Shown here: piece by piece, positions 1-64,000 of the stretch | How positions within the stretch are numbered: the first letter of the stretch is position 1 | Layout of the letters: every line of letters begins with the position of its first letter | Origin: Gammaproteobacteria bacterium | Lineage (GTDB): Bacteria; Pseudomonadota; Gammaproteobacteria; Ga0077536 | Length of the DNA stretch: 64,000 nt | Reading direction: 5' to 3' | Assembly: GCA_016209015.1 (NCBI GenBank) | Contig: JACQWY010000035.1 | Location: 1 to 64,000 of the forward strand | Notes under the pieces: model-generated | Database searches by the model: none | The model's input: the letters and a program-made list of their open reading frames with translations, nothing else | Told to the model about the DNA's origin: nothing | Made by a program: the position numbers and the translations under genes

Positions 1-340
1 TCACCCCAGCGCCGTCGCCCTCGCGCAGGCGAGGGCCCAGTCGGCGACCTACGGCACGCGCAGCGAACCTCGGGTCGCGCATGAACGGACGTCGAAATCA
101 CCCCAGCGCCGTCGCCCTCGCGCAGGCGAGGGCCCAGTCGGCGACCCGTGGCGCGAGCAGAGAAGCTCGGGGCATTTGTCCGACCATGAGCCCGGTGCAG
201 GAAGTTCGTTCCACGCCCGCGGTTCGACGTAGATGCCGGGGCTGAGCGATTGGGCCCTCGCCTGCGCGAGGGCGACGCCGTGGGGGTGTAGGGTCTCACG
301 GTGGGGCGAGCGGGGCGGGGAGGCGGGGCGCGTCAGCGCG
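1..340. repeat. REP-like palindromic repeats, no gene
   Basis: No convincing gene is seen here. The stretch holds two forward copies (near 14-49 and 111-146) of a GC-rich palindromic unit with core CCTCGCGCAGGCGAGG followed by a CCCAGTCGG tail, and one inverted copy near 250-277. The same unit recurs at 632-1318, 29.9-30.4 kb, 40.6-40.8 kb and 58.3 kb. The pattern of forward and inverted copies between genes resembles REP/BIME elements. Its translation gives the nonsense string SPSRRRGPSR in several ORF-track entries, which shows that those ORFs are artefacts. Confidence 0.8.
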
Positions 341-631
341 TTACGCGAGCTGTACTGATAGATCCCGCCACGCCGGATTCGCTTCTTCGATCAGCCGCAG
401 CTTCCACAGTCGATTCCAATGTTTCAGTTGCTTCTCGCGCTCGATCGCCGAACGCATTGAAGGGTGGACTTCGTACCAGACCAGCAGGTGCACGCCGTAC
501 CGTCGCGTGAATCCCTCAACTACGCCGTGCTGGTGTTCCCAAACACGCTTCGGCAGGTTCGAGGTGACGCCGATGTAGAGCGTTCCATTCGGGCGGCTCG
601 CGAGGATGTAGACGTATCCCTGTCTTTCCAT
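341..631 (-). CDS. GIY-YIG nuclease-superfamily small protein
   Basis: This 96-residue protein is a single GIY-YIG domain. The first motif appears as GYVYILAS and the second as LYIGVTSNL, followed by the conserved arginine helix (LPKRVWEHQ) and a later EREKQLKHW segment typical of the small UvrC-N-like stand-alone family. That family is widespread, and its cellular role is mostly unknown; a DNA endonuclease or repair role is inferred only from the fold. The gene stands alone between repeat clusters, with no operon partner. Length and start (ATG) fit the family. Homologues are usually annotated simply as GIY-YIG nuclease family protein. Confidence 0.9.
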   Translation of the reverse strand: MERQGYVYILASRPNGTLYIGVTSNLPKRVWEHQHGVVEGFTRRYGVHLLVWYEVHPSMRSAIEREKQLKHWNRLWKLRLIEEANPAWRDLSVQLA

Positions 632-1311
632 GCGGTCATATTAGGCAAGGTGTCGCCCTCGCGCCGCATTCGTGTGTGGACGGCGAATTCATTAACCAAG
701 CCGTCGCCGTGGCGCAGGCGAGGGCCCAGCCGGTGACCCGCGGCAGATGCAGTGAACCGCGGGCCCGCACTGCGTGGAGATCGAACGGACGTCGAAGTCA
801 TCCCAGCGCCGTCGCCCTCGCGCAGGCGAGGGCCCAGCCGTTCAGCCCCGGCGCCGAGGTCGAACCGCGCGGCCAGCGCAGAAGACGAGCGCGGTGCGGA
901 ACGGAGCTCTCGAAAGTCCGAGGTTCACTGCGCGTGCCGTGGGTCACCGACTGGGCCCTCGCCTGCGCGAGGGCGACGAAGATCAGCCGAGGCGGAATGC
1001 CTCGACTGACCCCACAGTCTGGAGAAGATCCGTCCCCCTTTTCCGATTCCTCGGACGCGAGTCGGTCGCGCCAGGAAATAAATCCGTCACCTTTTCCCCG
1101 CCCCGTCACCTTTCCCCCGGCTCCCGATGATCCGTCCCGCATTGCTCATGGCGTTGGACGGACACGGTGAGAGGTTTTTTAGCTCTTCTCCGAACTGCGG
1201 GACTGTGCCTCGGTCCACTGCGGCGCATATTTCCCACTCGTCGCCCTCGCCTGCGCGAGGGCGACGAAGATCAGCCGAGGCGGAATGCCTCGACTGACGC
1301 CGCAGTCGGGA
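632..1311. repeat. Repeat cluster incl. ~220-bp dispersed unit
   Basis: No gene is supported. Palindromic units lie near 703-741 (degenerate), 811-846 (forward), 949-976 (inverted) and 1240-1265. Bases 811-1033 form a longer unit whose reverse complement recurs almost unchanged at about 40544-40763, including the flanking text GACGAAGATCAGCCGAGGCG and a CTCGACTGAC segment. A third, shorter copy runs from about 1240 to 1318. The ORF-track entries here (676..1170 and others) are translations of these repeats. Confidence 0.75.
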
Positions 1312-1351
1312 GAAGAAAAAAAAGCGCGGAGCCCTTGAAGGCATCCGCGCT
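1312..1351 (-). terminator. Rho-independent terminator of the VPLPA-CTERM gene
   Basis: Read on the minus strand, AGCGCGGA pairs perfectly with TCCGCGCT eight bases per arm, with an additional GCC/GGC closing stem and a short loop. The hairpin is followed directly by a run of T residues (the plus strand shows GAAGAAAAAAAA). It lies about 40 bases past the stop of the gene at 1391-1975, the right place for its terminator. Confidence 0.88.
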
Positions 1352-1390
1352 CAACAGCTTCAGTCTGAAGGATCGGTACGAAGACCCCGA

Positions 1391-1975
1391 TCAGCTCCGG
1401 CGACGTTTGACCCCCGCCAGACCCAGCAGCCCAGAACCCAGCAGCACCGCAGCGCCCGGAACGGGCACGGCCGCCAACTTGATCGTCAGCAGGTACGGAA
1501 AATTCGTACTGCCGCCGCCCAAATTGAAGTTCAGGTCCGAGGATCCAGTGACCGCCACGAGGTAGATCCCCAGGTGCGTGGTCTTGAACGAAAGAAGCGA
1601 ATCGAAGCCAGGCCCGCTGTCGTTGTCCGACGCCAGGAGCGGCCCGCCGATTCCATCGAACAAGCCAACTTTCGGGTCGTCGCCGAAGTTCGGTCCGTTC
1701 GAGCTCGCCACGGTGATGGTAAGCGCCCGGTTCGCGTCCGCGATGAAGGCATAGAAGTCGGGATTGCTGTCATCCAGAATCAGACCACCATAGACCTCGC
1801 CGCGCAGACCGAAGACATTGATGATGCCTTCGGGACTGAATGAACCGACGAACTGAGGATGAAAGGGAGTGCTGTTGTCGATGGACAGGTCCTCGGTCGC
1901 AGCTTGCGCCGATGGCGCGCCGAGACCGATCGCCAGCGCGACTGCAGCCCCCAGTTTTTTCCACTGCCTGTACAC
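1391..1975 (-). CDS. Secreted protein with VPLPA/PEP-CTERM-type sorting signal
   Basis: A 194-residue exported protein. I place the start at a GTG (1975) rather than the ORF-track ATG, because GAGGAG lies 7 bases upstream and the GTG begins a clean signal peptide (KKLGAAVALAIGLGAPSAQA). The mature part is a beta-rich domain of the bacterial pre-peptidase C-terminal/DVUA0089 kind (DFYAFIAD, SDNDSGPGFDS). The C-terminus reads VPVPGAAVLLGSGLLGLAG followed by KRRRS. That is the tripartite PEP-CTERM arrangement of motif, transmembrane helix and basic tail, and it is closest to the VPLPA variant. Such proteins are cleaved by an exosortase and placed on the cell surface. The exosortase at 24446-26011 is the likely processing enzyme. 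Single-gene transcription unit with its own terminator. Confidence 0.85.
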   Translation of the reverse strand: MYRQWKKLGAAVALAIGLGAPSAQAATEDLSIDNSTPFHPQFVGSFSPEGIINVFGLRGEVYGGLILDDSNPDFYAFIADANRALTITVASSNGPNFGDDPKVGLFDGIGGPLLASDNDSGPGFDSLLSFKTTHLGIYLVAVTGSSDLNFNLGGGSTNFPYLLTIKLAAVPVPGAAVLLGSGLLGLAGVKRRRS

Positions 1976-2410
1976 TTTGTGCTCCTCATGCAATTGCTCG
2001 AGCAAATGCCCGGTCGCCGCGAACGGTGGCCTGGCAGAAGGCATGCTACGCGTCTGGTAATACCTGCCTAGATCTGACGGGCGCCGAACAGCGATACGCA
2101 GCGAACGGCTACAAATGTTCACGTTTGCGGCTGCTCGCGAGCGTCGAATCCGGCGGCCGCGGCGGCGATACCCGGCCGGAACGCACTCACCGACTCTGCC
2201 CATCCTCGTAACCGGAGGTGCGACTCGTCGCAGCGCGCCGCAGGAGGAGGCATCGGCCCGGGCAAGCGGCCTGGCGCCACCGCGTTCGCCGTGCGTTCTC
2301 GGCATTGCCGGGGGCGACCCCGAATTGCGGGTGCAATGGGTAACCGCTGCGGCTTATCATCACCTCAATGTCACCGCTGCCCGGCACGCCGAGTTGCCAA
2401 TGAGAAAGTC
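1976..2410. other. Divergent intergenic region
   Basis: This 435-base gap separates the minus-strand VPLPA-CTERM gene from the plus-strand MntA-like gene and must hold both promoters. The only element I can support is the minus-strand ribosome-binding site GAGGAG just before the GTG at 1975. I see no convincing sigma-70 or sigma-54 box, hairpin or repeat. The ORFs listed across it lack recognisable features. Confidence 0.55.
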
Positions 2411-2716
2411 ATGCGATTGAAACCCGAATCCGCCCGCGCGATCCACGATGCCGCCTTGCGGCACTTCGGCGCTGACGCTGAGGTGTGGCTGTTCGGCTCG
2501 CGGACGGACGATGCCCGACGCGGCGGTGACATTGATCTCTACATCGAAACGGGCGCGATGGACGAGGAAAAGTTGCTGAAGCGCAGGCTCGCGTTCCTCG
2601 CTGCCTTGTACATCGCGCTAGGCGAGCAGCGTATCGATGTCGTCGTCAGGCCGCGGAACTCGCGCCGGCATCTCCCGATCCACGAGATTGCGAAGCGCGA
2701 GGGCCTCCGGCTTTGA
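2411..2716 (+). CDS. MntA-type minimal nucleotidyltransferase (antitoxin)
   Basis: A 101-residue protein with the minimal nucleotidyltransferase signature GSRTDDARRGGDIDL (GS-X9-DXD), plus a later aspartate in RIDVVV that fits the third catalytic acid. Proteins of this family pair with HepT-like partners. In the studied MntA/HepT systems, MntA neutralises the HepT RNase by adding AMP to a tyrosine. The ATG at 2411 is chosen over the longer ORF start because the fold begins here. The stop overlaps the start of the next gene by four bases (TTGA), the tight coupling usual for such pairs. The adenylylating function is family knowledge, not shown here. Confidence 0.82.
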   Translation: MRLKPESARAIHDAALRHFGADAEVWLFGSRTDDARRGGDIDLYIETGAMDEEKLLKRRLAFLAALYIALGEQRIDVVVRPRNSRRHLPIHEIAKREGLRL

Positions 2717-3198
2717 ACCTGGACGCTGCACGGATGCGTCTCGAGAATCTGTTGCGGCAGTGCCAGAGCCACGCCGCGCGCCTCGAGACGGCTGCGCGCG
2801 AAATCGGCGAACTCGGGACGCTGGACGCCAGCCGTCTCGCCGCCGCGTGCGAAAGCGATGCCAAGCGCATCGACCTGCTCTTGTTCCGGTACATGCGCTT
2901 GCAGGACGCGCTCGGCGGCCGGCTTTTTCCAGCCCTGCTCGAAGCAGGCTCGGAAGAGCCCGTGGAAAGTGCTTTCATCGACAACTTGCACGCGCTCGAG
3001 CGACTGGGCGTCATCGATTCGTCAGAGGCCTGGATGGAACTGCGAGCGCTGCGAAACCAGATGGCGCATGACTACCCCGATCCGGAAATCAACGCGCGGA
3101 TCCTGGCGGAGGCCGTGCGGTCGGCTCCGGAACTCGTGAGGGCCCTGGCCGCGGCGCTCCGCTACGCGCGGGACAAGCTGCGACTCGTGCTGGAGTAG
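2713..3198 (+). CDS. HepT/HI0074-like protein (toxin partner of MntA)
   Basis: A 161-residue, probably all-helical protein with RNQMAHDY, an exact match to the RX4HXY motif of HEPN RNases of the HepT family. It starts at a TTG that overlaps the upstream MntA-like stop. Together they form a candidate type VII toxin-antitoxin pair, or, as older annotations have it, a nucleotidyltransferase substrate-binding protein. It is somewhat longer than the usual HepT (about 110-145 residues). The pair sits just upstream of the polysaccharide locus, a common place for stabilising modules next to variable regions. Toxicity is inferred from the family only. Confidence 0.78.
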   Translation: MNLDAARMRLENLLRQCQSHAARLETAAREIGELGTLDASRLAAACESDAKRIDLLLFRYMRLQDALGGRLFPALLEAGSEEPVESAFIDNLHALERLGVIDSSEAWMELRALRNQMAHDYPDPEINARILAEAVRSAPELVRALAAALRYARDKLRLVLE

Positions 3199-3353
3199 GG
3201 GCGGGCCGGCGGGCCACGAGCAACGTTATCCGCCGATTGCATTCGTGACGATCCGTATACGTGTGCCGGTGGTCACATACGCGAGGCGTGACTTGTCACA
3301 ATGACCTTTGACAATATGCGCCGAACTCAGCAACGCAGATCGGCGCCACGTCA

Positions 3354-4826
3354 ATGCAGCTCGTTCCCATCATCCTCGCCGGCGGCGGCGGCACGCGGCT
3401 CTGGCCGTTGTCGCGGACCCATTACCCGAAACAGTTCCTCGCCGTGGAAGGGAAGCTCACGCTTCTCCAGGGCACGCTCCAGCGCATCGTCCCCGGGCAC
3501 CCTGCGACGGCCGGCGCTGAATCTCTCGACATCACCGCCCCAATGATCGTCTGCAACGAGGAGCATCGTTTCCTCGTCGGCGAGCAGGCCCGCCTGCTCG
3601 GGCAGAAGGTCTCCCGGATCGTGCTCGAGCCGGTCGGCCGCAATACGGCCCCGGCGCTGACCTGCGCCGCGCTGGTCGCCGCTGCGGATGGTCAGGACCC
3701 GCTCTTGCTGATGATGCCGGCCGATCACCTGATAAAGGATCTCGCGACGTTTCGCGCCGCAGTCGAGAAGGGCGCCGCACATGCCGCCGCCGGACACATC
3801 GTGACGTTCGGCATCGTGCCGAGCGCGCCCGAAACCGGCTACGGCTACATCCAGCTCGGGGCAGAGATCGCGAGCGGCGACGCGGACCCGAAGGCCCATG
3901 CGCTCGCCGGCTTCCGCGAGAAGCCGGATCTCGCCACGGCGGAGAGCTATCTGGCCGACGGCGGTTACCGCTGGAACGCCGGCATCTTCCTCATGAAAGC
4001 GAGTGCCTGGCTGGCTGCGATCGGCGAATACCGGCCCGACATCCTGAAGCACTGTGACGCCGCGGTCCGCGAGGCGGCCACCGACGGGGACTTCTTCCGC
4101 CTGGCGCGCGAGTCCTTCGAGGCGGGCCCGAGCGACTCGATCGACTATGCGGTGATGGAGCGCATCGCGAAGCAGGATCCGGCGCGCGGCTGCGTCGTCT
4201 CGCTCGAGGCCGGCTGGTCCGACGTTGGCGCCTGGTCCAGCATCTGGGAGGTCTCGCAGAAGAACGCCGAAGGCAACGTGGTTCGGGGCGACGTCTGCGC
4301 GATCGATTGCCGGGACAACGTCATCTTTTCGGAATCCCGTCTCGTCGCGGCCATTGGCTGCGAGGAGCTGGTCATCGTCGAGACCCCGGACGCGGTGATG
4401 GTCACCCCGAAGTCCCGCGCCCAGGACGTGAAAGCTATCGTCGACTGGTTGAACGAGCGGTCCCGGGAGGAGCGCCAGACCCACCGCCGGGTCTACCGGC
4501 CCTGGGGGAGCTACGAGGGGGTCGATTTCGGCGAGCGCTTCCAGGTGAAGCGGCTCGTGGTGAAGCCCGGTGCATCGCTCTCGCTGCAGATGCACCACCA
4601 TCGCGCCGAGCACTGGATCGTCGTCAAGGGCACAGCGAAGGTGACCCGGGACGGGGAGGAGTTCCTCATTTCCGAGAATCAGTCGACCTACATCCCGATT
4701 GGCGCGAAGCACCGGCTCGAAAATCCGGGAACGATCCCGCTGGAAATCATCGAGGTCCAGTCGGGCGCTTACCTCGGGGAGGACGACATTGTGCGCTTCC
4801 AGGATAAGTACAACCGCGTCAAGTAA
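3354..4826 (+). CDS. manC: Mannose-1-phosphate guanylyltransferase / mannose-6-phosphate isomerase
   Basis: A 490-residue bifunctional enzyme of the ManC/AlgA/CpsB class. It makes GDP-mannose from mannose-1-phosphate and GTP, and in many members also converts fructose-6-phosphate to mannose-6-phosphate. The N-terminal nucleotidyltransferase shows ILAGGGGTRLWPLSR (residues 7-21), YPKQFL and FREKP. The C-terminal cupin carries QMHHHRAEHW and a further metal-binding histidine region near GAKHRLENP. Full family length. It is the first gene of the exopolysaccharide locus, is GC-rich like the rest of the chromosome, and feeds Gmd and Fcl (27.8-29.8 kb). An IS630 remnant separates it from the glycosyltransferases. 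Confidence 0.95.
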   Translation: MQLVPIILAGGGGTRLWPLSRTHYPKQFLAVEGKLTLLQGTLQRIVPGHPATAGAESLDITAPMIVCNEEHRFLVGEQARLLGQKVSRIVLEPVGRNTAPALTCAALVAAADGQDPLLLMMPADHLIKDLATFRAAVEKGAAHAAAGHIVTFGIVPSAPETGYGYIQLGAEIASGDADPKAHALAGFREKPDLATAESYLADGGYRWNAGIFLMKASAWLAAIGEYRPDILKHCDAAVREAATDGDFFRLARESFEAGPSDSIDYAVMERIAKQDPARGCVVSLEAGWSDVGAWSSIWEVSQKNAEGNVVRGDVCAIDCRDNVIFSESRLVAAIGCEELVIVETPDAVMVTPKSRAQDVKAIVDWLNERSREERQTHRRVYRPWGSYEGVDFGERFQVKRLVVKPGASLSLQMHHHRAEHWIVVKGTAKVTRDGEEFLISENQSTYIPIGAKHRLENPGTIPLEIIEVQSGAYLGEDDIVRFQDKYNRVK

Positions 4827-4843
4827 CCATAAACTAAGCAATA

Positions 4844-5770
4844 TCACATCGATTGTGGATCATCGAAAGCGGGCAACGTGAGCAGAGATGAGGTGCGGGG
4901 ACGACGGGAGCGTTCGAAGGTTCGCCGCAAAGCCGCGTCGCGTTCTTCAGTGGTCTGGTAGAACCGATTATGCGTAGTAAATTTGCGCGTCGTTTTCCAG
5001 ATCGATTCGACCGAAATGAATTCAACCGAGTACCGCGGCAAGCGATGCAAAGAAATGCGCCGCCACGCGTTGATCCGTTCGGGGCGCGGAAGGCTGACAA
5101 CCCACGCGCGACCAAGTGTAATGGAGGGTGCCGTCCAGTCAGAATCTGGCCTCGTCCTCGTACAGGACTACTCCTCGGCAGGCAGCCGCTTTTTTTTGTC
5201 GCCCGAAACGTTTCCTTCAGCCATACAACCTCGCGTTCGGCGTCGGCCGCCGCCAACCGCTTGCGCGGTCGCTGCACTGAAAAACCTAACTTATGCAGCA
5301 GTCACGGGATATGATGGTTGTGGTAGCTCACCCCAATTCGGCGCCGGATAATTTCGCCAATCATCGGTCCGGTCCATATGCCACTCTGAAAGCCGGCGGC
5401 CATGGGTCCTGCCTCGGCCAGCGCAATCAATTGCTGCTGCTCGTCCGTCAGTCGCGCTTCGCCACCCGGTCGTTCCCATGGGCGCAGACCGTCGGTGCCC
5501 TTCGCTTCGATCCAATGCACTCAGCGATTGACGGAGCCTCGCGTGACGTCGAGCTGTGCGGCTTGACGAATGACACTGCCGCCGTCGAGGCAGCCCAGCA
5601 CGGCCCTTGCCCGCCGCCAAGTTTGCAGATCTCCATCTACTTCGCTTCACGCTGCAATTTGCGCAATGCGCGCAGTTCTTGCCGCGTAGCCCCGTCTGCA
5701 TTTGTGGCTTTGCCGTTCTGCGAACGCGCCACGGTCTCAATCCCACACGTGGAGCTCAGACCACATTGAT
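4844..5770 (-). pseudogene. IS630-family transposase remnant, multiply disrupted
   Basis: Pieces of one IS630 transposase can be read on the minus strand in shifting frames. From the 5' end they are QELRALRKLQREA, then (after a one-base shift) WRRARAVLGCLDGG and DVTRGSVNR (helix-turn-helix), an in-frame TGA, EARLTDEQQQL through IGVSYHNHH, then QRPRKRLAAADAE, VVLYEDEARF (first catalytic Asp of the DDE triad) followed by a stop, LDGTLHYTWSRVG, and finally LPRYSVEFISVESIWK with THNRFYQTTEER from the C-terminus. The middle of the DDE domain appears deleted. No terminal inverted repeats were identified. The element is inactive. It marks the left edge of the low-GC cassette, between manC and the first glycosyltransferase. 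Confidence 0.85.
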
Positions 5771-5840
5771 CCTCCGGCGATCACCAGTCAATACTTTGGA
5801 TCCGTTTCGACGAGATCATTATGTTTAGCGAGGGGCATAC

Positions 5841-7022
5841 GTGCAGCCGCCGACATCCATTAAGCGAGTAGCAATTGTTTATCATTTTTTCGCGCACTAC
5901 AGGGAGGCCGTGCTGAAGGAGTTGCTGGGCGCCCGGGAATTTGAGACTACGCTCGTTGGCGATGTTGCAGACCCGGATGGATCAATTCCGGCGTGGATTC
6001 CGTCCGCTCCTGGACTATTCGTAATCGCACGCTGCCGGAAATTTGTCGGGCGGATTTTGTGGCAAAGCGGCTTGCTTGGGGTGGCACTTGGAAACTACGA
6101 GTGCATTATCTTTCTGGGAAATGCCCAATGGCCGGCAACCTGGATCGCTGCTGTGTTGGCGCGATTGAGCGGTAAGCGGGTCTTGTTCTGGACGCACGGA
6201 TGGACGCATCAGGATCACGGGATTGTTCGGTACGTTCGTAACGCATTCTATCGAATAGCACACGGACTCCTGCTCTATGGCGAGCGCGCAAGAAATATCG
6301 GCATCGCAAACGGTTTCAGACGCGATAGGCTGTATGTCATCTACAACAGTCTCGACTATGCCGAACAGAAGAGGATTCGATCTGCGATATCACACGAACG
6401 CTTACTGGAAATCAGATCACGGTATCTGACTTCAGCAAAAGGAGCGTCATTAGTAGTCTGTACTGCGCGCATCACAGCAGCTTGCAGATTCGATCTACTA
6501 ATTGAGGCACTAGCCTTATTGAAGAATCAGGGCCGGGAAATCGCGGCCGTTCTGGTCGGAGACGGACCTAGCCGCGCGACTCTTGAAAGGCAGGCTTCAA
6601 TTGCGGGTGTGACGCTCCACTTCTTCGGAGCGTGCTACAAGGAGGAACTTTTGGCCGAGTTGTTGATGGCGGCCGATGTGTGCGTTTCACCAGGTAAGGT
6701 CGGTCTGACTGCCATGCACAGTCTTGCGTACGGAACTCCGGTTATCACCCACGACAACCCAGAACACCAAGGTCCGGAGTTCGAAGCGGTAGTCCCAAAG
6801 GTGAGTGGTGATTTCTTCCGACAAGGAGATGCTGCCGATCTGGCGCGCGCCATCAATGACTGTACCAGTCATCCCTGGCGGGCCGAGGTGTCGCAGCAAA
6901 AGTGCATCGATATCATTGAGTCCAAATACAACCCGGAATTTCAGGCGGCGATGATTGCAAGTGCCATTTTCGGCCGGCAAGACAGTGCAAGCAATGTGCG
7001 GGGCGGACCATGCGCTGTCTAG
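5841..7022 (+). CDS. Glycosyltransferase, family 4-like (GT-B)
   Basis: A 393-residue GT-B glycosyltransferase. The start is a GTG with AGGGG six bases upstream. The N-terminal half has HFFAHYREAVLKELL near the start and WTHGWTHQ mid-domain. The C-terminal half has the usual nucleotide-sugar-binding stretch (VLVGDGPSR, then CVSPGKVGLTAMHSLAYGTPVITHDN). In the retaining GT4 family the E-X7-E motif occupies this position; here the first acidic residue appears to be replaced (SPGKVGLT), so the exact subfamily is uncertain. It would add one sugar of the repeat unit on the cytoplasmic membrane. It overlaps the next gene by 13 bases. The base composition is clearly lower in GC than manC. Confidence 0.85.
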   Translation: MQPPTSIKRVAIVYHFFAHYREAVLKELLGAREFETTLVGDVADPDGSIPAWIPSAPGLFVIARCRKFVGRILWQSGLLGVALGNYECIIFLGNAQWPATWIAAVLARLSGKRVLFWTHGWTHQDHGIVRYVRNAFYRIAHGLLLYGERARNIGIANGFRRDRLYVIYNSLDYAEQKRIRSAISHERLLEIRSRYLTSAKGASLVVCTARITAACRFDLLIEALALLKNQGREIAAVLVGDGPSRATLERQASIAGVTLHFFGACYKEELLAELLMAADVCVSPGKVGLTAMHSLAYGTPVITHDNPEHQGPEFEAVVPKVSGDFFRQGDAADLARAINDCTSHPWRAEVSQQKCIDIIESKYNPEFQAAMIASAIFGRQDSASNVRGGPCAV

Positions 7023-7579
7023 GTAACTGGATTCGCGCCCGGCCGGGCCTGCGTTTAATGGTTCGCAATTGGATTGCCCGCCTGCGGCACTGGAGGATGG
7101 GACTGAGTTACGTGCATCCGACTTTCTATCCGGCTAGTTCTGCGGTCCTGAGCCCGGATTTGCGCGCTGGAGAATACAGCTTCGTGAATCACGGATGCTC
7201 GGTGGGCCCGAGAGTCATTCTTGGTCGGTACGTGATGCTAGGGCCTCGCGCAAGCATCGTCGGCGCCGATCACGTTTTTTCAACAGCCGGGGTGCCTATG
7301 ATTTTTGCAGGGCGCCCAGAACTTCCTGAGACTGTCATTGAAGACGACGCCTGGATCGGTTTCGGGGCGATCATTATGGCTGGAGTGCGGGTCGGGCGGG
7401 GCGCGATAGTCGCGGCTGGTGCCGTAGTGACTCGCGACGTACCAGCATACGAGATTCATGGTGGCATCCCCGCTCGGAAGATTGGACAGAGATTCGCGGA
7501 TGAGGAGGAAAAGCGGATTCACGATCGAATGCTCAATGGCGGGACTTACCATGGGATATTTTGCGGCCCTCGGCTCTAG
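7010..7579 (+). CDS. Hexapeptide-repeat O-acetyltransferase (CatB/WbbJ-like)
   Basis: A 189-residue left-handed beta-helix acyltransferase. Repeating isoleucine-patch units are visible (VGPRVILGRYVMLGPRASIVG, then AWIGFGAIIMAGVRVGRGAIVAAGAVVTRDV), ending in the typical IHGGIPARKIGQRF. An ADHVF segment supplies the likely catalytic histidine. It probably transfers acetyl from acetyl-CoA to a sugar of the exopolysaccharide. It starts inside the upstream glycosyltransferase gene, implying translational coupling and a shared substrate. The sugar and hydroxyl acetylated cannot be told from sequence. Confidence 0.88.
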   Translation: MRCLGNWIRARPGLRLMVRNWIARLRHWRMGLSYVHPTFYPASSAVLSPDLRAGEYSFVNHGCSVGPRVILGRYVMLGPRASIVGADHVFSTAGVPMIFAGRPELPETVIEDDAWIGFGAIIMAGVRVGRGAIVAAGAVVTRDVPAYEIHGGIPARKIGQRFADEEEKRIHDRMLNGGTYHGIFCGPRL

Positions 7580-8084
7580 CCCTTCGATTTGCGCGACATG
7601 CTGTCAGTGAACGTTCGGGTCCTCCTCTATGTGCAGTCAGCGAAAGAGCTCCATACACTGAATCTTTGCTGATGGTGCAAGAACCCTATAGGGACAATAT
7701 TCATCCGAAAATCGCGGCCGAGAAGTCATCACTGACATAATCTGCTGACAACAAATGCGAGGGCGCGCCCTCGATAGACTCAAACACCTGTCAGGCAAAT
7801 CTTCCGTCGGCGCACCGCGTTGCGATAGCGGCAATTGAAAAACTTTGTGCTGTCGTCGCGACAGTACTTTAAAGGGTATATCCCAAAACGCGAACGGATC
7901 TAGGCGCGGCTTCGTGCGCCACCTCAAGCATTGTCCATGGGGGGTCGCTCTACGTGCGGCGGCGGTGCGACGTCAGTGGGACGAAAGCGCTGACGATCGT
8001 AACGCAGGCCGGTCGGTGCGGCCGAAATGCTCATGAAAGCGAGATTGCCGCGATACCGCAATTATACTTGTAAGGACAACGCTA
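7580..8084. other. Intergenic, no recognisable gene
   Basis: This 505-base gap contains ORFs on both strands (7637..7927 minus, 7845..8036 plus), but neither has a recognisable domain, a good ribosome-binding site or plausible composition. A ribosome-binding site AAGGA precedes the beta-helix gene at 8085. No terminator or repeat was found. It may be a scar of earlier gene turnover in the cassette. Confidence 0.5.
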
Positions 8085-9374
8085 ATGAACCGACGAATAA
8101 CGCTGTTGATGTGGATTTTGGTACTGACGATTTCGGGTTCCGTCGAAGGGGCCACTTGGTACATGAGGCAGTCGACAGACGTCATCAAATGGCACCTCGT
8201 GAATCCTGATGACGTTATTTGCGTCTCGGGCACGATCACCTCAAAAATTATGGTTTCGGCATCCGGTATTCCAGGTCACCCAATTCTTGTGGATTTTCGC
8301 TGCCCGGGTCTCCCTGCTGGAGTTGCCGATGGCAGTGGGCAAGCCGGCTCGCCAATTCAGGTTATCGGTCGCAACAACATCACTTTACGGGGAGCCGAAT
8401 GTCGCAACTCTTCTGCGGCGTGCGTCTTCGTCGGAACTTCGACTGATGTGTTGCTCGAGAATATCAACGCCCATCACTCCAAGCGCGGCGTCGAGTTCTA
8501 CAATGTTTCGAACTCTACGATCCAAAACAGCAACGCATTCAGTAACGCGTCCAATGGCATCTTTATTCAGACGGTAACGGGAGGCACATCAGCAGCAATC
8601 ATGCTCGATGGCGTGCGGGCGTGGGCTAACTCCGGCGGCGGTATTCGGACCCACGGGACGTCCACCTCTAACCCTGTCCGCGACGTGACAATTCGTAACT
8701 GTGAGACCTATGGGAATAGTGACGGGGTTTATCTAGTCAACACGTCAGGCGCCGTCGTTAATTCCAGCGTGTCCCACGACAACACCCTCGCGTCGATGTA
8801 TGGGGAGGGATATGGGTTTGCCGCAGAGGCTTGTGACCATTGCACGTTTTACGGAAATGAAGCTTACGGCAATCAGTACAAAGGGTTGGAATTGTGGGCG
8901 GAGGATTCGCGCCCGGTGTACGGTCTCGACGTACACCAGAACTACTTTCACGACAACAATGTCGCCCGGGCGCCGTGGGCCTGCGAGGTGGATCTCAACC
9001 ATCAAATTGGCAGTGTGGCAGCTGGGGCGAGGGTTAAGATCTATTCGAACATTATTTCGGGCCCGTGCGGCCTGCTGATTCATGACGGCTTTACCGGCAT
9101 CGAGATTTATAGCAATAGCATTATGGGTGCCAAGGCTTGGGCCGGACTGGCGGCAATGTTTTTCTCAGCAGGTGCGAATAACATTTCCTGGCATAACAAT
9201 ACGCTGCAAGGTGATGATGCCCCGGCATTCTGGACTTCGAATGCTGGGGTCGGGTCGTCGCTCCGACATTACGGGAACTCGTACTATTCCCGATCGAGCG
9301 CGGCGGTCCGCTACCAGGGTAGCGACCATACTTCTGCGGATTTCGAGACCGGGGCGATTGGGATATCGAATTAG
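8085..9374 (+). CDS. Secreted right-handed parallel beta-helix protein
   Basis: A 429-residue protein with a signal peptide (MNRRITLLMWILVLTISGSVEG) and successive PbH1-type rungs such as NNITLRGAECRNS, TDVLLENINAHHS, SNSTIQNSNAFSN, RDVTIRNCETYGN and CDHCTFYGNEAYGN. The fold is that of pectate lyases, alginate epimerases and periplasmic polysaccharide lyases. Because it lies within an exopolysaccharide locus, it probably binds, trims or epimerises the polymer in the periplasm or at the surface. I cannot identify a catalytic triad with confidence. It stands apart from its neighbours (505 bases upstream, about 650 downstream), so it may have its own promoter. Confidence 0.82.
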   Translation: MNRRITLLMWILVLTISGSVEGATWYMRQSTDVIKWHLVNPDDVICVSGTITSKIMVSASGIPGHPILVDFRCPGLPAGVADGSGQAGSPIQVIGRNNITLRGAECRNSSAACVFVGTSTDVLLENINAHHSKRGVEFYNVSNSTIQNSNAFSNASNGIFIQTVTGGTSAAIMLDGVRAWANSGGGIRTHGTSTSNPVRDVTIRNCETYGNSDGVYLVNTSGAVVNSSVSHDNTLASMYGEGYGFAAEACDHCTFYGNEAYGNQYKGLELWAEDSRPVYGLDVHQNYFHDNNVARAPWACEVDLNHQIGSVAAGARVKIYSNIISGPCGLLIHDGFTGIEIYSNSIMGAKAWAGLAAMFFSAGANNISWHNNTLQGDDAPAFWTSNAGVGSSLRHYGNSYYSRSSAAVRYQGSDHTSADFETGAIGISN

Positions 9375-10022
9375 ACTCCAAAATACTGGCAAGGAGGGCA
9401 CTGGGGCCACGTTGCACGTGGTCCTTGGCCCTGACGTTCAGGGTCTGGGTCCGCCGAAGGGCTTGGCACATGGTTCGCGTCAGACGCACCCTCCCCAGTA
9501 GCCTGCACGCATATCAAATTGAGCCAATCACGGTCGCGGAGCATTGGCAAGGCCCGGTTTCCCCAATCTTTTCAAACTCTTCACAGCCGTTACGCCATTG
9601 AAGCGCCGTTGGATTGGACGATTGCGCTCCCCCTCGAACTCATGCGCTGCCGTATCGAAGGGAATGCGAACTGGCCGGTCGTGGGCCGCTTTCGGGAGGC
9701 TCGGATCCCGTTTGCCTAGGAAGTCACAGGCCTACTACCGTTCATAGATGCGCGGCGGCCAAGTTGATAAACTACCCGACAACAATTAGTTAGCGCAGCT
9801 TCTTCGAGAAACCGCGCTGATTGTGTGCGAACTAGGACGAGTGCACCAATGCCGCGGGAGTCCTGGTCCTCAACCCGCGTCGGAGGCCGCCCGGGACCCG
9901 GGACCCGGAACCTTCGTCACGAGGCCCCCGGGGGGCTAATTAAGCAGCCGCCGGACGTGGCTCGAGGAACCAGGAACCCAGGTTGGGAATGGGGATCTGC
10001 TCTATATGAAGAGGAAGAGTCC
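9375..10022. other. Long leader region before the export genes
   Basis: This 648-base gap has no recognisable gene. It contains a small hairpin right after the beta-helix gene (CCACGT-TGC-ACGTGG at 9407-9421, no U-run), a sigma-54-like promoter at 9463-9479, and a GC-rich tract around 9890-9950 with repeated GGGACCCGGGA-type text. The annotated ORF start at 9825 is not credible because the signal peptide of the export protein begins at 10023. The long untranslated leader would allow regulation of the export operon. Confidence 0.55.
9463..9479 (+). promoter_or_regulatory. Candidate sigma-54 (-24/-12) promoter
   Basis: TTGGCACATGGTTCGCG matches the TTGGCAC-N5-TTGC consensus with one mismatch in the -12 box (TCGC for TTGC), and keeps the invariant GG-N10-GC spacing. 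It faces the export operon that begins at 10023, about 540 bases away. PEP-CTERM/EPS loci are often controlled by the sigma-54 regulator PrsR, which makes the match worth noting, but no regulator gene is present in the window and one such match can occur by chance. Confidence 0.4.
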
Positions 10023-10607
10023 ATGAAAAAGAAGCTAGCTTACGTAACACCCATCATCCGTCGCGGCGGCTCTGCCCTGGCATTGTTTTGCGCGATGAGT
10101 GGTGCGGCACTAAGCGACGAGGCGCGCCAGTATCAAGTTCAACCTGGAGACGTCCTGACCGTCGCCGTATGGAAAGAGAAGGACATGACAATGGACGTGC
10201 TGGTCCGGCCCGACGGCAAGTTTTCTTTTCCGCTTGGGGGAGACCTTCAAGCGGGGGGGAGAGCGACAACGGAAATTCAGGCGGAACTCGTGAAGAAAAT
10301 TGGAGCCTACATTCCCGATGCTGTGGCAACGGTTCTCGTGAAGGAAATCGCAGGGAACAAAGCATATGTAATCGGTAAAGTGAATCGCCCGGGACCATTC
10401 GTGATGAACAACGACACCGACGTTATGCAAGCCCTAAGCATTGCCGGCGGCACGGCGACCTTCGCCGGCCTGAAGGACATTGTCATTCTGCGGAGACAAA
10501 GCGGCCAGTTGACGGCAATTTCATTCAACTATGATCAGGTACAGAGTGGAAAGAACTTGCAGCAGAATATCGTCCTGCTGCCGGGCGATGTAGTTGTCGT
10601 TCCTTAG
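10023..10607 (+). CDS. Polysaccharide export protein, short Wza type
   Basis: A 194-residue periplasmic/outer-membrane export protein. The start at 10023 follows GAGGAAGAG and begins a signal peptide (MKKKLAYVTP to the AALS region). A Poly_export domain begins at YQVQPGDVLTVAVWKE (about residues 36-110), and one SLBB domain follows (KAYVIGKVNRPG, VMQALSIAGG). It lacks a clear lipobox and is much shorter than E. coli Wza (about 380 residues), as is usual for exosortase-linked EPS loci. It would form or cap the outer-membrane exit channel. The beta-barrel gene follows after 20 bases, then the co-polymerase and kinase, forming the export operon. Confidence 0.92.
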   Translation: MKKKLAYVTPIIRRGGSALALFCAMSGAALSDEARQYQVQPGDVLTVAVWKEKDMTMDVLVRPDGKFSFPLGGDLQAGGRATTEIQAELVKKIGAYIPDAVATVLVKEIAGNKAYVIGKVNRPGPFVMNNDTDVMQALSIAGGTATFAGLKDIVILRRQSGQLTAISFNYDQVQSGKNLQQNIVLLPGDVVVVP

Positions 10608-10627
10608 GTTCATGGGGTAAGTCCCGC

Positions 10628-11884
10628 ATGGACACACATAGTGTTCGATTTGGGCTCTGGCGGCGCGGGGAGATTGTCGCGTTTGTCAGTTTAATGGCGA
10701 CGTTGGCGCCAACTACAGGTTCGGCGTTCGATCTGTTCTGGAATCCCCAGGCCGCCGTTAAGATGCGGCTAGACGACAATGTACGCGGATCTGCCGTTGA
10801 TCCAGTCCGGGCTTGGGGCTTCGACAATGGTGCGGGCGTCCAATTGATGGCGAAATCCGAAACTTGGACGTCTGAGTTGTCCCCAAGATTCAATGTCCGA
10901 CGTTTTGCCATAGGCGACAATTTGGATGCCGATGAATATTCGGTGGACTTCAAGAACGGCCTTTCGCGAGAACGATGGCATGCCGATCTCGACGTCCGGT
11001 ACGCACAAGACTCGACTCTGACTGCAGAAGCAACGGAAACGGGCGTTCGGAACGACGTCACTTACCGCGATACCGTAGAAGTCCAACCAAACATCTCTTA
11101 TCAGGTCAACGAAAAGACGAATATTCAGGCGGCGTTCGCTTATGACACTGTCTCCTTCGCGAAGGTGCCTGGCGCTTCCTTGATCGACTACCAATACCAA
11201 CAGGCGTCCCTTACGCTGAATCGTGCACTTGACAACTCAAGTCGAATTTTCGCATCACCGTTCGTGAGCGAATTCGTAACTCAGGAAGTAGGGGGAAAGA
11301 CGCGTACGTATGGCGGGCAGGTAGGTTACACGCGGGCGTTTTCGCCGACCTTCGAAGCCGACATGGCGGTGGGGTTCGTCAGTAGCGAAATTCGGTTTCG
11401 CGAACAACAAGTCGGGCTGGTTCTTACGCCATCCCCTCACCTCGTGCTGGTAAACGTCAATAAGCTGGCGTCGAGCAGCGGTCCGATCGTAAATGCAAGT
11501 TTTCGAAAAAAGTTCGACCAAGGCTTAGCAACACTTGCTTATTCACGGCAAATTAGCCCGAGCGCTCGCGGTTCGCAGTCGATCAGCGATCTAATTAGCT
11601 TGTCCATGCGCCGCGATCTTTCTCAGCGCTGGTGGTTGAACTTTAATGGAACCTACGAAATGAGAGGTGCCGAAGGCGACCGGCTTATATCCGCTCTGAG
11701 CCAGGACCGAACGAATGTCTCCGGGTCAGTGCAGTATCGATTAAGCGAGCAGCTCACCGTACGTGGGGTCTACCGGCACACCATGTTGGACTCGGGACCT
11801 GGAACTCGCTCTGTTTCAATGAATGGGCTGTTTCTTGAATTGCAATATAACGGCGGGCTGCGGCCCTACTTAGGCGGCTATTGA
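10628..11884 (+). CDS. Outer-membrane beta-barrel protein of the EPS locus (EpsL-like)
   Basis: A 418-residue protein with an N-terminal signal (FVSLMATLAPTTGSAFD) and a long series of alternating amphipathic strands with aromatic ends, such as RWHADLDVRYAQD, TYGGQVGYTRAFS and WWLNFNGTYEM, closing near LELQYNGGL. That is the pattern of an outer-membrane beta-barrel. Similar proteins (EpsL, or the PEP-CTERM-associated barrel family) sit beside Wza-like genes in exosortase EPS loci and are thought to assist export through the outer membrane. The stop overlaps or abuts the next start. No enzymatic motif is seen. Confidence 0.75.
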   Translation: MDTHSVRFGLWRRGEIVAFVSLMATLAPTTGSAFDLFWNPQAAVKMRLDDNVRGSAVDPVRAWGFDNGAGVQLMAKSETWTSELSPRFNVRRFAIGDNLDADEYSVDFKNGLSRERWHADLDVRYAQDSTLTAEATETGVRNDVTYRDTVEVQPNISYQVNEKTNIQAAFAYDTVSFAKVPGASLIDYQYQQASLTLNRALDNSSRIFASPFVSEFVTQEVGGKTRTYGGQVGYTRAFSPTFEADMAVGFVSSEIRFREQQVGLVLTPSPHLVLVNVNKLASSSGPIVNASFRKKFDQGLATLAYSRQISPSARGSQSISDLISLSMRRDLSQRWWLNFNGTYEMRGAEGDRLISALSQDRTNVSGSVQYRLSEQLTVRGVYRHTMLDSGPGTRSVSMNGLFLELQYNGGLRPYLGGY

Positions 11885-11886
11885 AG

Positions 11887-13638
11887 ATGGATCAGATTCT
11901 CGGGCGAAAGTTTGATTATGTCGGTGCTGTTCGGCGACGCCTTCCCGTCGGAGTCGCCGTGCTTGGAGTTCTATTGCTAGTGACTATTGCGCTGTCGATG
12001 GGGTTGCCGGCGATCTACAAGTCCAACGCCGTAATTCTAATCGAGCAGCAGGAGGTGCCTCAGGACTTTGTCCGCTCGCTGGTGACGGGATATGCCGATC
12101 AGCGCATTCAGATGATTTCCCAGCGAGTGCTAACCAACAGCAATCTGAGTTCAATCATCGATAAGTACAACCTTTACGAGGCGCGCCGCAAATCCGATCC
12201 GCTGGAATCCGTGATTAAGAACATGCGAGATGACATCAGCGTGGAACCGATCAGCGCGGATGTCGTTGATCAGAAAAGCGGCCGGCCATCGCAGGCAACA
12301 ATTGCGTTTCAACTCAGCTATCAGAGTCGATCCGCCGATATGGCGCAAAAGGTCACCAACGAAATCGTAAGCTTGTTTCTAAAAGAGAATTTGAAGGAAC
12401 GAAGTGAAACGGCTGCTGAAACAACGTCGTTCTTGACTTCCGAAGCCGATAAATTGGGAAAGCAAGTCGCTGACCTTGAAACACAGTTGGCAACGTTTAA
12501 AGAGAAGAATGTAAACCGGCTACCCGAACTCCAGAATATCAATTTGGAACTGATGAATGGCACCCAACGGGAACTTTCCGAACTGAATTCTCGGATAAGG
12601 GCGTCCGAAGAGCAACGAATCTACCTGATGTCGGAACTAGCGCAGCAAAAGCCAACGACTACGCTTTTGACCGAAACGGGAGAGCGGGTGCTCGGACCTG
12701 CCGATCGCTTAAAGGTACTTGAATCGCAGTTTGTCTCTTTATCCGCCCGATATGGCGCTTCGCATCCTGATGTTGTAAATGCGAAGAAGGAGATGAATTC
12801 ACTGCGAGCCGAGACCGGGAAGCGTCCGTCCATCTCTGAAATTGAAAACAAGCTGACTGCACTGAAGACTCAACTAGCGGCATCCCAGCAGAAATATTCG
12901 AAGGACCACCCTGACATTAAAAGTCTGAGTCGAGAGATTGACCGCGTTACGGCGGAGCTTAGCAAAGCTCAAAATGCCGGGCCGGAAGTAGCCACGACGT
13001 CGACGGATAGGCCCGACAACCCTGTTTACATTCAGTTGCAAGCGAGGCTCCAGGCAGCAGATGCGGACATCAGAGGACTAAATGCGCAGCGGCAGGATCT
13101 TCAAAAGCGCTTGGCAGAGTTCGAATCCCGTTTAGCCAGCGCCCCTCTTGTGGAAAAGGAGTATCGCGCGCTGAGTCGCGATTACGAAAGCGCGATGCAA
13201 AAATATCACGAGATTACGGCGAAGAAGCAGGAAGCGGAATTTGCCAAGAACCTTGAGAGCGCGCAAAAGGGCGAGCGATTCGAACTCATAGAACCGCCGA
13301 TAATGCCTGAGCAGCCGGACAAGCCAAATCGGATTGCTATCGGTCTGCTAGGGCTACTTCTATCACTAGCTGGCGGAATTGGTACTGGCACATTGGCCGA
13401 GACGCTGGATTCCCGTATTTATGGACGAATCGGCGTAACTCAGATTCTTGGTGTGGCTCCTCTCTCCGTGATCCCGGACATAGAGAATAAATTCACGCGG
13501 AGTCGCAGGACCAGAAACAGATTTCTTGCTGCTATTGCTGCCGTGGCATTGATCGCAATAGGTCTCGGGATTGTTCAAGTCTTTGTCCAACCTCTGGATG
13601 TACTTTTCTTTCGAATCAGTCGGGTGATGGGTTTTTGA
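11887..13638 (+). CDS. Wzz/GumC-type polysaccharide co-polymerase
   Basis: A 583-residue inner-membrane chain-length determinant. A first transmembrane helix (GVAVLGVLLLVTIALSMGL) is followed by the Wzz domain, a long periplasmic coiled coil (about residues 170-420, rich in LEKQVADLETQLATF-type heptads) and the proline-rich stretch PPIMPEQPDKPNR. A second helix follows, then an extra C-terminal helix. I choose ATG 11887, nine bases after AGGCGG, over the TTG at 11881 that overlaps the previous stop. There is no fused kinase domain; the kinase is the next gene. It controls polymer length and couples the polymerase to Wza. Confidence 0.92.
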   Translation: MDQILGRKFDYVGAVRRRLPVGVAVLGVLLLVTIALSMGLPAIYKSNAVILIEQQEVPQDFVRSLVTGYADQRIQMISQRVLTNSNLSSIIDKYNLYEARRKSDPLESVIKNMRDDISVEPISADVVDQKSGRPSQATIAFQLSYQSRSADMAQKVTNEIVSLFLKENLKERSETAAETTSFLTSEADKLGKQVADLETQLATFKEKNVNRLPELQNINLELMNGTQRELSELNSRIRASEEQRIYLMSELAQQKPTTTLLTETGERVLGPADRLKVLESQFVSLSARYGASHPDVVNAKKEMNSLRAETGKRPSISEIENKLTALKTQLAASQQKYSKDHPDIKSLSREIDRVTAELSKAQNAGPEVATTSTDRPDNPVYIQLQARLQAADADIRGLNAQRQDLQKRLAEFESRLASAPLVEKEYRALSRDYESAMQKYHEITAKKQEAEFAKNLESAQKGERFELIEPPIMPEQPDKPNRIAIGLLGLLLSLAGGIGTGTLAETLDSRIYGRIGVTQILGVAPLSVIPDIENKFTRSRRTRNRFLAAIAAVALIAIGLGIVQVFVQPLDVLFFRISRVMGF

Positions 13639-13694
13639 GGTCTCCAAAGTGATCAGCAGAACGCTAACTCTCGGTATTCAGTGCGGAGAATGTT

Positions 13695-14510
13695 ATGGAG
13701 CGCATTAAGAAGGCCTTGGACTTGGCTCGAAAGGAGCGGGACTCGAAGCCGGCGGAGGATCTGACAGCTAGTCCGGAGGACGGGCGCGCGAAGGAATCCT
13801 CAGATCTTAAGAACATTCAGTATTCTCAGACCCGGGTGCTGAAGCTAGACACCGAGAAATTGCGTAGCAATCGAGTGTTGGTGAACAATGAAGAACCGGA
13901 TGCCGCGACTGCATTTAAAATGCTCCGCACCCAGGTTCTTCAGCGCATGGTGGCTAAAGGATGGAACGCCCTCGCCATAACGAGCCCGGCGCCGGAGGAC
14001 GGCAAGACATTGGTTGCAGCCAATCTCGCGATCAGCCTCGCGCGGGAACTGCATCACACGGTATTGCTGGTTGACCTCGATTTAAGGAATCCGAGCATTC
14101 ACAAGTATTTCGGTATGCATCCGGAACGCGGGATCAGTGATTATCTGTTGGATGGTGCCGCAATCGGGGATGTCCTCGTCAATCCCGGTCTAGAGCGACT
14201 CGTAATCCTTCCTGGTCGCGAGCTAATTGAAAATTCTTCGGAGTTACTTGCCTCACCACAAATGGGACAACTCGTGCAGGAACTCAAGTCGCGCTATCCG
14301 AATCGCTTTGTGCTTTTTGATCTTCCGCCAATTTTGTCGGCCGATGATGCGCTCTCTTTTGCGCCATATATTGATGCCGTGCTACTTGTAATCCGAGAAA
14401 AGAAAACGACGCGATTTGAACTACAGCACGCCATGGAACTACTCAGCGCCGTACCTGTTCTCGGGACTGTTCTGAACGGCTCTGTCGAGCGAATATCATC
14501 GTATTACTGA
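13695..14510 (+). CDS. Exosortase-locus tyrosine autokinase (CpsD/CapB family)
   Basis: A 271-residue cytoplasmic BY-kinase. A deviant Walker A (SPAPEDGKTLVAANLA), the Walker A' VLLVDLDLRNP and the Walker B FVLFDLPP are all present in order. The C-terminus ends in SSYY, a very short tyrosine cluster for autophosphorylation, compared with the longer clusters of Wzc. The N-terminal helix MERIKKALDLARKER matches the XrtA-linked kinase family. It would cycle phosphorylation to control the co-polymerase encoded just upstream. The split into separate membrane and kinase genes is more often seen in Gram-positives but is standard in PEP-CTERM EPS loci. Confidence 0.92.
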   Translation: MERIKKALDLARKERDSKPAEDLTASPEDGRAKESSDLKNIQYSQTRVLKLDTEKLRSNRVLVNNEEPDAATAFKMLRTQVLQRMVAKGWNALAITSPAPEDGKTLVAANLAISLARELHHTVLLVDLDLRNPSIHKYFGMHPERGISDYLLDGAAIGDVLVNPGLERLVILPGRELIENSSELLASPQMGQLVQELKSRYPNRFVLFDLPPILSADDALSFAPYIDAVLLVIREKKTTRFELQHAMELLSAVPVLGTVLNGSVERISSYY

Positions 14511-14539
14511 CCCTTCGCATCGTAATTGGGCCGGTCTCA

Positions 14540-15418
14540 GTGTACGAAAAATACTTCGGGTTCCGGGAAAAACCGTTTTCACTAATTCCAGATCCAAGTT
14601 TCCTCTATTTAGGAAAAAAGCACAGTTTGGCGTTGACGATGCTCGAGTATGCGTTAGTCAACGAAGCGGCGATGGTCGTGGTTACTGGAGAGATCGGATC
14701 AGGAAAAACGACAATAGTTCGCCATATTTTGGGCAAGTACTCTAACGACGCGGTTGTTGGCTTGATCGCGAATACTCACAAAGCTTTCGGCGATCTAATG
14801 CAGTGGGTCTCTATGGCGTTCGGACTCGTACACGAGGGGAAAGACAAGGTCACGCTTTATCACAATTTTGTAAATTTTCTTATTGGCGAATATGCGCGTG
14901 GCAAACGAACCATACTTATAGTCGACGAAGCGCAAAATATGGATGTGGACACGCTTGAGGAGTTGCGAGTCCTTTCCAACATAAATGCCGACAAAAACCT
15001 GGTGTTGCAACTGGTGTTGGTTGGCCAGCCGGGACTGCGAGCCACTTTGCGAAAACCAGAACTTGAACAATTCGCTCAGCGCATTCTAGTGGACTACCAC
15101 CTCGACGCATTGGATGTACGCGAAACGAGAGCATATATCTTGCACAGACTCTTGGTTGCTGGCGGTCGCCCCGAGATCTTCTCGCGAGAGGCTGCGGACC
15201 TAATTCATGAATTAAGTGGCGGCATCCCGAGGCTAATAAATTCGCTCTGCGATCAATCGCTCGTATATGCATATGCGGACCAACGAGCAAAGGTTACTAC
15301 TCGCGTGGTTAAGGAACTGGTTGCGGACAAGAAATCGCGGAGTCTGTTTGGCGCTGGAAAGATTAACTACGTTGCCGTGGGCGAAACCGCGCCGGTCGAT
15401 TACCTCAAACCAAACTAA
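14540..15418 (+). CDS. Exosortase-associated AAA ATPase (ExeA/GspA-like)
   Basis: A 292-residue AAA ATPase starting at a GTG. It opens with the family hallmark YFGFREKPFSLIPDP, then Walker A GEIGSGKTT, Walker B ILIVDEAQNM and a sensor region LVGQPGLRATL, with SGGIPRLINSLCD near the C-terminus. The closest recognised group is the putative secretion ATPase found in PEP-CTERM/EPS loci, related to ExeA of type II secretion. It lacks the peptidoglycan-binding C-terminal domain of ExeA. It lies 29 bases after the kinase gene. Its exact role in export or surface assembly is unknown. Confidence 0.9.
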   Translation: MYEKYFGFREKPFSLIPDPSFLYLGKKHSLALTMLEYALVNEAAMVVVTGEIGSGKTTIVRHILGKYSNDAVVGLIANTHKAFGDLMQWVSMAFGLVHEGKDKVTLYHNFVNFLIGEYARGKRTILIVDEAQNMDVDTLEELRVLSNINADKNLVLQLVLVGQPGLRATLRKPELEQFAQRILVDYHLDALDVRETRAYILHRLLVAGGRPEIFSREAADLIHELSGGIPRLINSLCDQSLVYAYADQRAKVTTRVVKELVADKKSRSLFGAGKINYVAVGETAPVDYLKPN

Positions 15419-15503
15419 TGACATCTGTTCTAGTTTTCGTTGCGATAACAGCGGCCAGTTGAGCTCGCCAGTTTTGGAACCAATGCAGACAACAAGGTTA
15501 TCT

Positions 15504-16613
15504 ATGAGCAGTTACCTCATATTAATCGTCGCGGGCGCCAGGCCTAATTTCATGAAGATTGCGCCGATCATCCGAGCACTTGAACGACATCGTGATGCCT
15601 TCGCGTGGCGTCTTGTCCATACTGGACAGCACTACGATAGGGAAATGAGCGACGTCTTTTTCGAGGAACTCGAGATTCCCAAGCCGCATTATCATCTCGA
15701 TGCGGGAGGAGGAACCCACGCGCAGCAAACTGCGAAAATTATGATAGGTTTTGAAGACGTCGTACAGAAAGAACGACCACAACTCGTGATGGTCGTCGGC
15801 GACGTTAATTCTACGCTGGCCTGCTCAATTGTCGCTAAGAAGCTTCAGATTCAAGTCGCTCACGTTGAGGCTGGGCTAAGAAGCGGAGATCTGATGATGC
15901 CGGAGGAAATCAATCGGATCGTCACGGACGCGATCTCAGATTATTTCTTCGTTACTGAGCCGAGTGGCGTTGAGAATCTCAGGCGGGAAGGCAAGCGGGA
16001 AGAGCAAATCTTTTTTGTTGGACACGTAATGATTGATAACCTTTACCATCAGGTGAAGAAGTTGCAGGAAATGGACGACTCTGCGTTCCCAACCGCCACA
16101 CTAAAGAGCAAACTCGGAAAGTATGGCGTTGTAACTCTCCATCGCCCCTCGAACGTCGATAACGCAGAGCGGCTAGGTGGTATCGTAGAGGCGCTTGCGC
16201 AAGTGGCAAACCATATTCCATTGATTTTTGCGGTCCATCCGCGGACCGCGCAGAACCTGGACAAATTTGGAATTTGCCTTCCGGATTCGATTATTCGCAC
16301 GAATCCGCTTCCCTATATGGAGTTTTTAAATCTATGGATGGATGCGCAGGTTATTCTTACTGACAGTGGAGGCATCCAGGAGGAGAGCACCGCTCTCGGC
16401 GTTCCCTGTGTGACGCTACGCGAGAACACAGAACGGCCGATCACGATCTCGGAAGGCTCAAATGTCTTAGTTGGCAGCGACCCAGAAAAGATTGTGGCAG
16501 CTGCGCTGAAGGTTCTTTCTCACCCGGGTCAAGCGAGAACCAAGCGGCCCGCGTTATGGGATGGGGCGGCCTCTGATCGCATTGTCGATGAACTGGCGAA
16601 ACTGATCGTCTAA
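15504..16613 (+). CDS. wecB: UDP-N-acetylglucosamine 2-epimerase (non-hydrolysing)
   Basis: A 369-residue GT-B-fold epimerase that converts UDP-GlcNAc to UDP-ManNAc. GARPNFMKIAPI at the N-terminus, HTGQHYDREMS, VVGDVNSTLA, HVEAGLRSGD, the VTLHRPSNVD segment and LTDSGGIQEESTALGVPC are all conserved family motifs. I start at 15504 because AAGG precedes it by about seven bases and the fold begins at SSYLILIVAG; an in-frame ATG also exists at 15483. The length matches WecB. It predicts ManNAc (or ManNAcA, though no dehydrogenase is here) in the polymer. Confidence 0.93.
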   Translation: MSSYLILIVAGARPNFMKIAPIIRALERHRDAFAWRLVHTGQHYDREMSDVFFEELEIPKPHYHLDAGGGTHAQQTAKIMIGFEDVVQKERPQLVMVVGDVNSTLACSIVAKKLQIQVAHVEAGLRSGDLMMPEEINRIVTDAISDYFFVTEPSGVENLRREGKREEQIFFVGHVMIDNLYHQVKKLQEMDDSAFPTATLKSKLGKYGVVTLHRPSNVDNAERLGGIVEALAQVANHIPLIFAVHPRTAQNLDKFGICLPDSIIRTNPLPYMEFLNLWMDAQVILTDSGGIQEESTALGVPCVTLRENTERPITISEGSNVLVGSDPEKIVAAALKVLSHPGQARTKRPALWDGAASDRIVDELAKLIV

Positions 16614-16826
16614 GGCGACGTGCGGATGTCGTGATACTCGACGGCGTCCGGAATTGCAGTCGCAAGCAGACAATCTCAACTCAGATGGGGCGATTGGCCA
16701 CGAGACTGGTGACGAGCGCGTGGCCGAGATGGCTTGGATTACTCATGCCAGCCTCGGGGTTGCTCGTATTCTGCACCGCACTGATCGGTCGGTCGATATT
16801 GGTCGATCGACATTCCCGGCGGTCGA

Positions 16827-18386
16827 GTGGCTAAATTAGCTGACCAAGAAAGGCGATCCGATTTGCGGCGCATATTGGCGACGTCGATTTTTGGCATTTT
16901 GGGTCGCTCATCACGTCTCGCGATCAACGTCGGTCTCATAGGCTATGCGGTGGCGAAGCTGGATGCGCAGACGTGGGCCATCACGGCAATCGCGGCATCA
17001 CTTAGCAGCTACCTGGGCCTATTGCAGTTGGGGGCCTCGTCTGGCATAGGCCGTCTGCTCGGTGAAGCTGTTGCGACCCGGAGCCAAGACTCGTTTGTTG
17101 AGCGATATAGCGCGAGTTGGGTGGTGTGTGGCCTTGTTAGCGTCGCCGTCGTCAGTGTGGCGGTGTTGCTCGCGCGTCTCGGGTTCGGGCGCCTTGATAT
17201 ACCCGTGCCCTTACATGAGGACGCATATGCCGCGCTCGTTTTCACTGTAATTAGCGTCGTCCTCACGACTTGCAACCTAGTCAGTATCGGGACTCTCCAG
17301 GCTATTGGAAAACTTGAACTGTTTCTTGGCGCTGAATTTGGAGCGGCGATAGCCCGGGCACTCCTTACAGTGCTGGGATTCGAGCTGCTTCATCCAACTG
17401 CGGCGGTATATACGGGCGCATTGGCGGCGGCGAATTTGTTGCTGTTGCTCTGGTGCAATTGGGGAATGACAAGATCCCTCGGGCCTGAGCGCGCGCGCTT
17501 TCGATGGCCAAGCATTGCAGCCCTCAAAAAGGCGTTCCTTTTTAACTCTCTAGCGTTCGCGGATTCGATTATCTACGTGGGATTTTTGCAGTCGCCCGTT
17601 TTCCTTCTTCGCCCAGACTTGGTTCAAATTGGCGCCTATGGGCTATTCGTTCAGGTGAACAATGTCCTTCGCACGCTTATTGGTCCGACGTCCCAATCTC
17701 TTTCGGCGCTGTTAGTTTCCTACCGGGCTACCGGTCAGCATGAGCGGCTGGATCGTACATTCGCTGCGTCATCGAAGACGTTCTTTGCGATAGGGGGCGT
17801 CGTTAGCGCAGAGTTAGTGGTATTTGGACAGGAAATGCTCTCTTTATGGCTCCACAACGTGGAGTTGCTGAATTCTTTAGCCTCAGCGTGGCCCTATTTG
17901 GCCATGATGATCGGGATGGGGATTGCGGCGATTCCATCAGCAGTGTTCCTCGTGTCAGTCGGTCGGATCGAGTTCCCTGCGCTAATTGGAATTGTCATAT
18001 TGTTGATCTTCTTGACCGTTGCCCACCGAATTACCTCAGCAAGTGACGAGCCGGGCAGGTTTGTTGACACGGCCGTTGTATTGCTTATCGCGTACGGCTT
18101 ACATCAAGTGATCCGGATAATATTCGCTTGGAGCACCCTGTCGGTCGCTGAGCGAAAGCTTCCGTTCGCCGGACTTGCCGCCAGTTCGCTCTTTAGTCTA
18201 GTTGTTGCTGGTACAGCGGCTTTTCTTGGTAAGTCACTAGACCACACGTCAGCGGCGCAGTTGATTCTCGGGGTAAGTCTATTAGCAATCATATCAGTTG
18301 CGTGTTGGTGGAGCGTGATGCTTACGCCTGGCGAGCGAGCGATGATATTGAAGAAGCGCCCGGCGTCGGAATCTAAAGAGGTATGA
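16827..18386 (+). CDS. Wzx-type polysaccharide flippase
   Basis: A 519-residue integral membrane protein with about 12-14 hydrophobic helices in the MATE/MVF (oligosaccharidyl-lipid flippase) pattern. There are paired helices at the N-terminus with ILATSIFGILGRSSRLAINVGL, polar residues in early helices (GASSGIGRLLGEA) and a long hydrophobic C-terminus. It begins at a GTG and overlaps the next gene by four bases (ATGA). It would flip the lipid-linked repeat unit to the periplasm. Sequence divergence is normal for Wzx, so the call rests on topology and context as well as on family resemblance. Confidence 0.87.
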   Translation: MAKLADQERRSDLRRILATSIFGILGRSSRLAINVGLIGYAVAKLDAQTWAITAIAASLSSYLGLLQLGASSGIGRLLGEAVATRSQDSFVERYSASWVVCGLVSVAVVSVAVLLARLGFGRLDIPVPLHEDAYAALVFTVISVVLTTCNLVSIGTLQAIGKLELFLGAEFGAAIARALLTVLGFELLHPTAAVYTGALAAANLLLLLWCNWGMTRSLGPERARFRWPSIAALKKAFLFNSLAFADSIIYVGFLQSPVFLLRPDLVQIGAYGLFVQVNNVLRTLIGPTSQSLSALLVSYRATGQHERLDRTFAASSKTFFAIGGVVSAELVVFGQEMLSLWLHNVELLNSLASAWPYLAMMIGMGIAAIPSAVFLVSVGRIEFPALIGIVILLIFLTVAHRITSASDEPGRFVDTAVVLLIAYGLHQVIRIIFAWSTLSVAERKLPFAGLAASSLFSLVVAGTAAFLGKSLDHTSAAQLILGVSLLAIISVACWWSVMLTPGERAMILKKRPASESKEV

Positions 18387-19348
18387 GCATGAAGTGGGCA
18401 TATGCGAATTTCACCGATAGTTCGTGTAATTTCGGGAACTATGTCATTGACTACGCGACCCGACGCCTGCTGACTAACGTGCTGCCGCCCCCGGTACGAG
18501 AGTTCGATTCATTTCGAGAAGGCCTAGGGGAACAGCGGTACGACGCGGTAATAGTGCCTGGATGTACCATGCTGACCAGAGGCCAAAACCCTGGCCTGGA
18601 ATGTCTAAGTGAAAAGAACGGACCAGTATTTTGTCTCGCCGGATCGATTTGGACCCAAGCGCCGCGGCACGGTTTTCTTCTACGAAATAGAATCCTTGGC
18701 CGGCGTGTTAGCGCTCCCGATCTTTGCATTGCGAACATGATCACCGGCCCCGTTGGTGTTAGAGATCCCTTTACACTGAATACGCTGACCGAACACGGCA
18801 TCCCGGCTCTTTACACAGGTTGCCCTACGCTCTTCCTCGAACGTAATTCTCGACTCGAAGGCGATTACGTGCTTTTTTCTTTCGGCCGCCATGCAATGCG
18901 CGCTCAAGTGCGGGCGGGACGTCGTTTGGCCCGAACAGAACATGTCATAGGAATCGTCCACGAACCTTACGACGAGGCTCGGATTCGCGCGGCTGGCTGG
19001 GATTTGCCACTGATCAATTTTCGTGGGGATATAGAATTGTTCTTGTCGTATTTTCAATCTGCCGCACTGGTCGTGACTGGGCGCCTTCACGGAGCATTGC
19101 CCTCCATTGCGTATGGCCGGCGACTGGTGTATTTCGGGCAAAGGGACACCAGAACGACCCTTCTGGACGATCTGGGTGTCCCAATTGTTGATGTGAGAGA
19201 CATCGATGATTTGCGAACGCACGCGAGGGTCTATTCAGCGGACGTCCTTGTGACGCACTTCAAGAGGAACTGGGAGGAATTACTCCGCCGCGTCGAAAGT
19301 GTAGGAGTCGGTGACGAACATGTCGACCTACTTAGCGGCCGTCCTTGA
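18383..19348 (+). CDS. Polysaccharide pyruvyl transferase family protein
   Basis: A 321-residue protein of the PS_pyruv_trans family (GT-B-like). The recognisable segments are CNFGNYVIDYATRRLL near the N-terminus, a DAVIVPGC segment, VGVRDPFTLNTL, and the C-terminal VVTGRLHGALPSIAYGRRLVYF, equivalent to the RLHG/A block of CsaB and WcaK. It would add a pyruvate ketal from phosphoenolpyruvate to a sugar of the repeat unit, introducing negative charge. Some members of the family are glycosyltransferase-like, so the reaction is not certain. It is translationally coupled to the flippase gene. Confidence 0.85.
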   Translation: MSMKWAYANFTDSSCNFGNYVIDYATRRLLTNVLPPPVREFDSFREGLGEQRYDAVIVPGCTMLTRGQNPGLECLSEKNGPVFCLAGSIWTQAPRHGFLLRNRILGRRVSAPDLCIANMITGPVGVRDPFTLNTLTEHGIPALYTGCPTLFLERNSRLEGDYVLFSFGRHAMRAQVRAGRRLARTEHVIGIVHEPYDEARIRAAGWDLPLINFRGDIELFLSYFQSAALVVTGRLHGALPSIAYGRRLVYFGQRDTRTTLLDDLGVPIVDVRDIDDLRTHARVYSADVLVTHFKRNWEELLRRVESVGVGDEHVDLLSGRP

Positions 19349-19428
19349 CTACCGACCCGCAGCGATCTGGATGACTGACCGGCAACCGAAACGCGGAGTA
19401 TTTCCCCGCTTCTCCGAAAGGGGATGAT

Positions 19429-20721
19429 ATGCGCAGCTTTCTAATTTGGTGTTGGGGCGGCATCTACCTCGCGTCAATTTTTCTTGTGCCGCCCACGCTA
19501 TTTTACCGGCCCGAATATTTTATGGCGCTTTTCACGGCCGCGCTGGCCGCTACGGTCGTGCAGTCGCGGGTAATAGGAGCCTTCAAGGTAGAGGCTGCCT
19601 TGATTATTTTTCTCGGCATCTTCGGCGCTATTGCAGTGTTTCAACAGTCTCTGGCAGGCAAGCCATTCGTTGCTGCTGATGCAATGATTATTCTCCGCTA
19701 CGGCTACTACGTGGCGGCGCTAATAATGGGCGGTGTTATCGCGGAAAAAGTGAGGCTTGGTAGCGTTCGAAGTTACGTCCTTCCGATGCTCGTGGCGTGC
19801 CTTGCCTTGAGTATTCTTCAGTATAAGAACGTGTTTGGTCTCAACAAAATTGTCGTGCCACTGTATACCGTGAAGGGCGATCTACTGATTCACGGGGATT
19901 ATTGGCGGCGGGTAGTGGGGACCTACGGCAACCCAAATTATTGGGGCTTACTTCTTGGCTTCGGATTTCTATTTGCAGTCCCGGGGTTTCTTTGGGGGCG
20001 GCGGTTGTGGGTGGTTATTTTGTTCCCCGCGGTGGCTTACTGTCTTCTGCTAACGGGATCGCGCGCAGCCATGGTGGCGACGGCGGTAGCGATGTCTGTC
20101 GGCGCTGCAATTGTATCCGGTGCTGCGCGAAGGAGTCCCAGAGCGCTGCCCATGCTTATCATTTTTGTGGGCTTCATTGCTCTTGTGGGGATGAAACTAA
20201 GTTTATTGTCGTCTGTGGGTTACGAAAATCCGGATAGGTTCACCAATGTTGAGAGTTTTTATACGCGAGTCAAATATTGGGAAGGAATACTGGACAACAT
20301 AATGAGGTCAAACGGGTTTCAGGTGCTTTTCGGGCGAGGACCGATGAAGGAGGTCGCGAAGCCGTACGGAGACAATATTCTAATTTTGTTGCTGCGAGAT
20401 TATGGCGCGATAAGTGTCGTTTTGTATTTGGCGCTCTTCACACGGATGTATTTTCGTTCAATTCAACAGCTCCGTCACCATGAAACGGGGCCGTTCAATC
20501 AGGACATCGCTGCGCTTTCAATGGTTACGCTGGCATACGGTATATTCGATCTTAGTGCGGATGCGTGGTTCAACGTGCGCGTTGCGGGTTTATTCCTGTT
20601 CTTCTATGGATTCATCGTTGTGAATGCCATGGGCGTATCGGCTAACGGTCGCACCGCAGTTCCAGACTACCAACCTCAAGCGAATGCCCCAAGATATGCG
20701 AATCTCTGTAGTAATACTTAA
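19429..20721 (+). CDS. O-antigen ligase/Wzy-type polymerase
   Basis: A 430-residue membrane protein with about ten or more helices and a large periplasmic loop containing YGNPNYWGLLLGF, followed by LLTGSRAAMVATAVAM. That arrangement, including the GSRAA motif, is typical of the Wzy_C/O-antigen ligase superfamily. A good ribosome-binding site (AAAGGGG) precedes the ATG. In this locus it most likely polymerises the flipped repeat unit in the periplasm. It overlaps the following glycosyltransferase gene by 38 bases. Confidence 0.87.
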   Translation: MRSFLIWCWGGIYLASIFLVPPTLFYRPEYFMALFTAALAATVVQSRVIGAFKVEAALIIFLGIFGAIAVFQQSLAGKPFVAADAMIILRYGYYVAALIMGGVIAEKVRLGSVRSYVLPMLVACLALSILQYKNVFGLNKIVVPLYTVKGDLLIHGDYWRRVVGTYGNPNYWGLLLGFGFLFAVPGFLWGRRLWVVILFPAVAYCLLLTGSRAAMVATAVAMSVGAAIVSGAARRSPRALPMLIIFVGFIALVGMKLSLLSSVGYENPDRFTNVESFYTRVKYWEGILDNIMRSNGFQVLFGRGPMKEVAKPYGDNILILLLRDYGAISVVLYLALFTRMYFRSIQQLRHHETGPFNQDIAALSMVTLAYGIFDLSADAWFNVRVAGLFLFFYGFIVVNAMGVSANGRTAVPDYQPQANAPRYANLCSNT

Positions 20722-21679
20722 CTGGAACGGCGGCGCCGCTAATTGCATTGAAGCAGTCCAGTCTGCTCTTGAGCAGGACTATTTTGACAAGGAGGTCATA
20801 TTTGTTGATAACGGCTCGACGGATAACTCTGGTTCTGAAACTGCTAGAGCATTCCCGGATGTCAATTTCATTTTTTTGGAAGCAAATACAGGGGTCTCTC
20901 ATGGTCGCAATGTCGGAGCCGCAGCGGCGTCAGGCTCTCTAGTCTTTTTTTTGGAGAACGATGGGGCGTGGCAGTCTACAAGCGTGATCTCCGATGCGGT
21001 ACGACTTTTCGAAAGCCTGCCGGACCTTGGGGCAATATATACAAAAGTTGTAGGTTACGATTCCGGGAAGGTGGATGCTCCAATCGATTTCCACGGTGGC
21101 ATTAGCGATGATGGAATCTACTACGCCTCGTCGTTTCGGGGTGGGGCGTCGGTAATTAAACGCGAGACATATCTGAGCTTGGGGGGCTTTCCGGACGATT
21201 ATTTCAGGCAAGGTGAAGAGCGATTTCTATCGTTGCGGATGTATGAGGCTGGGTTTCGGGTCGCGTACTGGCCGCGCCACACGATGCGTCACAAGGGGTC
21301 GGATTACACAGGGAAGCGGGACACGGTGCAGCGATTTTCGTGTGAGAATGAGCTCAAGACGGTCGTTCGTCTTTATCCAAATCCCATCTTCATCGGTGTG
21401 CTTCTGTACAAGCTCTTCGCCTGGGGAATACGCTTCGCGCGAGCTGGGCGGATCGCGATATTTCGTAAGATACTGAGCTGTATTCCGGCTTGGCTTGCTG
21501 AGCGCCGGACTATGACGCAAGTCTCGTTTGATACAATTCGTCTAGTTGAAGGGCTTCAATTTTCCGGTGCTGGAACGTGGAGGTTACAGGACAAGACTCT
21601 GTCCGAGATGAAATCGCTCACGGGCAAAATGAACCCATTGGTCACGAGACTCACATTCAAGATGAGGAAGTGGTTATGA
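20684..21679 (+). CDS. Glycosyltransferase family 2 (GT-A)
   Basis: A 331-residue GT-A enzyme. ISVVILNWNGG, VIFVDNGSTDNS and the metal-binding LENDGAW (DXD position) are conserved, followed by GGASVIKRETYLSLGGFPDDYF, the usual acceptor-side block. A rhamnosyltransferase-like WbbL subgroup is plausible. I use the ATG at 20684; another in-frame ATG lies at 20696, and the ORF-track start at 20624 would add residues with no family match. It begins inside the polymerase gene and ends in an ATGA overlap with the next gene. The sugar transferred is unknown. Confidence 0.88.
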   Translation: MPQDMRISVVILNWNGGAANCIEAVQSALEQDYFDKEVIFVDNGSTDNSGSETARAFPDVNFIFLEANTGVSHGRNVGAAAASGSLVFFLENDGAWQSTSVISDAVRLFESLPDLGAIYTKVVGYDSGKVDAPIDFHGGISDDGIYYASSFRGGASVIKRETYLSLGGFPDDYFRQGEERFLSLRMYEAGFRVAYWPRHTMRHKGSDYTGKRDTVQRFSCENELKTVVRLYPNPIFIGVLLYKLFAWGIRFARAGRIAIFRKILSCIPAWLAERRTMTQVSFDTIRLVEGLQFSGAGTWRLQDKTLSEMKSLTGKMNPLVTRLTFKMRKWL

Positions 21680-22536
21680 AATCCCCCTGCTCAAATTTGG
21701 GTCGACTGCGATTGGCGGCGATGCTTCTGTTTTGTGGGTGCTTTCTCGCAGCGGAGGGCAGCTCCGCAGCGGGTTCGACTACGTTCGAAATATATGACGG
21801 CACCAGCTATAGAAACAAGCCTAACTTGGTCAGGTACGGGATCCAGCCCGTCTATATACTCACCGAAGGTAAGTTCTGGGACAAGAAGACAGATCAGTCG
21901 CTGCCCGATGCGAAGAGAGTGAAGAAGGCCGCTGCGGACGCGGCATCGAAAGGCCTATTAACCATCATAGATATAGAACGCTGGAAAATGTGGGCCGGCG
22001 TCGGAGTCGAAGAAAACGTCCCGAAATACGTCGGCGTGCTTAAGAAATTCAAGGAGTCTGCTCCAAACCTGCGCGTCGGTTATTACGCCACGGCGCCTCA
22101 GGGAAGTTACGGAACTGCACAAGTTCCAAGTTCCAATAGCGGATACCGTCGGTGGATGCAACTCAACGATTCATTGCGTCCAATTGCAAATCTTGCTGAC
22201 GCGGTGTTCCCGTCGATCTACACATACTCCACCAATCGAGAAGCCTGGAAACGTTTTGCGTTGGCGCAAGTAAATGAGGCTCGAAGGTACGGCAAGCCCG
22301 TATACGCGTTCATCTGGCCTCAATACGTAGATAACGCGCCTGATAAAAGCATTGCCCTTAAGTGGCTCCCGGAAGATTTTTGGAGGTTTCAGCTGGATAC
22401 GTTAAGCGGCGTCGCGGATGGCGTTGTAATTTGGGGGGGATGGGATTTCAAAGGATGGCGAGCAATCGAGTGGGATGACAGTGCCCCTTGGTGGGGCGCA
22501 ACGAAAGACTTTATTGCTCGCATTCCACAAAAATAG
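21676..22536 (+). CDS. Secreted TIM-barrel glycosidase, GH56 (hyaluronidase)-like
   Basis: A 286-residue exported protein: a signal peptide ends near AAEGSSAAG, followed by a probable TIM barrel. LTIIDIERWKMW (Asp99/Glu101) resembles the catalytic D-x-E dyad of GH56 hyaluronidases, and DAVFPSIYTYS resembles their PSIY block. KPVYAFIWPQYVDN and GVVIWGGWDFKGW fit later strands. The similarity is by motif only, so a different GH family with the same fold is possible. The ATG at 21676 overlaps the upstream stop (ATGA), placing it firmly in the EPS operon. A periplasmic or surface hydrolase that trims the polymer or sets its length is inferred. Confidence 0.68.
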   Translation: MKSPCSNLGRLRLAAMLLFCGCFLAAEGSSAAGSTTFEIYDGTSYRNKPNLVRYGIQPVYILTEGKFWDKKTDQSLPDAKRVKKAAADAASKGLLTIIDIERWKMWAGVGVEENVPKYVGVLKKFKESAPNLRVGYYATAPQGSYGTAQVPSSNSGYRRWMQLNDSLRPIANLADAVFPSIYTYSTNREAWKRFALAQVNEARRYGKPVYAFIWPQYVDNAPDKSIALKWLPEDFWRFQLDTLSGVADGVVIWGGWDFKGWRAIEWDDSAPWWGATKDFIARIPQK

Positions 22537-22662
22537 CGCGGATTGTCGATTCGGACCGCCCAATGCAACCGGATAGATACGTTTTGATGGTTCTTCGGAC
22601 TACACGCGCAAAGTCCGCGTGAAGCTGGCTGCCCGAGAGCGTTCACAGCTAGGGGGATGGGA

Positions 22663-23232
22663 ATGGTGTCGAGCACGAGCCCTTCGTTAGCCGACTATCG
22701 AGTGGCGGGATACTGCCCAGGGGCGGGGAGACTGAAACGCGCGGCCTGGTACGTGCTAAACGCAATATTTTTCGATTCTTGGCTGTGCCCATTCTATCCC
22801 CTAAAGAATCTTATTCTCCGATTGTTCGGTGCTCGGATTGGTATTGGGGTGATCATCAAGCCTCGCGTGAATATTAAACACCCATGGCGTCTAAGTGTGG
22901 GTGATCACGTTTGGATTGGCGAAGGCGTCTGGATTGATAATTTGGTCCAGGTCACCATAGGTTCGAATGTTTGCATATCGCAGGGAGCAATGCTGTTGAC
23001 AGGTAACCACGATTATAAGGACCCGCATTTCGGGCTAATCACTGGAGAAATCACAATTGGCGACGGAGTTTGGGTTGGCGCGCAAAGCATCGTCGGACCA
23101 TCGGTTCGCTGTTACGAAAATGCTGTAATAACGGCGGGAAGTATCTTGACCAGTGAGGCGGAGCAAAATGCCATTTACAGGGGCAACCCGGCGGTTCGGA
23201 TTCGTGAGCGGATATTGCGCAGTCATCCATGA
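22663..23232 (+). CDS. WcaF-family O-acetyltransferase
   Basis: A 189-residue left-handed beta-helix acetyltransferase of the WcaF type. KRAAWYVLNAIFFDSW and PLKNLILRLFGARIG form the N-terminal lead, followed by hexapeptide repeats (HVWIGEGVWIDNLVQVTIGSNVCISQGAMLL), the catalytic-histidine region TGNHDYKDPHF, and YRGNPAVRIRER at the end. Two ATGs lie six bases apart. The first (22657) directly abuts AGGGGG, while the second (22663) has proper spacing from it, so I start at 22663. It is the second acetyltransferase of the locus. ATGA overlap with the next gene. Confidence 0.9.
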   Translation: MVSSTSPSLADYRVAGYCPGAGRLKRAAWYVLNAIFFDSWLCPFYPLKNLILRLFGARIGIGVIIKPRVNIKHPWRLSVGDHVWIGEGVWIDNLVQVTIGSNVCISQGAMLLTGNHDYKDPHFGLITGEITIGDGVWVGAQSIVGPSVRCYENAVITAGSILTSEAEQNAIYRGNPAVRIRERILRSHP

Positions 23233-24449
23233 ACAAGTTGGTTTTTGTAAATCGATATTTTTTTCCAGACAGCTCTGCCACGAGTCAACTCCTAAGTGAC
23301 CTCGCATTCGAATTGAGTGGCGCGGGCTGTACGGTGTATGTCGTGACTAGTAGGCAGCTTTATCACGATCCAAATGCTGACTTGACGCCTTCGGAATCGA
23401 TCAACGGTGTGAATGTCGCTCGGGTATGGTCCAGTCACTATGGCAGGAAGATATTGATCCTGCGTGCGCTTGATTACTTTTCCTTTTACATAAGTGCGTG
23501 CGTTGCGCTCCTGTCGATGCTAGGAAAGGGCGATGTCGTAATTGCGAAGACTGACCCGCCGTTGCTTTCATTGGCAGTTTGGCCGGTTGCGGTGTTGAGG
23601 GGAGCGCGTGTTGTTAACTGGCTTCAAGATGTTTATCCAGACGTGGCCCAGGCACTAAACGTCGCAGGCGTAAAATATTTGGCTCCATTGCTGAAGTGGA
23701 TGCGGAATCTGACTCTAAAGCACGCAACCGTAAATGTGGTGATCGGCGAGAACATGGCCAGCCTGCTCGAAGGCGAAGGTGTTCAACCGCGCAAGATTCA
23801 GGTGATTCATAACTGGATTGATGGCGGCAAGATTGTTCCACAAAAGGAAGTTGGCAGGGGCTTGCGCGAAGAGTGGAATCTGGACAGTCGCTTCGTCGTG
23901 GGGTATTCCGGAAACATGGGGCGCGTCCATGATTTCGCGACGATCATTAGTGCAATAAAGACCCTTGCGTCGAAAGTTTCCGATATAAGTTTCCTTTTTG
24001 TCGGGGCGGGAGCTCGCGAAGCATTTATTAAAGAAGAATTACGGGGCATTCCGAATGTCTTATTCAAGCCGCATCAGCCCTTTGAAAAACTCTCGGAATC
24101 ATTGGGAGTTCCTGATGTACACCTAGTTTCCTTATTGCCAGAGATGGAGGGTTTGATTGTGCCGAGCAAATTCTACGGTATAGCTGCTGCAGGGCGTCCT
24201 GTGATTTTTGTTGGAAGCAGAACTGGGGAAATTGCAAAGATAATTGGCCGTTCAAAATGCGGTTATGCGGTCCCGAGCGGTGATTCAGCGAGCCTGGCGG
24301 ATTGTATCGAAAGCATCTATTGGAATCGTGAAGATGGACGACGCAGAGGGGGCGAGGCGAGAAAACTGTTTGATAGTGAGTTCAATCGAGACATCGCAAT
24401 GCGGAAATGGAAAGAAGTGCTGGGCATCGCGCATGTGGCGAGCTTATGA
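23229..24449 (+). CDS. Glycosyltransferase family 4 (WcaI/WbuB-like)
   Basis: A 406-residue GT-B enzyme. The N-terminus (NRYFFPDSSATSQLLSDLAFEL) and VVIAKTDPPLLSL with WLQDVYPDVA are characteristic of the WcaI/WbuB group, often fucosyl- or FucNAc-transferases. The C-terminal domain shows VGYSGNMGRVHDF, FLFVGAGAREAF and VPSKFYGIAAAGRPVIFVG. The link to fucose is only suggestive, but it agrees with gmd and fcl downstream. Translationally coupled on both sides (ATGA with wcaF-like and with the exosortase). Confidence 0.88.
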   Translation: MNKLVFVNRYFFPDSSATSQLLSDLAFELSGAGCTVYVVTSRQLYHDPNADLTPSESINGVNVARVWSSHYGRKILILRALDYFSFYISACVALLSMLGKGDVVIAKTDPPLLSLAVWPVAVLRGARVVNWLQDVYPDVAQALNVAGVKYLAPLLKWMRNLTLKHATVNVVIGENMASLLEGEGVQPRKIQVIHNWIDGGKIVPQKEVGRGLREEWNLDSRFVVGYSGNMGRVHDFATIISAIKTLASKVSDISFLFVGAGAREAFIKEELRGIPNVLFKPHQPFEKLSESLGVPDVHLVSLLPEMEGLIVPSKFYGIAAAGRPVIFVGSRTGEIAKIIGRSKCGYAVPSGDSASLADCIESIYWNREDGRRRGGEARKLFDSEFNRDIAMRKWKEVLGIAHVASL

Positions 24450-26011
24450 ATTCAATTAAGTGGACGGCGAAACCAAGTTACTGGCTGGGACTCCTTATCC
24501 CGACTGCGATAGCCGCTTTCCTGTGCAGGAATGGTATTGAGCACATGTCTCGGGCTTGGTTCCACCAGGAAGAATACAGCCATGCCGTCTTAATTCCATT
24601 CATCGCTGGTTATTTGGTTTGGCAGAGACGCGCGGATTTGTCCCGAGCTTCCTTTACAGGGTCATGGCTCGGAGTTGTTATGGTCGCGATGGGCGTTCTT
24701 ATATTTATTGGCGGAGAACTGGGAACGCTGTTTGTTTTGATCGAATACGCATTTCTTATTCTTCTTTATGGAATCACGCTGAGCGTAGTGGGGGGGCGGG
24801 CTTTCAAGTTGCTAGCTGTACCGCTACTTATTCTCGCATTCATGATCCCTCTGCCGAATTTTCTGTATAACAACCTTTCCTCGCAGCTCCAACTGTGGTC
24901 ATCTCAAATCGGTGTGGCGGTCGTCCGTCTTGCAGGAATTAGTGTTTTCCTTGAAGGCAATGTCATCGATCTGGGCAGTTACAAACTGCAGGTAGCTGAG
25001 GCCTGTAATGGACTCCGGTATCTGTTCCCGTTGACGACATTGGGATTTATCGTTGCCTATTTTTATCACGCTGCATTTTGGAAAAGGGCAATCATCTTTT
25101 TATCGACGATCCCCATCACTGTCCTCATGAATAGTTTTCGGATCGGAATAATTGCGGTAATGGTGAATTTTTGGGGCCAATCTATGGCGGAAGGCTTCCT
25201 TCACGATTTTGAAGGATGGGCCGTGTTCATGGCTTGTTTCGGTGTGTTGTTCATTGAAATGTGGATTTTGCTTCGCGTGACCAATGATAAACGCCCCCTT
25301 CGGGAGGTTTTTGGACTTGAGGTTCCGGAGAGGCTGCCTGAGGGCGCGGAAATTCGTGTTCGTTCCTTTCCTCGCTCAGGAATAATTGCAGCCGTTGTAA
25401 TCGCTCTTGGGCTTCTCCCGGCCCTTTCAATTCCAGAGCGCGCCGAAATAATTCCATCGCGGTCCACATTTGATGAGTTTCCACTTCAAACAGCGGGCTG
25501 GGTAGGACGGCGCGATGCTCTTGAGAAAGTCTACATCGATACTCTAAAATTCACCGATTACATTCTGGTGAACTACCATCGCAACGCAGATTCGACGTTA
25601 ACGTTCTACGTCGCCTACTACGAGTCACAGCGTAAGGGGCAATCCGCGCACTCGCCGCGGTCTTGCCTGCCCGGCGGCGGCTGGCGGATCGAGGCCCTGA
25701 CGCAGGAAACGATCGAGGGCGCCACAGTGGCCGGCAAGCCGCTTCGTGTCAACCGCGTCCTGATCAGCTACGGGGATCAAAAGCAACTAGTCTATTACTG
25801 GTTCCAGCAGCGCGGGCGCGTCATCACTAACGAATACCTGGTGAAATGGTATATGTTTGTGGATGCGATCCGCAAGAACCGCACGGACGGCGCGCTGGTC
25901 AGGCTGACGATGCCCCTCGCGCCGGGTGAGGACCCAGCGAAAGCGGATATTGCCCTCTCGCAATTTTCGCGGGATGTTGCCCCGGAACTGGCCAAGTACA
26001 TTCCCGAATAG
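24446..26011 (+). CDS. Exosortase-EpsI fusion, likely VPLPA-specific (XrtD-like)
   Basis: A 521-residue membrane protein. Residues 1-285 are the multi-helix exosortase domain with all three catalytic residues: Cys187 in AEACNGLRYLFPL, Arg232 in NSFRIGIIAVM and His253 in FLHDFEGW. After a linker and another helix (IIAAVVIALGLLPAL), residues 330-521 form an EpsI domain with the SPRSCLPGGGW motif. Exosortases cleave PEP-CTERM-like tails. The fusion to EpsI and the VPVPG-tailed protein at 1.4-2.0 kb point to the VPLPA-specific class, which I recall as XrtD. The start at 24446 overlaps the GT4 stop. The first three quarters of the gene are AT-richer than the last quarter. Confidence 0.92.
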   Translation: MNSIKWTAKPSYWLGLLIPTAIAAFLCRNGIEHMSRAWFHQEEYSHAVLIPFIAGYLVWQRRADLSRASFTGSWLGVVMVAMGVLIFIGGELGTLFVLIEYAFLILLYGITLSVVGGRAFKLLAVPLLILAFMIPLPNFLYNNLSSQLQLWSSQIGVAVVRLAGISVFLEGNVIDLGSYKLQVAEACNGLRYLFPLTTLGFIVAYFYHAAFWKRAIIFLSTIPITVLMNSFRIGIIAVMVNFWGQSMAEGFLHDFEGWAVFMACFGVLFIEMWILLRVTNDKRPLREVFGLEVPERLPEGAEIRVRSFPRSGIIAAVVIALGLLPALSIPERAEIIPSRSTFDEFPLQTAGWVGRRDALEKVYIDTLKFTDYILVNYHRNADSTLTFYVAYYESQRKGQSAHSPRSCLPGGGWRIEALTQETIEGATVAGKPLRVNRVLISYGDQKQLVYYWFQQRGRVITNEYLVKWYMFVDAIRKNRTDGALVRLTMPLAPGEDPAKADIALSQFSRDVAPELAKYIPE

Positions 26012-26025
26012 AAAGCGATCCCTGG

Positions 26026-27711
26026 ATGCTCGCAACTTTCTCGTTCATCGTGGCGATGTTCATCACTATGGTGCTTATTCCACCATTGATGAGGTCCGCG
26101 CGTAAGCTCTCAATAGTAGACATACCCGACGAGCGCAAGGTGCATACGGGGGCTGTTCCGCGCATCGGCGGCGTCGCCATGGTCGCTGGGGCGGTCACGC
26201 CGGTGCTGCTTTTTCAATCCCACCCGCCGGTCATAATTTCCTATCTGCTGGGCATCGGGATCATTCTCTTTTTCGGGGTCTGGGACGATCGTTCGGGCCT
26301 CGATTATCGGCTCAAGTTCCTGGGGCAGTTCCTGGCCGTGTGTGTCGTCGTCTTTTACGGCGACATCCATATCCGATTCGTGCCGTTCCACAGTCTTGAA
26401 TCTATTCCCTACGGCGTCTCGGTACCGCTGACGATATTTGCGCTGCTCGGTATCACTAACGCCATCAATCTCGCTGACGGGCTCGATGGTCTCGCGGGTG
26501 GCACGACGTTCATGAGCATTGCGGGATTGGCGTTGCTCGCCTTTCTCGCGGCCGATCAGCCGCTCGTGTCGCTTTCATGCGCTGTCCTCGGCAGCGTCGT
26601 GGGCTTCCTGCGTTACAACACCTATCCTGCTCAGGTCTTCATGGGCGATGCGGGCAGCCAGTTCCTCGGCTTCTCGGCAGGTGTATTCGTGGTCGTGCTG
26701 ACCCAGCAGTCGAATCCGGCGCTGAGCCCCGCGATGCCGCTGCTCCTGCTGGGGCTGCCGATCATCGATACGTTCCTCGTCATGGGGCAGCGCATCTACG
26801 AAGGGCACTCGCCCTTCAAGCCGGATCGCAACCACACGCACCACAAGCTGCTCGCGCTCGGCTTCGATCACTACGAGGCCGTGCTGATCATCTATCTCGT
26901 GCAGGCTTGCCTGGTCACCGGCGCGTTTTTCTTCAGGTACTCCGCGGATTGGGTGAACCTGTTGCTCTTTGTTGGCTTCACCGCCTTCGTCATGATCGGA
27001 TTCCGCGTGGCTGGAGTAAGCGGCTGGCGCGCCCACCAGTACTCTTTGGAAGAGCGCCGCACGCCGTTGACGACGTTCATTTCTCATCTTCGCCAGAGCG
27101 GTGCGCTGCGGCGTTGGCCGATGCGCTTCATCGGGGTCACGGTGCCGATCTATCTCGTCTATGCCATGCTTTCGGCCGGCACGATTTCGGGCGATGCGGC
27201 CGTGACGCTGGGGGTGCTCGCTGTGGGCTCGTTACTCGCGCTCCTGCTCCAGCCCCAAGCCGGCATTACACTTCCGGAACGTCTGCTCATCTGCGTGACG
27301 ATAGTTGCGAGTGTCTACTACTGGGTCGCTTCCGCGACTGAACCCGTTGCCCAGCACCAGATCGAGAACCTCTACTTCGTACTGCTGACCATCGCGCTCA
27401 TTGCAGCTTATCGTTTCCGCCAGCCACGTGCGTTCGATGTCACTCCGATGGATTTCCTGGTCGTGTTCGCCGCCATCGTGGTTCCGAACCTGCTCGGTGG
27501 CAACGCCATCGAAAGCCATCTGGGGGAAGTGGCCGCCAAGTCGGTCATCCTCTATTACGCGAGCGAAATCCTGATCTCGTATGGCGAGAGCCGGCCTAAG
27601 CTCGTTCGAGGCGTGGTCGTGCTGGTGCTGGCAGTGTTTGCGGCGAAGTATGGATGGTTGCATACCGTTAGCGGTGGAGCGGATGCTGCGGCCAGTAGCG
27701 CGCCGCCCTGA
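26026..27711 (+). CDS. WecA/MraY-family glycosyl-1-phosphate transferase, extended
   Basis: A 561-residue polytopic membrane enzyme of the UDP-GlcNAc:undecaprenyl-phosphate transferase family. It begins the lipid-linked repeat unit by moving a HexNAc-1-phosphate to the carrier. Conserved pieces are DERKVHTGAVPRIGG, GVWDDRSGLDYRLKF, NAINLADGLDGLAGG, VFMGDAGSQFLGF and DRNHTHHKLL. Typical WecA ends near 350-365 residues. Here about 200 extra residues form further membrane helices of unknown use. It follows the exosortase by 14 bases and has intermediate to high GC content. Confidence 0.92.
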   Translation: MLATFSFIVAMFITMVLIPPLMRSARKLSIVDIPDERKVHTGAVPRIGGVAMVAGAVTPVLLFQSHPPVIISYLLGIGIILFFGVWDDRSGLDYRLKFLGQFLAVCVVVFYGDIHIRFVPFHSLESIPYGVSVPLTIFALLGITNAINLADGLDGLAGGTTFMSIAGLALLAFLAADQPLVSLSCAVLGSVVGFLRYNTYPAQVFMGDAGSQFLGFSAGVFVVVLTQQSNPALSPAMPLLLLGLPIIDTFLVMGQRIYEGHSPFKPDRNHTHHKLLALGFDHYEAVLIIYLVQACLVTGAFFFRYSADWVNLLLFVGFTAFVMIGFRVAGVSGWRAHQYSLEERRTPLTTFISHLRQSGALRRWPMRFIGVTVPIYLVYAMLSAGTISGDAAVTLGVLAVGSLLALLLQPQAGITLPERLLICVTIVASVYYWVASATEPVAQHQIENLYFVLLTIALIAAYRFRQPRAFDVTPMDFLVVFAAIVVPNLLGGNAIESHLGEVAAKSVILYYASEILISYGESRPKLVRGVVVLVLAVFAAKYGWLHTVSGGADAAASSAPP

Positions 27712-27823
27712 GCGCCGATTCCGTGGGGAAACGTGCACGGAAAAGATTGGAATCTGCGTGATATAGTCGGACGGAGCCAGTTCCCGGCTGAAACGAAATC
27801 TGTTTAATCGTATTGGATTGACG

Positions 27824-28915
27824 ATGACCAAGAAGAAAGCCCTCATCACCGGCGTCACCGGCCAAGACGGCGCCTATCTCTCCGAGCTCCTCCTCAAAAA
27901 AGGCTACGAGGTCCACGGCATCAAGCGCCGCGCCTCGAGCTTCAATACCGGCCGCATCGATCACCTCTACCAGGATCCGCACGCCAAGGATCGCCATTTC
28001 GTCCTCCACTACGGCGATCTCACGGATTCAACGAACCTGATCCGCATCATCCAGCAGGTGCAGCCGGACGAAATCTACAACCTCGCGGCGCAGAGCCATG
28101 TCGCGGTGTCGTTCGAAACACCGGAGTACACGGCGAACGCGGACGCGGTCGGCACACTGCGGCTGCTCGAGGCGATCCGCATCCTCGGCCTCGAGAAGAA
28201 GACCCGCTTCTATCAGGCCTCGACGAGCGAGATGTTCGGCAAGGTGCAGGAAATCCCGCAGAAGGAGACGACGCCCTTCTATCCGCGCAGCCCCTACGGC
28301 GCGGCCAAGGTCTACGCCTACTGGATCTGCGTGAACTACCGCGAGGCCTACGGGATGTTCTGTTGCAACGGCATCCTCTTCAATCACGAATCGCCGATCC
28401 GCGGCGAGACGTTCGTGACGCGGAAGATCACCCGCGCGGTCGCACGCATCGGGCTCGGGCTGCAGGAGAAGCTCTTCCTCGGCAACATCGATGCGCTGCG
28501 CGATTGGGGTCATGCCCGCGATTACGTGCAGGCGATGTGGCTCATGCTCCAGCAGGACGAGCCGGACGATTTCGTGGTCGCGACCGGCAAGCAGGTCTCG
28601 GTACGCTGGTTCGTGGAGCGGGCGTTCAAGGAAATAGGTGTCGATATCGAGTGGCGTGGCACCGGGGTCGACGAGAAGGGCATCGACAAGGCCAGCGGCG
28701 TGGTGCGTGTCGAGATCGATCCGCGCTATTTCCGGCCGACCGAGGTCGAGACGCTGCTCGGCGATCCGGGCAAGGCGAAAGCGAAGCTCGGCTGGGAGGC
28801 GACGACGCCGCTCGAGGAGATGATTCGGGACATGGTCCGCGAGGACAAGCGCGACGCGGAGAAGGACGAGTTCTGCCGCCGTGAGGGCTTTCGCGTCTTC
28901 GATTACTTCGAATGA
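27824..28915 (+). CDS. gmd: GDP-mannose 4,6-dehydratase
   Basis: A 363-residue NADP-dependent short-chain dehydrogenase/reductase that makes GDP-4-keto-6-deoxymannose. [17 protein letters not shown] is the nucleotide-binding glycine-rich motif, [16 protein letters not shown] follows, and the catalytic SXnYXXXK appears as ASTSEMFGK and [10 protein letters not shown]; the [16 protein letters not shown] block is family-specific. I use ATG 27824 rather than the TTG six bases earlier. Its stop overlaps the fcl start (ATGA). It takes GDP-mannose from ManC. GC-rich, like the chromosome backbone. Confidence 0.96.
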
Positions 28916-29847
28916 AAGCGCTCGATCCGAAATCGCGGGTCCTCGTGGCCGGCGCGAAGGGCATGGTGGGCTCGGCGATCGTCCGGGCGCTGGAGAAGAG
29001 CGGGCACACGGCCGTTCTCGCGCCGTCGCGCCGCGAACTGGATCTCATGAACCCGGCGGCGGTCGAGGCGTATTTCGCGGAGCACCGGCCGGAATTCGTG
29101 TTCGTCGCGGCGGCGAAGGTCGGCGGGATCCATGCGAACAACAGCTACCCCGCGGATTTCATCTACGACAATCTCGTCATCGAAGCGAATCTCATCCACG
29201 CGGCGTTCCGGCACAAAACCGAGAAGCTGCTCTTCCTCGGTAGCACCTGCATCTATCCGAAGCTCGCGCCGCAGCCGCTGAAGGAGGAATACCTGCTGAC
29301 CGGGCCGCTCGAACCGACGAACGAGTGGTATGCAGTGGCGAAGATCGCCGGAATCAAGCTCTGCCAGGCGTTCCACAAGCAACACGGCTGCCGCTTCATC
29401 TCGGGGATGCCGACGAACCTCTACGGCGAGAACGACAATTTCGACCTCGAGACCTCGCACGTCATGCCCGCGCTCATCCGCAAATTCCACGCCGCGAAGA
29501 CGAGCGGGGCGGAGGAGGTCGTGGTGTGGGGCAGCGGCAGGCCGCTGCGCGAGTTCCTGCACGTCGACGATTGCGCGGAGGCCTGTCTGTTTCTGATGCG
29601 GAACTACGAAGACCCGGAAATCTGCAATATCGGGGTCGGCGTGGATCTCTCGATCTTGGAGCTCGCGCAGACGATCAAGCGCATCGTGGGCTTCGAGGGC
29701 CGGCTCGTGTTCGACAGTACGAAGCCGGATGGCACGCTGCGGAAGCTCGTCGATACGACGAAGATCAATGCGCTCGGGTGGAAGGCCAGGATCCCGTTGG
29801 AAGAGGGGATTCGGGAGACTTACGCCTGGTATTGCGCGCAGCGTTGA
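28912..29847 (+). CDS. fcl: GDP-L-fucose synthase
   Basis: A 311-residue bifunctional epimerase/reductase that converts GDP-4-keto-6-deoxymannose to GDP-L-fucose. [16 protein letters not shown] is the NADP-binding motif, [17 protein letters not shown] and [15 protein letters not shown] carry family residues, [15 protein letters not shown] has the YXXXK catalytic pair, and [14 protein letters not shown] follows. Full length. It completes the ManC-Gmd-Fcl route, so L-fucose is a predicted component of the polymer. It ends the run of sugar genes before a repeat-rich gap. Confidence 0.96.
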
Positions 29848-29878
29848 TTCGATTGCGAGTCGCATGGTTCGACCGGCG

Positions 29879-30100
29879 CTTCGACGCCGGCGGCCGGAAG
29901 CTCAGTGCCCGTCGCCCTCGCGCAGGCGAGGGCACAGTCGGTGACCTTCGGCGGGTGCAGTGAGCCTCGGGTGACGTGCCGAGGACGGTCGCTGCGGCCA
30001 AGCCGTGGCGCCGGCCCCGGGGCTCGACGAAATCTCCGAGGTTGAACGACTGGGCCCTCGCCTACGCGAGGGCGACGCGGTGGGGCGGTCGATGCTTCGG
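29879..30100. repeat. Direct repeat copy 1 (with paired palindromes)
   Basis: Begins CTTCGACGCCGGCGGCCGGA and includes a forward palindrome near 29910-29946 and an inverted one near 30049-30076. It matches bases 30217-30438 at an offset of 338 with few differences, for example CAAG versus CGAG and TTGAACG versus TTCAACG. The copies look like a recent duplication of a BIME-like block. Confidence 0.8.
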
Positions 30101-30216
30101 ATTCGGATCCGCGACGCAGTGGGGTGGTCGATGCTTCGGATTCGCGACGCGCGACGCGACGCGGTGCGGTGGCCGATGCTTCGGATCCGGATCCGCGACA
30201 CGTGGGGTGGCCGATG

Positions 30217-30438
30217 CTTCGACGTCGGCGGCCGGAAACTCAATGCCCGTCGCCCTCGCGCAGGCGAGGGCCCAGTCGGTGACCTTCGGCGGGTGCAGTG
30301 AGCCTCGGGTGAGGTGCCGAGGACGGTCGCTGCTGCCGAGCCGTGGCGCCGGCCCCGGGGCTCGACGCAATCTCCGAGGTTCAACGACTGGGCCCTCGCC
30401 TGCGCGAGGGCGACGTGGTGGGAGGGTCGATGCTTCGG
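30217..30438. repeat. Direct repeat copy 2 (with paired palindromes)
   Basis: Second copy of the block at 29879-30100. Its forward palindrome lies near 30249-30285 and its inverted palindrome near 30388-30414. It retains the intact CCTGCGCGAGG arm, where copy 1 has CCTACGCGAGG, so copy 1 carries the stem mismatch. Confidence 0.8.
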
Positions 30439-30770
30439 CTTCGGATCCGCGACGCGGTGGGGTGGCCGATGCTTCGGATTCGAATGCGCGGCGCGGGTGG
30501 GACGATCAATACTTCGAAGGCACGACGTGGTGGTTCGGCCGATGTTTCGGATTCGGATGCGCGACGCGGTGGGGTCGCGGATGCTTCGGATCCGGATCCG
30601 CGATGCGCCGGCCTTCGGGCGCGTTCGCGTCGAGCGCATCGTCGGCGCGATGAGGCCCGCAGCGAGGGGCCCCGACGGCCCCCGGTCGCCTGCGAATCCT
30701 GTTGCAGTTTTTTCACAGCGGGCTGTGTAGAATCCGAGGTCCCAACTGCCGGAAACAAAACGGGTTTCAA

Positions 30771-33167
30771 ATGAATCGAATTGCCGTCACGTTCGTCCTC
30801 GTCCTGTCCGTCGTGCTCGCGTCCTGCGGTGGCGCGGCGGATCGCAAAGCGGCCTATATGCAAAAGGCCCAGGCGCTCTACACGGAGGGCAACTACGAGA
30901 AGGCCCGGCTCGAATACAAGAACGTGCTGCAGATCGATCCGAAAGACGTACCGGCGCGCTTCGGTCTCGCCCAGACGCTCGAGAAGCTGCAGGACTGGCG
31001 CGGCGCGGCCGGCATGTATCTCGCGGTCATCGAGGCCGATCCGAGCCACAAGGAAGCGCTGGCACGCATGGGCCAGATCTACCTGCTCGGGCGCAATCTC
31101 GAAGAGGCCGACAAGCTCGCCGACAAGCTGCTCGCGCTCGAGGCGACGAATCCCGATGGCCTGGTGCTGAAATCCGGCATCAAGGCGCTGCGCAATGATC
31201 TGCCCGGCGCGCTCGAGGACGTCCAGAAGGCGCTGAAGGCAAAGCCCGGCCATGCGAATGCGTCCGCGCTGCTCGCCTCGATCTACATCCAGCAGGAGAA
31301 GCCGGACGAGGCGATCGCGGTGCTGAGGACCGCGCTCGATGCCGATCCCAAGAATGCCACGGTGCGCACGATCCTCGCCCGCGTCTATGCCCAGGTCGGC
31401 AAGAACGCCGAGGCGGCGAAGCTCCTCGAGGAAAGCGTGAAGCAGGAGCCGACCGCGCTGTCCCACCGCCTGCAGCTCGCGAGCTTCTACGTGACGGAGA
31501 AGAAGCTCGACGAGGCCGAGGCCGTGCTCAATACCGCGGTGAAGGATTTCAAGGCCAAGGACGGAACGGCTGCGCGCCTCGCGCGGGCGGAGTTCCTGGC
31601 CCGCACCCGCAGCGTCGACAAGGCCGCCGAGGCGCTCGCCGGCGACATCAAGGAAGACCCGGACAACCACGAGCTCCGCTTCGCGCTCGGCAAACTCTAC
31701 GAGGCGTCGAACAACGGCGAGAAAGCGAGCGGCGTGTACAACGACATCGTCGGCCGCGAGAAGGACCAGACGAGCCCGAACGTCCTGAAGGCCAAGACCC
31801 GGCTCGCGATCGTCGCGGCCCGCGGCGGCAAGCGTGACGACGCGAACCGGCTCATCGGCGAGGTGCTGAAGGACAACCCCCGCGACAAGGATGCGCTGAT
31901 GCTCCGCGGCACGCTCGCGCTCGACGCCGGCAACCCGACGGCCGCGATCGGTGATTTCCGGGCGGCGCTGAAGGACAACCCGAACGCGCCCGACCTGCTC
32001 CGCGCCCTCGCCAAGGCCCACATCGCGAACAAGGAGACGGATCTCGCCCGCGACACGCTGAAGAAGGCCGTCGACGCGAACCCGAACGACGTCGCCGTGC
32101 ACGGCGATCTCGCGAACTTCTATGCAGTCCAGAAGGATCTCGACAGCTCGATCGCCGAGCTCCAGGAAGTGCTGAAGCTCGATCCCAAGAACCGGCAGGC
32201 GCTGGAAGGCGTCTTCAAGGTGCGTGTCTACCAGCAGAAATGGGACGAGGCGATGAAGGTCGCGGATCAGATCAAGACGGTCTTCCCGGCGGAGGCGACC
32301 GGCTTCTACTTCGCGGGCCTCGTCGATCAGGCGCAGAAGAAGTTCCCGGAGAGCATCGAGCAGTTCGAGTCCGCGCTCGCGGTCGCGCCGGACGCGGTCC
32401 AGCCGCTGTCCCAGCTCATCAAGAGCCATCTCGCGATGGGCAAGCCGGAGCTCGCGGAGAAGCGCCTGCAGGAGGTGCTCGAGCGCAACGGCAAGAACTT
32501 CGTCGCGCTGAACCTGCTCGGCGAGCTCGAGCTCGGCGCGAAGAAATTCCCCGAGGCGCAGAAGTACTTCGAGGACGCTATCGCCGTCAATCCGAAGTGG
32601 CCGATCCTGTATCGCAACCTCGCGAGCGCGAAGCTCGGTCAGAAGGACGAGGCGGGTGCGATCAAGGCGATGGAGGACGGCATCCAGGCGACCGAGGGCT
32701 CGGCACTGCTCGTCACCGGACTCGCGGCTTATCTCGAGAAGACCGGCAAGCTCGACGAGGCCATCGCGCAGTACGACAAGATCCTGAAGGATTCCCCGAA
32801 CGCCGATCTCGCCCGCAACAATCTCGCGATGCTGCTCATCGAGTACAGGAACGACGATGCCTCGCGGGCGCGTGCGGCCGAGCTGACGAAAGGCTTCGAG
32901 GCTTCGACGAACGCGGCCTTCCTCGATACCGCGGGCTGGGTGGCGTACAAGACGGGGGCCAACGAGCATGCGATCGAGCTGCTCGAAAAAGCGGTCAAGG
33001 CCTCGCCCGATGCGGCCATCATGCATTACCACCTCGGCATGGCTTACCTGAAGGGCGGCAACGAGGTGCAGGCGAAGGACCATCTGAAGCAGGCCACCGA
33101 GGGCAACGCCGACTTCAAGGGCAGCGACGAGGCGAAAGAAGCCTTGAAGAAGTTGGGAGACGCCTGA
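30771..33167 (+). CDS. prsT: PEP-CTERM system TPR-repeat lipoprotein
   Basis: A 798-residue lipoprotein. The signal peptide ends in a lipobox (SVVLASC, Cys near residue 22). The rest is a chain of more than fifteen tetratricopeptide repeats (for example YTEGNYEKARLEYKNVLQIDPKDV and later ALKDNPNAPDLLRALAKAH). This architecture and length match PrsT of PEP-CTERM/exosortase loci, where it is thought to scaffold EPS or protein assembly in the periplasm. The ATG at 30771 is chosen because it begins the signal peptide. It lies 0.9 kb downstream of fcl beyond a repeat cluster, so it is probably transcribed separately. Confidence 0.9.
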   Translation: MNRIAVTFVLVLSVVLASCGGAADRKAAYMQKAQALYTEGNYEKARLEYKNVLQIDPKDVPARFGLAQTLEKLQDWRGAAGMYLAVIEADPSHKEALARMGQIYLLGRNLEEADKLADKLLALEATNPDGLVLKSGIKALRNDLPGALEDVQKALKAKPGHANASALLASIYIQQEKPDEAIAVLRTALDADPKNATVRTILARVYAQVGKNAEAAKLLEESVKQEPTALSHRLQLASFYVTEKKLDEAEAVLNTAVKDFKAKDGTAARLARAEFLARTRSVDKAAEALAGDIKEDPDNHELRFALGKLYEASNNGEKASGVYNDIVGREKDQTSPNVLKAKTRLAIVAARGGKRDDANRLIGEVLKDNPRDKDALMLRGTLALDAGNPTAAIGDFRAALKDNPNAPDLLRALAKAHIANKETDLARDTLKKAVDANPNDVAVHGDLANFYAVQKDLDSSIAELQEVLKLDPKNRQALEGVFKVRVYQQKWDEAMKVADQIKTVFPAEATGFYFAGLVDQAQKKFPESIEQFESALAVAPDAVQPLSQLIKSHLAMGKPELAEKRLQEVLERNGKNFVALNLLGELELGAKKFPEAQKYFEDAIAVNPKWPILYRNLASAKLGQKDEAGAIKAMEDGIQATEGSALLVTGLAAYLEKTGKLDEAIAQYDKILKDSPNADLARNNLAMLLIEYRNDDASRARAAELTKGFEASTNAAFLDTAGWVAYKTGANEHAIELLEKAVKASPDAAIMHYHLGMAYLKGGNEVQAKDHLKQATEGNADFKGSDEAKEALKKLGDA

Positions 33168-33797
33168 TTACCGTTCGGGCCGGCCAGCGCTCCCACGCAG
33201 GTGGAGCGCGGTCGGGTGCCCACGGCTTCACGCAGTATCGCGACGAAATCGCAGGAGCGACCTGGCCTCGCGTCACAGCCCGGTCCCGCGGATGATCGAA
33301 AGCGCCGAGGACTGAGCACTGGGTCCCGGCCTTCGCCGGGACGACGCCGCGGTGCATTCGCGGTCTGCGCCGGGGCTTCAAGCGCTACGCGCGTCTCCGA
33401 TGTCTCGTCCCGGCAGAAGTCTGTCGTCCCGGCAGAAGTCTGTCGTCCCGGCAGAAGTCTGTCGTCCCGGCAGAAGTCTGTCGTCCCGGCAGAAGTCTGT
33501 CGTCCCGGCAGAAGTCTGTCGTCCCGGCAGGTCCCGGCGAAGGCCGGGACCCAGTCGTCGAACTTCGGCAGTCACGATGAATCGTGGGCATTCACCGGGG
33601 ACCTCGAGCGACACAGCGGCCGCTGCGGCTGAACGACTGAGCAGAGGCTGCTCGAAGCAGGCGACGCGCTGGCGCGTTTCGGCAGCGGGCGCGGCGCCAG
33701 CCGTCGGAGCCGCCGCAAGAACGCCACCTTCGAAAAACGACGACCACACGAACGCGACTTCGCGCGACCCCGAGCCGGGGGAGGCTCGACCCGATCC
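33168..33797. other. Intergenic with repeats and VNTR
   Basis: This 630-base gap carries a GTCCCGGCCTTCGCCGGGAC palindrome near 33325-33346, the 19-base tandem array at 33407-33530, and a second palindrome immediately after it (GTCCCGGCGAAGGCCGGGAC with a CCCAGTCG tail). It then runs into sequence with no clear features up to the antiporter gene. ORFs 33201..33632 and 33352..33825 are read-throughs of the array. Confidence 0.7.
33407..33530 (+). repeat. 19-bp tandem repeat, about 6.5 copies
   Basis: Six exact copies of GTCCCGGCAGAAGTCTGTC start at 33407, 33426, 33445, 33464, 33483 and 33502, followed by a partial seventh (GTCCCGGCAG) that runs straight into GTCCCGGCGAAGGCCGGGAC. Copies are contiguous with no spacers, so this is a minisatellite/VNTR and not a CRISPR. 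The unit resembles half of the adjoining palindrome, suggesting slippage started there. Confidence 0.93.
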
Positions 33798-35594
33798 ATG
33801 GACTCCTTGCTGTTCCTCATCCTGACCGTGCTCGCCGCGGCGGTGCTCGTCGTGCCCGTCGCGAAGCGCCTGCGGCTCGGCGCCGTCGTCGGCTACCTGC
33901 TCGCCGGACTTGCGCTCGGGCCGGCCGGCCTCTCGATCATCGCGGATGCCGAATCCGTCCTGCGGGTCGGCGAAATGGGCGTCGTGTTCCTGTTCTTCCT
34001 CGTCGGCCTCGAACTGCACCCGCGCCGGCTCTGGGATCTCCGCCACACCATCATCGGCATGGGCGGCTCGCAGCTCCTGTTCACGACCGCGCTGCTGCTC
34101 GGTGCCGGCATGGCCTTCGGCTTGCCGCTGCAGCGCGCGCTGCTCGTCGCGATGGTGCTCGCGCTGTCCTCGACGCCCTTCGCGCTCCAGCTCCTCGCCG
34201 AGCACACGCTCGAGAAGACGCGGGCCGGCGAGGTCGCGTTCTCGGTCCTGCTCTTCCAGGACATCGCGGTCGTGCCGATGCTCGCACTCGTGCCGCTTCT
34301 CGGCGCCCACGTGACGCCGGCGGCCGGCAATGCCTGGCTCGCGGCCGGCAAGGCGGGTCTCGTCGTGCTCGCGATCGTCTTCGCGGGCCCAATCGCCACG
34401 CGGCCGCTGTTCCGGCTCGTCGCGAATTCGGGCTCGCGCGAGCTCTTCACGGCGTTCTCGCTGCTGCTCGTCATCGGCGTCTCGGTGCTCGTGAATGCGG
34501 TCGGGCTGTCGATGGCGCTCGGCGCGTTCGTCGGCGGCGTGGTGCTCGCGGAATCGGAATACCGGCACGAAGTCGAGATCGATCTCCAACCGTTCAAGGG
34601 GCTCCTGATGGGGCTCTTCTTCATGGCGGTCGGCATGTCGCTCGACGTGCCCCTGCTGCGCGCTGCGCCGGGCCCGCTGGTCGGCCTCGCGGTCGGACTC
34701 GTGACGCTGAAATTCGGCGTGATGCTCGTGCTCGCGAAGGCCTCCAAGATCCCGGCACACCAGTCCTGGCTGCTCGGCGCCTTGCTGTGCCAGGGCGGCG
34801 AGTTCGGCTTCGTGCTGTTCGGCGCGCTCGAGGACGAAGCCGTGCTGCCCGCACGGCTCGTGCATCTGCTGGTGGGTGTCATCGTGCTCTCGATGGCGCT
34901 GACGCCGCTCGTCTACGCGGCAGCCGAGCGCATCGTCGGCTGGCGTCTCACGCGGCGGCGGCCGGCGCCGGGTGCGGAGCCGGAGCAGGATGCGGCCGGG
35001 GCGCCGGTCATCATCGCCGGCTTCGGGCGTTACGGGCAGGTCATCGACCGACTGCTCAGCGCGAACCGGATCCGGGCCACCGTCATCGATCACGATCCCG
35101 AGCAAATCGAGCTCCTGCGGCGCTTCGGTCACCAGGTGTTCTACGGGGACGCGACGCGGCTCGACCTGCTGCGCGCCGCTGGTGCGGCGGAAGCGCGTCT
35201 GCTCATCGTCGCGCTCGACGACGAGGACGCGACGCTCCGCCTCGTCGACGTCGCGCGCCGGCATTTTCCGGCGCTGCCGCTGCTCGTGCGGGTGCGCAAT
35301 CGAACCCAGGCTTATGCGATGCTCGACCGCGGCATCACGGACTTCGAGCGCGAGACGTTCGCCGCGGCGCTGAACACCGGTGTCAAGGCGCTGCTGAAGC
35401 TCGGACTGCCGCGCGAGAAGGCGTCCGAGGCTGCGCGGCTCTTCCACCAGCACGACGACGCGACGCTCAGGCGGCTCTATCCGGTGCACCTGGACCAGGA
35501 CAAGCTCATCTCGCTCACGGCCCAGGCGCGTGCCGATCTCTTCGAGCTCATGAACGCGGAACGGCCGGAGGAAGTCGAGGCGCTCGGCGATTGA
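33798..35594 (+). CDS. CPA2 monovalent cation:proton antiporter (Kef-type)
   Basis: A 598-residue inner-membrane transporter. About twelve helices form the Na+/H+ exchanger domain (residues 1-385), with GYLLAGLALGPAGL and FLVGLELHPRRLW near the start and the SSTPFALQLL and FQDIAVVPMLAL ion-pathway segments. A cytoplasmic RCK/TrkA-N domain follows, with VIIAGFGRYGQVIDRLL and YGDATRLDLL (about residues 405-540). The layout is that of KefB/KefC K+ efflux systems, which are gated by glutathione adducts. No KefF/KefG ancillary gene is adjacent, so glutathione gating is not assured. Confidence 0.92.
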   Translation: MDSLLFLILTVLAAAVLVVPVAKRLRLGAVVGYLLAGLALGPAGLSIIADAESVLRVGEMGVVFLFFLVGLELHPRRLWDLRHTIIGMGGSQLLFTTALLLGAGMAFGLPLQRALLVAMVLALSSTPFALQLLAEHTLEKTRAGEVAFSVLLFQDIAVVPMLALVPLLGAHVTPAAGNAWLAAGKAGLVVLAIVFAGPIATRPLFRLVANSGSRELFTAFSLLLVIGVSVLVNAVGLSMALGAFVGGVVLAESEYRHEVEIDLQPFKGLLMGLFFMAVGMSLDVPLLRAAPGPLVGLAVGLVTLKFGVMLVLAKASKIPAHQSWLLGALLCQGGEFGFVLFGALEDEAVLPARLVHLLVGVIVLSMALTPLVYAAAERIVGWRLTRRRPAPGAEPEQDAAGAPVIIAGFGRYGQVIDRLLSANRIRATVIDHDPEQIELLRRFGHQVFYGDATRLDLLRAAGAAEARLLIVALDDEDATLRLVDVARRHFPALPLLVRVRNRTQAYAMLDRGITDFERETFAAALNTGVKALLKLGLPREKASEAARLFHQHDDATLRRLYPVHLDQDKLISLTAQARADLFELMNAERPEEVEALGD

Positions 35595-35820
35595 GCATCA
35601 CCTGCCCGTTGAGCGACCGGCTAAAACCTTCGGCGTGCCGAGATGCGCCTCTTCTGAGCCGCCCACGCAGCCGATAAGCTCCGGGCGCCGGGATTCCTTG
35701 CGTTGCGGCGTAAGCTGGCATAACTTGCGTCCACCGTATGGGGTAGGAGGATTCCTGGCTTCGGGATCTCCACCGCACCGCCGATTCCTACTGACCACTG
35801 CCGCCGAGGAGGGGCCGCTG

Positions 35821-36321
35821 ATGCCGATCGAAGGGACCCGCACGAGGATCGGAAACGCGCGTCGGCCGCTGGTCCTGGTCGCCGAGGACGATCCGCTCGA
35901 TCGCCGCTTCATCGATGCCGCCTGGCACGAAGTCGGCAGCGGGGTGGAGCTGCGCTTCGTCGAGGACGGCGTCCAACTCGTCGACTCCCTGCGCGAGGAA
36001 ACCGCCGACGGCCAGCGCCTGCCGAAGCGCCTCGACGATTTGCCCCGGCTCATCCTGTTGGACCTCAATATGCCGCGCATGGACGGGCACGAGGTCTTGC
36101 GGGACATCAAGAGCGATCCCACGCTGAAGCGCATTCCCGTCGTCGTGCTCTCGACTTCGAGCAACGAGCGCGACATCGCTCGTGCCTACGCCGCCGGCGC
36201 GAACTCGTACATCATCAAACCAATGACTTACGAAGAACTCGTGAAGGCCATCGAGGGTCTCAACAGCTACTGGTTCGATCTCGTCCAGTTACCGATCCGG
36301 GGCGACAGTCAGGCTCGCTAG
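35821..36321 (+). CDS. Single-domain response regulator (Rcp1-like)
   Basis: A 166-residue protein made of one receiver domain. The acidic pocket is in VAEDDPLDRRFI, the phospho-acceptor Asp lies in LILLDLNMPRMDG, and VVVLSTSSNERD and SYIIKPMTY provide the conserved Ser/Thr and Lys. The LREETADGQRLPKRLDDLPRL insertion is typical of Rcp1-type regulators that serve bacteriophytochromes or other hybrid kinases. The start at 35821 follows GAGGAGG. No kinase is adjacent, so the partner is unknown. It has no output domain and presumably acts by protein contact. Confidence 0.9.
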   Translation: MPIEGTRTRIGNARRPLVLVAEDDPLDRRFIDAAWHEVGSGVELRFVEDGVQLVDSLREETADGQRLPKRLDDLPRLILLDLNMPRMDGHEVLRDIKSDPTLKRIPVVVLSTSSNERDIARAYAAGANSYIIKPMTYEELVKAIEGLNSYWFDLVQLPIRGDSQAR

Positions 36322-36415
36322 ACGGCTCGGAGCGCGGCGCCCATGGGCTCGTCCGGCGCCGTAGTTCCATATATCGAACGTACTTCAACAGTTTATTCTA
36401 ACTTCATGAAAAATA

Positions 36416-37792
36416 ATGGTTAGCGTCTTTGAGCTCTTCAAAGTCGGCATCGGCCCCTCGAGCTCGCACACCGTGGGCCCGATGGTCGCGGCGAAGCGTT
36501 TCGTCGACGAGCTCCCCGCTGCCGGCGCCCTGGCGCGGACGGCCCGCGTGCGCGTCGAGCTCTACGGCTCGCTCGCCCTGACCGGCCACGGCCACGGCAC
36601 GGATCGCGCCGTGCTCCTCGGACTCGAGGGGCATGCGCCGGCCGGCGTGCCGCTGGAGATGGCGGGCGCCGCCGTCGACCGCGTGCAACGCGAGCGGACG
36701 CTCGCGCTCGCGGGGACCCGGGGCATCGGCTTCGATTACGGCGCCGATCTCGCCTTCAACCGCGAGCGCCGCCTGCCGCAGCATTCCAATGGGCTCCTGT
36801 TCCAGGCGTTCGACACGCAGGGGGGCCTGCTCCACGAACAGACGTACTTCTCCGTCGGCGGCGGCTTCGTCGTCAGCGCCCACGACTACGGGGCAGGGGA
36901 GACCTCCGCGCCGGCCGCGACACTGCCCCATCGGTACGAGACGGCTGCCGAGCTGCTCGACCTGGGCACGCGTACCGGCCTCACCATTGCTCAGATAGTT
37001 TTCGAGAATGAGCTCGTAAGGCACGGTAAAGACGAGATATTCACTAAGCTCGACTCACTCTGGACGGTGATGGACGCCTGCATCGAGCGCGGCTGCCGCG
37101 GCACCGGGCAGATGCCGGGCCGGCTCGCTGTCCGCAAGCGGGCGGGGCTGCTCTACGAGCAATTGCAGGCGCGCGACGCGCGGCACGCGCCGGACCCGCT
37201 CGCGGCCATGGACTGGGTGAACCTGTGGGCGATCGCGGTCAATGAAGAGAACGCCTCGGGCGGCCGTGTCGTGACGGCGCCGACGAACGGCGCGGCCGGC
37301 ATCATCCCGGCCGTCATCAAGTACTACCTGACGTACTGCGACGCGCCGACCACCGCGGGCCTGCACGAGTTCTTCCTCGCCGCCACGGCGATCGGCGGGC
37401 TCTACAAGCGCAACGCCTCGATATCGGGGGCCGAAGTCGGCTGCCAGGGCGAAGTCGGCGTCGCATGCTCGATGGCCGCGGCCGGGCTCGCGGCCGCGCT
37501 CCACGGCAACAACGCGCAGGTCGAAAACGCCGCGGAGATCGGTATGGAGCACAACCTCGGTCTCACCTGCGATCCCATCGACGGTCTCGTCCAGATCCCC
37601 TGCATAGAACGCAACGCGATCGGCGCCGTGAAGGCGATCAACGCTTCCCGCATGGCGCTGCTCGGTGACGGCAGCCACGTCGTCTCGCTCGATCAGGTCA
37701 TCGCGACGATGCGGCAGACCGGCGCCGACATGAAGGACAAGTACAAGGAAACGGCGCTCGGCGGGCTCGCGGTGAACGTCGTCGAGTGCTGA
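36416..37792 (+). CDS. sdaA: L-serine ammonia-lyase (iron-sulfur type)
   Basis: A 458-residue single-chain L-serine dehydratase that converts L-serine to pyruvate and ammonia using a [4Fe-4S] cluster. [20 protein letters not shown] is the N-terminal signature, [20 protein letters not shown] and [19 protein letters not shown] are catalytic-domain hallmarks, and [20 protein letters not shown] supplies further conserved cysteines. Full length, alpha and beta domains fused as in SdaA/SdaB. Stand-alone gene preceded by an AT-rich patch that may hold its promoter. Confidence 0.96.
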
Positions 37793-37817
37793 TCCGCCCC
37801 TTCTTCGTGCGCCGCTT

Positions 37818-37857
37818 GCGCAATATCAAATACCGTCAAGTCGCAGGGATATTGCGC
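37818..37857. promoter_or_regulatory. 10-bp inverted repeat, 20-base loop
   Basis: GCGCAATATC and GATATTGCGC are perfect reverse complements separated by 20 bases. The repeat lies 26 bases past the sdaA stop and about 150 bases before the MCP start. There is no T-run, so it is either a weak terminator stem or a pair of operator half-sites. Function not established. Confidence 0.45.
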
Positions 37858-38006
37858 CGCTAACCGGGCCGTGCCCAGGCGTAGTAGTTGTCCGATATTC
37901 CACGCCGTCGCACGTTGGGGGGAGGACGGCCCAGCGTTCCGACCCACGTGACCGGCGAGACATGCTCCAGACCCCGGCACCCCCATTTACGTCGGAGCGT
38001 CCCATC

Positions 38007-39992
38007 ATGAAATTCCTGAATCGCATGCCCCTGGCCCGAAAGTTCGGTCTGGTGGGCTTCCTTGTGGTCGTCCTGTTCGGCGTACCGACCTATCTGTTCG
38101 TCGCAGGCATCAACGAAAAGATCGCGTTCGCCCAAACCGAGATCGAGGGCTCCACGTTCCTGTCGGGCGTCGCGGAATATCTGCACAGCGTGGAACAAGA
38201 AGGCTATCTGGCGGCCAGCGGCCAGGGTAGCAAGCTCGAAGCGGCCCGCCAGGCGAGCGACAAGGCCGCGCAGGGCATCGACACCGGGGTGCGCAACATC
38301 CCGGATCCCGCGGTCGCGAAACAATGGGATGGCCTCAAGGAGAAATTGCAGAAGTTGCGCTCGGGCGGCGACTCGGATGCGGCGCAGCTCCGGGAGGGCT
38401 ATGCGCAGCTCACCGACACTGCCCGCAATTTCATCGTCCGCATCGCGGATGCTACGGGCATCACCTACGACCCCACGGTCGACGGCTATCAGCTCGGGTC
38501 GCTGTCGACGCAGCTCGTGCCGGTGACCTCGGATTCCCTGGCCCACCTGCGTGAATACGGCGCCGCGGCGCTCGCCGCCAGGAAACTGAGCATCGAGAAC
38601 AAGGTGCGCCTCAGCGATCTGGTGACGAATATCAACGAAGAGCTGGACGGCCTTCTCGACACGGCCGAGAAGGCCTACGCCGCGAATGCCGCGCTGAAGC
38701 CGGCCATCGACCCGGTAGCGGAGCGGGCCGTTCAGGCTGCGCGGGGCGCGCTGGAGCTCACGACGAAGCAGGTTCTCGAGCCGGCGAATCTGGAATTCGA
38801 CGTCGGCCGTTACGACGCGGCCATGACCGCGGCGCTCGATGCCATGTTCGACCTGCTCGATACCATGACGGGTCAACTCGATGCGGCGCTGGATACGCAT
38901 GTCCGTGAATTCCGCACCGAGGAATACGAGCTGCTCGGCAGCGTGCTCGCGCTCTTCACGTTCTCGATGCTGCTCGGGGGCTACGTCATTTTCGGTGTCA
39001 TCCGTCAGCTCGGCGGTGAACCCGAGTATGCGGCCGGCATCGCCCGGAAGGTCGCGGCCGGCGAGCTCTCGCTCGAGATCGCGGTGAAGAAGGGCGACAC
39101 CTCGAGCCTCGTCTTCGCGATGAGCTCGATGGTCGAGAACCTCCGCACGCTCGTCGGCCAAGTCCGGCAGTGCGCGGACGGACTCTCCAGCGCCTCGGAG
39201 GAAGTGAGCGCGACGGCCCAGAGCCTAAGCCAGAGCGCCTCGGAGCAGGCGGCGAGCGTCGAGGAGACGAGCGCATCGATTGAGGAGATGTCGAGCTCGG
39301 TCAGTCAGAACAGCGAAAACGCGAAAATCACCGACGGCATGGCCGGCAAGGCAGCGAAGGAGGCGGGCGAAGGCGGCCGGGCGGTCGGTGACACGGTGCG
39401 TGCGATGAAGCAGATCGCCGAGAAGATCGGCATCATCGACGACATCGCCTACCAGACGAACCTGCTGGCGTTGAACGCGGCGATCGAGGCGGCCCGGGCC
39501 GGTCAACATGGACGTGGGTTCGCGGTCGTGGCGGCCGAGGTCAGAAAGCTTGCTGAGCGCAGCCAGGTCGCGGCACAGGAGATCGGCACGGTGGCCTCGA
39601 ACAGCGTCGAGCTGGCCGTACAGGCCGGCTCGCTGCTCGACGAAATCGTCCCGGCCATTCAACGGACCTCGGACCTCGTCCAGGAGATCGCGGCGGCCTC
39701 GAACGAACAGTCCACCGGAATTGCGCAGATCAACTCCGCCATGAATCAGCTCAACCAGGCGACCCAGCAGAATGCTTCGGCCTCTGAGGAGCTCGCGGCG
39801 ACCGCGGAGGAGATGAGCGGGCAGGCGCAATTCCTGCAGCAGCTCATGGCGTTCTTCAAGGTGGATGGCGCGGTCACGAGCCAGGACGTGAAGCCGGTAC
39901 GTCGCGAAAGTACCCGGCCCGCGGTGGGTAAGCCGGTAGCGTCCCGCGGCGCACCCAGAGAGTACAGCGACGCCGATTTCGTGAAGATGTAA
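38007..39992 (+). CDS. Methyl-accepting chemotaxis protein
   Basis: A 661-residue transducer. Helix 1 ([22 protein letters not shown]) is followed by a long helical periplasmic sensor domain (about residues 35-300), helix 2 ([24 protein letters not shown]), a HAMP domain, and the signalling hairpin with [22 protein letters not shown] at its tip. Several glutamine/glutamate-rich methylation segments are present. There is no CheR pentapeptide at the C-terminus (it ends DADFVKM). No chemotaxis genes are adjacent. The start at 38007 begins the transmembrane helix; the ORF-track start adds only unlikely residues. Confidence 0.94.
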
Positions 39993-40020
39993 GGAGGCTC
40001 TGAATTCGTTCAGAGCCTCC
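39993..40020 (+). terminator. Hairpin after the MCP gene, UUCG loop
   Basis: GGAGGCTCTGAA-TTCG-TTCAGAGCCTCC is a perfect 12-bp stem with a UUCG tetraloop starting on the base after the MCP stop codon. There is no U-run behind it, so it could be a terminator with weak release or an mRNA 3'-end stabiliser. Confidence 0.7.
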
Positions 40021-40824
40021 GTAAGTCGATCAGCTCCCGCACGAGCGCGGCCGGCGGCCCCGAGGCGCCGGCCGCGCTGCGTTACGGGCTTGCAGGATTC
40101 GAGCGCGCAACCCGATCCGGGATCTGCGCAAACGGGAAGTCAGTCGAATGGGCATGGCAGCGGAGGTGCCGGCCGTATCCCGACCCGAGGAGGACTGGAG
40201 CGGCCGATCGAGGGTCTGCGGCCCCCGAGCCGCAGAATAGGTTATTTAACATAATATACATTATGCGCAATAACGCCATCGAGCGGAGGAGGCCCGTCCG
40301 GCGAGGAAATAACGTCCCTCACAGGGCCACGCAACCACCGAAGCTCGAACGCCGAATCGTAGGCGCTTGAACTCGGGCCCCCTTGAACCCGGCACCTCAC
40401 GATTCGGGCCGACTCCATCGCAACGTCCGTCAGGTCCCAGCGTCCAGCTTTGAGCTTTAAAGAATCGCCATAATCAATTGTTATTGCGTAACTTTAGCTC
40501 CAAGTTAAAGTAGATTCTAGGAATCGCACACGACACGAAAAAGGTTCTTCTCCAGACTGTGGGGTCAGTCGACGCATTCCGCCTCGGCTAATACCTGTCG
40601 CCCTCGCGCAGGCGAGGGTCCAGTCGGTGACCCACGGCACGCGCAGTGAACCTCGGACTTTCGAGCGCTCCGTTCCGCACTGCGCTCGTCTTCTGCGCCG
40701 GCCCAGTCGTTCAGCCTCGGCGCCGAGGCTGAACGACTGGGCCCTCGCCTGCGCGAGGGCGACACGTGGGAAATACGCGCCGCGGTGTGCCGAGGAACAG
40801 CCCCACAGATCGGAGAAGAGCCAC
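40021..40824. other. Gene-free gap with AT-rich patches and repeat block
   Basis: About 800 bases between convergent genes. Near 40230-40300 and 40440-40520 it is strikingly AT-rich. The first patch contains CATAAT-ATAC-ATTATG, a perfect six-base-arm palindrome at 40250-40265. Bases 40544-40763 are the reverse-complement copy of the ~220-base repeat at 811-1033. No ORF here resembles a protein family. Confidence 0.65.
40544..40763 (-). repeat. ~220-bp dispersed repeat, inverted copy of 811-1033
   Basis: Read on the minus strand, this block repeats the text of 811-1033: the CCTCGCGCAGGCGAGG palindrome at both ends, CACGGCACGCGCAGTGAACC, a GTTCCGCAC segment and CAGTCGA-GCATTCCGCCTCGG. It differs at scattered positions only. 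It lies just beyond the thiolase operon terminator. Confidence 0.82.
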
Positions 40825-40847
40825 GAAAAAAGGCCGCATTGCGGCCC
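40825..40847 (-). terminator. Rho-independent terminator of the carboxylase operon
   Basis: On the minus strand GGCCGC-AAT-GCGGCC is followed at once by TTTTTT. It lies about 25 bases past the thiolase stop, so it ends the whole minus-strand operon. Confidence 0.9.
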
Positions 40848-40870
40848 TTTCCCGTCACCCGGATCAGCGG

Positions 40871-42052
40871 TCAGTTGCTGCGATACATCGTCACGACGCA
40901 CGCGCCACCGAGGCCGAGATTGTGCTGGAGCGCGATACGCGCGCCTTCCACCTGGCGCTTGTCGGCATTGCCGCGGAGCTGCTGGACGAGCTCCGTGCAC
41001 TGGGCGAGACCCGTCGCCCCCAGCGGGTGGCCCTTGCTCAACAGGCCACCGGAGGGATTCGTGACGACCCGGCCGCCGTAGGTGTTGTCGCCCTCGCAGA
41101 CGAACTTCTCGGCACCGCCCTCCGGGCAGAGGCCGAGCGCCTCATAGCTGATGAGCTCGTTCTGCGCGAAGCAGTCGTGGAGCTCGACGACGTTGACGTC
41201 CTCGGGGTCGACGCCCGACTTCGCGTACACCGCTTTCGAGGCGTCGAGCGCCATGTCGAAACCGACGACCTTGCGCATGTCGCCGGATTCGAAGCTGCTC
41301 GCGGTGTCCGTCGTCATCGCCTGGGCGGCGATCCAGACCTTCGTGCTGAGGCCGTGGCGCTTCGCGAAGTCTTCCGAGCACAGCACCGCCGCCGCGGCGC
41401 CGCAGGTCGGCGGGCAGGCCATCAGGCGGGTCATGACGCCCGGCATGATCGTCGGACTCGCGAGCACGTCGTCCTCGCTCACCACGTTGCGGAACACCGC
41501 CAGCGGATTGTTCGCGGCGTGCCGGCTCGCCTTGGCGCGGATTTTCGCGAACGTGGAGAGCTTCGTGCCGTACTTCTGCATGTGGTCCATACCCGCACCC
41601 GCGAAGAAGCGGATCGCGAGCGGAATGTCGCGGTTCGGGATGAGCTTGTCGCACTCCTCGTCGAACTTTTCGAGCGGCGACGGGCGGTCGGTGTAGACAT
41701 TGCCGAGCGCGCCGGGGCGCATCTGCTCGAAACCGACGGCGAGCGCGCAATCGACGACGCCCGCCTCGATGGCCTGACGGGCCAGGAACAGCGCCGTCGA
41801 GCCCGTCGAGCAGTTGTTGTTCACGTTGACGATCGGAATGCCGCTCAGGCCGACCTCGTACAGCACGCGCTGGCCGGCGGTCGAATCGCCGTACACGTAG
41901 CCCGCGTAGGCCTGTTGGATCTCGTCGTAGCCGATCCCGGCGTCGGCGAGCGCAGCGCGGACCGCGACGCTGCCCATGACGGGATAGGGCTCGTTCGCGC
42001 CCGGCTTTGTGAATGGAATCATGCCGACACCGGCGACGATGACCTTGCTCAT
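40871..42052 (-). CDS. Thiolase, SCP2/lipid-transfer type
   Basis: A 393-residue thiolase-fold enzyme. VNNNCSTGSTALFLA carries the acyl-accepting cysteine, HDCFAQNELISYEALG the histidine region, and NPSGGLLSKGHPLGATG the C-terminal catalytic block. It belongs to the SCP2-like thiolase group, which differs from degradative FadA. As the last gene of a ketone-carboxylase operon it could split a beta-ketoacyl-CoA (benzoylacetyl-CoA-like) into acetyl-CoA and a shorter acyl-CoA. The substrate is inferred from context. The 160-base gap before it may hold an internal promoter. The start at 42052 begins the fold. Confidence 0.87.
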   Translation of the reverse strand: MSKVIVAGVGMIPFTKPGANEPYPVMGSVAVRAALADAGIGYDEIQQAYAGYVYGDSTAGQRVLYEVGLSGIPIVNVNNNCSTGSTALFLARQAIEAGVVDCALAVGFEQMRPGALGNVYTDRPSPLEKFDEECDKLIPNRDIPLAIRFFAGAGMDHMQKYGTKLSTFAKIRAKASRHAANNPLAVFRNVVSEDDVLASPTIMPGVMTRLMACPPTCGAAAAVLCSEDFAKRHGLSTKVWIAAQAMTTDTASSFESGDMRKVVGFDMALDASKAVYAKSGVDPEDVNVVELHDCFAQNELISYEALGLCPEGGAEKFVCEGDNTYGGRVVTNPSGGLLSKGHPLGATGLAQCTELVQQLRGNADKRQVEGARIALQHNLGLGGACVVTMYRSN

Positions 42053-42212
42053 GCGTTGTCTCCTGATCCGAATGCGGTTGGAAGTGCCTGCGCGCCGCGA
42101 CGTGCGTCCGTCCGAACCGCTGGAATACAGCGGCGGCGACAGGGCGGCGAGAGGGAAATCAGCGCGGCCCGCCGGGTCTGGGCGTCGGGGCGGGCGTCGA
42201 AATTCGCTGCGC

Positions 42213-43280
42213 CTAGCATACTCGAAAAGCCGGGGCCCGGTCCCCCGCCGGGGCGCCCTCACCCCCACCCGTTTGAGGTGGTGCGAGGCCGCACGGCGCG
42301 AACGCGCGGACGACCTCGTCCGCATCGAGATCCCGCCCGATCACGACGAGCACCGAGCGCCGCGGCTCGTACGGACGCCACAGTGCCGCGGTATTCGCCT
42401 GGACGAGCCCTTGCACGCCCTGCACCACGACGCGCGCCTTCAGGCCCTCGATCGCGAGCACGCCTTTCAGCCGCCACAGCCGTTCGCCGTAGCGCGCCTG
42501 CAGGCTCGCGAGCCCGCGATTCAGCGCGACGCCGTCGAGCGGTCTCGCGGCGCGCAAGGCGACCGAGCCGACGCCGACCGTATGCGCCGCCGGCGCGCTC
42601 CGGAGCGTGACGTCCGTCGGCTCGGGCACGAACTCCACCCGATCGAACTGGTAACCGCGGAGCGCGAGCAGCTTCTCGAAGATCTCGCCCCAGGGCGCAC
42701 GCGGCACGTCGAGCACGGCGACGTGTGCCGCCCGGTTCAGAGCGCCGAGCCGGGCACATCGGGCGTCGAGCGCGCCGCGGTCCACGAGGTCCGGTTTCGT
42801 GACGAGAATGGCATCCGCATAACCGAGCTGCGCGCCGGCCTCGACCGCCTCCTCCAGGGTCCGCTCGCCGTTGAGCGCGTCGAACAGCGCGACGACGCCA
42901 TCGAGGTGGAACTTCGTCAGGAGCGCCGTCTCGGCGAGGAAGGTGCGAACGATGGGCCCCGGATCCGCGAGCCCGCTCGTCTCGAGCAGCACATGATCGA
43001 ACGCGACGCGGCCGGCCTCGCGCGCGGCGGCGAGCTCGCCGAGCGCGCGGGCGAGATCGCCGCGCACCGTGCAGCAGACGCAGCCGTTCGAGAGCTGGAC
43101 GAGCGTCTCGTCGGGCGTCTCGAGCAGCAGCTCGGCATCGACGTTCACCGCGCCGAACTCGTTCTCGATGACCGCAAAGCGCCGGCCGTGCGCTTCACCG
43201 AGGAGGCGGTTGACGAGCGTGGTCTTGCCCGCGCCGAGGAAGCCGGTCAGCACCGTGACAGGCACGGTGTGCCGCATCAT
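42213..43280 (-). CDS. CobW/G3E-family GTPase (metallochaperone-like)
   Basis: A 355-residue P-loop GTPase. [20 protein letters not shown] is the Walker [16 protein letters not shown] follows, [17 protein letters not shown] contains the metal-binding CxCC, and LVTKPDLVD is the G4-like base-recognition motif. A CobW C-terminal domain follows (about residues 235-330). G3E GTPases deliver Zn, Ni or Co to target enzymes. It begins two bases after the stop of the epsilon-like subunit, so it is part of the carboxylase operon. I infer that it loads metal into the carboxylase. The start is taken at the first of two adjacent ATGs. Confidence 0.9.
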
Positions 43281-43282
43281 GG

Positions 43283-44182
43283 TCAGGCGCGCTCCAGCTC
43301 GAGCATCGCCGCGCAGGCCTCGGCGAGCGCGTCGAGGGGAAAGTCCGCCGCGATCTCCCCGCCGCTGACGAGCGTGCGGGCGCCGGCGAGGCCTGCGGGA
43401 TCCCAGGTCGCGGGATCGGCTGAGACCGTGAGCCCGTACGGCTTCGCGCCGCCCGGCGCCGTGCGCGGACAAGGCACCATGCTCACCGGCCACTCCGGCG
43501 CGGCCGCTTCGCCGAAAGACAGCAGGACCGGCACGCGATGGAACTTCGCGACGTTGCCGAGCGTATTCAGCGCGGTCTTCCACGCCGCCGTGGCTGCAGG
43601 CGGCACGCGCTCACAGACGACGAAGCCTGCGACACCGGATTGCGCATAGCGCCGCGCGAGTGCCGACAGCGCCCGACCCGCGAAGTCGTAGCCCTCCTCC
43701 GTCTCGATCGCCGCCGCACCGAAGGTCTCGGCGAGCAGCGTCGCCGGCCCCGTCAGCGCCGCGAGCGGCAGCGCATCGTCCGCGCCTTCCGCGGCAAGGC
43801 GCGCCGCGACTTCGAGCGAGGCCTCGAGATGCGCAGAGGCCGCCCAGACGGCGTCGAAGTCCGTGAGTGCGAGCGCGCCCTCTTCCGCCGGCGCGCTGAT
43901 TTGCGGCGGCCACCTCGTACGATCGATCGTCGCGCCGAAGGCCTCGGCTTCCATGCCCGACGGTGCGCTGACGTACAGCGCGGAGGTGCCGAGCACGCGG
44001 CCGAGCTCGAGCAGCGCCTTGCGCAGCCGCGTCGGATCGGCCGTCACCTCGCTCGCCGGCAGCGCTTCGATCTGCGCGCCGACGCCGTAGAGCAGCGGCG
44101 CGAACAAGGGCCCGTGCGGTTTGCCGACGCCGCGGCCGAGCTCGGAGAGTCGCCGCCGCCAGAGCGCGATTAGCTCGCTCAA
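43283..44182 (-). CDS. Acetophenone carboxylase epsilon (Apc5)-like subunit
   Basis: A 299-residue protein. The call rests mainly on gene order: it follows the HyuB-like subunit by three bases, and its size (about 31 kDa) and position match the Apc5 subunit of the five-part acetophenone carboxylase (described at about 34 kDa). [14 protein letters not shown] and the overall layout vaguely recall uroporphyrinogen-decarboxylase/MtaA-type TIM barrels. The start is TTG at 44182; no ATG gives a better fit. No catalytic residues can be assigned. It may bind or deliver substrate. Alternatively it is an unrelated URO-D-like protein. Confidence 0.62.
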
Positions 44183-44185
44183 CGC

Positions 44186-46243
44186 TCAGGCCCGCATCAG
44201 GACCTGGGTCGGCTTCGCGTCCGGCCAGGATCCGTAGTACGTGAGAATGTGCTCGGGCGGTCGCTTCTTCAGCCATTCCTGCTCGAACTCCGCGTACGGC
44301 ACGCCGCGCCGCTTGCGGGCCTGCATCTCCGCGTCACGCGCGGCCTTCGTCGCGGCGGCGTCGATGCGCCGCGTCGCCTCGTCCCACACGACCTTGTAGA
44401 TGGCCTTCGCGCTCGCCGCGGTGACGGTGCCCTTCGCGATATCGGCGACGACGGATTCCGGATCGCGGTCGATGGGATCGCCGTAGCCCGTGCCGCCCGC
44501 CGAGAAGCCGAACGTGATCACCTCGCCGTTCTCGTAGGGCCGCACCGAGCGGCCGAGGAACTCCGTCTGGTACTCGCCTTCGACCGTGCGCTTCTCGAGG
44601 ATCTCCTGCATGTCGAGCGTGAGCGCCGCACTCTCGCCGAGCTGCTCCTTGATCCTCGACTTGCGGATCGAAATCCCGGGCACGGTGCACGGCGCGTAGC
44701 CGCCGAACAGCGGCTGCGGCGTCTGCAGCTTGCTGTTGTCGGCGATCGACATCATGAACACCTGCGGCACGTGGTGCGCGACCCACATCTGCACCGTACC
44801 GACGCCGCCGCGGTACTTGCCGTGACCGCAACTGTCCGTCCAGTGGTTCGACAAGGGGATGAGCAGCGGGAATTCGTTCTCGACGTTCTCCGTGTTCGGC
44901 GCGCGCCCGCCGTGCGCCCAGGGGAAGCCGTAGGCATCCATCCCGTCCTGCTCCGGTCGCGCGCCCTGCCCTTCGGAGTTGATCGAGTAGGCGAGCATGT
45001 CCGCGAACGGCGCACCCCACTGCGAGAGTCCGGCGAGCACGAGCGCGTTGCCCGCGTTCGCCATCGAGGCACCCGCCTGGCGCCAGTTCGCGGTCGAGAA
45101 CATCGTCTTCGCGACGCAGTTGTGGACGGCGCTCATGATGCCGGTCGCGATCATGACCGAGTTGCTCGTCGCGGCGCGCGGATCGGGCCAGAGACAACTG
45201 CCCGGCTCGAACTTGAAGTCGATGTTGTTGAACGTGCCGTTCGAGAGCGGCAGGTCGTAGAACAGGTATTCGTAGATGTAGTTCGTGAAGTGCGCTATCG
45301 CGGCCTGGGGATGCGCGTTGTACGAGCTCGGCGTCTCGGGCCCCGTGCCGCTGAAATCGACGAGCAGGCGATCGCCCTTCTTCTCGAGCGTCATGTAGCA
45401 ATTTCTCACGAGACTCTGTTTGAGGCCGACGCCGTCGGAGAACGTGACGCAACGGAACTTGCCGTCCGGCCACTGGCGGATGATCTCACGCGCGCCCTGA
45501 TCCGCGGTCTGGATCATCTTCCTGAAGAGGCCGCGCACGAAGTCCGGCCCCTCGCGATTGCACATCTCGATGAGCCGCGTGCGTACGCGATCGACCGTCG
45601 TGCAGCGCGCCTTGAGATCGACTGCGATCATCTGCGGCGCGCGGATCCCGAAGGCCTGGAACATGCTCTCGACATCGGGCCTGAGCTTGAAGTTCTCGCC
45701 GATGCGCATCGGCGGCAGATTCATGCCCTCCTCGAAGCGCGATGTCGCCGACACCGGCATGCCGCCCGGCTCGATCGCGCCCGTCTCCGTCGTGTGCACG
45801 AGCGCGACGGACCAGGCGATGAGCTCGCCCTTGTAGAACACGGGCATCGTGACCATCTGGTCGGGATTGTGCACGCCGCCGTAGACCGCATCGTTCGCGA
45901 ACCAGAGATCGCCGTCGTTCACGCCGATGCTCTCGCCGAACGTGTGCCGGATGTACTTCACGATGATCGGCGGGATGACGGAATGCAGGTACGTACCCAT
46001 CGAGCCGTTCACGATGTCGCCGTCCGCCGTGAGCAGGCCGACGAGCGAATCGCCTGCGACACCCATCGCGCAGCGGCAGGAGCGCTGGAAGACGTCCATG
46101 CCTTCGTCGAGGATGTCGTTCGTGCGCTGGAAACCGATTTCGAAGCGCGCGGGATCGATGGCTTCCGCGAGCGCGAGCTCTGCAGCGGACGGCGGCGAGG
46201 TCTTGAGCCAGGCGAGCTTCTGTTCGAGGGTGGGGATGGCCAT
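44186..46243 (-). CDS. HyuB/acetone-carboxylase-alpha-like subunit (Apc4-like)
   Basis: A 685-residue hydantoinase B/oxoprolinase-family protein. RTNDILDEGMDVFQRS, VNDGDLWFANDAVYGGVHNPDQ and SNHWTDSCGHGKYRGGVGT belong to this family, whose carboxylase members bind the metal and the carbonyl substrate. About 75 kDa, the size described for the Apc4 subunit of acetophenone carboxylase. GAGGAG precedes the ATG. It lies 15 bases after the HyuA-like gamma gene. Together they should carboxylate an enolised ketone with ATP-activated bicarbonate. The ketone is not determined by the sequence. Confidence 0.88.
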   Translation of the reverse strand: MAIPTLEQKLAWLKTSPPSAAELALAEAIDPARFEIGFQRTNDILDEGMDVFQRSCRCAMGVAGDSLVGLLTADGDIVNGSMGTYLHSVIPPIIVKYIRHTFGESIGVNDGDLWFANDAVYGGVHNPDQMVTMPVFYKGELIAWSVALVHTTETGAIEPGGMPVSATSRFEEGMNLPPMRIGENFKLRPDVESMFQAFGIRAPQMIAVDLKARCTTVDRVRTRLIEMCNREGPDFVRGLFRKMIQTADQGAREIIRQWPDGKFRCVTFSDGVGLKQSLVRNCYMTLEKKGDRLLVDFSGTGPETPSSYNAHPQAAIAHFTNYIYEYLFYDLPLSNGTFNNIDFKFEPGSCLWPDPRAATSNSVMIATGIMSAVHNCVAKTMFSTANWRQAGASMANAGNALVLAGLSQWGAPFADMLAYSINSEGQGARPEQDGMDAYGFPWAHGGRAPNTENVENEFPLLIPLSNHWTDSCGHGKYRGGVGTVQMWVAHHVPQVFMMSIADNSKLQTPQPLFGGYAPCTVPGISIRKSRIKEQLGESAALTLDMQEILEKRTVEGEYQTEFLGRSVRPYENGEVITFGFSAGGTGYGDPIDRDPESVVADIAKGTVTAASAKAIYKVVWDEATRRIDAAATKAARDAEMQARKRRGVPYAEFEQEWLKKRPPEHILTYYGSWPDAKPTQVLMRA

Positions 46244-46258
46244 GTCGTTCTCCTCGGA

Positions 46259-48463
46259 TCAGGCCTTCGCGGCCTTGGCTGATTTCGTTTTCGCGGGCTT
46301 CTTCGGCGCGGGCGCAGCGCTCTCGAGGATGCCGAGCCGGTGCACGTCGATCGAGAAACGCTGCCCGGGCGGCACGACGATCGTCGTGAGCTCGGCTTCG
46401 ACGACCGCCGGCCCCGTGATTTCGTTGCCGGGCTCGAGCTGCTCGAACTGGTAGATCGCGGTCGGCGCCACGGCTTTCAATTCCGCCCAATAGGCCTCGC
46501 GCGTGCCGATGCGCGCGGCCTCGGCATCGCGTCCGACGAGCGGATACTCGGCAATGGCGGGCTTGCGCACCGGCACCGTCACGCGCAGCACGAAATTGTC
46601 GAGATACACGCCGCCCGGCTTGTTCACGACGAGCGGGCTGAAGGCCGTCGAGAATTCGTGCTCGAAGGCCTCGTAGACCGCGTGCTCGTCGGCCTCTGAA
46701 TCTATCTCCAGTACCGGCGAGCTCATGCGCTTCACGTTCACCTGGCCGCCGTAGAGCATGTCGAGCTCGAGCGAATACTTCGCCTCGTCGACGCGCAGGT
46801 TCTCGGCGACGAGATCCTCGTTCGCTTTCGCCACGAGCTCGCGCACCGTCGCATTGAACGCGGCGCGATCGATGACGAAACGCTCGCTCACCGGCTCCAT
46901 GAAGATCATGCGTTTCGATTTCTCGTAGAGGTGCACGATGTCCATGATGGACGAACCCATGGCACAGAAGACGGGCGCCGCGGGGAAGACGACCGCCTTC
47001 GGCACGTCGGCCTTGAAACCGGCGACGTGCGTCGGGCCCGCGCCGCCGATCGCGAACAGCACGAAGTCCTCCGGGTGGTAGCCGCGCATGTGGACTTCGC
47101 GCTTGATGGCGGAGGCCATGTTCTCGTCGACGACGAAGCGGATCATGGCCGCGGCCTCGTGCACGGAGATGCCCAGGGGACCCGCGATCTTCTCGCGGAT
47201 CGCCTTTTCGGCCTTCGCCTTGCTCAAGGGCATCTGGCCGCCGAAGTAGGAATCCGGGTTGATGTAGCCGAGCACGACGTCGGCGTCCGTCACCGTCGGC
47301 TCGACGCCGCCGAGGTCGTAGCACACCGGCCCCGGCATCGAGCCCGCGCTGCGCGGCCCGACGTGCAGGCGCCCGCTCGCCTTGTCGACCCAGGCGATCG
47401 AGCCGCCGCCCGCGCCGATCGAAATCGTCTGCATCATGGTGACGTTCACCATCCAGCGATCGATGACGGGCTTGAAGTCGTAGTTGCGCACGCTCGACTC
47501 GACGACGAGTGCCACGTCGAAGCTCGTGCCCCCGACGTCGCCCATGATGACGTTCTTGTAGCCCAGCTTCTCGGCGAAGTACGCACTGCCCATGAGGCCC
47601 GAGACCGGCCCGCCGTTGAACGTGCGCGAGGCCGGTGTCTTGAAGATGTCCGCGCAGCCGCCGGAGTTGTGGATCATGAGGAAGGTGCCGCGATAGCCGC
47701 GATCGCGGAGCTTGTCCCAGGTGCCGCAGATCTCCGTCTGCATGGCGTGCTGCAGATAGGCGTCGAGCACGGCCGTCATCGCGCGCTCGTACTCGCCGAG
47801 CTTCGACGTCACCGCGTGCGAGAGCACGACCGGCACGAAGCCGATGTGATATTCCTTGTACTCGTCGCGGATGATTTCGCGCACGCGCTGCTCGTGCGCC
47901 GGATTCTGGAACGACCAGAGCAGCGTGACCACGATCGCGCGCGCGCCGCGGTCCATGAGGAGACGAAGCTTGCGCCGCACGTCGTCCTCGTCGAGCGGCC
48001 GGATGACGTCGCCCGCCGAATCGATGCGCTCCTTCACGCCGACGACGAGATCGCGCGACACGAGCGGCGCCGGCTTGTTCTGGACCGCGAGATTGCGGCG
48101 CTCGGAAATGCGCTTGCCGTCCACCCATTGCGCGCCGCGGCCGATGTGGATCATGTCCTCGTGGCCTTCCGTCGTGATGAAGCCGATGCGCGGCCCCTGG
48201 CGCTGCAGGAGGCGGTTCAACGCGACCGTGGTCGAATATCTCACGATGTCGATGCGGGGGAGCAGCTCTTCGAGCGACAGCGCGTTCTTGTCCGCGGCGG
48301 CCTCGACGGCATTGAGGAAGCCGATGGACAAATCGTGCGGCGTCGTCGGGCTCTTCACGATGTGGCGCTCGCCGTCGAGCGTCAGCACGAGATCGGTGAA
48401 CGTGCCGCCGACGTCGAGGTCGATGGAGTTCATGAGCGCGGTGGTCTTCGCGGCGGTGCTCAT
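46259..48463 (-). CDS. HyuA-like ATPase subunit (Apc3-like)
   Basis: A 734-residue hydantoinase A/oxoprolinase-family protein. IDLDVGGTFTDLVLTLDG is the N-terminal ATP-site motif, and GDVGGTSFDVALVVE and GAGGGSIAWVDK mark the actin-like core. A lysine/alanine-rich tail (KKPAKTKSAKAAKA) ends it. It begins at 48463 after GGGAG and overlaps the small subunit stop by four bases. In acetophenone carboxylase the two HyuA-like subunits hydrolyse ATP to activate bicarbonate or the ketone enolate. It is slightly smaller than the Apc3 size I recall (about 87 kDa). Confidence 0.87.
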   Translation of the reverse strand: MSTAAKTTALMNSIDLDVGGTFTDLVLTLDGERHIVKSPTTPHDLSIGFLNAVEAAADKNALSLEELLPRIDIVRYSTTVALNRLLQRQGPRIGFITTEGHEDMIHIGRGAQWVDGKRISERRNLAVQNKPAPLVSRDLVVGVKERIDSAGDVIRPLDEDDVRRKLRLLMDRGARAIVVTLLWSFQNPAHEQRVREIIRDEYKEYHIGFVPVVLSHAVTSKLGEYERAMTAVLDAYLQHAMQTEICGTWDKLRDRGYRGTFLMIHNSGGCADIFKTPASRTFNGGPVSGLMGSAYFAEKLGYKNVIMGDVGGTSFDVALVVESSVRNYDFKPVIDRWMVNVTMMQTISIGAGGGSIAWVDKASGRLHVGPRSAGSMPGPVCYDLGGVEPTVTDADVVLGYINPDSYFGGQMPLSKAKAEKAIREKIAGPLGISVHEAAAMIRFVVDENMASAIKREVHMRGYHPEDFVLFAIGGAGPTHVAGFKADVPKAVVFPAAPVFCAMGSSIMDIVHLYEKSKRMIFMEPVSERFVIDRAAFNATVRELVAKANEDLVAENLRVDEAKYSLELDMLYGGQVNVKRMSSPVLEIDSEADEHAVYEAFEHEFSTAFSPLVVNKPGGVYLDNFVLRVTVPVRKPAIAEYPLVGRDAEAARIGTREAYWAELKAVAPTAIYQFEQLEPGNEITGPAVVEAELTTIVVPPGQRFSIDVHRLGILESAAPAPKKPAKTKSAKAAKA

Positions 48464-48846
48464 GCGTGCTCTCCCTGCGGCAGGCAGAGCTTGCCGTCGA
48501 CGACGACGTATGCGCCGGCATCGAGGCGCGCCTTGAGGCTTGCGACGTCGAGCTCGATGTCGTGCGTGATGGGATGGCCGGGCGGCAGGTATTCCGTTTC
48601 GATCTGCCGCCCGCACCCCGGGCAGTAGAATTCGAGGATGCGCGCCCAGTCGGGATCCGGCGCGAAGCTGTAATCGCCTTCGATCACGGGCTGATGCACT
48701 TCGCGCGGATCGCGCTCGGCGACGAGGCAACCCTTCTTGTAGCTCTCGTGCGCGGAGACGAGCTGCTGTCCGCAATCGTGGCAGTGCCAGTGCGCGGTGT
48801 TCATGTCGAGATCGAGATACTCGGTGAATCGGATCAGGGGATGCAT
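48460..48846 (-). CDS. Small zinc-type carboxylase subunit (Apc2/acetone-carboxylase-gamma-like)
   Basis: A 128-residue protein with two CxxC pairs (WHCHDCGQQL and FYCPGCGRQI), enough for one zinc site, and a PREVHQP segment seen in acetone carboxylase gamma-type proteins. About 14.6 kDa, close to the 15 kDa described for Apc2. A strong ribosome-binding site (GAGGAGG) lies before the ATG. It sits between the two HyuA-like genes, exactly as in the apc order. The role is structural or metal-binding within the carboxylase core. Confidence 0.85.
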   Translation of the reverse strand: MHPLIRFTEYLDLDMNTAHWHCHDCGQQLVSAHESYKKGCLVAERDPREVHQPVIEGDYSFAPDPDWARILEFYCPGCGRQIETEYLPPGHPITHDIELDVASLKARLDAGAYVVVDGKLCLPQGEHA

Positions 48847-48858
48847 GGCGTCCTCCTC

Positions 48859-50832
48859 TCAGGCCGCGGGCGTCAGTGCGCCGTGGCCGTTCGCGTCGAT
48901 GGTGAGCCGCCAGCCGGCGGGGACGGGGCAGGTCAGCGTGTCGCCGTTGATCATCGCGGGGCCGATCACGGTCTGCGCCGCGCCGAGCGCCTCCCAGGCG
49001 TAGGATGGCAGCTCCTGCGCGCCGCGGCCGTCGAAGATCATCGGTCGCCTCGTGGCGGCGGCCGGGGCACCCCCGAGCGTGCGTTTCGGCATCGTCTTCG
49101 AGCCGAGGCCGAAGCGCGTCGCGAGCCGCACGAGCAGCACGGGTGCGGCGTGTACGTCGATATCCGCGGCGTGCACCGCGCCCTTGGCGCTGCGGATGAA
49201 ATCGCCTTCCGAGGTCAGGAAGCGGCAGCCCTTCACGTCGGACTCGTCGTGGCCGAACTCGAGCTCGTAGCGGAACTCCGCTTGCGCCGGATCGAAACCC
49301 TCGCCTTCGAGATCGCGTTCCGCCTGCCGGCGCAGCCGGGACGCGGCGCCGGCGATCGCCGCCTCGTGCGCCGGATCGAACGCCAGGCCGACCCCGCGCT
49401 CGTAGACGTGCACGACGTCCGAAACCGCCGAGCCGAACGCGCCGAACACCGGCCCGAAATCGAAGACGTGCGCGGCGCGGATGCCGAGGCGCTCGGCGAC
49501 GAACGTGCCGAACATCGGGCCGTTGCCGCCGTAGGCGAACAGCGCGACCTCACTGGCGGACAGCCGCGCTTCGTCGAGCGTGTGCGCGACGAGCTCGGCC
49601 ATGACGGTCACGGCCTCGTCGCGGATCGCCGCGGCCGCCTGTTCGAGCTCGAGGCCGAGCGGCTTGCCGACGGCGCGCTCGATGGCCGCACGGGCGAGCT
49701 CGAGCTTCAATTCGCGCCGGCCGCCGAGGAACCGGTGCGGCTCGAGATAACCGAGCACGAGCAGCGCATCCGTCAGCGTCGCTTCGCGGCCGCCGAGGCC
49801 GTAGGACGCAGGCCCCGGCGCGGCACCCTGGCTCTCCGGCCCGAGCGTGAGGCGCCCGTTGCGCACGCGGGCAATGGAGCCGCCGCCGATCGCCGCCGAG
49901 CGCAGCATCGCGAACGAGGTCCGGACCGGGATCTCCATCAGATCCCCGCCGCGCTGGAAGACGGGCTCGCCGTTCCTGACGATCGAGGCCTTCGTCGTCG
50001 TGCCGCCGACGTCGAAGCAGACGACGTTCGCGACGCCGTATTCCCGCGCCACGAAGGCGCCGCCGAACGTGCCGAAGATCGGGCCCGATTCGATCGTGTC
50101 CACGGCCTTCGTCTTGCCGATGCGCGCGAAGCCGCCGTCGGTGTGGCCGATGAGCAGTGCGCCCGGCCAGCGCTGACCCTCGCGCAGGGCGTCTTCCGCC
50201 TTGAACAGCGAAGTCGCGAGATGGCTGTGCGTGTAGGCGTTCATCACCGAGTAATGCGCGCGCGTCTGGTCGTGCGCGATCGGCGCCATCTCGCTGCCGA
50301 GCAGCACCGGCACGGCGCCGATGATGTGGTCGGGATACTGGGCCTCGATGACCCGCTTGATATCGAGCTCCGGGCCGTTGTCCGGAAACGCGCCGGCGAG
50401 CGCGACGCAGATGCGGCGGACGCCCGATTCGAGGAGCTGTTTGACCGCGAGCAGGATGTCCTTCGCGGCCGGGGCGGGCGGGAGACCGATCACGTTCTCC
50501 GCGGCGACGAGCTCGTCGAGCACGGCGGAGCGCCCCGCGCCGTACAGATCCTGTTCGTGGCCCGCGCTGACGAGCAGGCCCACTTTCGCGCCGCGGCGCT
50601 CCGCGATCACGTTCGTCGTGATGGTCGACGACCAGCAGATGAGGCGCACGCGCTGCAGGAAGACGTCGAGCTCGGCCTCGCCGTAGAGCTTCGCCGCTTC
50701 GCGCAGGCAGTTCTCGAAGGAGACGGTGAAATCGTGCGGCGTCGTGTCGACCTTGATGCAATGGCGCGTGACGCCGTCCGTCACGAGCGCGTCGGTCATT
50801 GTGCCGCCGGTGTCGATGTCGATGGTCAGCAT
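48859..50832 (-). CDS. HyuA-like ATPase subunit (Apc1-like)
   Basis: A 657-residue hydantoinase A-family protein, first gene of the operon. [19 protein letters not shown] is the N-terminal nucleotide motif; [19 protein letters not shown] and [12 protein letters not shown] mark the core. At about 70 kDa it matches the Apc1 size. The start is ATG 50832 with GAGGA seven bases upstream, not the TTG at 50838. It differs from the second HyuA paralogue (46259-48463) in length and in lacking the lysine-rich tail. Two distinct HyuA subunits separate acetophenone-type from acetone-type carboxylases. Confidence 0.87.
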
Positions 50833-51016
50833 CGGCAAATCCTCGGTGCGTGGCTGCGGGTGGACGCCGATCCTCGCCCTCGCACGTCGGCCTGTATACC
50901 CGGATCGTGCCCTTAAGGCCTAGGGCGAAACCCGTAGTGCGGTGCATAATCCCCTCGCGCGCCGTCGCGGCGCGTACCATGCCGGAAGCCTCGGCATGCC
51001 AACCCAGGAGTGCCTC
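50833..51016. promoter_or_regulatory. Divergent control region, carboxylase vs. kinase
   Basis: The 184 bases between the carboxylase operon (minus) and the histidine kinase gene (plus) must contain both promoters and probably the operator of the response regulator. Ribosome-binding sites are clear on both sides (GAGGA for the minus gene, CAGGAG for the plus gene). I do not see an obvious inverted repeat or sigma-54 box. Confidence 0.5.
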
Positions 51017-52675
51017 ATGACGGGTTCGACGCGGCCGCTCACGCCGCGATCCGGCGCCGCCCCGCGCCCGCTGCTCGACGACGATCCCCTGCTCTACAAG
51101 CAGGTGTTCGACAATGCCGTGGTCGGCATCTGCTTCATGCAGGACCGGCGCTTCGTGCGGGTGAACCGCCGCATGGAGGAAATGCTCGGCTACGCCCCGG
51201 GCGAGCTCGTCGGGCAGTCCGTGCGCGTCGTCTATGCCCGCGAACAGGACTACCTCGAAGTCGGACGCGTCATGACGAGCGTGCCGCGCGGCAATGCCTA
51301 CACCCACGAGCGGCCGCTGCTCACGAAACAGGGCGAGCTGCGCTGGTGCCTCATCGGCGGGAGCTGGCTCGATCCGCTGGACCGCGATTCCGCGTCCGTC
51401 TGGATCGTGCAGGACATCAGCGCGAAGAAGGACGCCGAGGATCAGCTCGCGCGCGCGAACCAGCGCCTCGAACACCGCGTGCAGAGCCGCACGCTGAACC
51501 TCCAGAAGACGAACGAGATGCTGAAGCTCGAGGTCGAGAAGCGCCGCGCGAGCGAGCGGGCGATGATCGAGAGCCGCGAGAAGTACCGCGTGCTGATCCG
51601 CAACGTCCGCCTCGGGATCGTGATCACGGATGCCGAGGGCGGCGTGGTGGAGATCAACCCGACGATGCAGGCCTGGCTCGCGGCCGCGGACCTCCGTGAC
51701 TTCGTGGCGCGCGCCGGTCGCACGGCCTGCACGATCGCGGGCGAGACGGCACCGACGATGCTCGGCGATCTGCTCGGCAACGCGAGCCGCTGGGCGGCGC
51801 GGCGTCACGGCCAGGCGACCGTGTCCTGGACCGCGCCGGACGGCGGCACGCTGTGGTTCGACGCGATCGGCGTGCGCGTGCCGGTGCAGGGCCTCGGCGC
51901 CGCGCTCGTCTTCGCGGATCGCACCGAACAGCACGAGGCCCGCGATCGCGAGCTCGCGCAACAACAACAATTGGCGCACGCCGCCCGCCTCTCGCTCATG
52001 GGCCAGTTCACCTCCGCGCTCGCCCACGAGCTCGGCCAGCCGCTGAACGCGTGCCAGAGCTATGCGGCCGGGCTCAGCCACCGGCTCGCCGCGGTATTGC
52101 GCGCGCAGCCCGACGCAAAGGACGCGCTGGAGCGCATCCAGACCCATCTCGCGCAGGCCGGTGAGGTCATCCGCAACGTGCGCACGTTCATCGCCCAGCA
52201 CCGCCCCGAGGACGAGGCGATCGACGTGCCGGCGCTCGTCCGCCAGACGCTCGAGCTGCTGCAGCTCCAGATCCGCGACGCCGGCGTCCGCGTCGTGCTG
52301 AAGCTGCCGGCCGATCCGCCCGCGCTCCGCGGCACGCGCGTCGAGCTGCAGCAGGTGCTCGTGAACCTCGTGCTGAACGCGATCGAGGCGCTGCAGACGG
52401 TCGAGGGCGAGCGGCGGATCACGATCACCGTGAGCCAGCCGCGGGCGCGACGGCTGAGCGTCGCGGTCGCGGACAACGGACCGGGCGTCGCGGACGAGCT
52501 CGGCGAGGAAATCTTCGAACCCTATGTCACGACGAAGTCCGAGGGCCTCGGCATGGGCCTCATGATGTGCCGGACGATCATCGAATCGCACGGCGGCGAC
52601 CTGAAGCTCGAAACGCGGCGCCGGCGCGGCGCGACGTTCCGCTTCACGCTGCCGGCCGGCGAGGCGGCGGCATGA
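51017..52675 (+). CDS. PAS-domain sensor histidine kinase
   Basis: A 552-residue kinase without transmembrane helices. An N-terminal PAS domain (FDNAVVGICFMQDRRFVRVN to WIVQDISAKK), a coiled-coil linker rich in LEHRVQSRTLNLQKTNEML, a second PAS domain (LIRNVRLGIVITDAEGG), the H-box ALAHELGQPLNA and the ATPase boxes VNLVLNAIEAL, VADNGPGV and GLGMGLMMCRTI occur in order. The layout resembles the FixL/TodS group, which senses small molecules in the cytoplasm. The start at 51017 follows CAGGAG. It overlaps the regulator gene by four bases and faces away from the carboxylase operon, so a ketone or its metabolite is a plausible signal. Confidence 0.9.
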   Translation: MTGSTRPLTPRSGAAPRPLLDDDPLLYKQVFDNAVVGICFMQDRRFVRVNRRMEEMLGYAPGELVGQSVRVVYAREQDYLEVGRVMTSVPRGNAYTHERPLLTKQGELRWCLIGGSWLDPLDRDSASVWIVQDISAKKDAEDQLARANQRLEHRVQSRTLNLQKTNEMLKLEVEKRRASERAMIESREKYRVLIRNVRLGIVITDAEGGVVEINPTMQAWLAAADLRDFVARAGRTACTIAGETAPTMLGDLLGNASRWAARRHGQATVSWTAPDGGTLWFDAIGVRVPVQGLGAALVFADRTEQHEARDRELAQQQQLAHAARLSLMGQFTSALAHELGQPLNACQSYAAGLSHRLAAVLRAQPDAKDALERIQTHLAQAGEVIRNVRTFIAQHRPEDEAIDVPALVRQTLELLQLQIRDAGVRVVLKLPADPPALRGTRVELQQVLVNLVLNAIEALQTVEGERRITITVSQPRARRLSVAVADNGPGVADELGEEIFEPYVTTKSEGLGMGLMMCRTIIESHGGDLKLETRRRRGATFRFTLPAGEAAA

Positions 52676-53310
52676 GCGAGACCGTGCAGGTCTGTCTCGT
52701 CGACGACGAGCCCGACGTCACGCGGAGCCTGTGCTGGCTGCTCGAATCCGTGCACGTCGCGGCGCGCGCGTTCCACTCGGCCGACGAATTCCTGGCCGCG
52801 CTGCCCGCGCTCGAAGGCCCGCAGTGCCTCGTGCTCGATCTGCGCATGCCCGGCACGAGCGGGCTCGAGCTCATGGAAAAGCTCGTCCGCGCGCGGCCCG
52901 ACATCCCGGTCGTCTTCCTCTCGGCGCACGGCGACGTGCCGAGCGCGGTACGCGCCATGAAGCTCGGCGCGTTCGATTTCCTGCAGAAGCCGTTCAACCC
53001 GCAGGCCTTCCTCGAAATCGTGAACCGCTGCAGCGCGCTCGCCCGCGAGCGCCACGCCGAGATGCTGAGCGAGCACGGCTATGCCTCGCGCTTCGCCCTG
53101 CTCTCGCCGCGCGAGAAGGAAGTGTTCGCGCGCCTGATCACGGGCGAGAGCAGCAAGGAGATCGCACGCCGTCTCGAGATCAGCCACAAGACGGTCGAGG
53201 TGCATCGCGCGAACGTGCTGCGCAAGTTCGACTGCGCGACGACGCGCGAGCTCGAGATGCGCTTCGGCAAACGGCTGCATCCGCCGGTCGCGGCGCGGCG
53301 CGAGGGCTGA
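52672..53310 (+). CDS. FixJ/LuxR-family response regulator
   Basis: A 212-residue regulator. The receiver domain shows CLVDDEPDVTRSL, the acceptor Asp in CLVLDLRMPGTSG, VFLSAHGDVPSAV and the conserved Lys in FLQKPFNPQ. A LuxR-type helix-turn-helix follows (LSPREKEVFARLITGESSKEIARRLEISHKTVEVH). It is a transcription factor of the FixJ/NarL class and the cognate partner of the kinase, to which it is coupled by an ATGA overlap. The adjacent carboxylase operon is the most likely target; the following sox-like genes start only four bases later and are probably co-transcribed. Confidence 0.93.
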   Translation: MSETVQVCLVDDEPDVTRSLCWLLESVHVAARAFHSADEFLAALPALEGPQCLVLDLRMPGTSGLELMEKLVRARPDIPVVFLSAHGDVPSAVRAMKLGAFDFLQKPFNPQAFLEIVNRCSALARERHAEMLSEHGYASRFALLSPREKEVFARLITGESSKEIARRLEISHKTVEVHRANVLRKFDCATTRELEMRFGKRLHPPVAARREG

Positions 53311-53313
53311 ACG

Positions 53314-54585
53314 ATGGCCGCGAACGGTCTGCTCGATCGCCGGCTCTTCCTCAAGCGCGGGCTCGCGTTCGCGACCGCGGCACCGCTCGTCGCCGCCGCC
53401 GACGAGCCCTGGCTCACGACCCCGGGCGCGCCGTTCACGAACTACGGCCAACCCTCGCCGCACGAGAAGGGCGTGGTGCGCTGGATTTCCGCGAATGCCG
53501 CCGTGCCGGGCAACGGCATCTCCTGGACGCCGCTGCACGAGCTCGAGGGCACGATCACGCCGACGGGGCTGCACTTCGAACGGCATCACAACGGCGTGCC
53601 GCAGATCGATCCCGCGCGTCACGCGCTGCTCGTCCACGGCGAAGTCGAACGCGCGCTCGAGTTCTCGATGCCGGCGCTGCTGCGCTATCCGCGCGAGTCG
53701 ACGATCTTCGCGCTCGAATGCGGCGGCAACAGCAACGCGGGCTGGCAGGACAAACCGATCCAGGCCGCGGCGGGTTATTTCCACGGCCTCGTCTCGTGCA
53801 GCGAATGGACGGGCGTGCCGCTGCGCCTCGTGCTCGCGGAGGCCGGCGTGACATCCGGCGCCGCCTGGATCGTCGCGGAAGGAGCCGACGCGTTCGGCAT
53901 GACCGTGAGCCTGCCGCTCGAGAAGGCGCTCGACGACTGCCTGCTCGCGCTCTATCAGAACGGCGAGCGCCTGCGGCCCGAGCAGGGCTATCCGCTCCGG
54001 CTCGTCGTGCCGGGCTGGGAAGGCGTGCTGAACGTGAAGTGGCTCAGGAATCTGAAAGTGGCGAGGGAGCCGGTCATGGCACGCAACGAGACCTCGAAAT
54101 ACACCGAGCTCATGCCGGACGGCCGCGCCCGCCAGTTCACGTTCGTGATGGACGTGAAGTCGCTGCTGACCTCCCCCTCGCACGGCATGCATCTCGACGC
54201 GCACGGCCTCTACGAGCTCTCGGGCCTCGCCTGGTCGGGACGCGGACGGATCACGAAAGTCGAAGTCTCGGCGGACGGCGGCCAGACCTGGGCGGACGCC
54301 GAGCTCGGCCATCCCGTGCTGCCGCGCGCGTTCGCGCGTTTCCGCGCGCCGTTCGACTGGCAGGGCCAGCGCGCCGTCCTGCAGAGCCGGGCGACGGACG
54401 AGACGGGTGCCGTGCAGCCGGCACGCGCCGCGCTCGTCGCGGCGCGCGGCACGCAGGGCTATTTCCACTACCACGCGATCGTGAGCTGGGCGCTCGCCGC
54501 CGACGGCACGGTGACGCACACCTATGTCGACGCGCTTCCGGCACCCGCGGCGCAGGGCCAGGGCTTCGATGCGCCCTGGGAGTGA
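53314..54585 (+). CDS. SoxC-like sulfite/sulfane dehydrogenase (molybdenum)
   Basis: A 423-residue periplasmic molybdoenzyme of the sulfite oxidase family. A twin-arginine signal (DRRLFLKRGLAFATAAPL) directs folded export. FALECGGNSNAGW carries the cysteine that ligates molybdenum, and GYPLRLVVPGWEGVLNVKWL is a family hallmark. The dimerisation domain follows (KVEVSADGGQTWADAEL). Length and motifs are closest to SoxC. Donor electrons would pass to the cytochrome encoded next. Only this pair is present, without soxABXYZ, so free sulfite or another sulfur compound may be the substrate. Confidence 0.9.
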   Translation: MAANGLLDRRLFLKRGLAFATAAPLVAAADEPWLTTPGAPFTNYGQPSPHEKGVVRWISANAAVPGNGISWTPLHELEGTITPTGLHFERHHNGVPQIDPARHALLVHGEVERALEFSMPALLRYPRESTIFALECGGNSNAGWQDKPIQAAAGYFHGLVSCSEWTGVPLRLVLAEAGVTSGAAWIVAEGADAFGMTVSLPLEKALDDCLLALYQNGERLRPEQGYPLRLVVPGWEGVLNVKWLRNLKVAREPVMARNETSKYTELMPDGRARQFTFVMDVKSLLTSPSHGMHLDAHGLYELSGLAWSGRGRITKVEVSADGGQTWADAELGHPVLPRAFARFRAPFDWQGQRAVLQSRATDETGAVQPARAALVAARGTQGYFHYHAIVSWALAADGTVTHTYVDALPAPAAQGQGFDAPWE

Positions 54586-55150
54586 GCGCCGCGTGCTCGC
54601 CGCGCTGCTCGCGTTCCTGGTGACGGGCGCGCCGGCCGCGCCGTCGCGCGGCCCGAACCTCGGCGTGCCGGCGAGCCCGGCCGCGATCGCCGCCCGCGAC
54701 ACGCTCGTCTTCCCGGACGGGACCGGCCTGCCCCCCGGCAGCGGCACGGCGGCCGACGGTGCCGCGCTCTACGCGAGCCGCTGCCTGAGCTGCCATGGCC
54801 CGGAGGGACGCGGCGGGGCGGGCGGCGAGCTCGCCGGCGGCAACCCGGATCGGAGAGCGCCCTCCCCCGACCGCACGATCGGCACGTACTGGCCCTATGC
54901 CACGACGCTCTTCGACTTCGTCCGCCGCGCCATGCCGATGACCGCCCCGCGTTCACTCACGAACGACGAAGTCTATGCCCTGACCGCCTACCTGCTCGCG
55001 CTGAACGGCGTCGTGGCGAAAGATGCCCGGCTCGATGCGGGAACTTTGTCGCGTATCGCCCTGCCCAACCGCCACGGCTTCGACTGGACAGACGTCTCCG
55101 GCCCGCCGCATTCCGGGCGCCTCGCACCCGCGGTACGCCGCGGCCCCTGA
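54569..55150 (+). CDS. c-type cytochrome, SoxD/SorB-like electron acceptor
   Basis: A 193-residue exported cytochrome. A signal peptide (RRVLAALLAFLVTGAPAA) is followed by a single heme c site CLSCHGPEGRG and a likely axial methionine in RAMPMTAP. It starts inside the dehydrogenase gene (17-base overlap), so the two are translated together and should form a sulfite dehydrogenase complex that passes electrons to the respiratory chain. It is shorter than the two-heme SoxD of some bacteria and fits the one-heme form. Confidence 0.88.
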   Translation: MRPGSERRVLAALLAFLVTGAPAAPSRGPNLGVPASPAAIAARDTLVFPDGTGLPPGSGTAADGAALYASRCLSCHGPEGRGGAGGELAGGNPDRRAPSPDRTIGTYWPYATTLFDFVRRAMPMTAPRSLTNDEVYALTAYLLALNGVVAKDARLDAGTLSRIALPNRHGFDWTDVSGPPHSGRLAPAVRRGP

Positions 55151-55331
55151 GCGCGGCCCGGACTGGCGGCGCGCGGTTTTTCCGGCATACTGGCGCCCGG
55201 GCCAGGGCAGGTCCCAGCCAATAGAATCATGGGCGAGCTCCCCGCGACGACGGGGGCGCGGGCGGACGCTCTGGGGGCATCCGGGCCCGGGGTCGTCCCT
55301 CCATCAACCTGCATCGGACGTCTGCCTCGCC

Positions 55332-57260
55332 ATGCGCTATCTGCATCATCGATTCGGCTTGCCGCTCATCTTCGCCTGTGTCTCGGTCGCGGCCTTCGCG
55401 ATCCTGAGGCTCGTCCTCCTCGCGTATTCCTGGACGGACGTGAACGCCCATCCCTGGCTGCTCGCGAAGGTCTTCGTGATCGGCGGGATCTACGACCTCG
55501 CGGCGCTGTGCTATTTCGCGATCCCGTTCTGGATCTACCTCGCCCTCATTCCGAACCGCTGGTATCAGAAACCCTGGCACCGCGCGCTCACCTGGTTCGT
55601 GTTCGCGGCGAGTGTCTACGGCATGTTGTTCGAATGCGTCGCCGAGTACTTCTTCTGGGACGAATTCGGCGTGCGCTTCAACTTCATCTCGGTCGACTAC
55701 CTCGTCTACCGCCAGGAAGTGACGGGCAACATCTGGGAGTCCTACCCGGTCGTGCCGCTGCTCGCGGCGATCGCCGTCGTGACCCTCGCGATCTGCTGGG
55801 GCGTGCGCAAGCACGTGCACGCCGCGCTCGCGAGCCCGATGCCGAGGACGCGCCGCTTCGTGGCCGCGACCGGCTGGCTGCTGCTGCCGGCGATCGTCTA
55901 CGCCGCGATCGACGGCCGCCTGCAGAATCTCTCCGACAACCGCTTCGACAACGAGCTCGCAGGCAACGGCTTCTACCAGTTCGTGCACGCCTTCAGGCAC
56001 AACGAGCTCGACTACGATCAGTTCTATCTCACGGCCGATCCCGCGAAGCTCGACGTGCGCCTGCGCGCGCTCGTGAACGAGAAGAACGCGCACTTCCTGT
56101 CCGACGCGCCGCTCGACATCCGCCGCCGCATCGACAACGGCAACCAGCAGGAGCCGGTGAACGTGATGCTCGTGATGGTCGAGAGCCTGAGCGCGAGCTA
56201 TCTCGGCGTCTATGGCGGCAAGGGCAATCTCACGCCTTATCTCGACCAGCTCTCGAACGAGAGCCTGTGGTTCTCGCGCCTCTACGCGACCGGCACGCGC
56301 ACCGTGCGCGGCATGGAGGCGGCGACGCTGTCGATGCCGCCGACCGCCGGCCAGTCCATCGTCCGCCGCCCGCACAACGAGCACCTGCCGAACCTCGGCC
56401 GCGTCTTCCAGGAGCGCGGCTACGACACCCGCTTCATCTACGGCGGTCACGGCTACTTCGACAACATGAACGCGTTCTTCGCGGGCAATGGCTTCGAGAT
56501 CCTGGATCGCACGGACATCCCGGACGACGAGGTGATCTTCTCGAACGTATGGGGCGTCGCCGACGAAGTGCTCTTCAATCAGGCGATCAAGGCCGCCGAC
56601 AAATCCTTCGCCGCGAAGAAGCCCTTCTTCCACTTCGTGATGACGACCACGAACCACCGTCCCTACACCTATCCCGACGGGCGCATCGACATCGAATCCC
56701 CGCACAAGGGCGGCGCCGTGAAATACACGGACTACGCCATTCACAAGCTCCTCGAGGACGCCCGCACGAAACCCTGGTTCAAGAACACGGTATTCGTGAT
56801 CCTCGCCGACCACTGCGCGAGCAGCGCCGGCAAGAGCGAGCTGCCGGTGAAGAACTATCTCATCCCGATGTTCATCTACGCCCCGGAGCTCGTGAAGCCC
56901 GCGAAGATCGAGACGCTCGCGAGCCAGATGGATCTCGCGCCGACGCTGCTCGGCCTGCTCGGCTACGACTACGACAGCGAGTTCATGGGCAAGAACGTCC
57001 TCGAGATGAAGCCCGACGAGGGGCGCGCCTTGATCTCGACCTACCAGGCCCTCGGCCTGCTCACGGATCACGAGCTCGAAATCCTCTGGCCGCAGCGCAA
57101 GATCGAGCGCCAGCTCGATCCTTTCGGCAAGCCGACGAAGAACATCAGCGCCGATGCGCCCGCGACCCTGCCGGACGCCGTCGTCTACTACCAGGCGGCG
57201 AGCGCGCGCTGGCGGAGGCATGTCGAGCAGCAGATGAAGGCGCAGGGCGGCGCGCCGTAG
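55332..57260 (+). CDS. LTA synthase/OpgB-family phosphoglycerol transferase
   Basis: A 642-residue inner-membrane sulfatase-fold enzyme. About five N-terminal helices (to roughly residue 200) are followed by an extracytoplasmic catalytic domain with VMVESLSASYLGVYG (metal-binding Glu), TGTRTVRGMEAATL (nucleophile Thr position), FHFVMTTTNHRPY and VILADHCASSAGKS (metal-binding Asp/His). Gram-negative members add phosphoglycerol to periplasmic glucans or other glycans. The start at 55332 opens the first helix. Which glycan is modified is unknown. It is 180 bases after the cytochrome gene and not obviously coupled to it. Confidence 0.9.
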   Translation: MRYLHHRFGLPLIFACVSVAAFAILRLVLLAYSWTDVNAHPWLLAKVFVIGGIYDLAALCYFAIPFWIYLALIPNRWYQKPWHRALTWFVFAASVYGMLFECVAEYFFWDEFGVRFNFISVDYLVYRQEVTGNIWESYPVVPLLAAIAVVTLAICWGVRKHVHAALASPMPRTRRFVAATGWLLLPAIVYAAIDGRLQNLSDNRFDNELAGNGFYQFVHAFRHNELDYDQFYLTADPAKLDVRLRALVNEKNAHFLSDAPLDIRRRIDNGNQQEPVNVMLVMVESLSASYLGVYGGKGNLTPYLDQLSNESLWFSRLYATGTRTVRGMEAATLSMPPTAGQSIVRRPHNEHLPNLGRVFQERGYDTRFIYGGHGYFDNMNAFFAGNGFEILDRTDIPDDEVIFSNVWGVADEVLFNQAIKAADKSFAAKKPFFHFVMTTTNHRPYTYPDGRIDIESPHKGGAVKYTDYAIHKLLEDARTKPWFKNTVFVILADHCASSAGKSELPVKNYLIPMFIYAPELVKPAKIETLASQMDLAPTLLGLLGYDYDSEFMGKNVLEMKPDEGRALISTYQALGLLTDHELEILWPQRKIERQLDPFGKPTKNISADAPATLPDAVVYYQAASARWRRHVEQQMKAQGGAP

Positions 57261-57683
57261 TTTCCGTCGGGGATGCGCCGGCGCAGGAGGTGCGTCGTTA
57301 GCGTCTTCGATCGACAGCGTTGCGGCGCCGACGGGAAATGGGGTCAGGCGTCGTCCCCGCGCAGGCGGGGACCCAGTCGGTGACCTTCGGCACATCGAGC
57401 GAACCTCGCCGTTCCAAGCCGTCGACGCTGAATCCGTGCATATGGCCCCGGGGCTGATCTTCATCGCCGCGGCTCGATGACTGGGTCCCCGCCTGCGCGG
57501 GGACGACGAGCTGGGAGGGGCGTCGACGGAGGCGCCAGGGACGACCCCAGCCTTGGCGCATTCGCACCGTCGCCGTTCCTGACTGCGGTTCTAGCGTCGG
57601 CGTCATACCTTATACGCCGACGCATCGATCGCGTCTCCGAATCGCGGGCAGCGCCGCGGCCGAGCGCCGCCGATGATTTGTAG
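57261..57683. repeat. Convergent gap with GTCCCCGC-type palindromes
   Basis: Two units of a related repeat (core GTCCCCGCGCAGGCGGGGAC with a CCCAGTCGGTGACC tail) lie in opposite orientations near 57351-57383 and 57478-57510. They enclose about 95 bases with matching ends, the same paired layout as the CCTCGCGC family. The text CCCAGTCGGTGACC is shared by both families. No gene is seen. Confidence 0.75.
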
Positions 57684-58094
57684 TCAGGCCTCCGGGAAGA
57701 AATTCAGCTCGATCGTCAGCCCGTCCGGATCCTTGATGAAGAGCTGATCGAGCCGCATGTCCGGCACGACACGATGGCGATAGCCGATCCCGTCCGCGTC
57801 GAGCCGCGCCCTGAACTCCTGGAACGCCGTGCAGCGGAACGCGATGTGATCGAGCGCGCCGGTGTGCGCGTTCTCTCCGGCCTTGCGTTGGCCGAGGTAG
57901 TACTCGAGCTCGGGTGAAAGTTCGCCCGTGCCGAGATGCACGACCGGCCGGCCGCCGAGATAGAGCCAGTAGCCGTCGAAGCCGAAGGGCGGACGGTAGC
58001 CGACCTCGAGACCGAGCACGCGCTCGTAGAAGCCGCGCGAAGCTTCGAGATCCTGGGCGTAGATGAAGAAGTGATCGAGAGAATCGAGCGCCAT
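57684..58094 (-). CDS. VOC-family (glyoxalase/dioxygenase-like) protein
   Basis: A 136-residue vicinal-oxygen-chelate protein. Two beta-alpha-beta-beta-beta modules are visible: LDHFFIYAQDLEASRGFYERVLGLEV and LDHIAFRCTAFQEF, ending in FIKDPDGLTIELNF. Metal ligands would be the His in LDHF, His in LDHIAF and the Glu in IELN. Such proteins include glyoxalase I and extradiol dioxygenases; this one is short and its substrate is unknown. Stand-alone gene, ATG at 58094. Confidence 0.87.
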   Translation of the reverse strand: MALDSLDHFFIYAQDLEASRGFYERVLGLEVGYRPPFGFDGYWLYLGGRPVVHLGTGELSPELEYYLGQRKAGENAHTGALDHIAFRCTAFQEFRARLDADGIGYRHRVVPDMRLDQLFIKDPDGLTIELNFFPEA

Positions 58095-58514
58095 GATCCG
58101 CTCCTCGTGGCTCGGGGTTGGGCGATAGGGTGAGGCCGCGGCGGGCGCGGTGCAAGGGGAGATCGCGTCGCCGACGGATGCGCGGGAGACCCGATCGATG
58201 CACCCGCCGGGTCGGCATCTCCTCTAGAAAGCGAGGTTCATCGCCGAACTGGAGTGTGCGCTTGCTTGGCGACGGCTCGTGATCCGCACCCGCCCCGTCG
58301 CCCTCGCGCAGGCGAGGGCCCAGTCGGTGACCTGCGGCGCGAGCGGCGAACCTCGCGGAACGGGTATTGTGATCAGCTTTGCGCCGCTGCCCGGCATTCG
58401 CCTCGCCGTTGAGCGTGAGTGCCGAGGCTGAACGACCGGGCTCTCGAATGTGCGCGCGCCGGCGCCCATCCCCGCCCTTGGGAGGAGAACCGAGCGTGCG
58501 AGGTGCCGCGCGCG
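58095..58514. repeat. Gap with one REP-like unit
   Basis: One forward CCTCGCGCAGGCGAGG unit with a CCCAGTCGGTGACC tail lies near 58299-58334. The rest carries decayed repeat text (GAGGCTGAACGACCGGGCTCTCG at about 58426-58447, a worn inverted arm) and no gene. Confidence 0.65.
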
Positions 58515-58955
58515 CTACTCCCGCGTCGGGATCGTCACCAGCACGCTGCACGGCGCGTGCTCGAGCAGCGACTGTCCGACCGAGCCGCGCCACCAGCGCG
58601 CGAACGCGCTCTGCTCGCGATGTCCGACGACGATCAGATCCGCACCGACGTCGCGCGCGATGACGCCGATCTCCTCGGCAGGCTGGCCGCGGCAGAAGTG
58701 CGTCGTGACGTCGAGGCCGGCTTCGCGCAGGCGTACCGCGCCTTCGTCCAGCACGCGATCGACGTCGTCCTGCTGCCATTGCCGGCACATGCCCGAGGGA
58801 TACGCGGCCTCGGCGAGCTCGACACCGGCGGACGGCGTGAGGACGGCGACGAGGTGGACTTTCGAACGGCACAGCGCGGCGAGCTCGCTGCCCTGTTCGA
58901 GCGCGGCGCGGCCGTCGGCGCTGCCGTCGTAGGCGAGGAGGATGGTCTGGTACAT
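58515..58955 (-). CDS. Universal stress protein (UspA family)
   Basis: A 146-residue UspA-fold protein. TILLAYDGSADGRAALEQG is the N-terminal strand with the conserved Asp, and DLIVVGHREQSAFARWWRGSVGQSLLEHAPCSVLVT is the ATP-binding C-terminal block; the usual GXRGXG is changed to GHREQS. I start at 58955, where MYQTILLAYDGS begins the fold; the ORF track adds 47 unlikely residues. Role: stress survival, ATP-dependent signalling in some members. Confidence 0.92.
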   Translation of the reverse strand: MYQTILLAYDGSADGRAALEQGSELAALCRSKVHLVAVLTPSAGVELAEAAYPSGMCRQWQQDDVDRVLDEGAVRLREAGLDVTTHFCRGQPAEEIGVIARDVGADLIVVGHREQSAFARWWRGSVGQSLLEHAPCSVLVTIPTRE

Positions 58956-59059
58956 CGGTGCTCCGGCGGAGTTCGGGGTTTGTGCCGGTCCGACGCGGGA
59001 CCGGCGCGGCGATACTACCACCGTCGCAGTGTACCGGCGCGCGCCGGCCGGTGAGACGT

Positions 59060-62000
59060 TCAGTGGGACACGGGCCCCGTGTCGTAGGCTGTCCATGTAT
59101 TGCCGTTGCCGACGTTCGTCGCCTGGATGATGCCCGTCGTCGCGGGCGCGTTCGAAGCACGTCCCATCTCGACCTTGCCCGCACCGCCCGCGCCGCGGCC
59201 GATCGCGAGCTGACCGTCGATGACACCGCGGTTCCTGCCGCAGGACAATCGCGTCTCCCCGTTCGCCTGGTTGTACGCGGCATCACTGGCCTGGAACCAC
59301 GCCGTGCCGCTCGGCGTGCGTGTTGACGCCCGGTAAGCCGTGTTCGGATCGAGCGCCGTCATCCAGCCCTGGCTCTGCGGCCCGTAGCCGAGCACGAGCT
59401 GGTTCGCGTCGTCACCGCGATCGCAGACCGCTGGCCACACCGTGCCGTTCACTGCGGCGTACCACGCCCACTCGCCGCGCGCCCAGCCGCCGCCATAATT
59501 CGTCGGCACTTGTCCGAAGCCGTTGCCGGCGTCGTCGAAGATCATCACCCAGCCCGCGTTGCCCGCCGCACCACCGAGCACGATTTCCGCTTTGCCGTCG
59601 CCGTCGAGATCGCCGACCGCCGGATGGATCTCACCGTTCGCCGCGTTGTACGTCGCCCACTGCCGCCACAGCCAGCCACTGCCCTGTGGCGTCGCCATCG
59701 GGGCGTAGTTCGCGCTCGCGTCGTCGAACACGTACGACCAGCCCCCGCCGCCCGTGCCGAAGCCGACGACGATCTCCTCGCGCCCGTCGCCATCGACGTC
59801 ACCGCAGGCCGGGAAGGTCTCGCCGTTCGCGATGTAATAACTGTCCCACGCGCCGGGCCGTATCCAGCGCAGGTGCGCGAAGCCCTGCTGCGCCGAGGCC
59901 TTCACTTCGAGCCAGCCGCGCCCGCCCTTGCCGAGACCGATGACGAGCTCCTTCGCGCCGTCGCCGTCGACGTCGCAGAACGCGGGACGCGTCTCGCGCG
60001 CGCCGACCGCATAGTTCGCGAGATCGGGATTGCTCGCGACGTCGAGCGTGACCGTCACCTTCGCCGTGCTCGCGGGATCCGCCGAACGCACTTCGACGAC
60101 GCCGTTCCCGCCCGCGCCCGTGCCGATCGCGACGAGCGGCGGCGCGAAGGGCTTGGAAACCGCGTTCTGCGGATCGCTGTTGCCGCGGAACTCCTCGAGG
60201 TTCGTCGCGCCGTCACCGTCGGAATCGAGATTCGCGTCGTTCGCGAGCGGGTTGAGACCGTGGGCGTTCTCCCAGCCGTCCGTCATGCCGTCGCCGTCCG
60301 TGTCGGCGAGCTCTGGCGCGGTGCCGAGCGTCTGCTCCTGTGCATTCGTCAGATCGTCGCCGTCGAAGTCACCGCCCGCACCGTTGCGGCCGTCCGCGCT
60401 CTTCGGGTCGAGACCGTGCGCGAGCTCGTAGACGTCGCTCATGCCGTCGTTGTCGTCGTCGGTATCGGCGTTGTCGCCGACGCCGTCGTGATCGGTGTCG
60501 AGGGATTCGCTCGGATCGTTCGGGAAGGCATCGACGGCATCCGGCACGCCGTCGCCGTCCGTGTCGACCGGCAGCTCGCCGCCGATTGCGGGCCACTCGC
60601 CGGCCCACGTCCCCGCGCCGCTGGCCGTCGTCGTGACGAGCTTCGTGAGCTGCGTGCCGGCGATCGCATAGACGTCGATGCGACCGTCGACGACCGTGCC
60701 GCCACTGCCGACGACGAGCTCCGCCTTCGCGTCGCCGTAGAGATTGCCGCAGGCCGGGTGTGTCTCTTTGTAGTTCGCCGCGTCCGCGATGGGTGTGGCG
60801 AGCCAACTGCCGGCGACGGGCGCAATGCTCGAGCCCGCATTCGCATTCGCCGGATCGAGGATCTGCACACCGGCGCCCGTCCCCGCGACGATCTCAGCCT
60901 TGCCGTCGCCCGAGAGATCGCAGGTCGCCGGCCAGACGCTGCCATCGGCCGTGTCGTACGACGCCGTGCCGGCCGGGATCCAGCCGAGCGTGTCCCTCGT
61001 CGCCATGAAGCCGAAGCCCGCGACCGCATCGTCGATCGCCTGCAGCCAGCCGCCGCGACCCTTGCCGCCGCCGAGCACGATCTCGGCACGGCCGTCGCCG
61101 TCGAGGTCGCCGACCGCGGGATAGCTCGCACCGTTCGCCGTGTTGTAACTCCCATACGTACCGCGCAGCCAGCCGCCGCCGATCGGCGTCGCCAGCGGCG
61201 CGTAGTTGTGGGCCGCATCGTCGACGACCCACACCCAGCCGCCCGAGCCCGGGCCGTAGCCGAACACGAGTTCGTCCTTGCCGTCGCCGTCGAGATCGCC
61301 GCACGCCGGGAAGGACTCACCGTTCGCCGCGTAGTACGGTGCCCAGTTCGGCGCCTGCAGCCAGGCGAGATGCGCGTAGCCTGCCGCCGCGTCGTCACGC
61401 ACTTCGATCCAGCCCTTGCTGCCCTTGCCGAAGCCGAGCACGAGTTCCTTCCGACCGTCGCCGTCGACGTCGCACCACGCCGGATGCACGGCGCGTTGAT
61501 CGACCGTGTAGCCTGCGAGATCCGCGTTCGTCGAGACGTCGACGGTGATGTCGAAGGTCTTCGTGCTCGCACCGTTCGCGACGAGCTCGAGCGGGTTCAG
61601 CACCGGCGAGCGCCCCTGCCCTCCTGCGCCCGAGCCGAGCAGCACGAGCGACTTCACCGTCGGCACCGAGGCGTTCGACGCGGGATCCGTGCCGGCGAGA
61701 TACTCGACGAAGTTGCTCACGCCGTCGGCATCGTTGTCCGCGGTCGCGTCAGCCGCATCGTTCGGGTTGAGACCGTGCGCCTGCTCGTAGACGTCCGGCA
61801 TGCCGTCGTTGTCGGCATCGGGATCGCAGGCATTGCCGATTCCGTCGCCGTCGCTGTCCGCCTGATCGGCGTTCGCGACGAGTGGGCAGTTGTCGGCGGT
61901 ATCGAGGACGTTGTCGTCGTCCCGATCGAGATCGCAGACGTCGCCGGCGCCGTCGCCGTCCGTGTCGCTCTGGTTCGCGTTAGCGATCTTCGGGCAGTTG

Positions 62001-64000
62001 TCCTGGTAGTCGTTGATGCCGTCGCCGTCGGTGTCGACGTGCGCGGCGACGATCGCCTTCGTCGACCCTGTGGTCTGGCCCTGATAGGAGATTTCGCCTA
62101 TGCCACGGCTGTACACCGTAGTTCCGGTGATACTCGTTGCGCCCAACGTGGCGATGTTGAGAATACCGGTCGTCACGTCCGTCACCGTCTGGAAGTCACC
62201 GAAAGGTGTTCCGTAGGTGGAGAACCCCTGAAACGTCGTCGTATAAGTCATGGTCGCGGAATAGGTCTGCGTCTTTCCATTGCGCGTTATCTTGACCAGC
62301 GCACCGGACACCGAGGAGAACGATCCGCTGGCGGCGAACTGCGCCGGTAGCTCGGTTATGGGAGGCACATAGAGAATTTCCATCGGTATTCCGCCCGCAC
62401 TCGTCCCGATGGTCTTGTAGCCCATAGTCCCGGTCGAAGTGCTCCCGTAGTAACCGACCTCGCCATCGTCCCGCAGGACAGGCGTGACGGTCGAGCCGTT
62501 GAGCGAGATCGGGGGCTGCACTGAATAAGTCCGGACGACGCCGGCACCGACGTTGTAAGACCAAGTCGCACCGGCAGGAAACGGGGCATAATCTTCTGCG
62601 CGCAACACGGCCCTGGCGGGATCGATGAGACCGAGATCCTTGCGCACGGCCTTGTCGGCCGACAGGAATGTTTCGGTCGTCAGCCGCGTGCCGGGATTGA
62701 AGTCGCTGTCGTTGTAACCGTTCACGGCTCGTGGGCTTATCCCGGGGCTGCCGCTGAATCCGGCCGGCGTGGCAATCGGAAAGTACACGCCGTAGTTGTG
62801 TCCTTCGGGAACCTCCAGAACGTAGTTGCCCGAGGCATCCGTCTGCACGTATTGGGAAGTGAGAAAGCCATTCAAAGTGGCCTGCAATTGGGCGTTGGCG
62901 ACACCGGGTTCGTCACCATCCTGGACGCCGTCGCCGTTCAAGTCGTTCCACACGCGACCTCGAATCGTCGCAGTGCGATTGAGCATGAACCCGGCATTCG
63001 CCGTGGCCTGGGCACCATTCGCGTCGGGCGAGCTGAATCGTTCGGTGGTCAGGGAATAAGTCGATATGTCACTGTCAATGGTGCGGTCGCTACCGACGTT
63101 CATGTCCGTCGGTTTGTAGGTCGCTCCCGGCGAATCGAAGCGCACCTGATAGAGGCCAGCCGGATAGTCGAACGCGTACCGACCGCTGGCGTCGGTGATT
63201 GTCGTTGCAATCACCGCGAAGTTCCTGAGAAGGCTGACGGTAATGCCCTCAAGCCCCTGATCTCCCGCATCCCGTATGCCGTTACGATTCAAATCCAGAA
63301 ACACGAAGCCCGCCGCACCGCCGGGCAGAGCGACGAGACCACCGTCATGACCCGTCACATCGGCGCCTGCGCCGGGCAAGTCGACGGTGGTCGTCCACGT
63401 CGCAGGGTCGAAGTCACTGTCGATACCGGGATTGTTTCCAGCGTGCGATGAGGTCGCGCGATACGCAAACATTCCATCTTGATTGGTGCTCAGACCAGGA
63501 ACGATCCGTAGCGTGTAGTGGCCAGCGGGTGCTTCGATCGCATAGTTGCCGTTCGCGTCGGATTGCCCGCTCCGCGGCGCGGCGATGCCGTCGTCGAGTT
63601 GCAGCGCGATACCCGCAACGCCCGGCTCGCCGCTGTCGCGGATGCCATTACGATTCAGGTCGTTCCACACGACACCCTTCACCGTGTTCGAATCGTTATA
63701 AAAGCCAGCGTCGATGTTCGCGGTGAGGGAGCCGGCAGCAAGGAAAGCTGCGTCGGTGACGCCCGTGCCACGGGCAGGTCCGGGTTTCATGTCGTTGTCG
63801 AGAGTCGGATCGCCGGTCTTGAAGAGCGTCGAGACGTAGCGTTCCGGAGCACTCACCAGCAGGCTGTGCATCCCCGGCGAATAGGTGATGCTGTAGTTGC
63901 CTTCAGCGTCCGTGCGTGTCGCCGGCACGAATTGCGGATAAGCGGGAGTTTCACGCAGTTCCACTCTGGCGCCACTGATCGGCAATTCTCCGGGCTCACG
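59060..64000 (-). CDS. Giant surface protein: SdrB-like, TSP3 and FG-GAP repeats (5'-partial)
   Basis: At least 1646 residues; the open frame continues past the window edge, so the N-terminus and signal are missing. The ORF-track start at 63985 is a TTG inside the gene. In order: about four SdrD-B/Cna-B-like domains (VKGVVWNDLNRNGIRDSGEP, FVFLDLNRNGIRDAGDQ, IRGRVWNDLNGDGVQDGDEP), a beta-rich region (about residues 460-650), then TSP3-type calcium repeats (DTDGDGINDYQDNCP, DSDGDGIGNACDPD). An FG-GAP/VCBS-like block follows (DLDGDGKDELVFGYGPGSGGW), then a second TSP3 stretch and a second FG-GAP block. No sorting tail or anchor is seen at the C-terminus. Probably secreted and calcium-stabilised, perhaps an adhesin. 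Confidence 0.85.
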   Translation of the reverse strand, partial: REPGELPISGARVELRETPAYPQFVPATRTDAEGNYSITYSPGMHSLLVSAPERYVSTLFKTGDPTLDNDMKPGPARGTGVTDAAFLAAGSLTANIDAGFYNDSNTVKGVVWNDLNRNGIRDSGEPGVAGIALQLDDGIAAPRSGQSDANGNYAIEAPAGHYTLRIVPGLSTNQDGMFAYRATSSHAGNNPGIDSDFDPATWTTTVDLPGAGADVTGHDGGLVALPGGAAGFVFLDLNRNGIRDAGDQGLEGITVSLLRNFAVIATTITDASGRYAFDYPAGLYQVRFDSPGATYKPTDMNVGSDRTIDSDISTYSLTTERFSSPDANGAQATANAGFMLNRTATIRGRVWNDLNGDGVQDGDEPGVANAQLQATLNGFLTSQYVQTDASGNYVLEVPEGHNYGVYFPIATPAGFSGSPGISPRAVNGYNDSDFNPGTRLTTETFLSADKAVRKDLGLIDPARAVLRAEDYAPFPAGATWSYNVGAGVVRTYSVQPPISLNGSTVTPVLRDDGEVGYYGSTSTGTMGYKTIGTSAGGIPMEILYVPPITELPAQFAASGSFSSVSGALVKITRNGKTQTYSATMTYTTTFQGFSTYGTPFGDFQTVTDVTTGILNIATLGATSITGTTVYSRGIGEISYQGQTTGSTKAIVAAHVDTDGDGINDYQDNCPKIANANQSDTDGDGAGDVCDLDRDDDNVLDTADNCPLVANADQADSDGDGIGNACDPDADNDGMPDVYEQAHGLNPNDAADATADNDADGVSNFVEYLAGTDPASNASVPTVKSLVLLGSGAGGQGRSPVLNPLELVANGASTKTFDITVDVSTNADLAGYTVDQRAVHPAWCDVDGDGRKELVLGFGKGSKGWIEVRDDAAAGYAHLAWLQAPNWAPYYAANGESFPACGDLDGDGKDELVFGYGPGSGGWVWVVDDAAHNYAPLATPIGGGWLRGTYGSYNTANGASYPAVGDLDGDGRAEIVLGGGKGRGGWLQAIDDAVAGFGFMATRDTLGWIPAGTASYDTADGSVWPATCDLSGDGKAEIVAGTGAGVQILDPANANAGSSIAPVAGSWLATPIADAANYKETHPACGNLYGDAKAELVVGSGGTVVDGRIDVYAIAGTQLTKLVTTTASGAGTWAGEWPAIGGELPVDTDGDGVPDAVDAFPNDPSESLDTDHDGVGDNADTDDDNDGMSDVYELAHGLDPKSADGRNGAGGDFDGDDLTNAQEQTLGTAPELADTDGDGMTDGWENAHGLNPLANDANLDSDGDGATNLEEFRGNSDPQNAVSKPFAPPLVAIGTGAGGNGVVEVRSADPASTAKVTVTLDVASNPDLANYAVGARETRPAFCDVDGDGAKELVIGLGKGGRGWLEVKASAQQGFAHLRWIRPGAWDSYYIANGETFPACGDVDGDGREEIVVGFGTGGGGWSYVFDDASANYAPMATPQGSGWLWRQWATYNAANGEIHPAVGDLDGDGKAEIVLGGAAGNAGWVMIFDDAGNGFGQVPTNYGGGWARGEWAWYAAVNGTVWPAVCDRGDDANQLVLGYGPQSQGWMTALDPNTAYRASTRTPSGTAWFQASDAAYNQANGETRLSCGRNRGVIDGQLAIGRGAGGAGKVEMGRASNAPATTGIIQATNVGNGNTWTAYDTGPVSH

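What the first reader, a model, noticed from the sequence alone, without database searches (positions are those of the whole stretch)
21676..22536. Secreted GH56-like glycosidase inside an EPS operon
The protein has a signal peptide, an IIDIERW segment resembling the hyaluronidase D-x-E dyad and a PSIY block. It is coupled by ATGA to a GT2. GH56 enzymes are best known from animals and venoms, so a bacterial member built into polysaccharide assembly would be unusual and suggests hydrolysis of a HexNAc linkage in the product.
Basis: partly seen in the sequence, partly recalled or inferred. Interest (0 to 1): 0.55.

Follow-up and report, generated by a model that had tools for sequence, protein, structure and literature searches.

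The report
Hyaluronidase-like enzyme in bacterial slime cluster
A bacterium carries, inside the gene cluster that builds its protective sugar coat, a secreted enzyme of the animal and venom hyaluronidase type with all five known catalytic residues intact, and similar genes sit in the same kind of cluster in five other bacterial genomes and also in phages, so it most likely trims or releases the bacterium's own coat polymer.

Summary
Window 21676-22536 encodes a 286-aa exported protein, joined by ATGA to a GT2 gene, inside a complete Wzx/Wzy exopolysaccharide (EPS) cluster with an XrtD exosortase. It is GH56-related. Its family profile matches only GH56 hyaluronidases among PDB chains. The AlphaFold2 model (pLDDT 80) has seven core strands, and its six best PDB matches are all GH56. 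All five catalytic positions of GH56 (D, E, Y, Y, W) map to D99, E101, Y137, Y182 and W253. It scores just below Pfam's cut-off, but several homologues pass it. It lacks about 29 residues after D-x-E, and the mature part has no cysteine.

New here: full-length close homologues in five other genomes, one a Desulfobacteraceae MAG, also lie in EPS clusters (five of five). Divergent relatives lie elsewhere. Phage contigs and one apparent prophage carry versions among virion genes, one next to a GDSL esterase. This points to a bacterial surface polysaccharide, not hyaluronan, as substrate.

Best explanation: a periplasmic or extracellular, probably retaining, N-acetylhexosaminidase that trims or releases the EPS, as PelA and PslG do for Pel and Psl. 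Substrate and activity are inferred, not shown.

The parts
21676..22536 (+). Secreted GH56-like glycosidase (286 aa); catalytic positions D99, E101, Y137, Y182, W253
21676..21780 (+). Predicted Sec signal peptide (about 30-35 aa), by inspection
   Evidence: sequence, hydropathy; model pLDDT under 50 only for residues 1-34
21970..21978 (+). D99-I-E101 catalytic pair (GAT ATA GAA)
20696..21679 (+). GT2 glycosyltransferase, ATGA overlap with the GH56-like gene
   Evidence: PF00535 E 6e-18
19429..20721 (+). Wzy-type polymerase / O-antigen ligase-like membrane protein
   Evidence: PF04932 E 2e-5, below the Pfam cut-off
22657..23232 (+). WcaF-family O-acetyltransferase
   Evidence: NF007797 220.6 bits, over cut-off 192
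23229..24449 (+). GT4 glycosyltransferase (WcaI-like)
24407..26011 (+). Exosortase XrtD (VPLPA-CTERM) fused to EpsI domain
   Evidence: TIGR04152 577.9 bits
26026..27711 (+). WecA-like polyprenyl-phosphate sugar-1-P transferase
   Evidence: PF00953 E 9e-38
18383..19348 (+). Polysaccharide pyruvyl transferase
   Evidence: PF04230 E 3e-12
16827..18386 (+). Wzx-like flippase
   Evidence: PF01554 MatE E 5e-5, weak
15507..16613 (+). WecB, UDP-GlcNAc 2-epimerase (UDP-ManNAc supply)
   Evidence: TIGR00236 335 bits
11881..15418 (+). Wzz-type chain-length protein, tyrosine autokinase, XrtA-type ATPase
   Evidence: TIGR03007, TIGR03018, TIGR03015
9825..10607 (+). Wza-type polysaccharide export protein
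   Evidence: TIGR03027 E 4e-35
5841..7579 (+). GT4 plus hexapeptide acyltransferase pair; the GT4 has relatives beside GH56-like genes in four other genomes, the acyltransferase in two (L018, L019)
3354..4826 (+). ManC, mannose-1-P guanylyltransferase/isomerase
   Evidence: TIGR01479 672 bits
27818..29847 (+). Gmd and GDP-fucose synthase
   Evidence: TIGR01472 606 bits; NF047922 499 bits (cut-off 500)
30702..33167 (+). PrsT TPR lipoprotein of exosortase systems
   Evidence: TIGR02917 327 bits

Best explanation
The gene encodes an exported GH56-type glycoside hydrolase that acts on the exopolysaccharide built by its own Wzx/Wzy cluster. After export it would cleave a HexNAc glycosidic bond by the GH56 substrate-assisted retaining mechanism: E101 is acid/base, D99 stabilises the oxazolinium intermediate made by the substrate's N-acetyl group, Y137 orients water, and Y182 and W253 help position the substrate. 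Endo-cleavage would set chain length, free polymer stuck in the periplasm, or release matrix polymer from the cell, as PelA and PslG do for Pel and Psl. Shown: sequence family, predicted fold, presence of the catalytic residues, cluster context and its recurrence. Inferred: export (from the N-terminal sequence), activity, HexNAc specificity, endo mode, site of action and physiological role.
For: PF01630 is the only Pfam match. A four-sequence profile hits only GH56 in the PDB at meaningful E-values (1fcq 1e-6, 2atm 8e-6, PH-20 9e-5; next hit 1.1). A ten-sequence profile gives 1fcq 2e-13 and also HYAL1. AF2 model: pLDDT 80, pTM 0.78; Foldseek ranks 1-6 are the GH56 enzymes (E 1e-9 to 1e-7), next non-GH56 2e-5. 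The residues named as conserved and essential in GH56, D111/E113/Y184/Y227/W301 in bee numbering (PMC13080975), align to D99/E101/Y137/Y182/W253; E101 and Y182 occur in every row that covers them, with few exceptions at D99 and Y137. Five of five full-length bacterial homologues of the close group lie in EPS clusters, sharing window EPS genes, whereas three divergent relatives do not. wecB and a WecA-like transferase imply HexNAc supply. Glycosidase genes inside EPS operons are a known theme (PelA PMC9894940; PslG PMC9075953).
Against: The window protein itself scores 20.7 bits against a Pfam cut-off of 23.2. TM-scores to GH56 are modest (0.52-0.56) and the model rests on six rows, so loops and cleft are unsure. 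About 29 residues that follow D-x-E in the wasp enzyme are missing, and the first half of the barrel is not covered by the significant profile alignments, so the D-x-E register rests on a weak but collinear local match. D99 is N in two divergent or phage rows and Y137 is F in L001. No substrate, activity or polymer structure is known.
Confidence: 0.72

Rival explanations
1. The protein is a catalytically weak or inactive GH56-like carbohydrate-binding or chaperone-like export factor that guides the polymer rather than cutting it.
For: Loops differ from hyaluronidases; D99 is N in two relatives; a binding role for a hydrolase-like domain has precedent in EPS systems (general knowledge).
Against: All five catalytic GH56 residues are kept in the window protein, and D and E in every row of the EPS-linked group.
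Confidence: 0.13
2. It is a transglycosylase or ligase: it uses the retaining GH56 chemistry to move polymer onto another acceptor (lipid, protein or a second glycan).
For: Hyaluronidases of GH56 are stated to transglycosylate under some conditions (PMC11669647); it is encoded near a Wzy/ligase-like protein and an exosortase in the window, L001 and L019.
Against: No direct evidence; the homologue in L017 is in an EPS cluster where no exosortase was seen in the 20 kb read, and for L018 the XrtD gene is about 150 kb away.
Confidence: 0.08
3. It is a nutritional or defensive enzyme aimed at a foreign glycan (hyaluronan, chondroitin, a competitor's EPS) that happens to sit in the EPS cluster.
For: The animal members degrade hyaluronan; it appears to be exported (sequence).
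Against: Placement in EPS clusters recurs in five other genomes, with coupling or overlap to EPS genes in several; no uptake genes are apparent next to it; phage versions sit among virion genes, which fits a bacterial surface target.
Confidence: 0.07

Closest known systems
GH56 hyaluronidases (bee venom 1fcq, wasp venom 2atm, human PH-20 9jub, HYAL1 2pe4)
   Same: Predicted barrel with seven core strands, D-x-E pair, two tyrosines and a tryptophan at equivalent places; best six PDB structural matches and the only significant profile matches
   Different: About 250 aa mature against 320-420 in the structures; about 29 residues missing after D-x-E relative to the wasp enzyme; no cysteine in the mature part; bacterial, in an EPS gene cluster; activity unknown
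PelA hydrolase domain and PslG (EPS-operon glycosidases of Pseudomonas aeruginosa)
   Same: Glycosidase encoded within an EPS operon; PelA activity makes the low-molecular-weight secreted Pel (PMC9894940), PslG loss alters Psl localisation and function (PMC9075953)
   Different: To my knowledge these belong to other glycosidase families; different polymers. Works-like comparison only
XrtD/XrtA (PEP-CTERM) EPS clusters
   Same: Window cluster has the exosortase, Wzz, tyrosine kinase, ATPase and PrsT of this kind
   Different: A GH56-like gene is a rare accessory: of 31 genomes with XrtD above cut-off among 274 of the class (the window's own counted), three carry it
Phage hyaluronate lyases HylP (PL16) and other virion depolymerases
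   Same: Phage enzymes aimed at bacterial surface polysaccharide
   Different: HylP is a polysaccharide lyase; the phage genes found here are GH56-like and, as far as the papers read here go, undescribed

Membership tests
GH56 (hyaluronidase-like) | Sequence profile similarity to known GH56 members | tested here: met
   PDB profile search returns only GH56 at E 1e-6 to 9e-5, 2e-13 to 1e-6 with ten rows
GH56 (hyaluronidase-like) | Pfam PF01630 gathering score | tested here: inconclusive
   Window protein 20.7 bits against 23.2; homologues L019 24.8, L027 23.7 and L006 31.1 bits pass
GH56 (hyaluronidase-like) | (beta/alpha)7-type barrel | tested here: met
   Prediction only: seven core strands, pLDDT 80; top six PDB hits all GH56, TM 0.52-0.56; fold of GH56 given as (beta/alpha)7 in PMC12254123
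GH56 (hyaluronidase-like) | D-x-E catalytic pair at a barrel strand end | tested here: met
   D99-I-E101 right at the end of strand 95-99; aligned with D111-x-E113 (weak local score, exact register)
GH56 (hyaluronidase-like) | Conserved Tyr, Tyr and Trp (bee Y184, Y227, W301) | tested here: met
   Y137, Y182, W253 by counting along the 1fcq alignment; residue roles from PMC13080975; conservation
Animal/venom hyaluronidase subgroup | Conserved disulfide bonds (general knowledge) | tested here: not met
   No cysteine after the signal region in the window protein
Hyaluronidase (EC 3.2.1.35) | Hydrolysis of hyaluronan or chondroitin | not testable with these tools
   Needs purified enzyme
EPS-operon glycosidase (PelA/PslG-like role) | Exported glycosidase encoded within the cluster of its substrate | tested here: met
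   Location in an EPS cluster; recurrence in five other genomes. Export judged from sequence only; that the cluster's polymer is the substrate is inferred
EPS-operon glycosidase (PelA/PslG-like role) | Activity on the cognate polymer | not testable with these tools
   Needs the polymer and enzyme

The most novel reading that the evidence does not exclude
A distinct bacterial lineage related to GH56 is a recurrent EPS-cluster component in unrelated bacteria, and phages carry versions of it as virion-associated depolymerases against the same kind of polymer. Animal hyaluronidase chemistry would then have a bacterial counterpart devoted to processing self-made HexNAc exopolysaccharides.
Probability: 0.5. 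Interest if true: 0.7.

Novelty: new variant of a known kind. Interest (0 to 1): 0.57.

Why it matters
GH56 is described as the family of animal and venom hyaluronidases; the 2024 review of microbial hyaluronan-degrading enzymes assigns microbial ones to PL families and to GH16, GH84 and GH88, and uses GH56 only for mammalian and venom enzymes (PMC11669647). A recurrent bacterial group in EPS clusters would give the family a bacterial, non-hyaluronan substrate class, a new source of enzymes that may open HexNAc-containing biofilm matrices, and a direct genetic test of why EPS clusters carry a hydrolase, which PMC9075953 calls elusive. It would also link phage and host genes acting on one polymer.

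Tried and rejected
Folding the protein from its single sequence failed (pLDDT 38) and was not used. phmmer of the single protein against the PDB gave nothing; only profiles reached GH56. NCBIfam and PHROGs have no model for the protein. tblastn in the phage collection found nothing, and in plasmids only a divergent Burkholderia gene. A tree of 11 rows was unresolved: only one inner branch (two phage rows together, 92/87) was drawn closed, so no claim is made on transfer between phage and bacteria. Co-occurrence with XrtD was tested: the gene is a minority accessory of XrtD genomes, and an EPS cluster can carry it without XrtD nearby, so a dedicated XrtD partnership was rejected. Literature searches for a bacterial or phage GH56 gave no described case in this library.

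Full report
WHAT IS THERE. The gene runs from ATG 21676 to the stop ending at 22536 and encodes 286 aa. The GT2 gene before it ends in TGA at 21677-21679, so the two overlap as ATGA. The start of the protein (MKSPCSNLGRLRLAAMLLFCGCFLAAEGSSAAGS) looks like a Sec signal by inspection and hydropathy; no dedicated predictor was available. Homologues carry different-looking N-terminal export signals: L017 resembles a Tat signal (SRREFGF...), L018 could be a lipoprotein, L019 Sec (sequence inspection). All point to work outside the cytoplasm.

CLUSTER. Around it lies a complete Wzx/Wzy-type EPS cluster: ManC, GT4, hexapeptide acyltransferase, Wza-type exporter, an outer-membrane-barrel-like protein, Wzz, tyrosine kinase, ATPase, WecB, Wzx-like, pyruvyl transferase, Wzy-like, GT2, the GH56-like gene, WcaF O-acetyltransferase, GT4, exosortase XrtD with EpsI domain, WecA-like transferase, Gmd, Fcl and PrsT. 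The Wzx and Wzy calls are weak by score (MatE E 5e-5; PF04932 E 2e-5). The gene content predicts a polymer with HexNAc, possibly fucose or mannose, O-acetyl and pyruvate; this is inference from enzymes.

FAMILY. Pfam gives one hit only, PF01630 Glyco_hydro_56, E 2e-4 but 20.7 bits against a cut-off of 23.2. Homologues L019 (24.8), L027 (23.7) and L006 (31.1) pass the cut-off. A profile of four proteins (A1, the three homologues 33-36% identical to the window's) searched against all PDB chains finds bee venom, wasp venom and PH-20 hyaluronidase at 1e-6 to 9e-5, then nothing until E 1.1. With ten rows the bee enzyme reaches 2e-13 and HYAL1 appears; that profile includes the Burkholderia protein L006, itself closer to GH56, so one search is the cleaner test.

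FOLD. Using only window and the search for related loci sequences (A4, six rows), AlphaFold2 gives pLDDT 80.3, pTM 0.78, with core strands 38-41, 60-62, 95-99, 133-137, 176-178, 209-213 and 249-252. That is seven, as in the (beta/alpha)7 barrel reported for GH56 (PMC12254123). Foldseek against the PDB puts six GH56 structures in ranks 1-6 (E 1.4e-9 to 1.4e-7); the next, a galactanase, is at 2e-5. TM-scores are only 0.52-0.56, so detailed cleft geometry should not be read from this model, which was made from a thin alignment.

CATALYTIC RESIDUES. PMC13080975 lists the GH56 residues whose mutation kills or lowers activity: E131/113, D129/111, Y202/184, Y247/227 and W321/301 (HYAL1/bee). Counting along the printed bee alignments: V-I-D111-F-E113 aligns with the IIDIE segment (weak local score but exact register and collinear); bee Y184 lies in WGYY and aligns with Y137 of VGYY; bee Y227 is the Y of LPSVY and aligns with Y182 of FPSIY; bee W301 is the W of FIIW and aligns with W253 of VVIW. 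All five are present. Across the rows that cover each position, E101 and Y182 never vary; D99 is N in L020 and L025; Y137 is F in L001; W253 falls in a gap only in the A4 alignment of L027 and is W for the same protein in A2, where it bears the name L007. Differences from the animal enzymes: about 29 residues missing after D-x-E (by the spacing of the two aligned pieces of 2atm), no cysteine in the mature protein, shorter overall.

CONTEXT CONSERVATION. The gene is rare: 3 of 58 relatives, 2 of 399 genomes drawn from the phylum and 4 of 274 of the class (one of them only a divergent relative), each count including the window's own genome; and 1 of 289 in the class of G142. In every full-length close homologue the gene lies in an EPS cluster: L001 (Desulfobacteraceae MAG; Wzy-like by inspection, exosortase, PrsT), L016 (G035; Wzy-like and flippase by inspection, GTs), L017 (G142; Wzy PF04932 E 3e-12, pyruvyl transferase, Gmd, Wza- and Wzc-like, UDP-sugar dehydrogenase-like), L018 (G619; Wzy, Gmd, Fcl, WcaF-like) and L019 (G544; Wzy, exosortase, Wzz, kinase, ATPase). 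In L016, L018 and L019 it directly follows a Wzy-like gene; in the window one GT2 gene lies between, and L017 has it on the other strand. In blastp, relatives of window EPS genes occur in all five loci (the GT4 at 5841 in four of five), and none in three divergent relatives: Burkholderia L006, L020, and an apparent prophage copy in L022. PF04932 has four matches in the 5.7-Mb genome, so repeated proximity by chance is very unlikely (rough inference, no formal test).

XrtD LINK. XrtD above its cut-off is found in 31 of 274 class genomes. The genomes G000, G544 and G619 have both; most XrtD genomes lack the GH56-like gene; G619 has XrtD about 150 kb away. So the enzyme is an accessory of the polymer rather than of the exosortase.

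PHAGE RELATIVES. IMG/VR contigs L025, L026, L027 and L028 carry homologues (35-43% identical) with no evident signal peptide where the start is seen. In L025 the gene lies between a protein with a GDSL lipase/acylhydrolase domain and head-closure Hc1, followed by tail completion and tape measure. L027 has it close to a portal gene and a terminase-like gene. In L022 (genome G544, which also has the EPS copy) a divergent copy lies next to a portal-like gene (by inspection). I read these as candidate depolymerases or lysins; an esterase beside a glycosidase would suit an O-acetylated polymer, and the window and L018 clusters encode WcaF-like O-acetyltransferases next to the GH56-like gene. This is suggestive only.

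MECHANISM AND ROLE. If it works like GH56, the substrate's own N-acetyl group attacks C1, E101 protonates the leaving group, D99 steadies the oxazolinium ion, then water completes retention (PMC13080975, PMC11315327). This needs a HexNAc in the -1 site, which wecB and the WecA-like transferase make plausible. For the role, PelA hydrolase activity produces secreted low-mass Pel and lowers adherent biomass (PMC9894940), and loss of PslG activity alters Psl localisation (PMC9075953). I favour trimming or release of the own EPS (0.72 for the whole statement; about 0.95 for the GH56 relationship; about 0.6 for HexNAc cleavage taken alone as certain as one can be without the polymer structure).

KNOWN OR NEW. 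Within the library searched, no paper describes a bacterial or phage GH56 enzyme; subscription papers and the CAZy tables were not available, so absence is not proof. I file it as a new variant of a known kind.

Noticed in passing
L025:2277-3011, L026:932-1660, L027:2143-3042, L028:1-288: GH56-like genes in phage contigs among virion genes; in L025 next to a GDSL-esterase-domain protein and head-closure Hc1.
   Followed up: partly
L022:9407-10132 (genome G544): A divergent GH56-like gene beside a portal-like gene, seemingly a prophage, in the same genome that has an EPS-cluster copy.
   Followed up: partly
L006:14599-15564 (Burkholderia arboris plasmid NZ_CP101526.1): A further exported-looking GH56-like protein (PF01630 31.1 bits, over cut-off), no window EPS genes nearby.
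   Followed up: partly
window 1391-2305 (-): Secreted protein ending in VPVPGAAVLLGSGLLGLAGVKRRRS, a likely XrtD (VPLPA-CTERM) substrate.
   Followed up: no
window 8085-9374 (+): Secreted repeat protein, apparently a right-handed beta-helix, at the head of the EPS cluster with no NCBIfam match; possible second polysaccharide-acting enzyme.
   Followed up: no
window about 29950-30650 and 33350-33500: Repetitive intergenic DNA that gives repeated peptide-like strings in several frames (e.g. VVPAEVCRPGRSLSSRQKS).
   Followed up: no
window 5841-7579: GT4 plus hexapeptide acyltransferase pair; the GT4 recurs in four of five other GH56-like EPS clusters and might make the linkage that the enzyme cuts.
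   Followed up: partly
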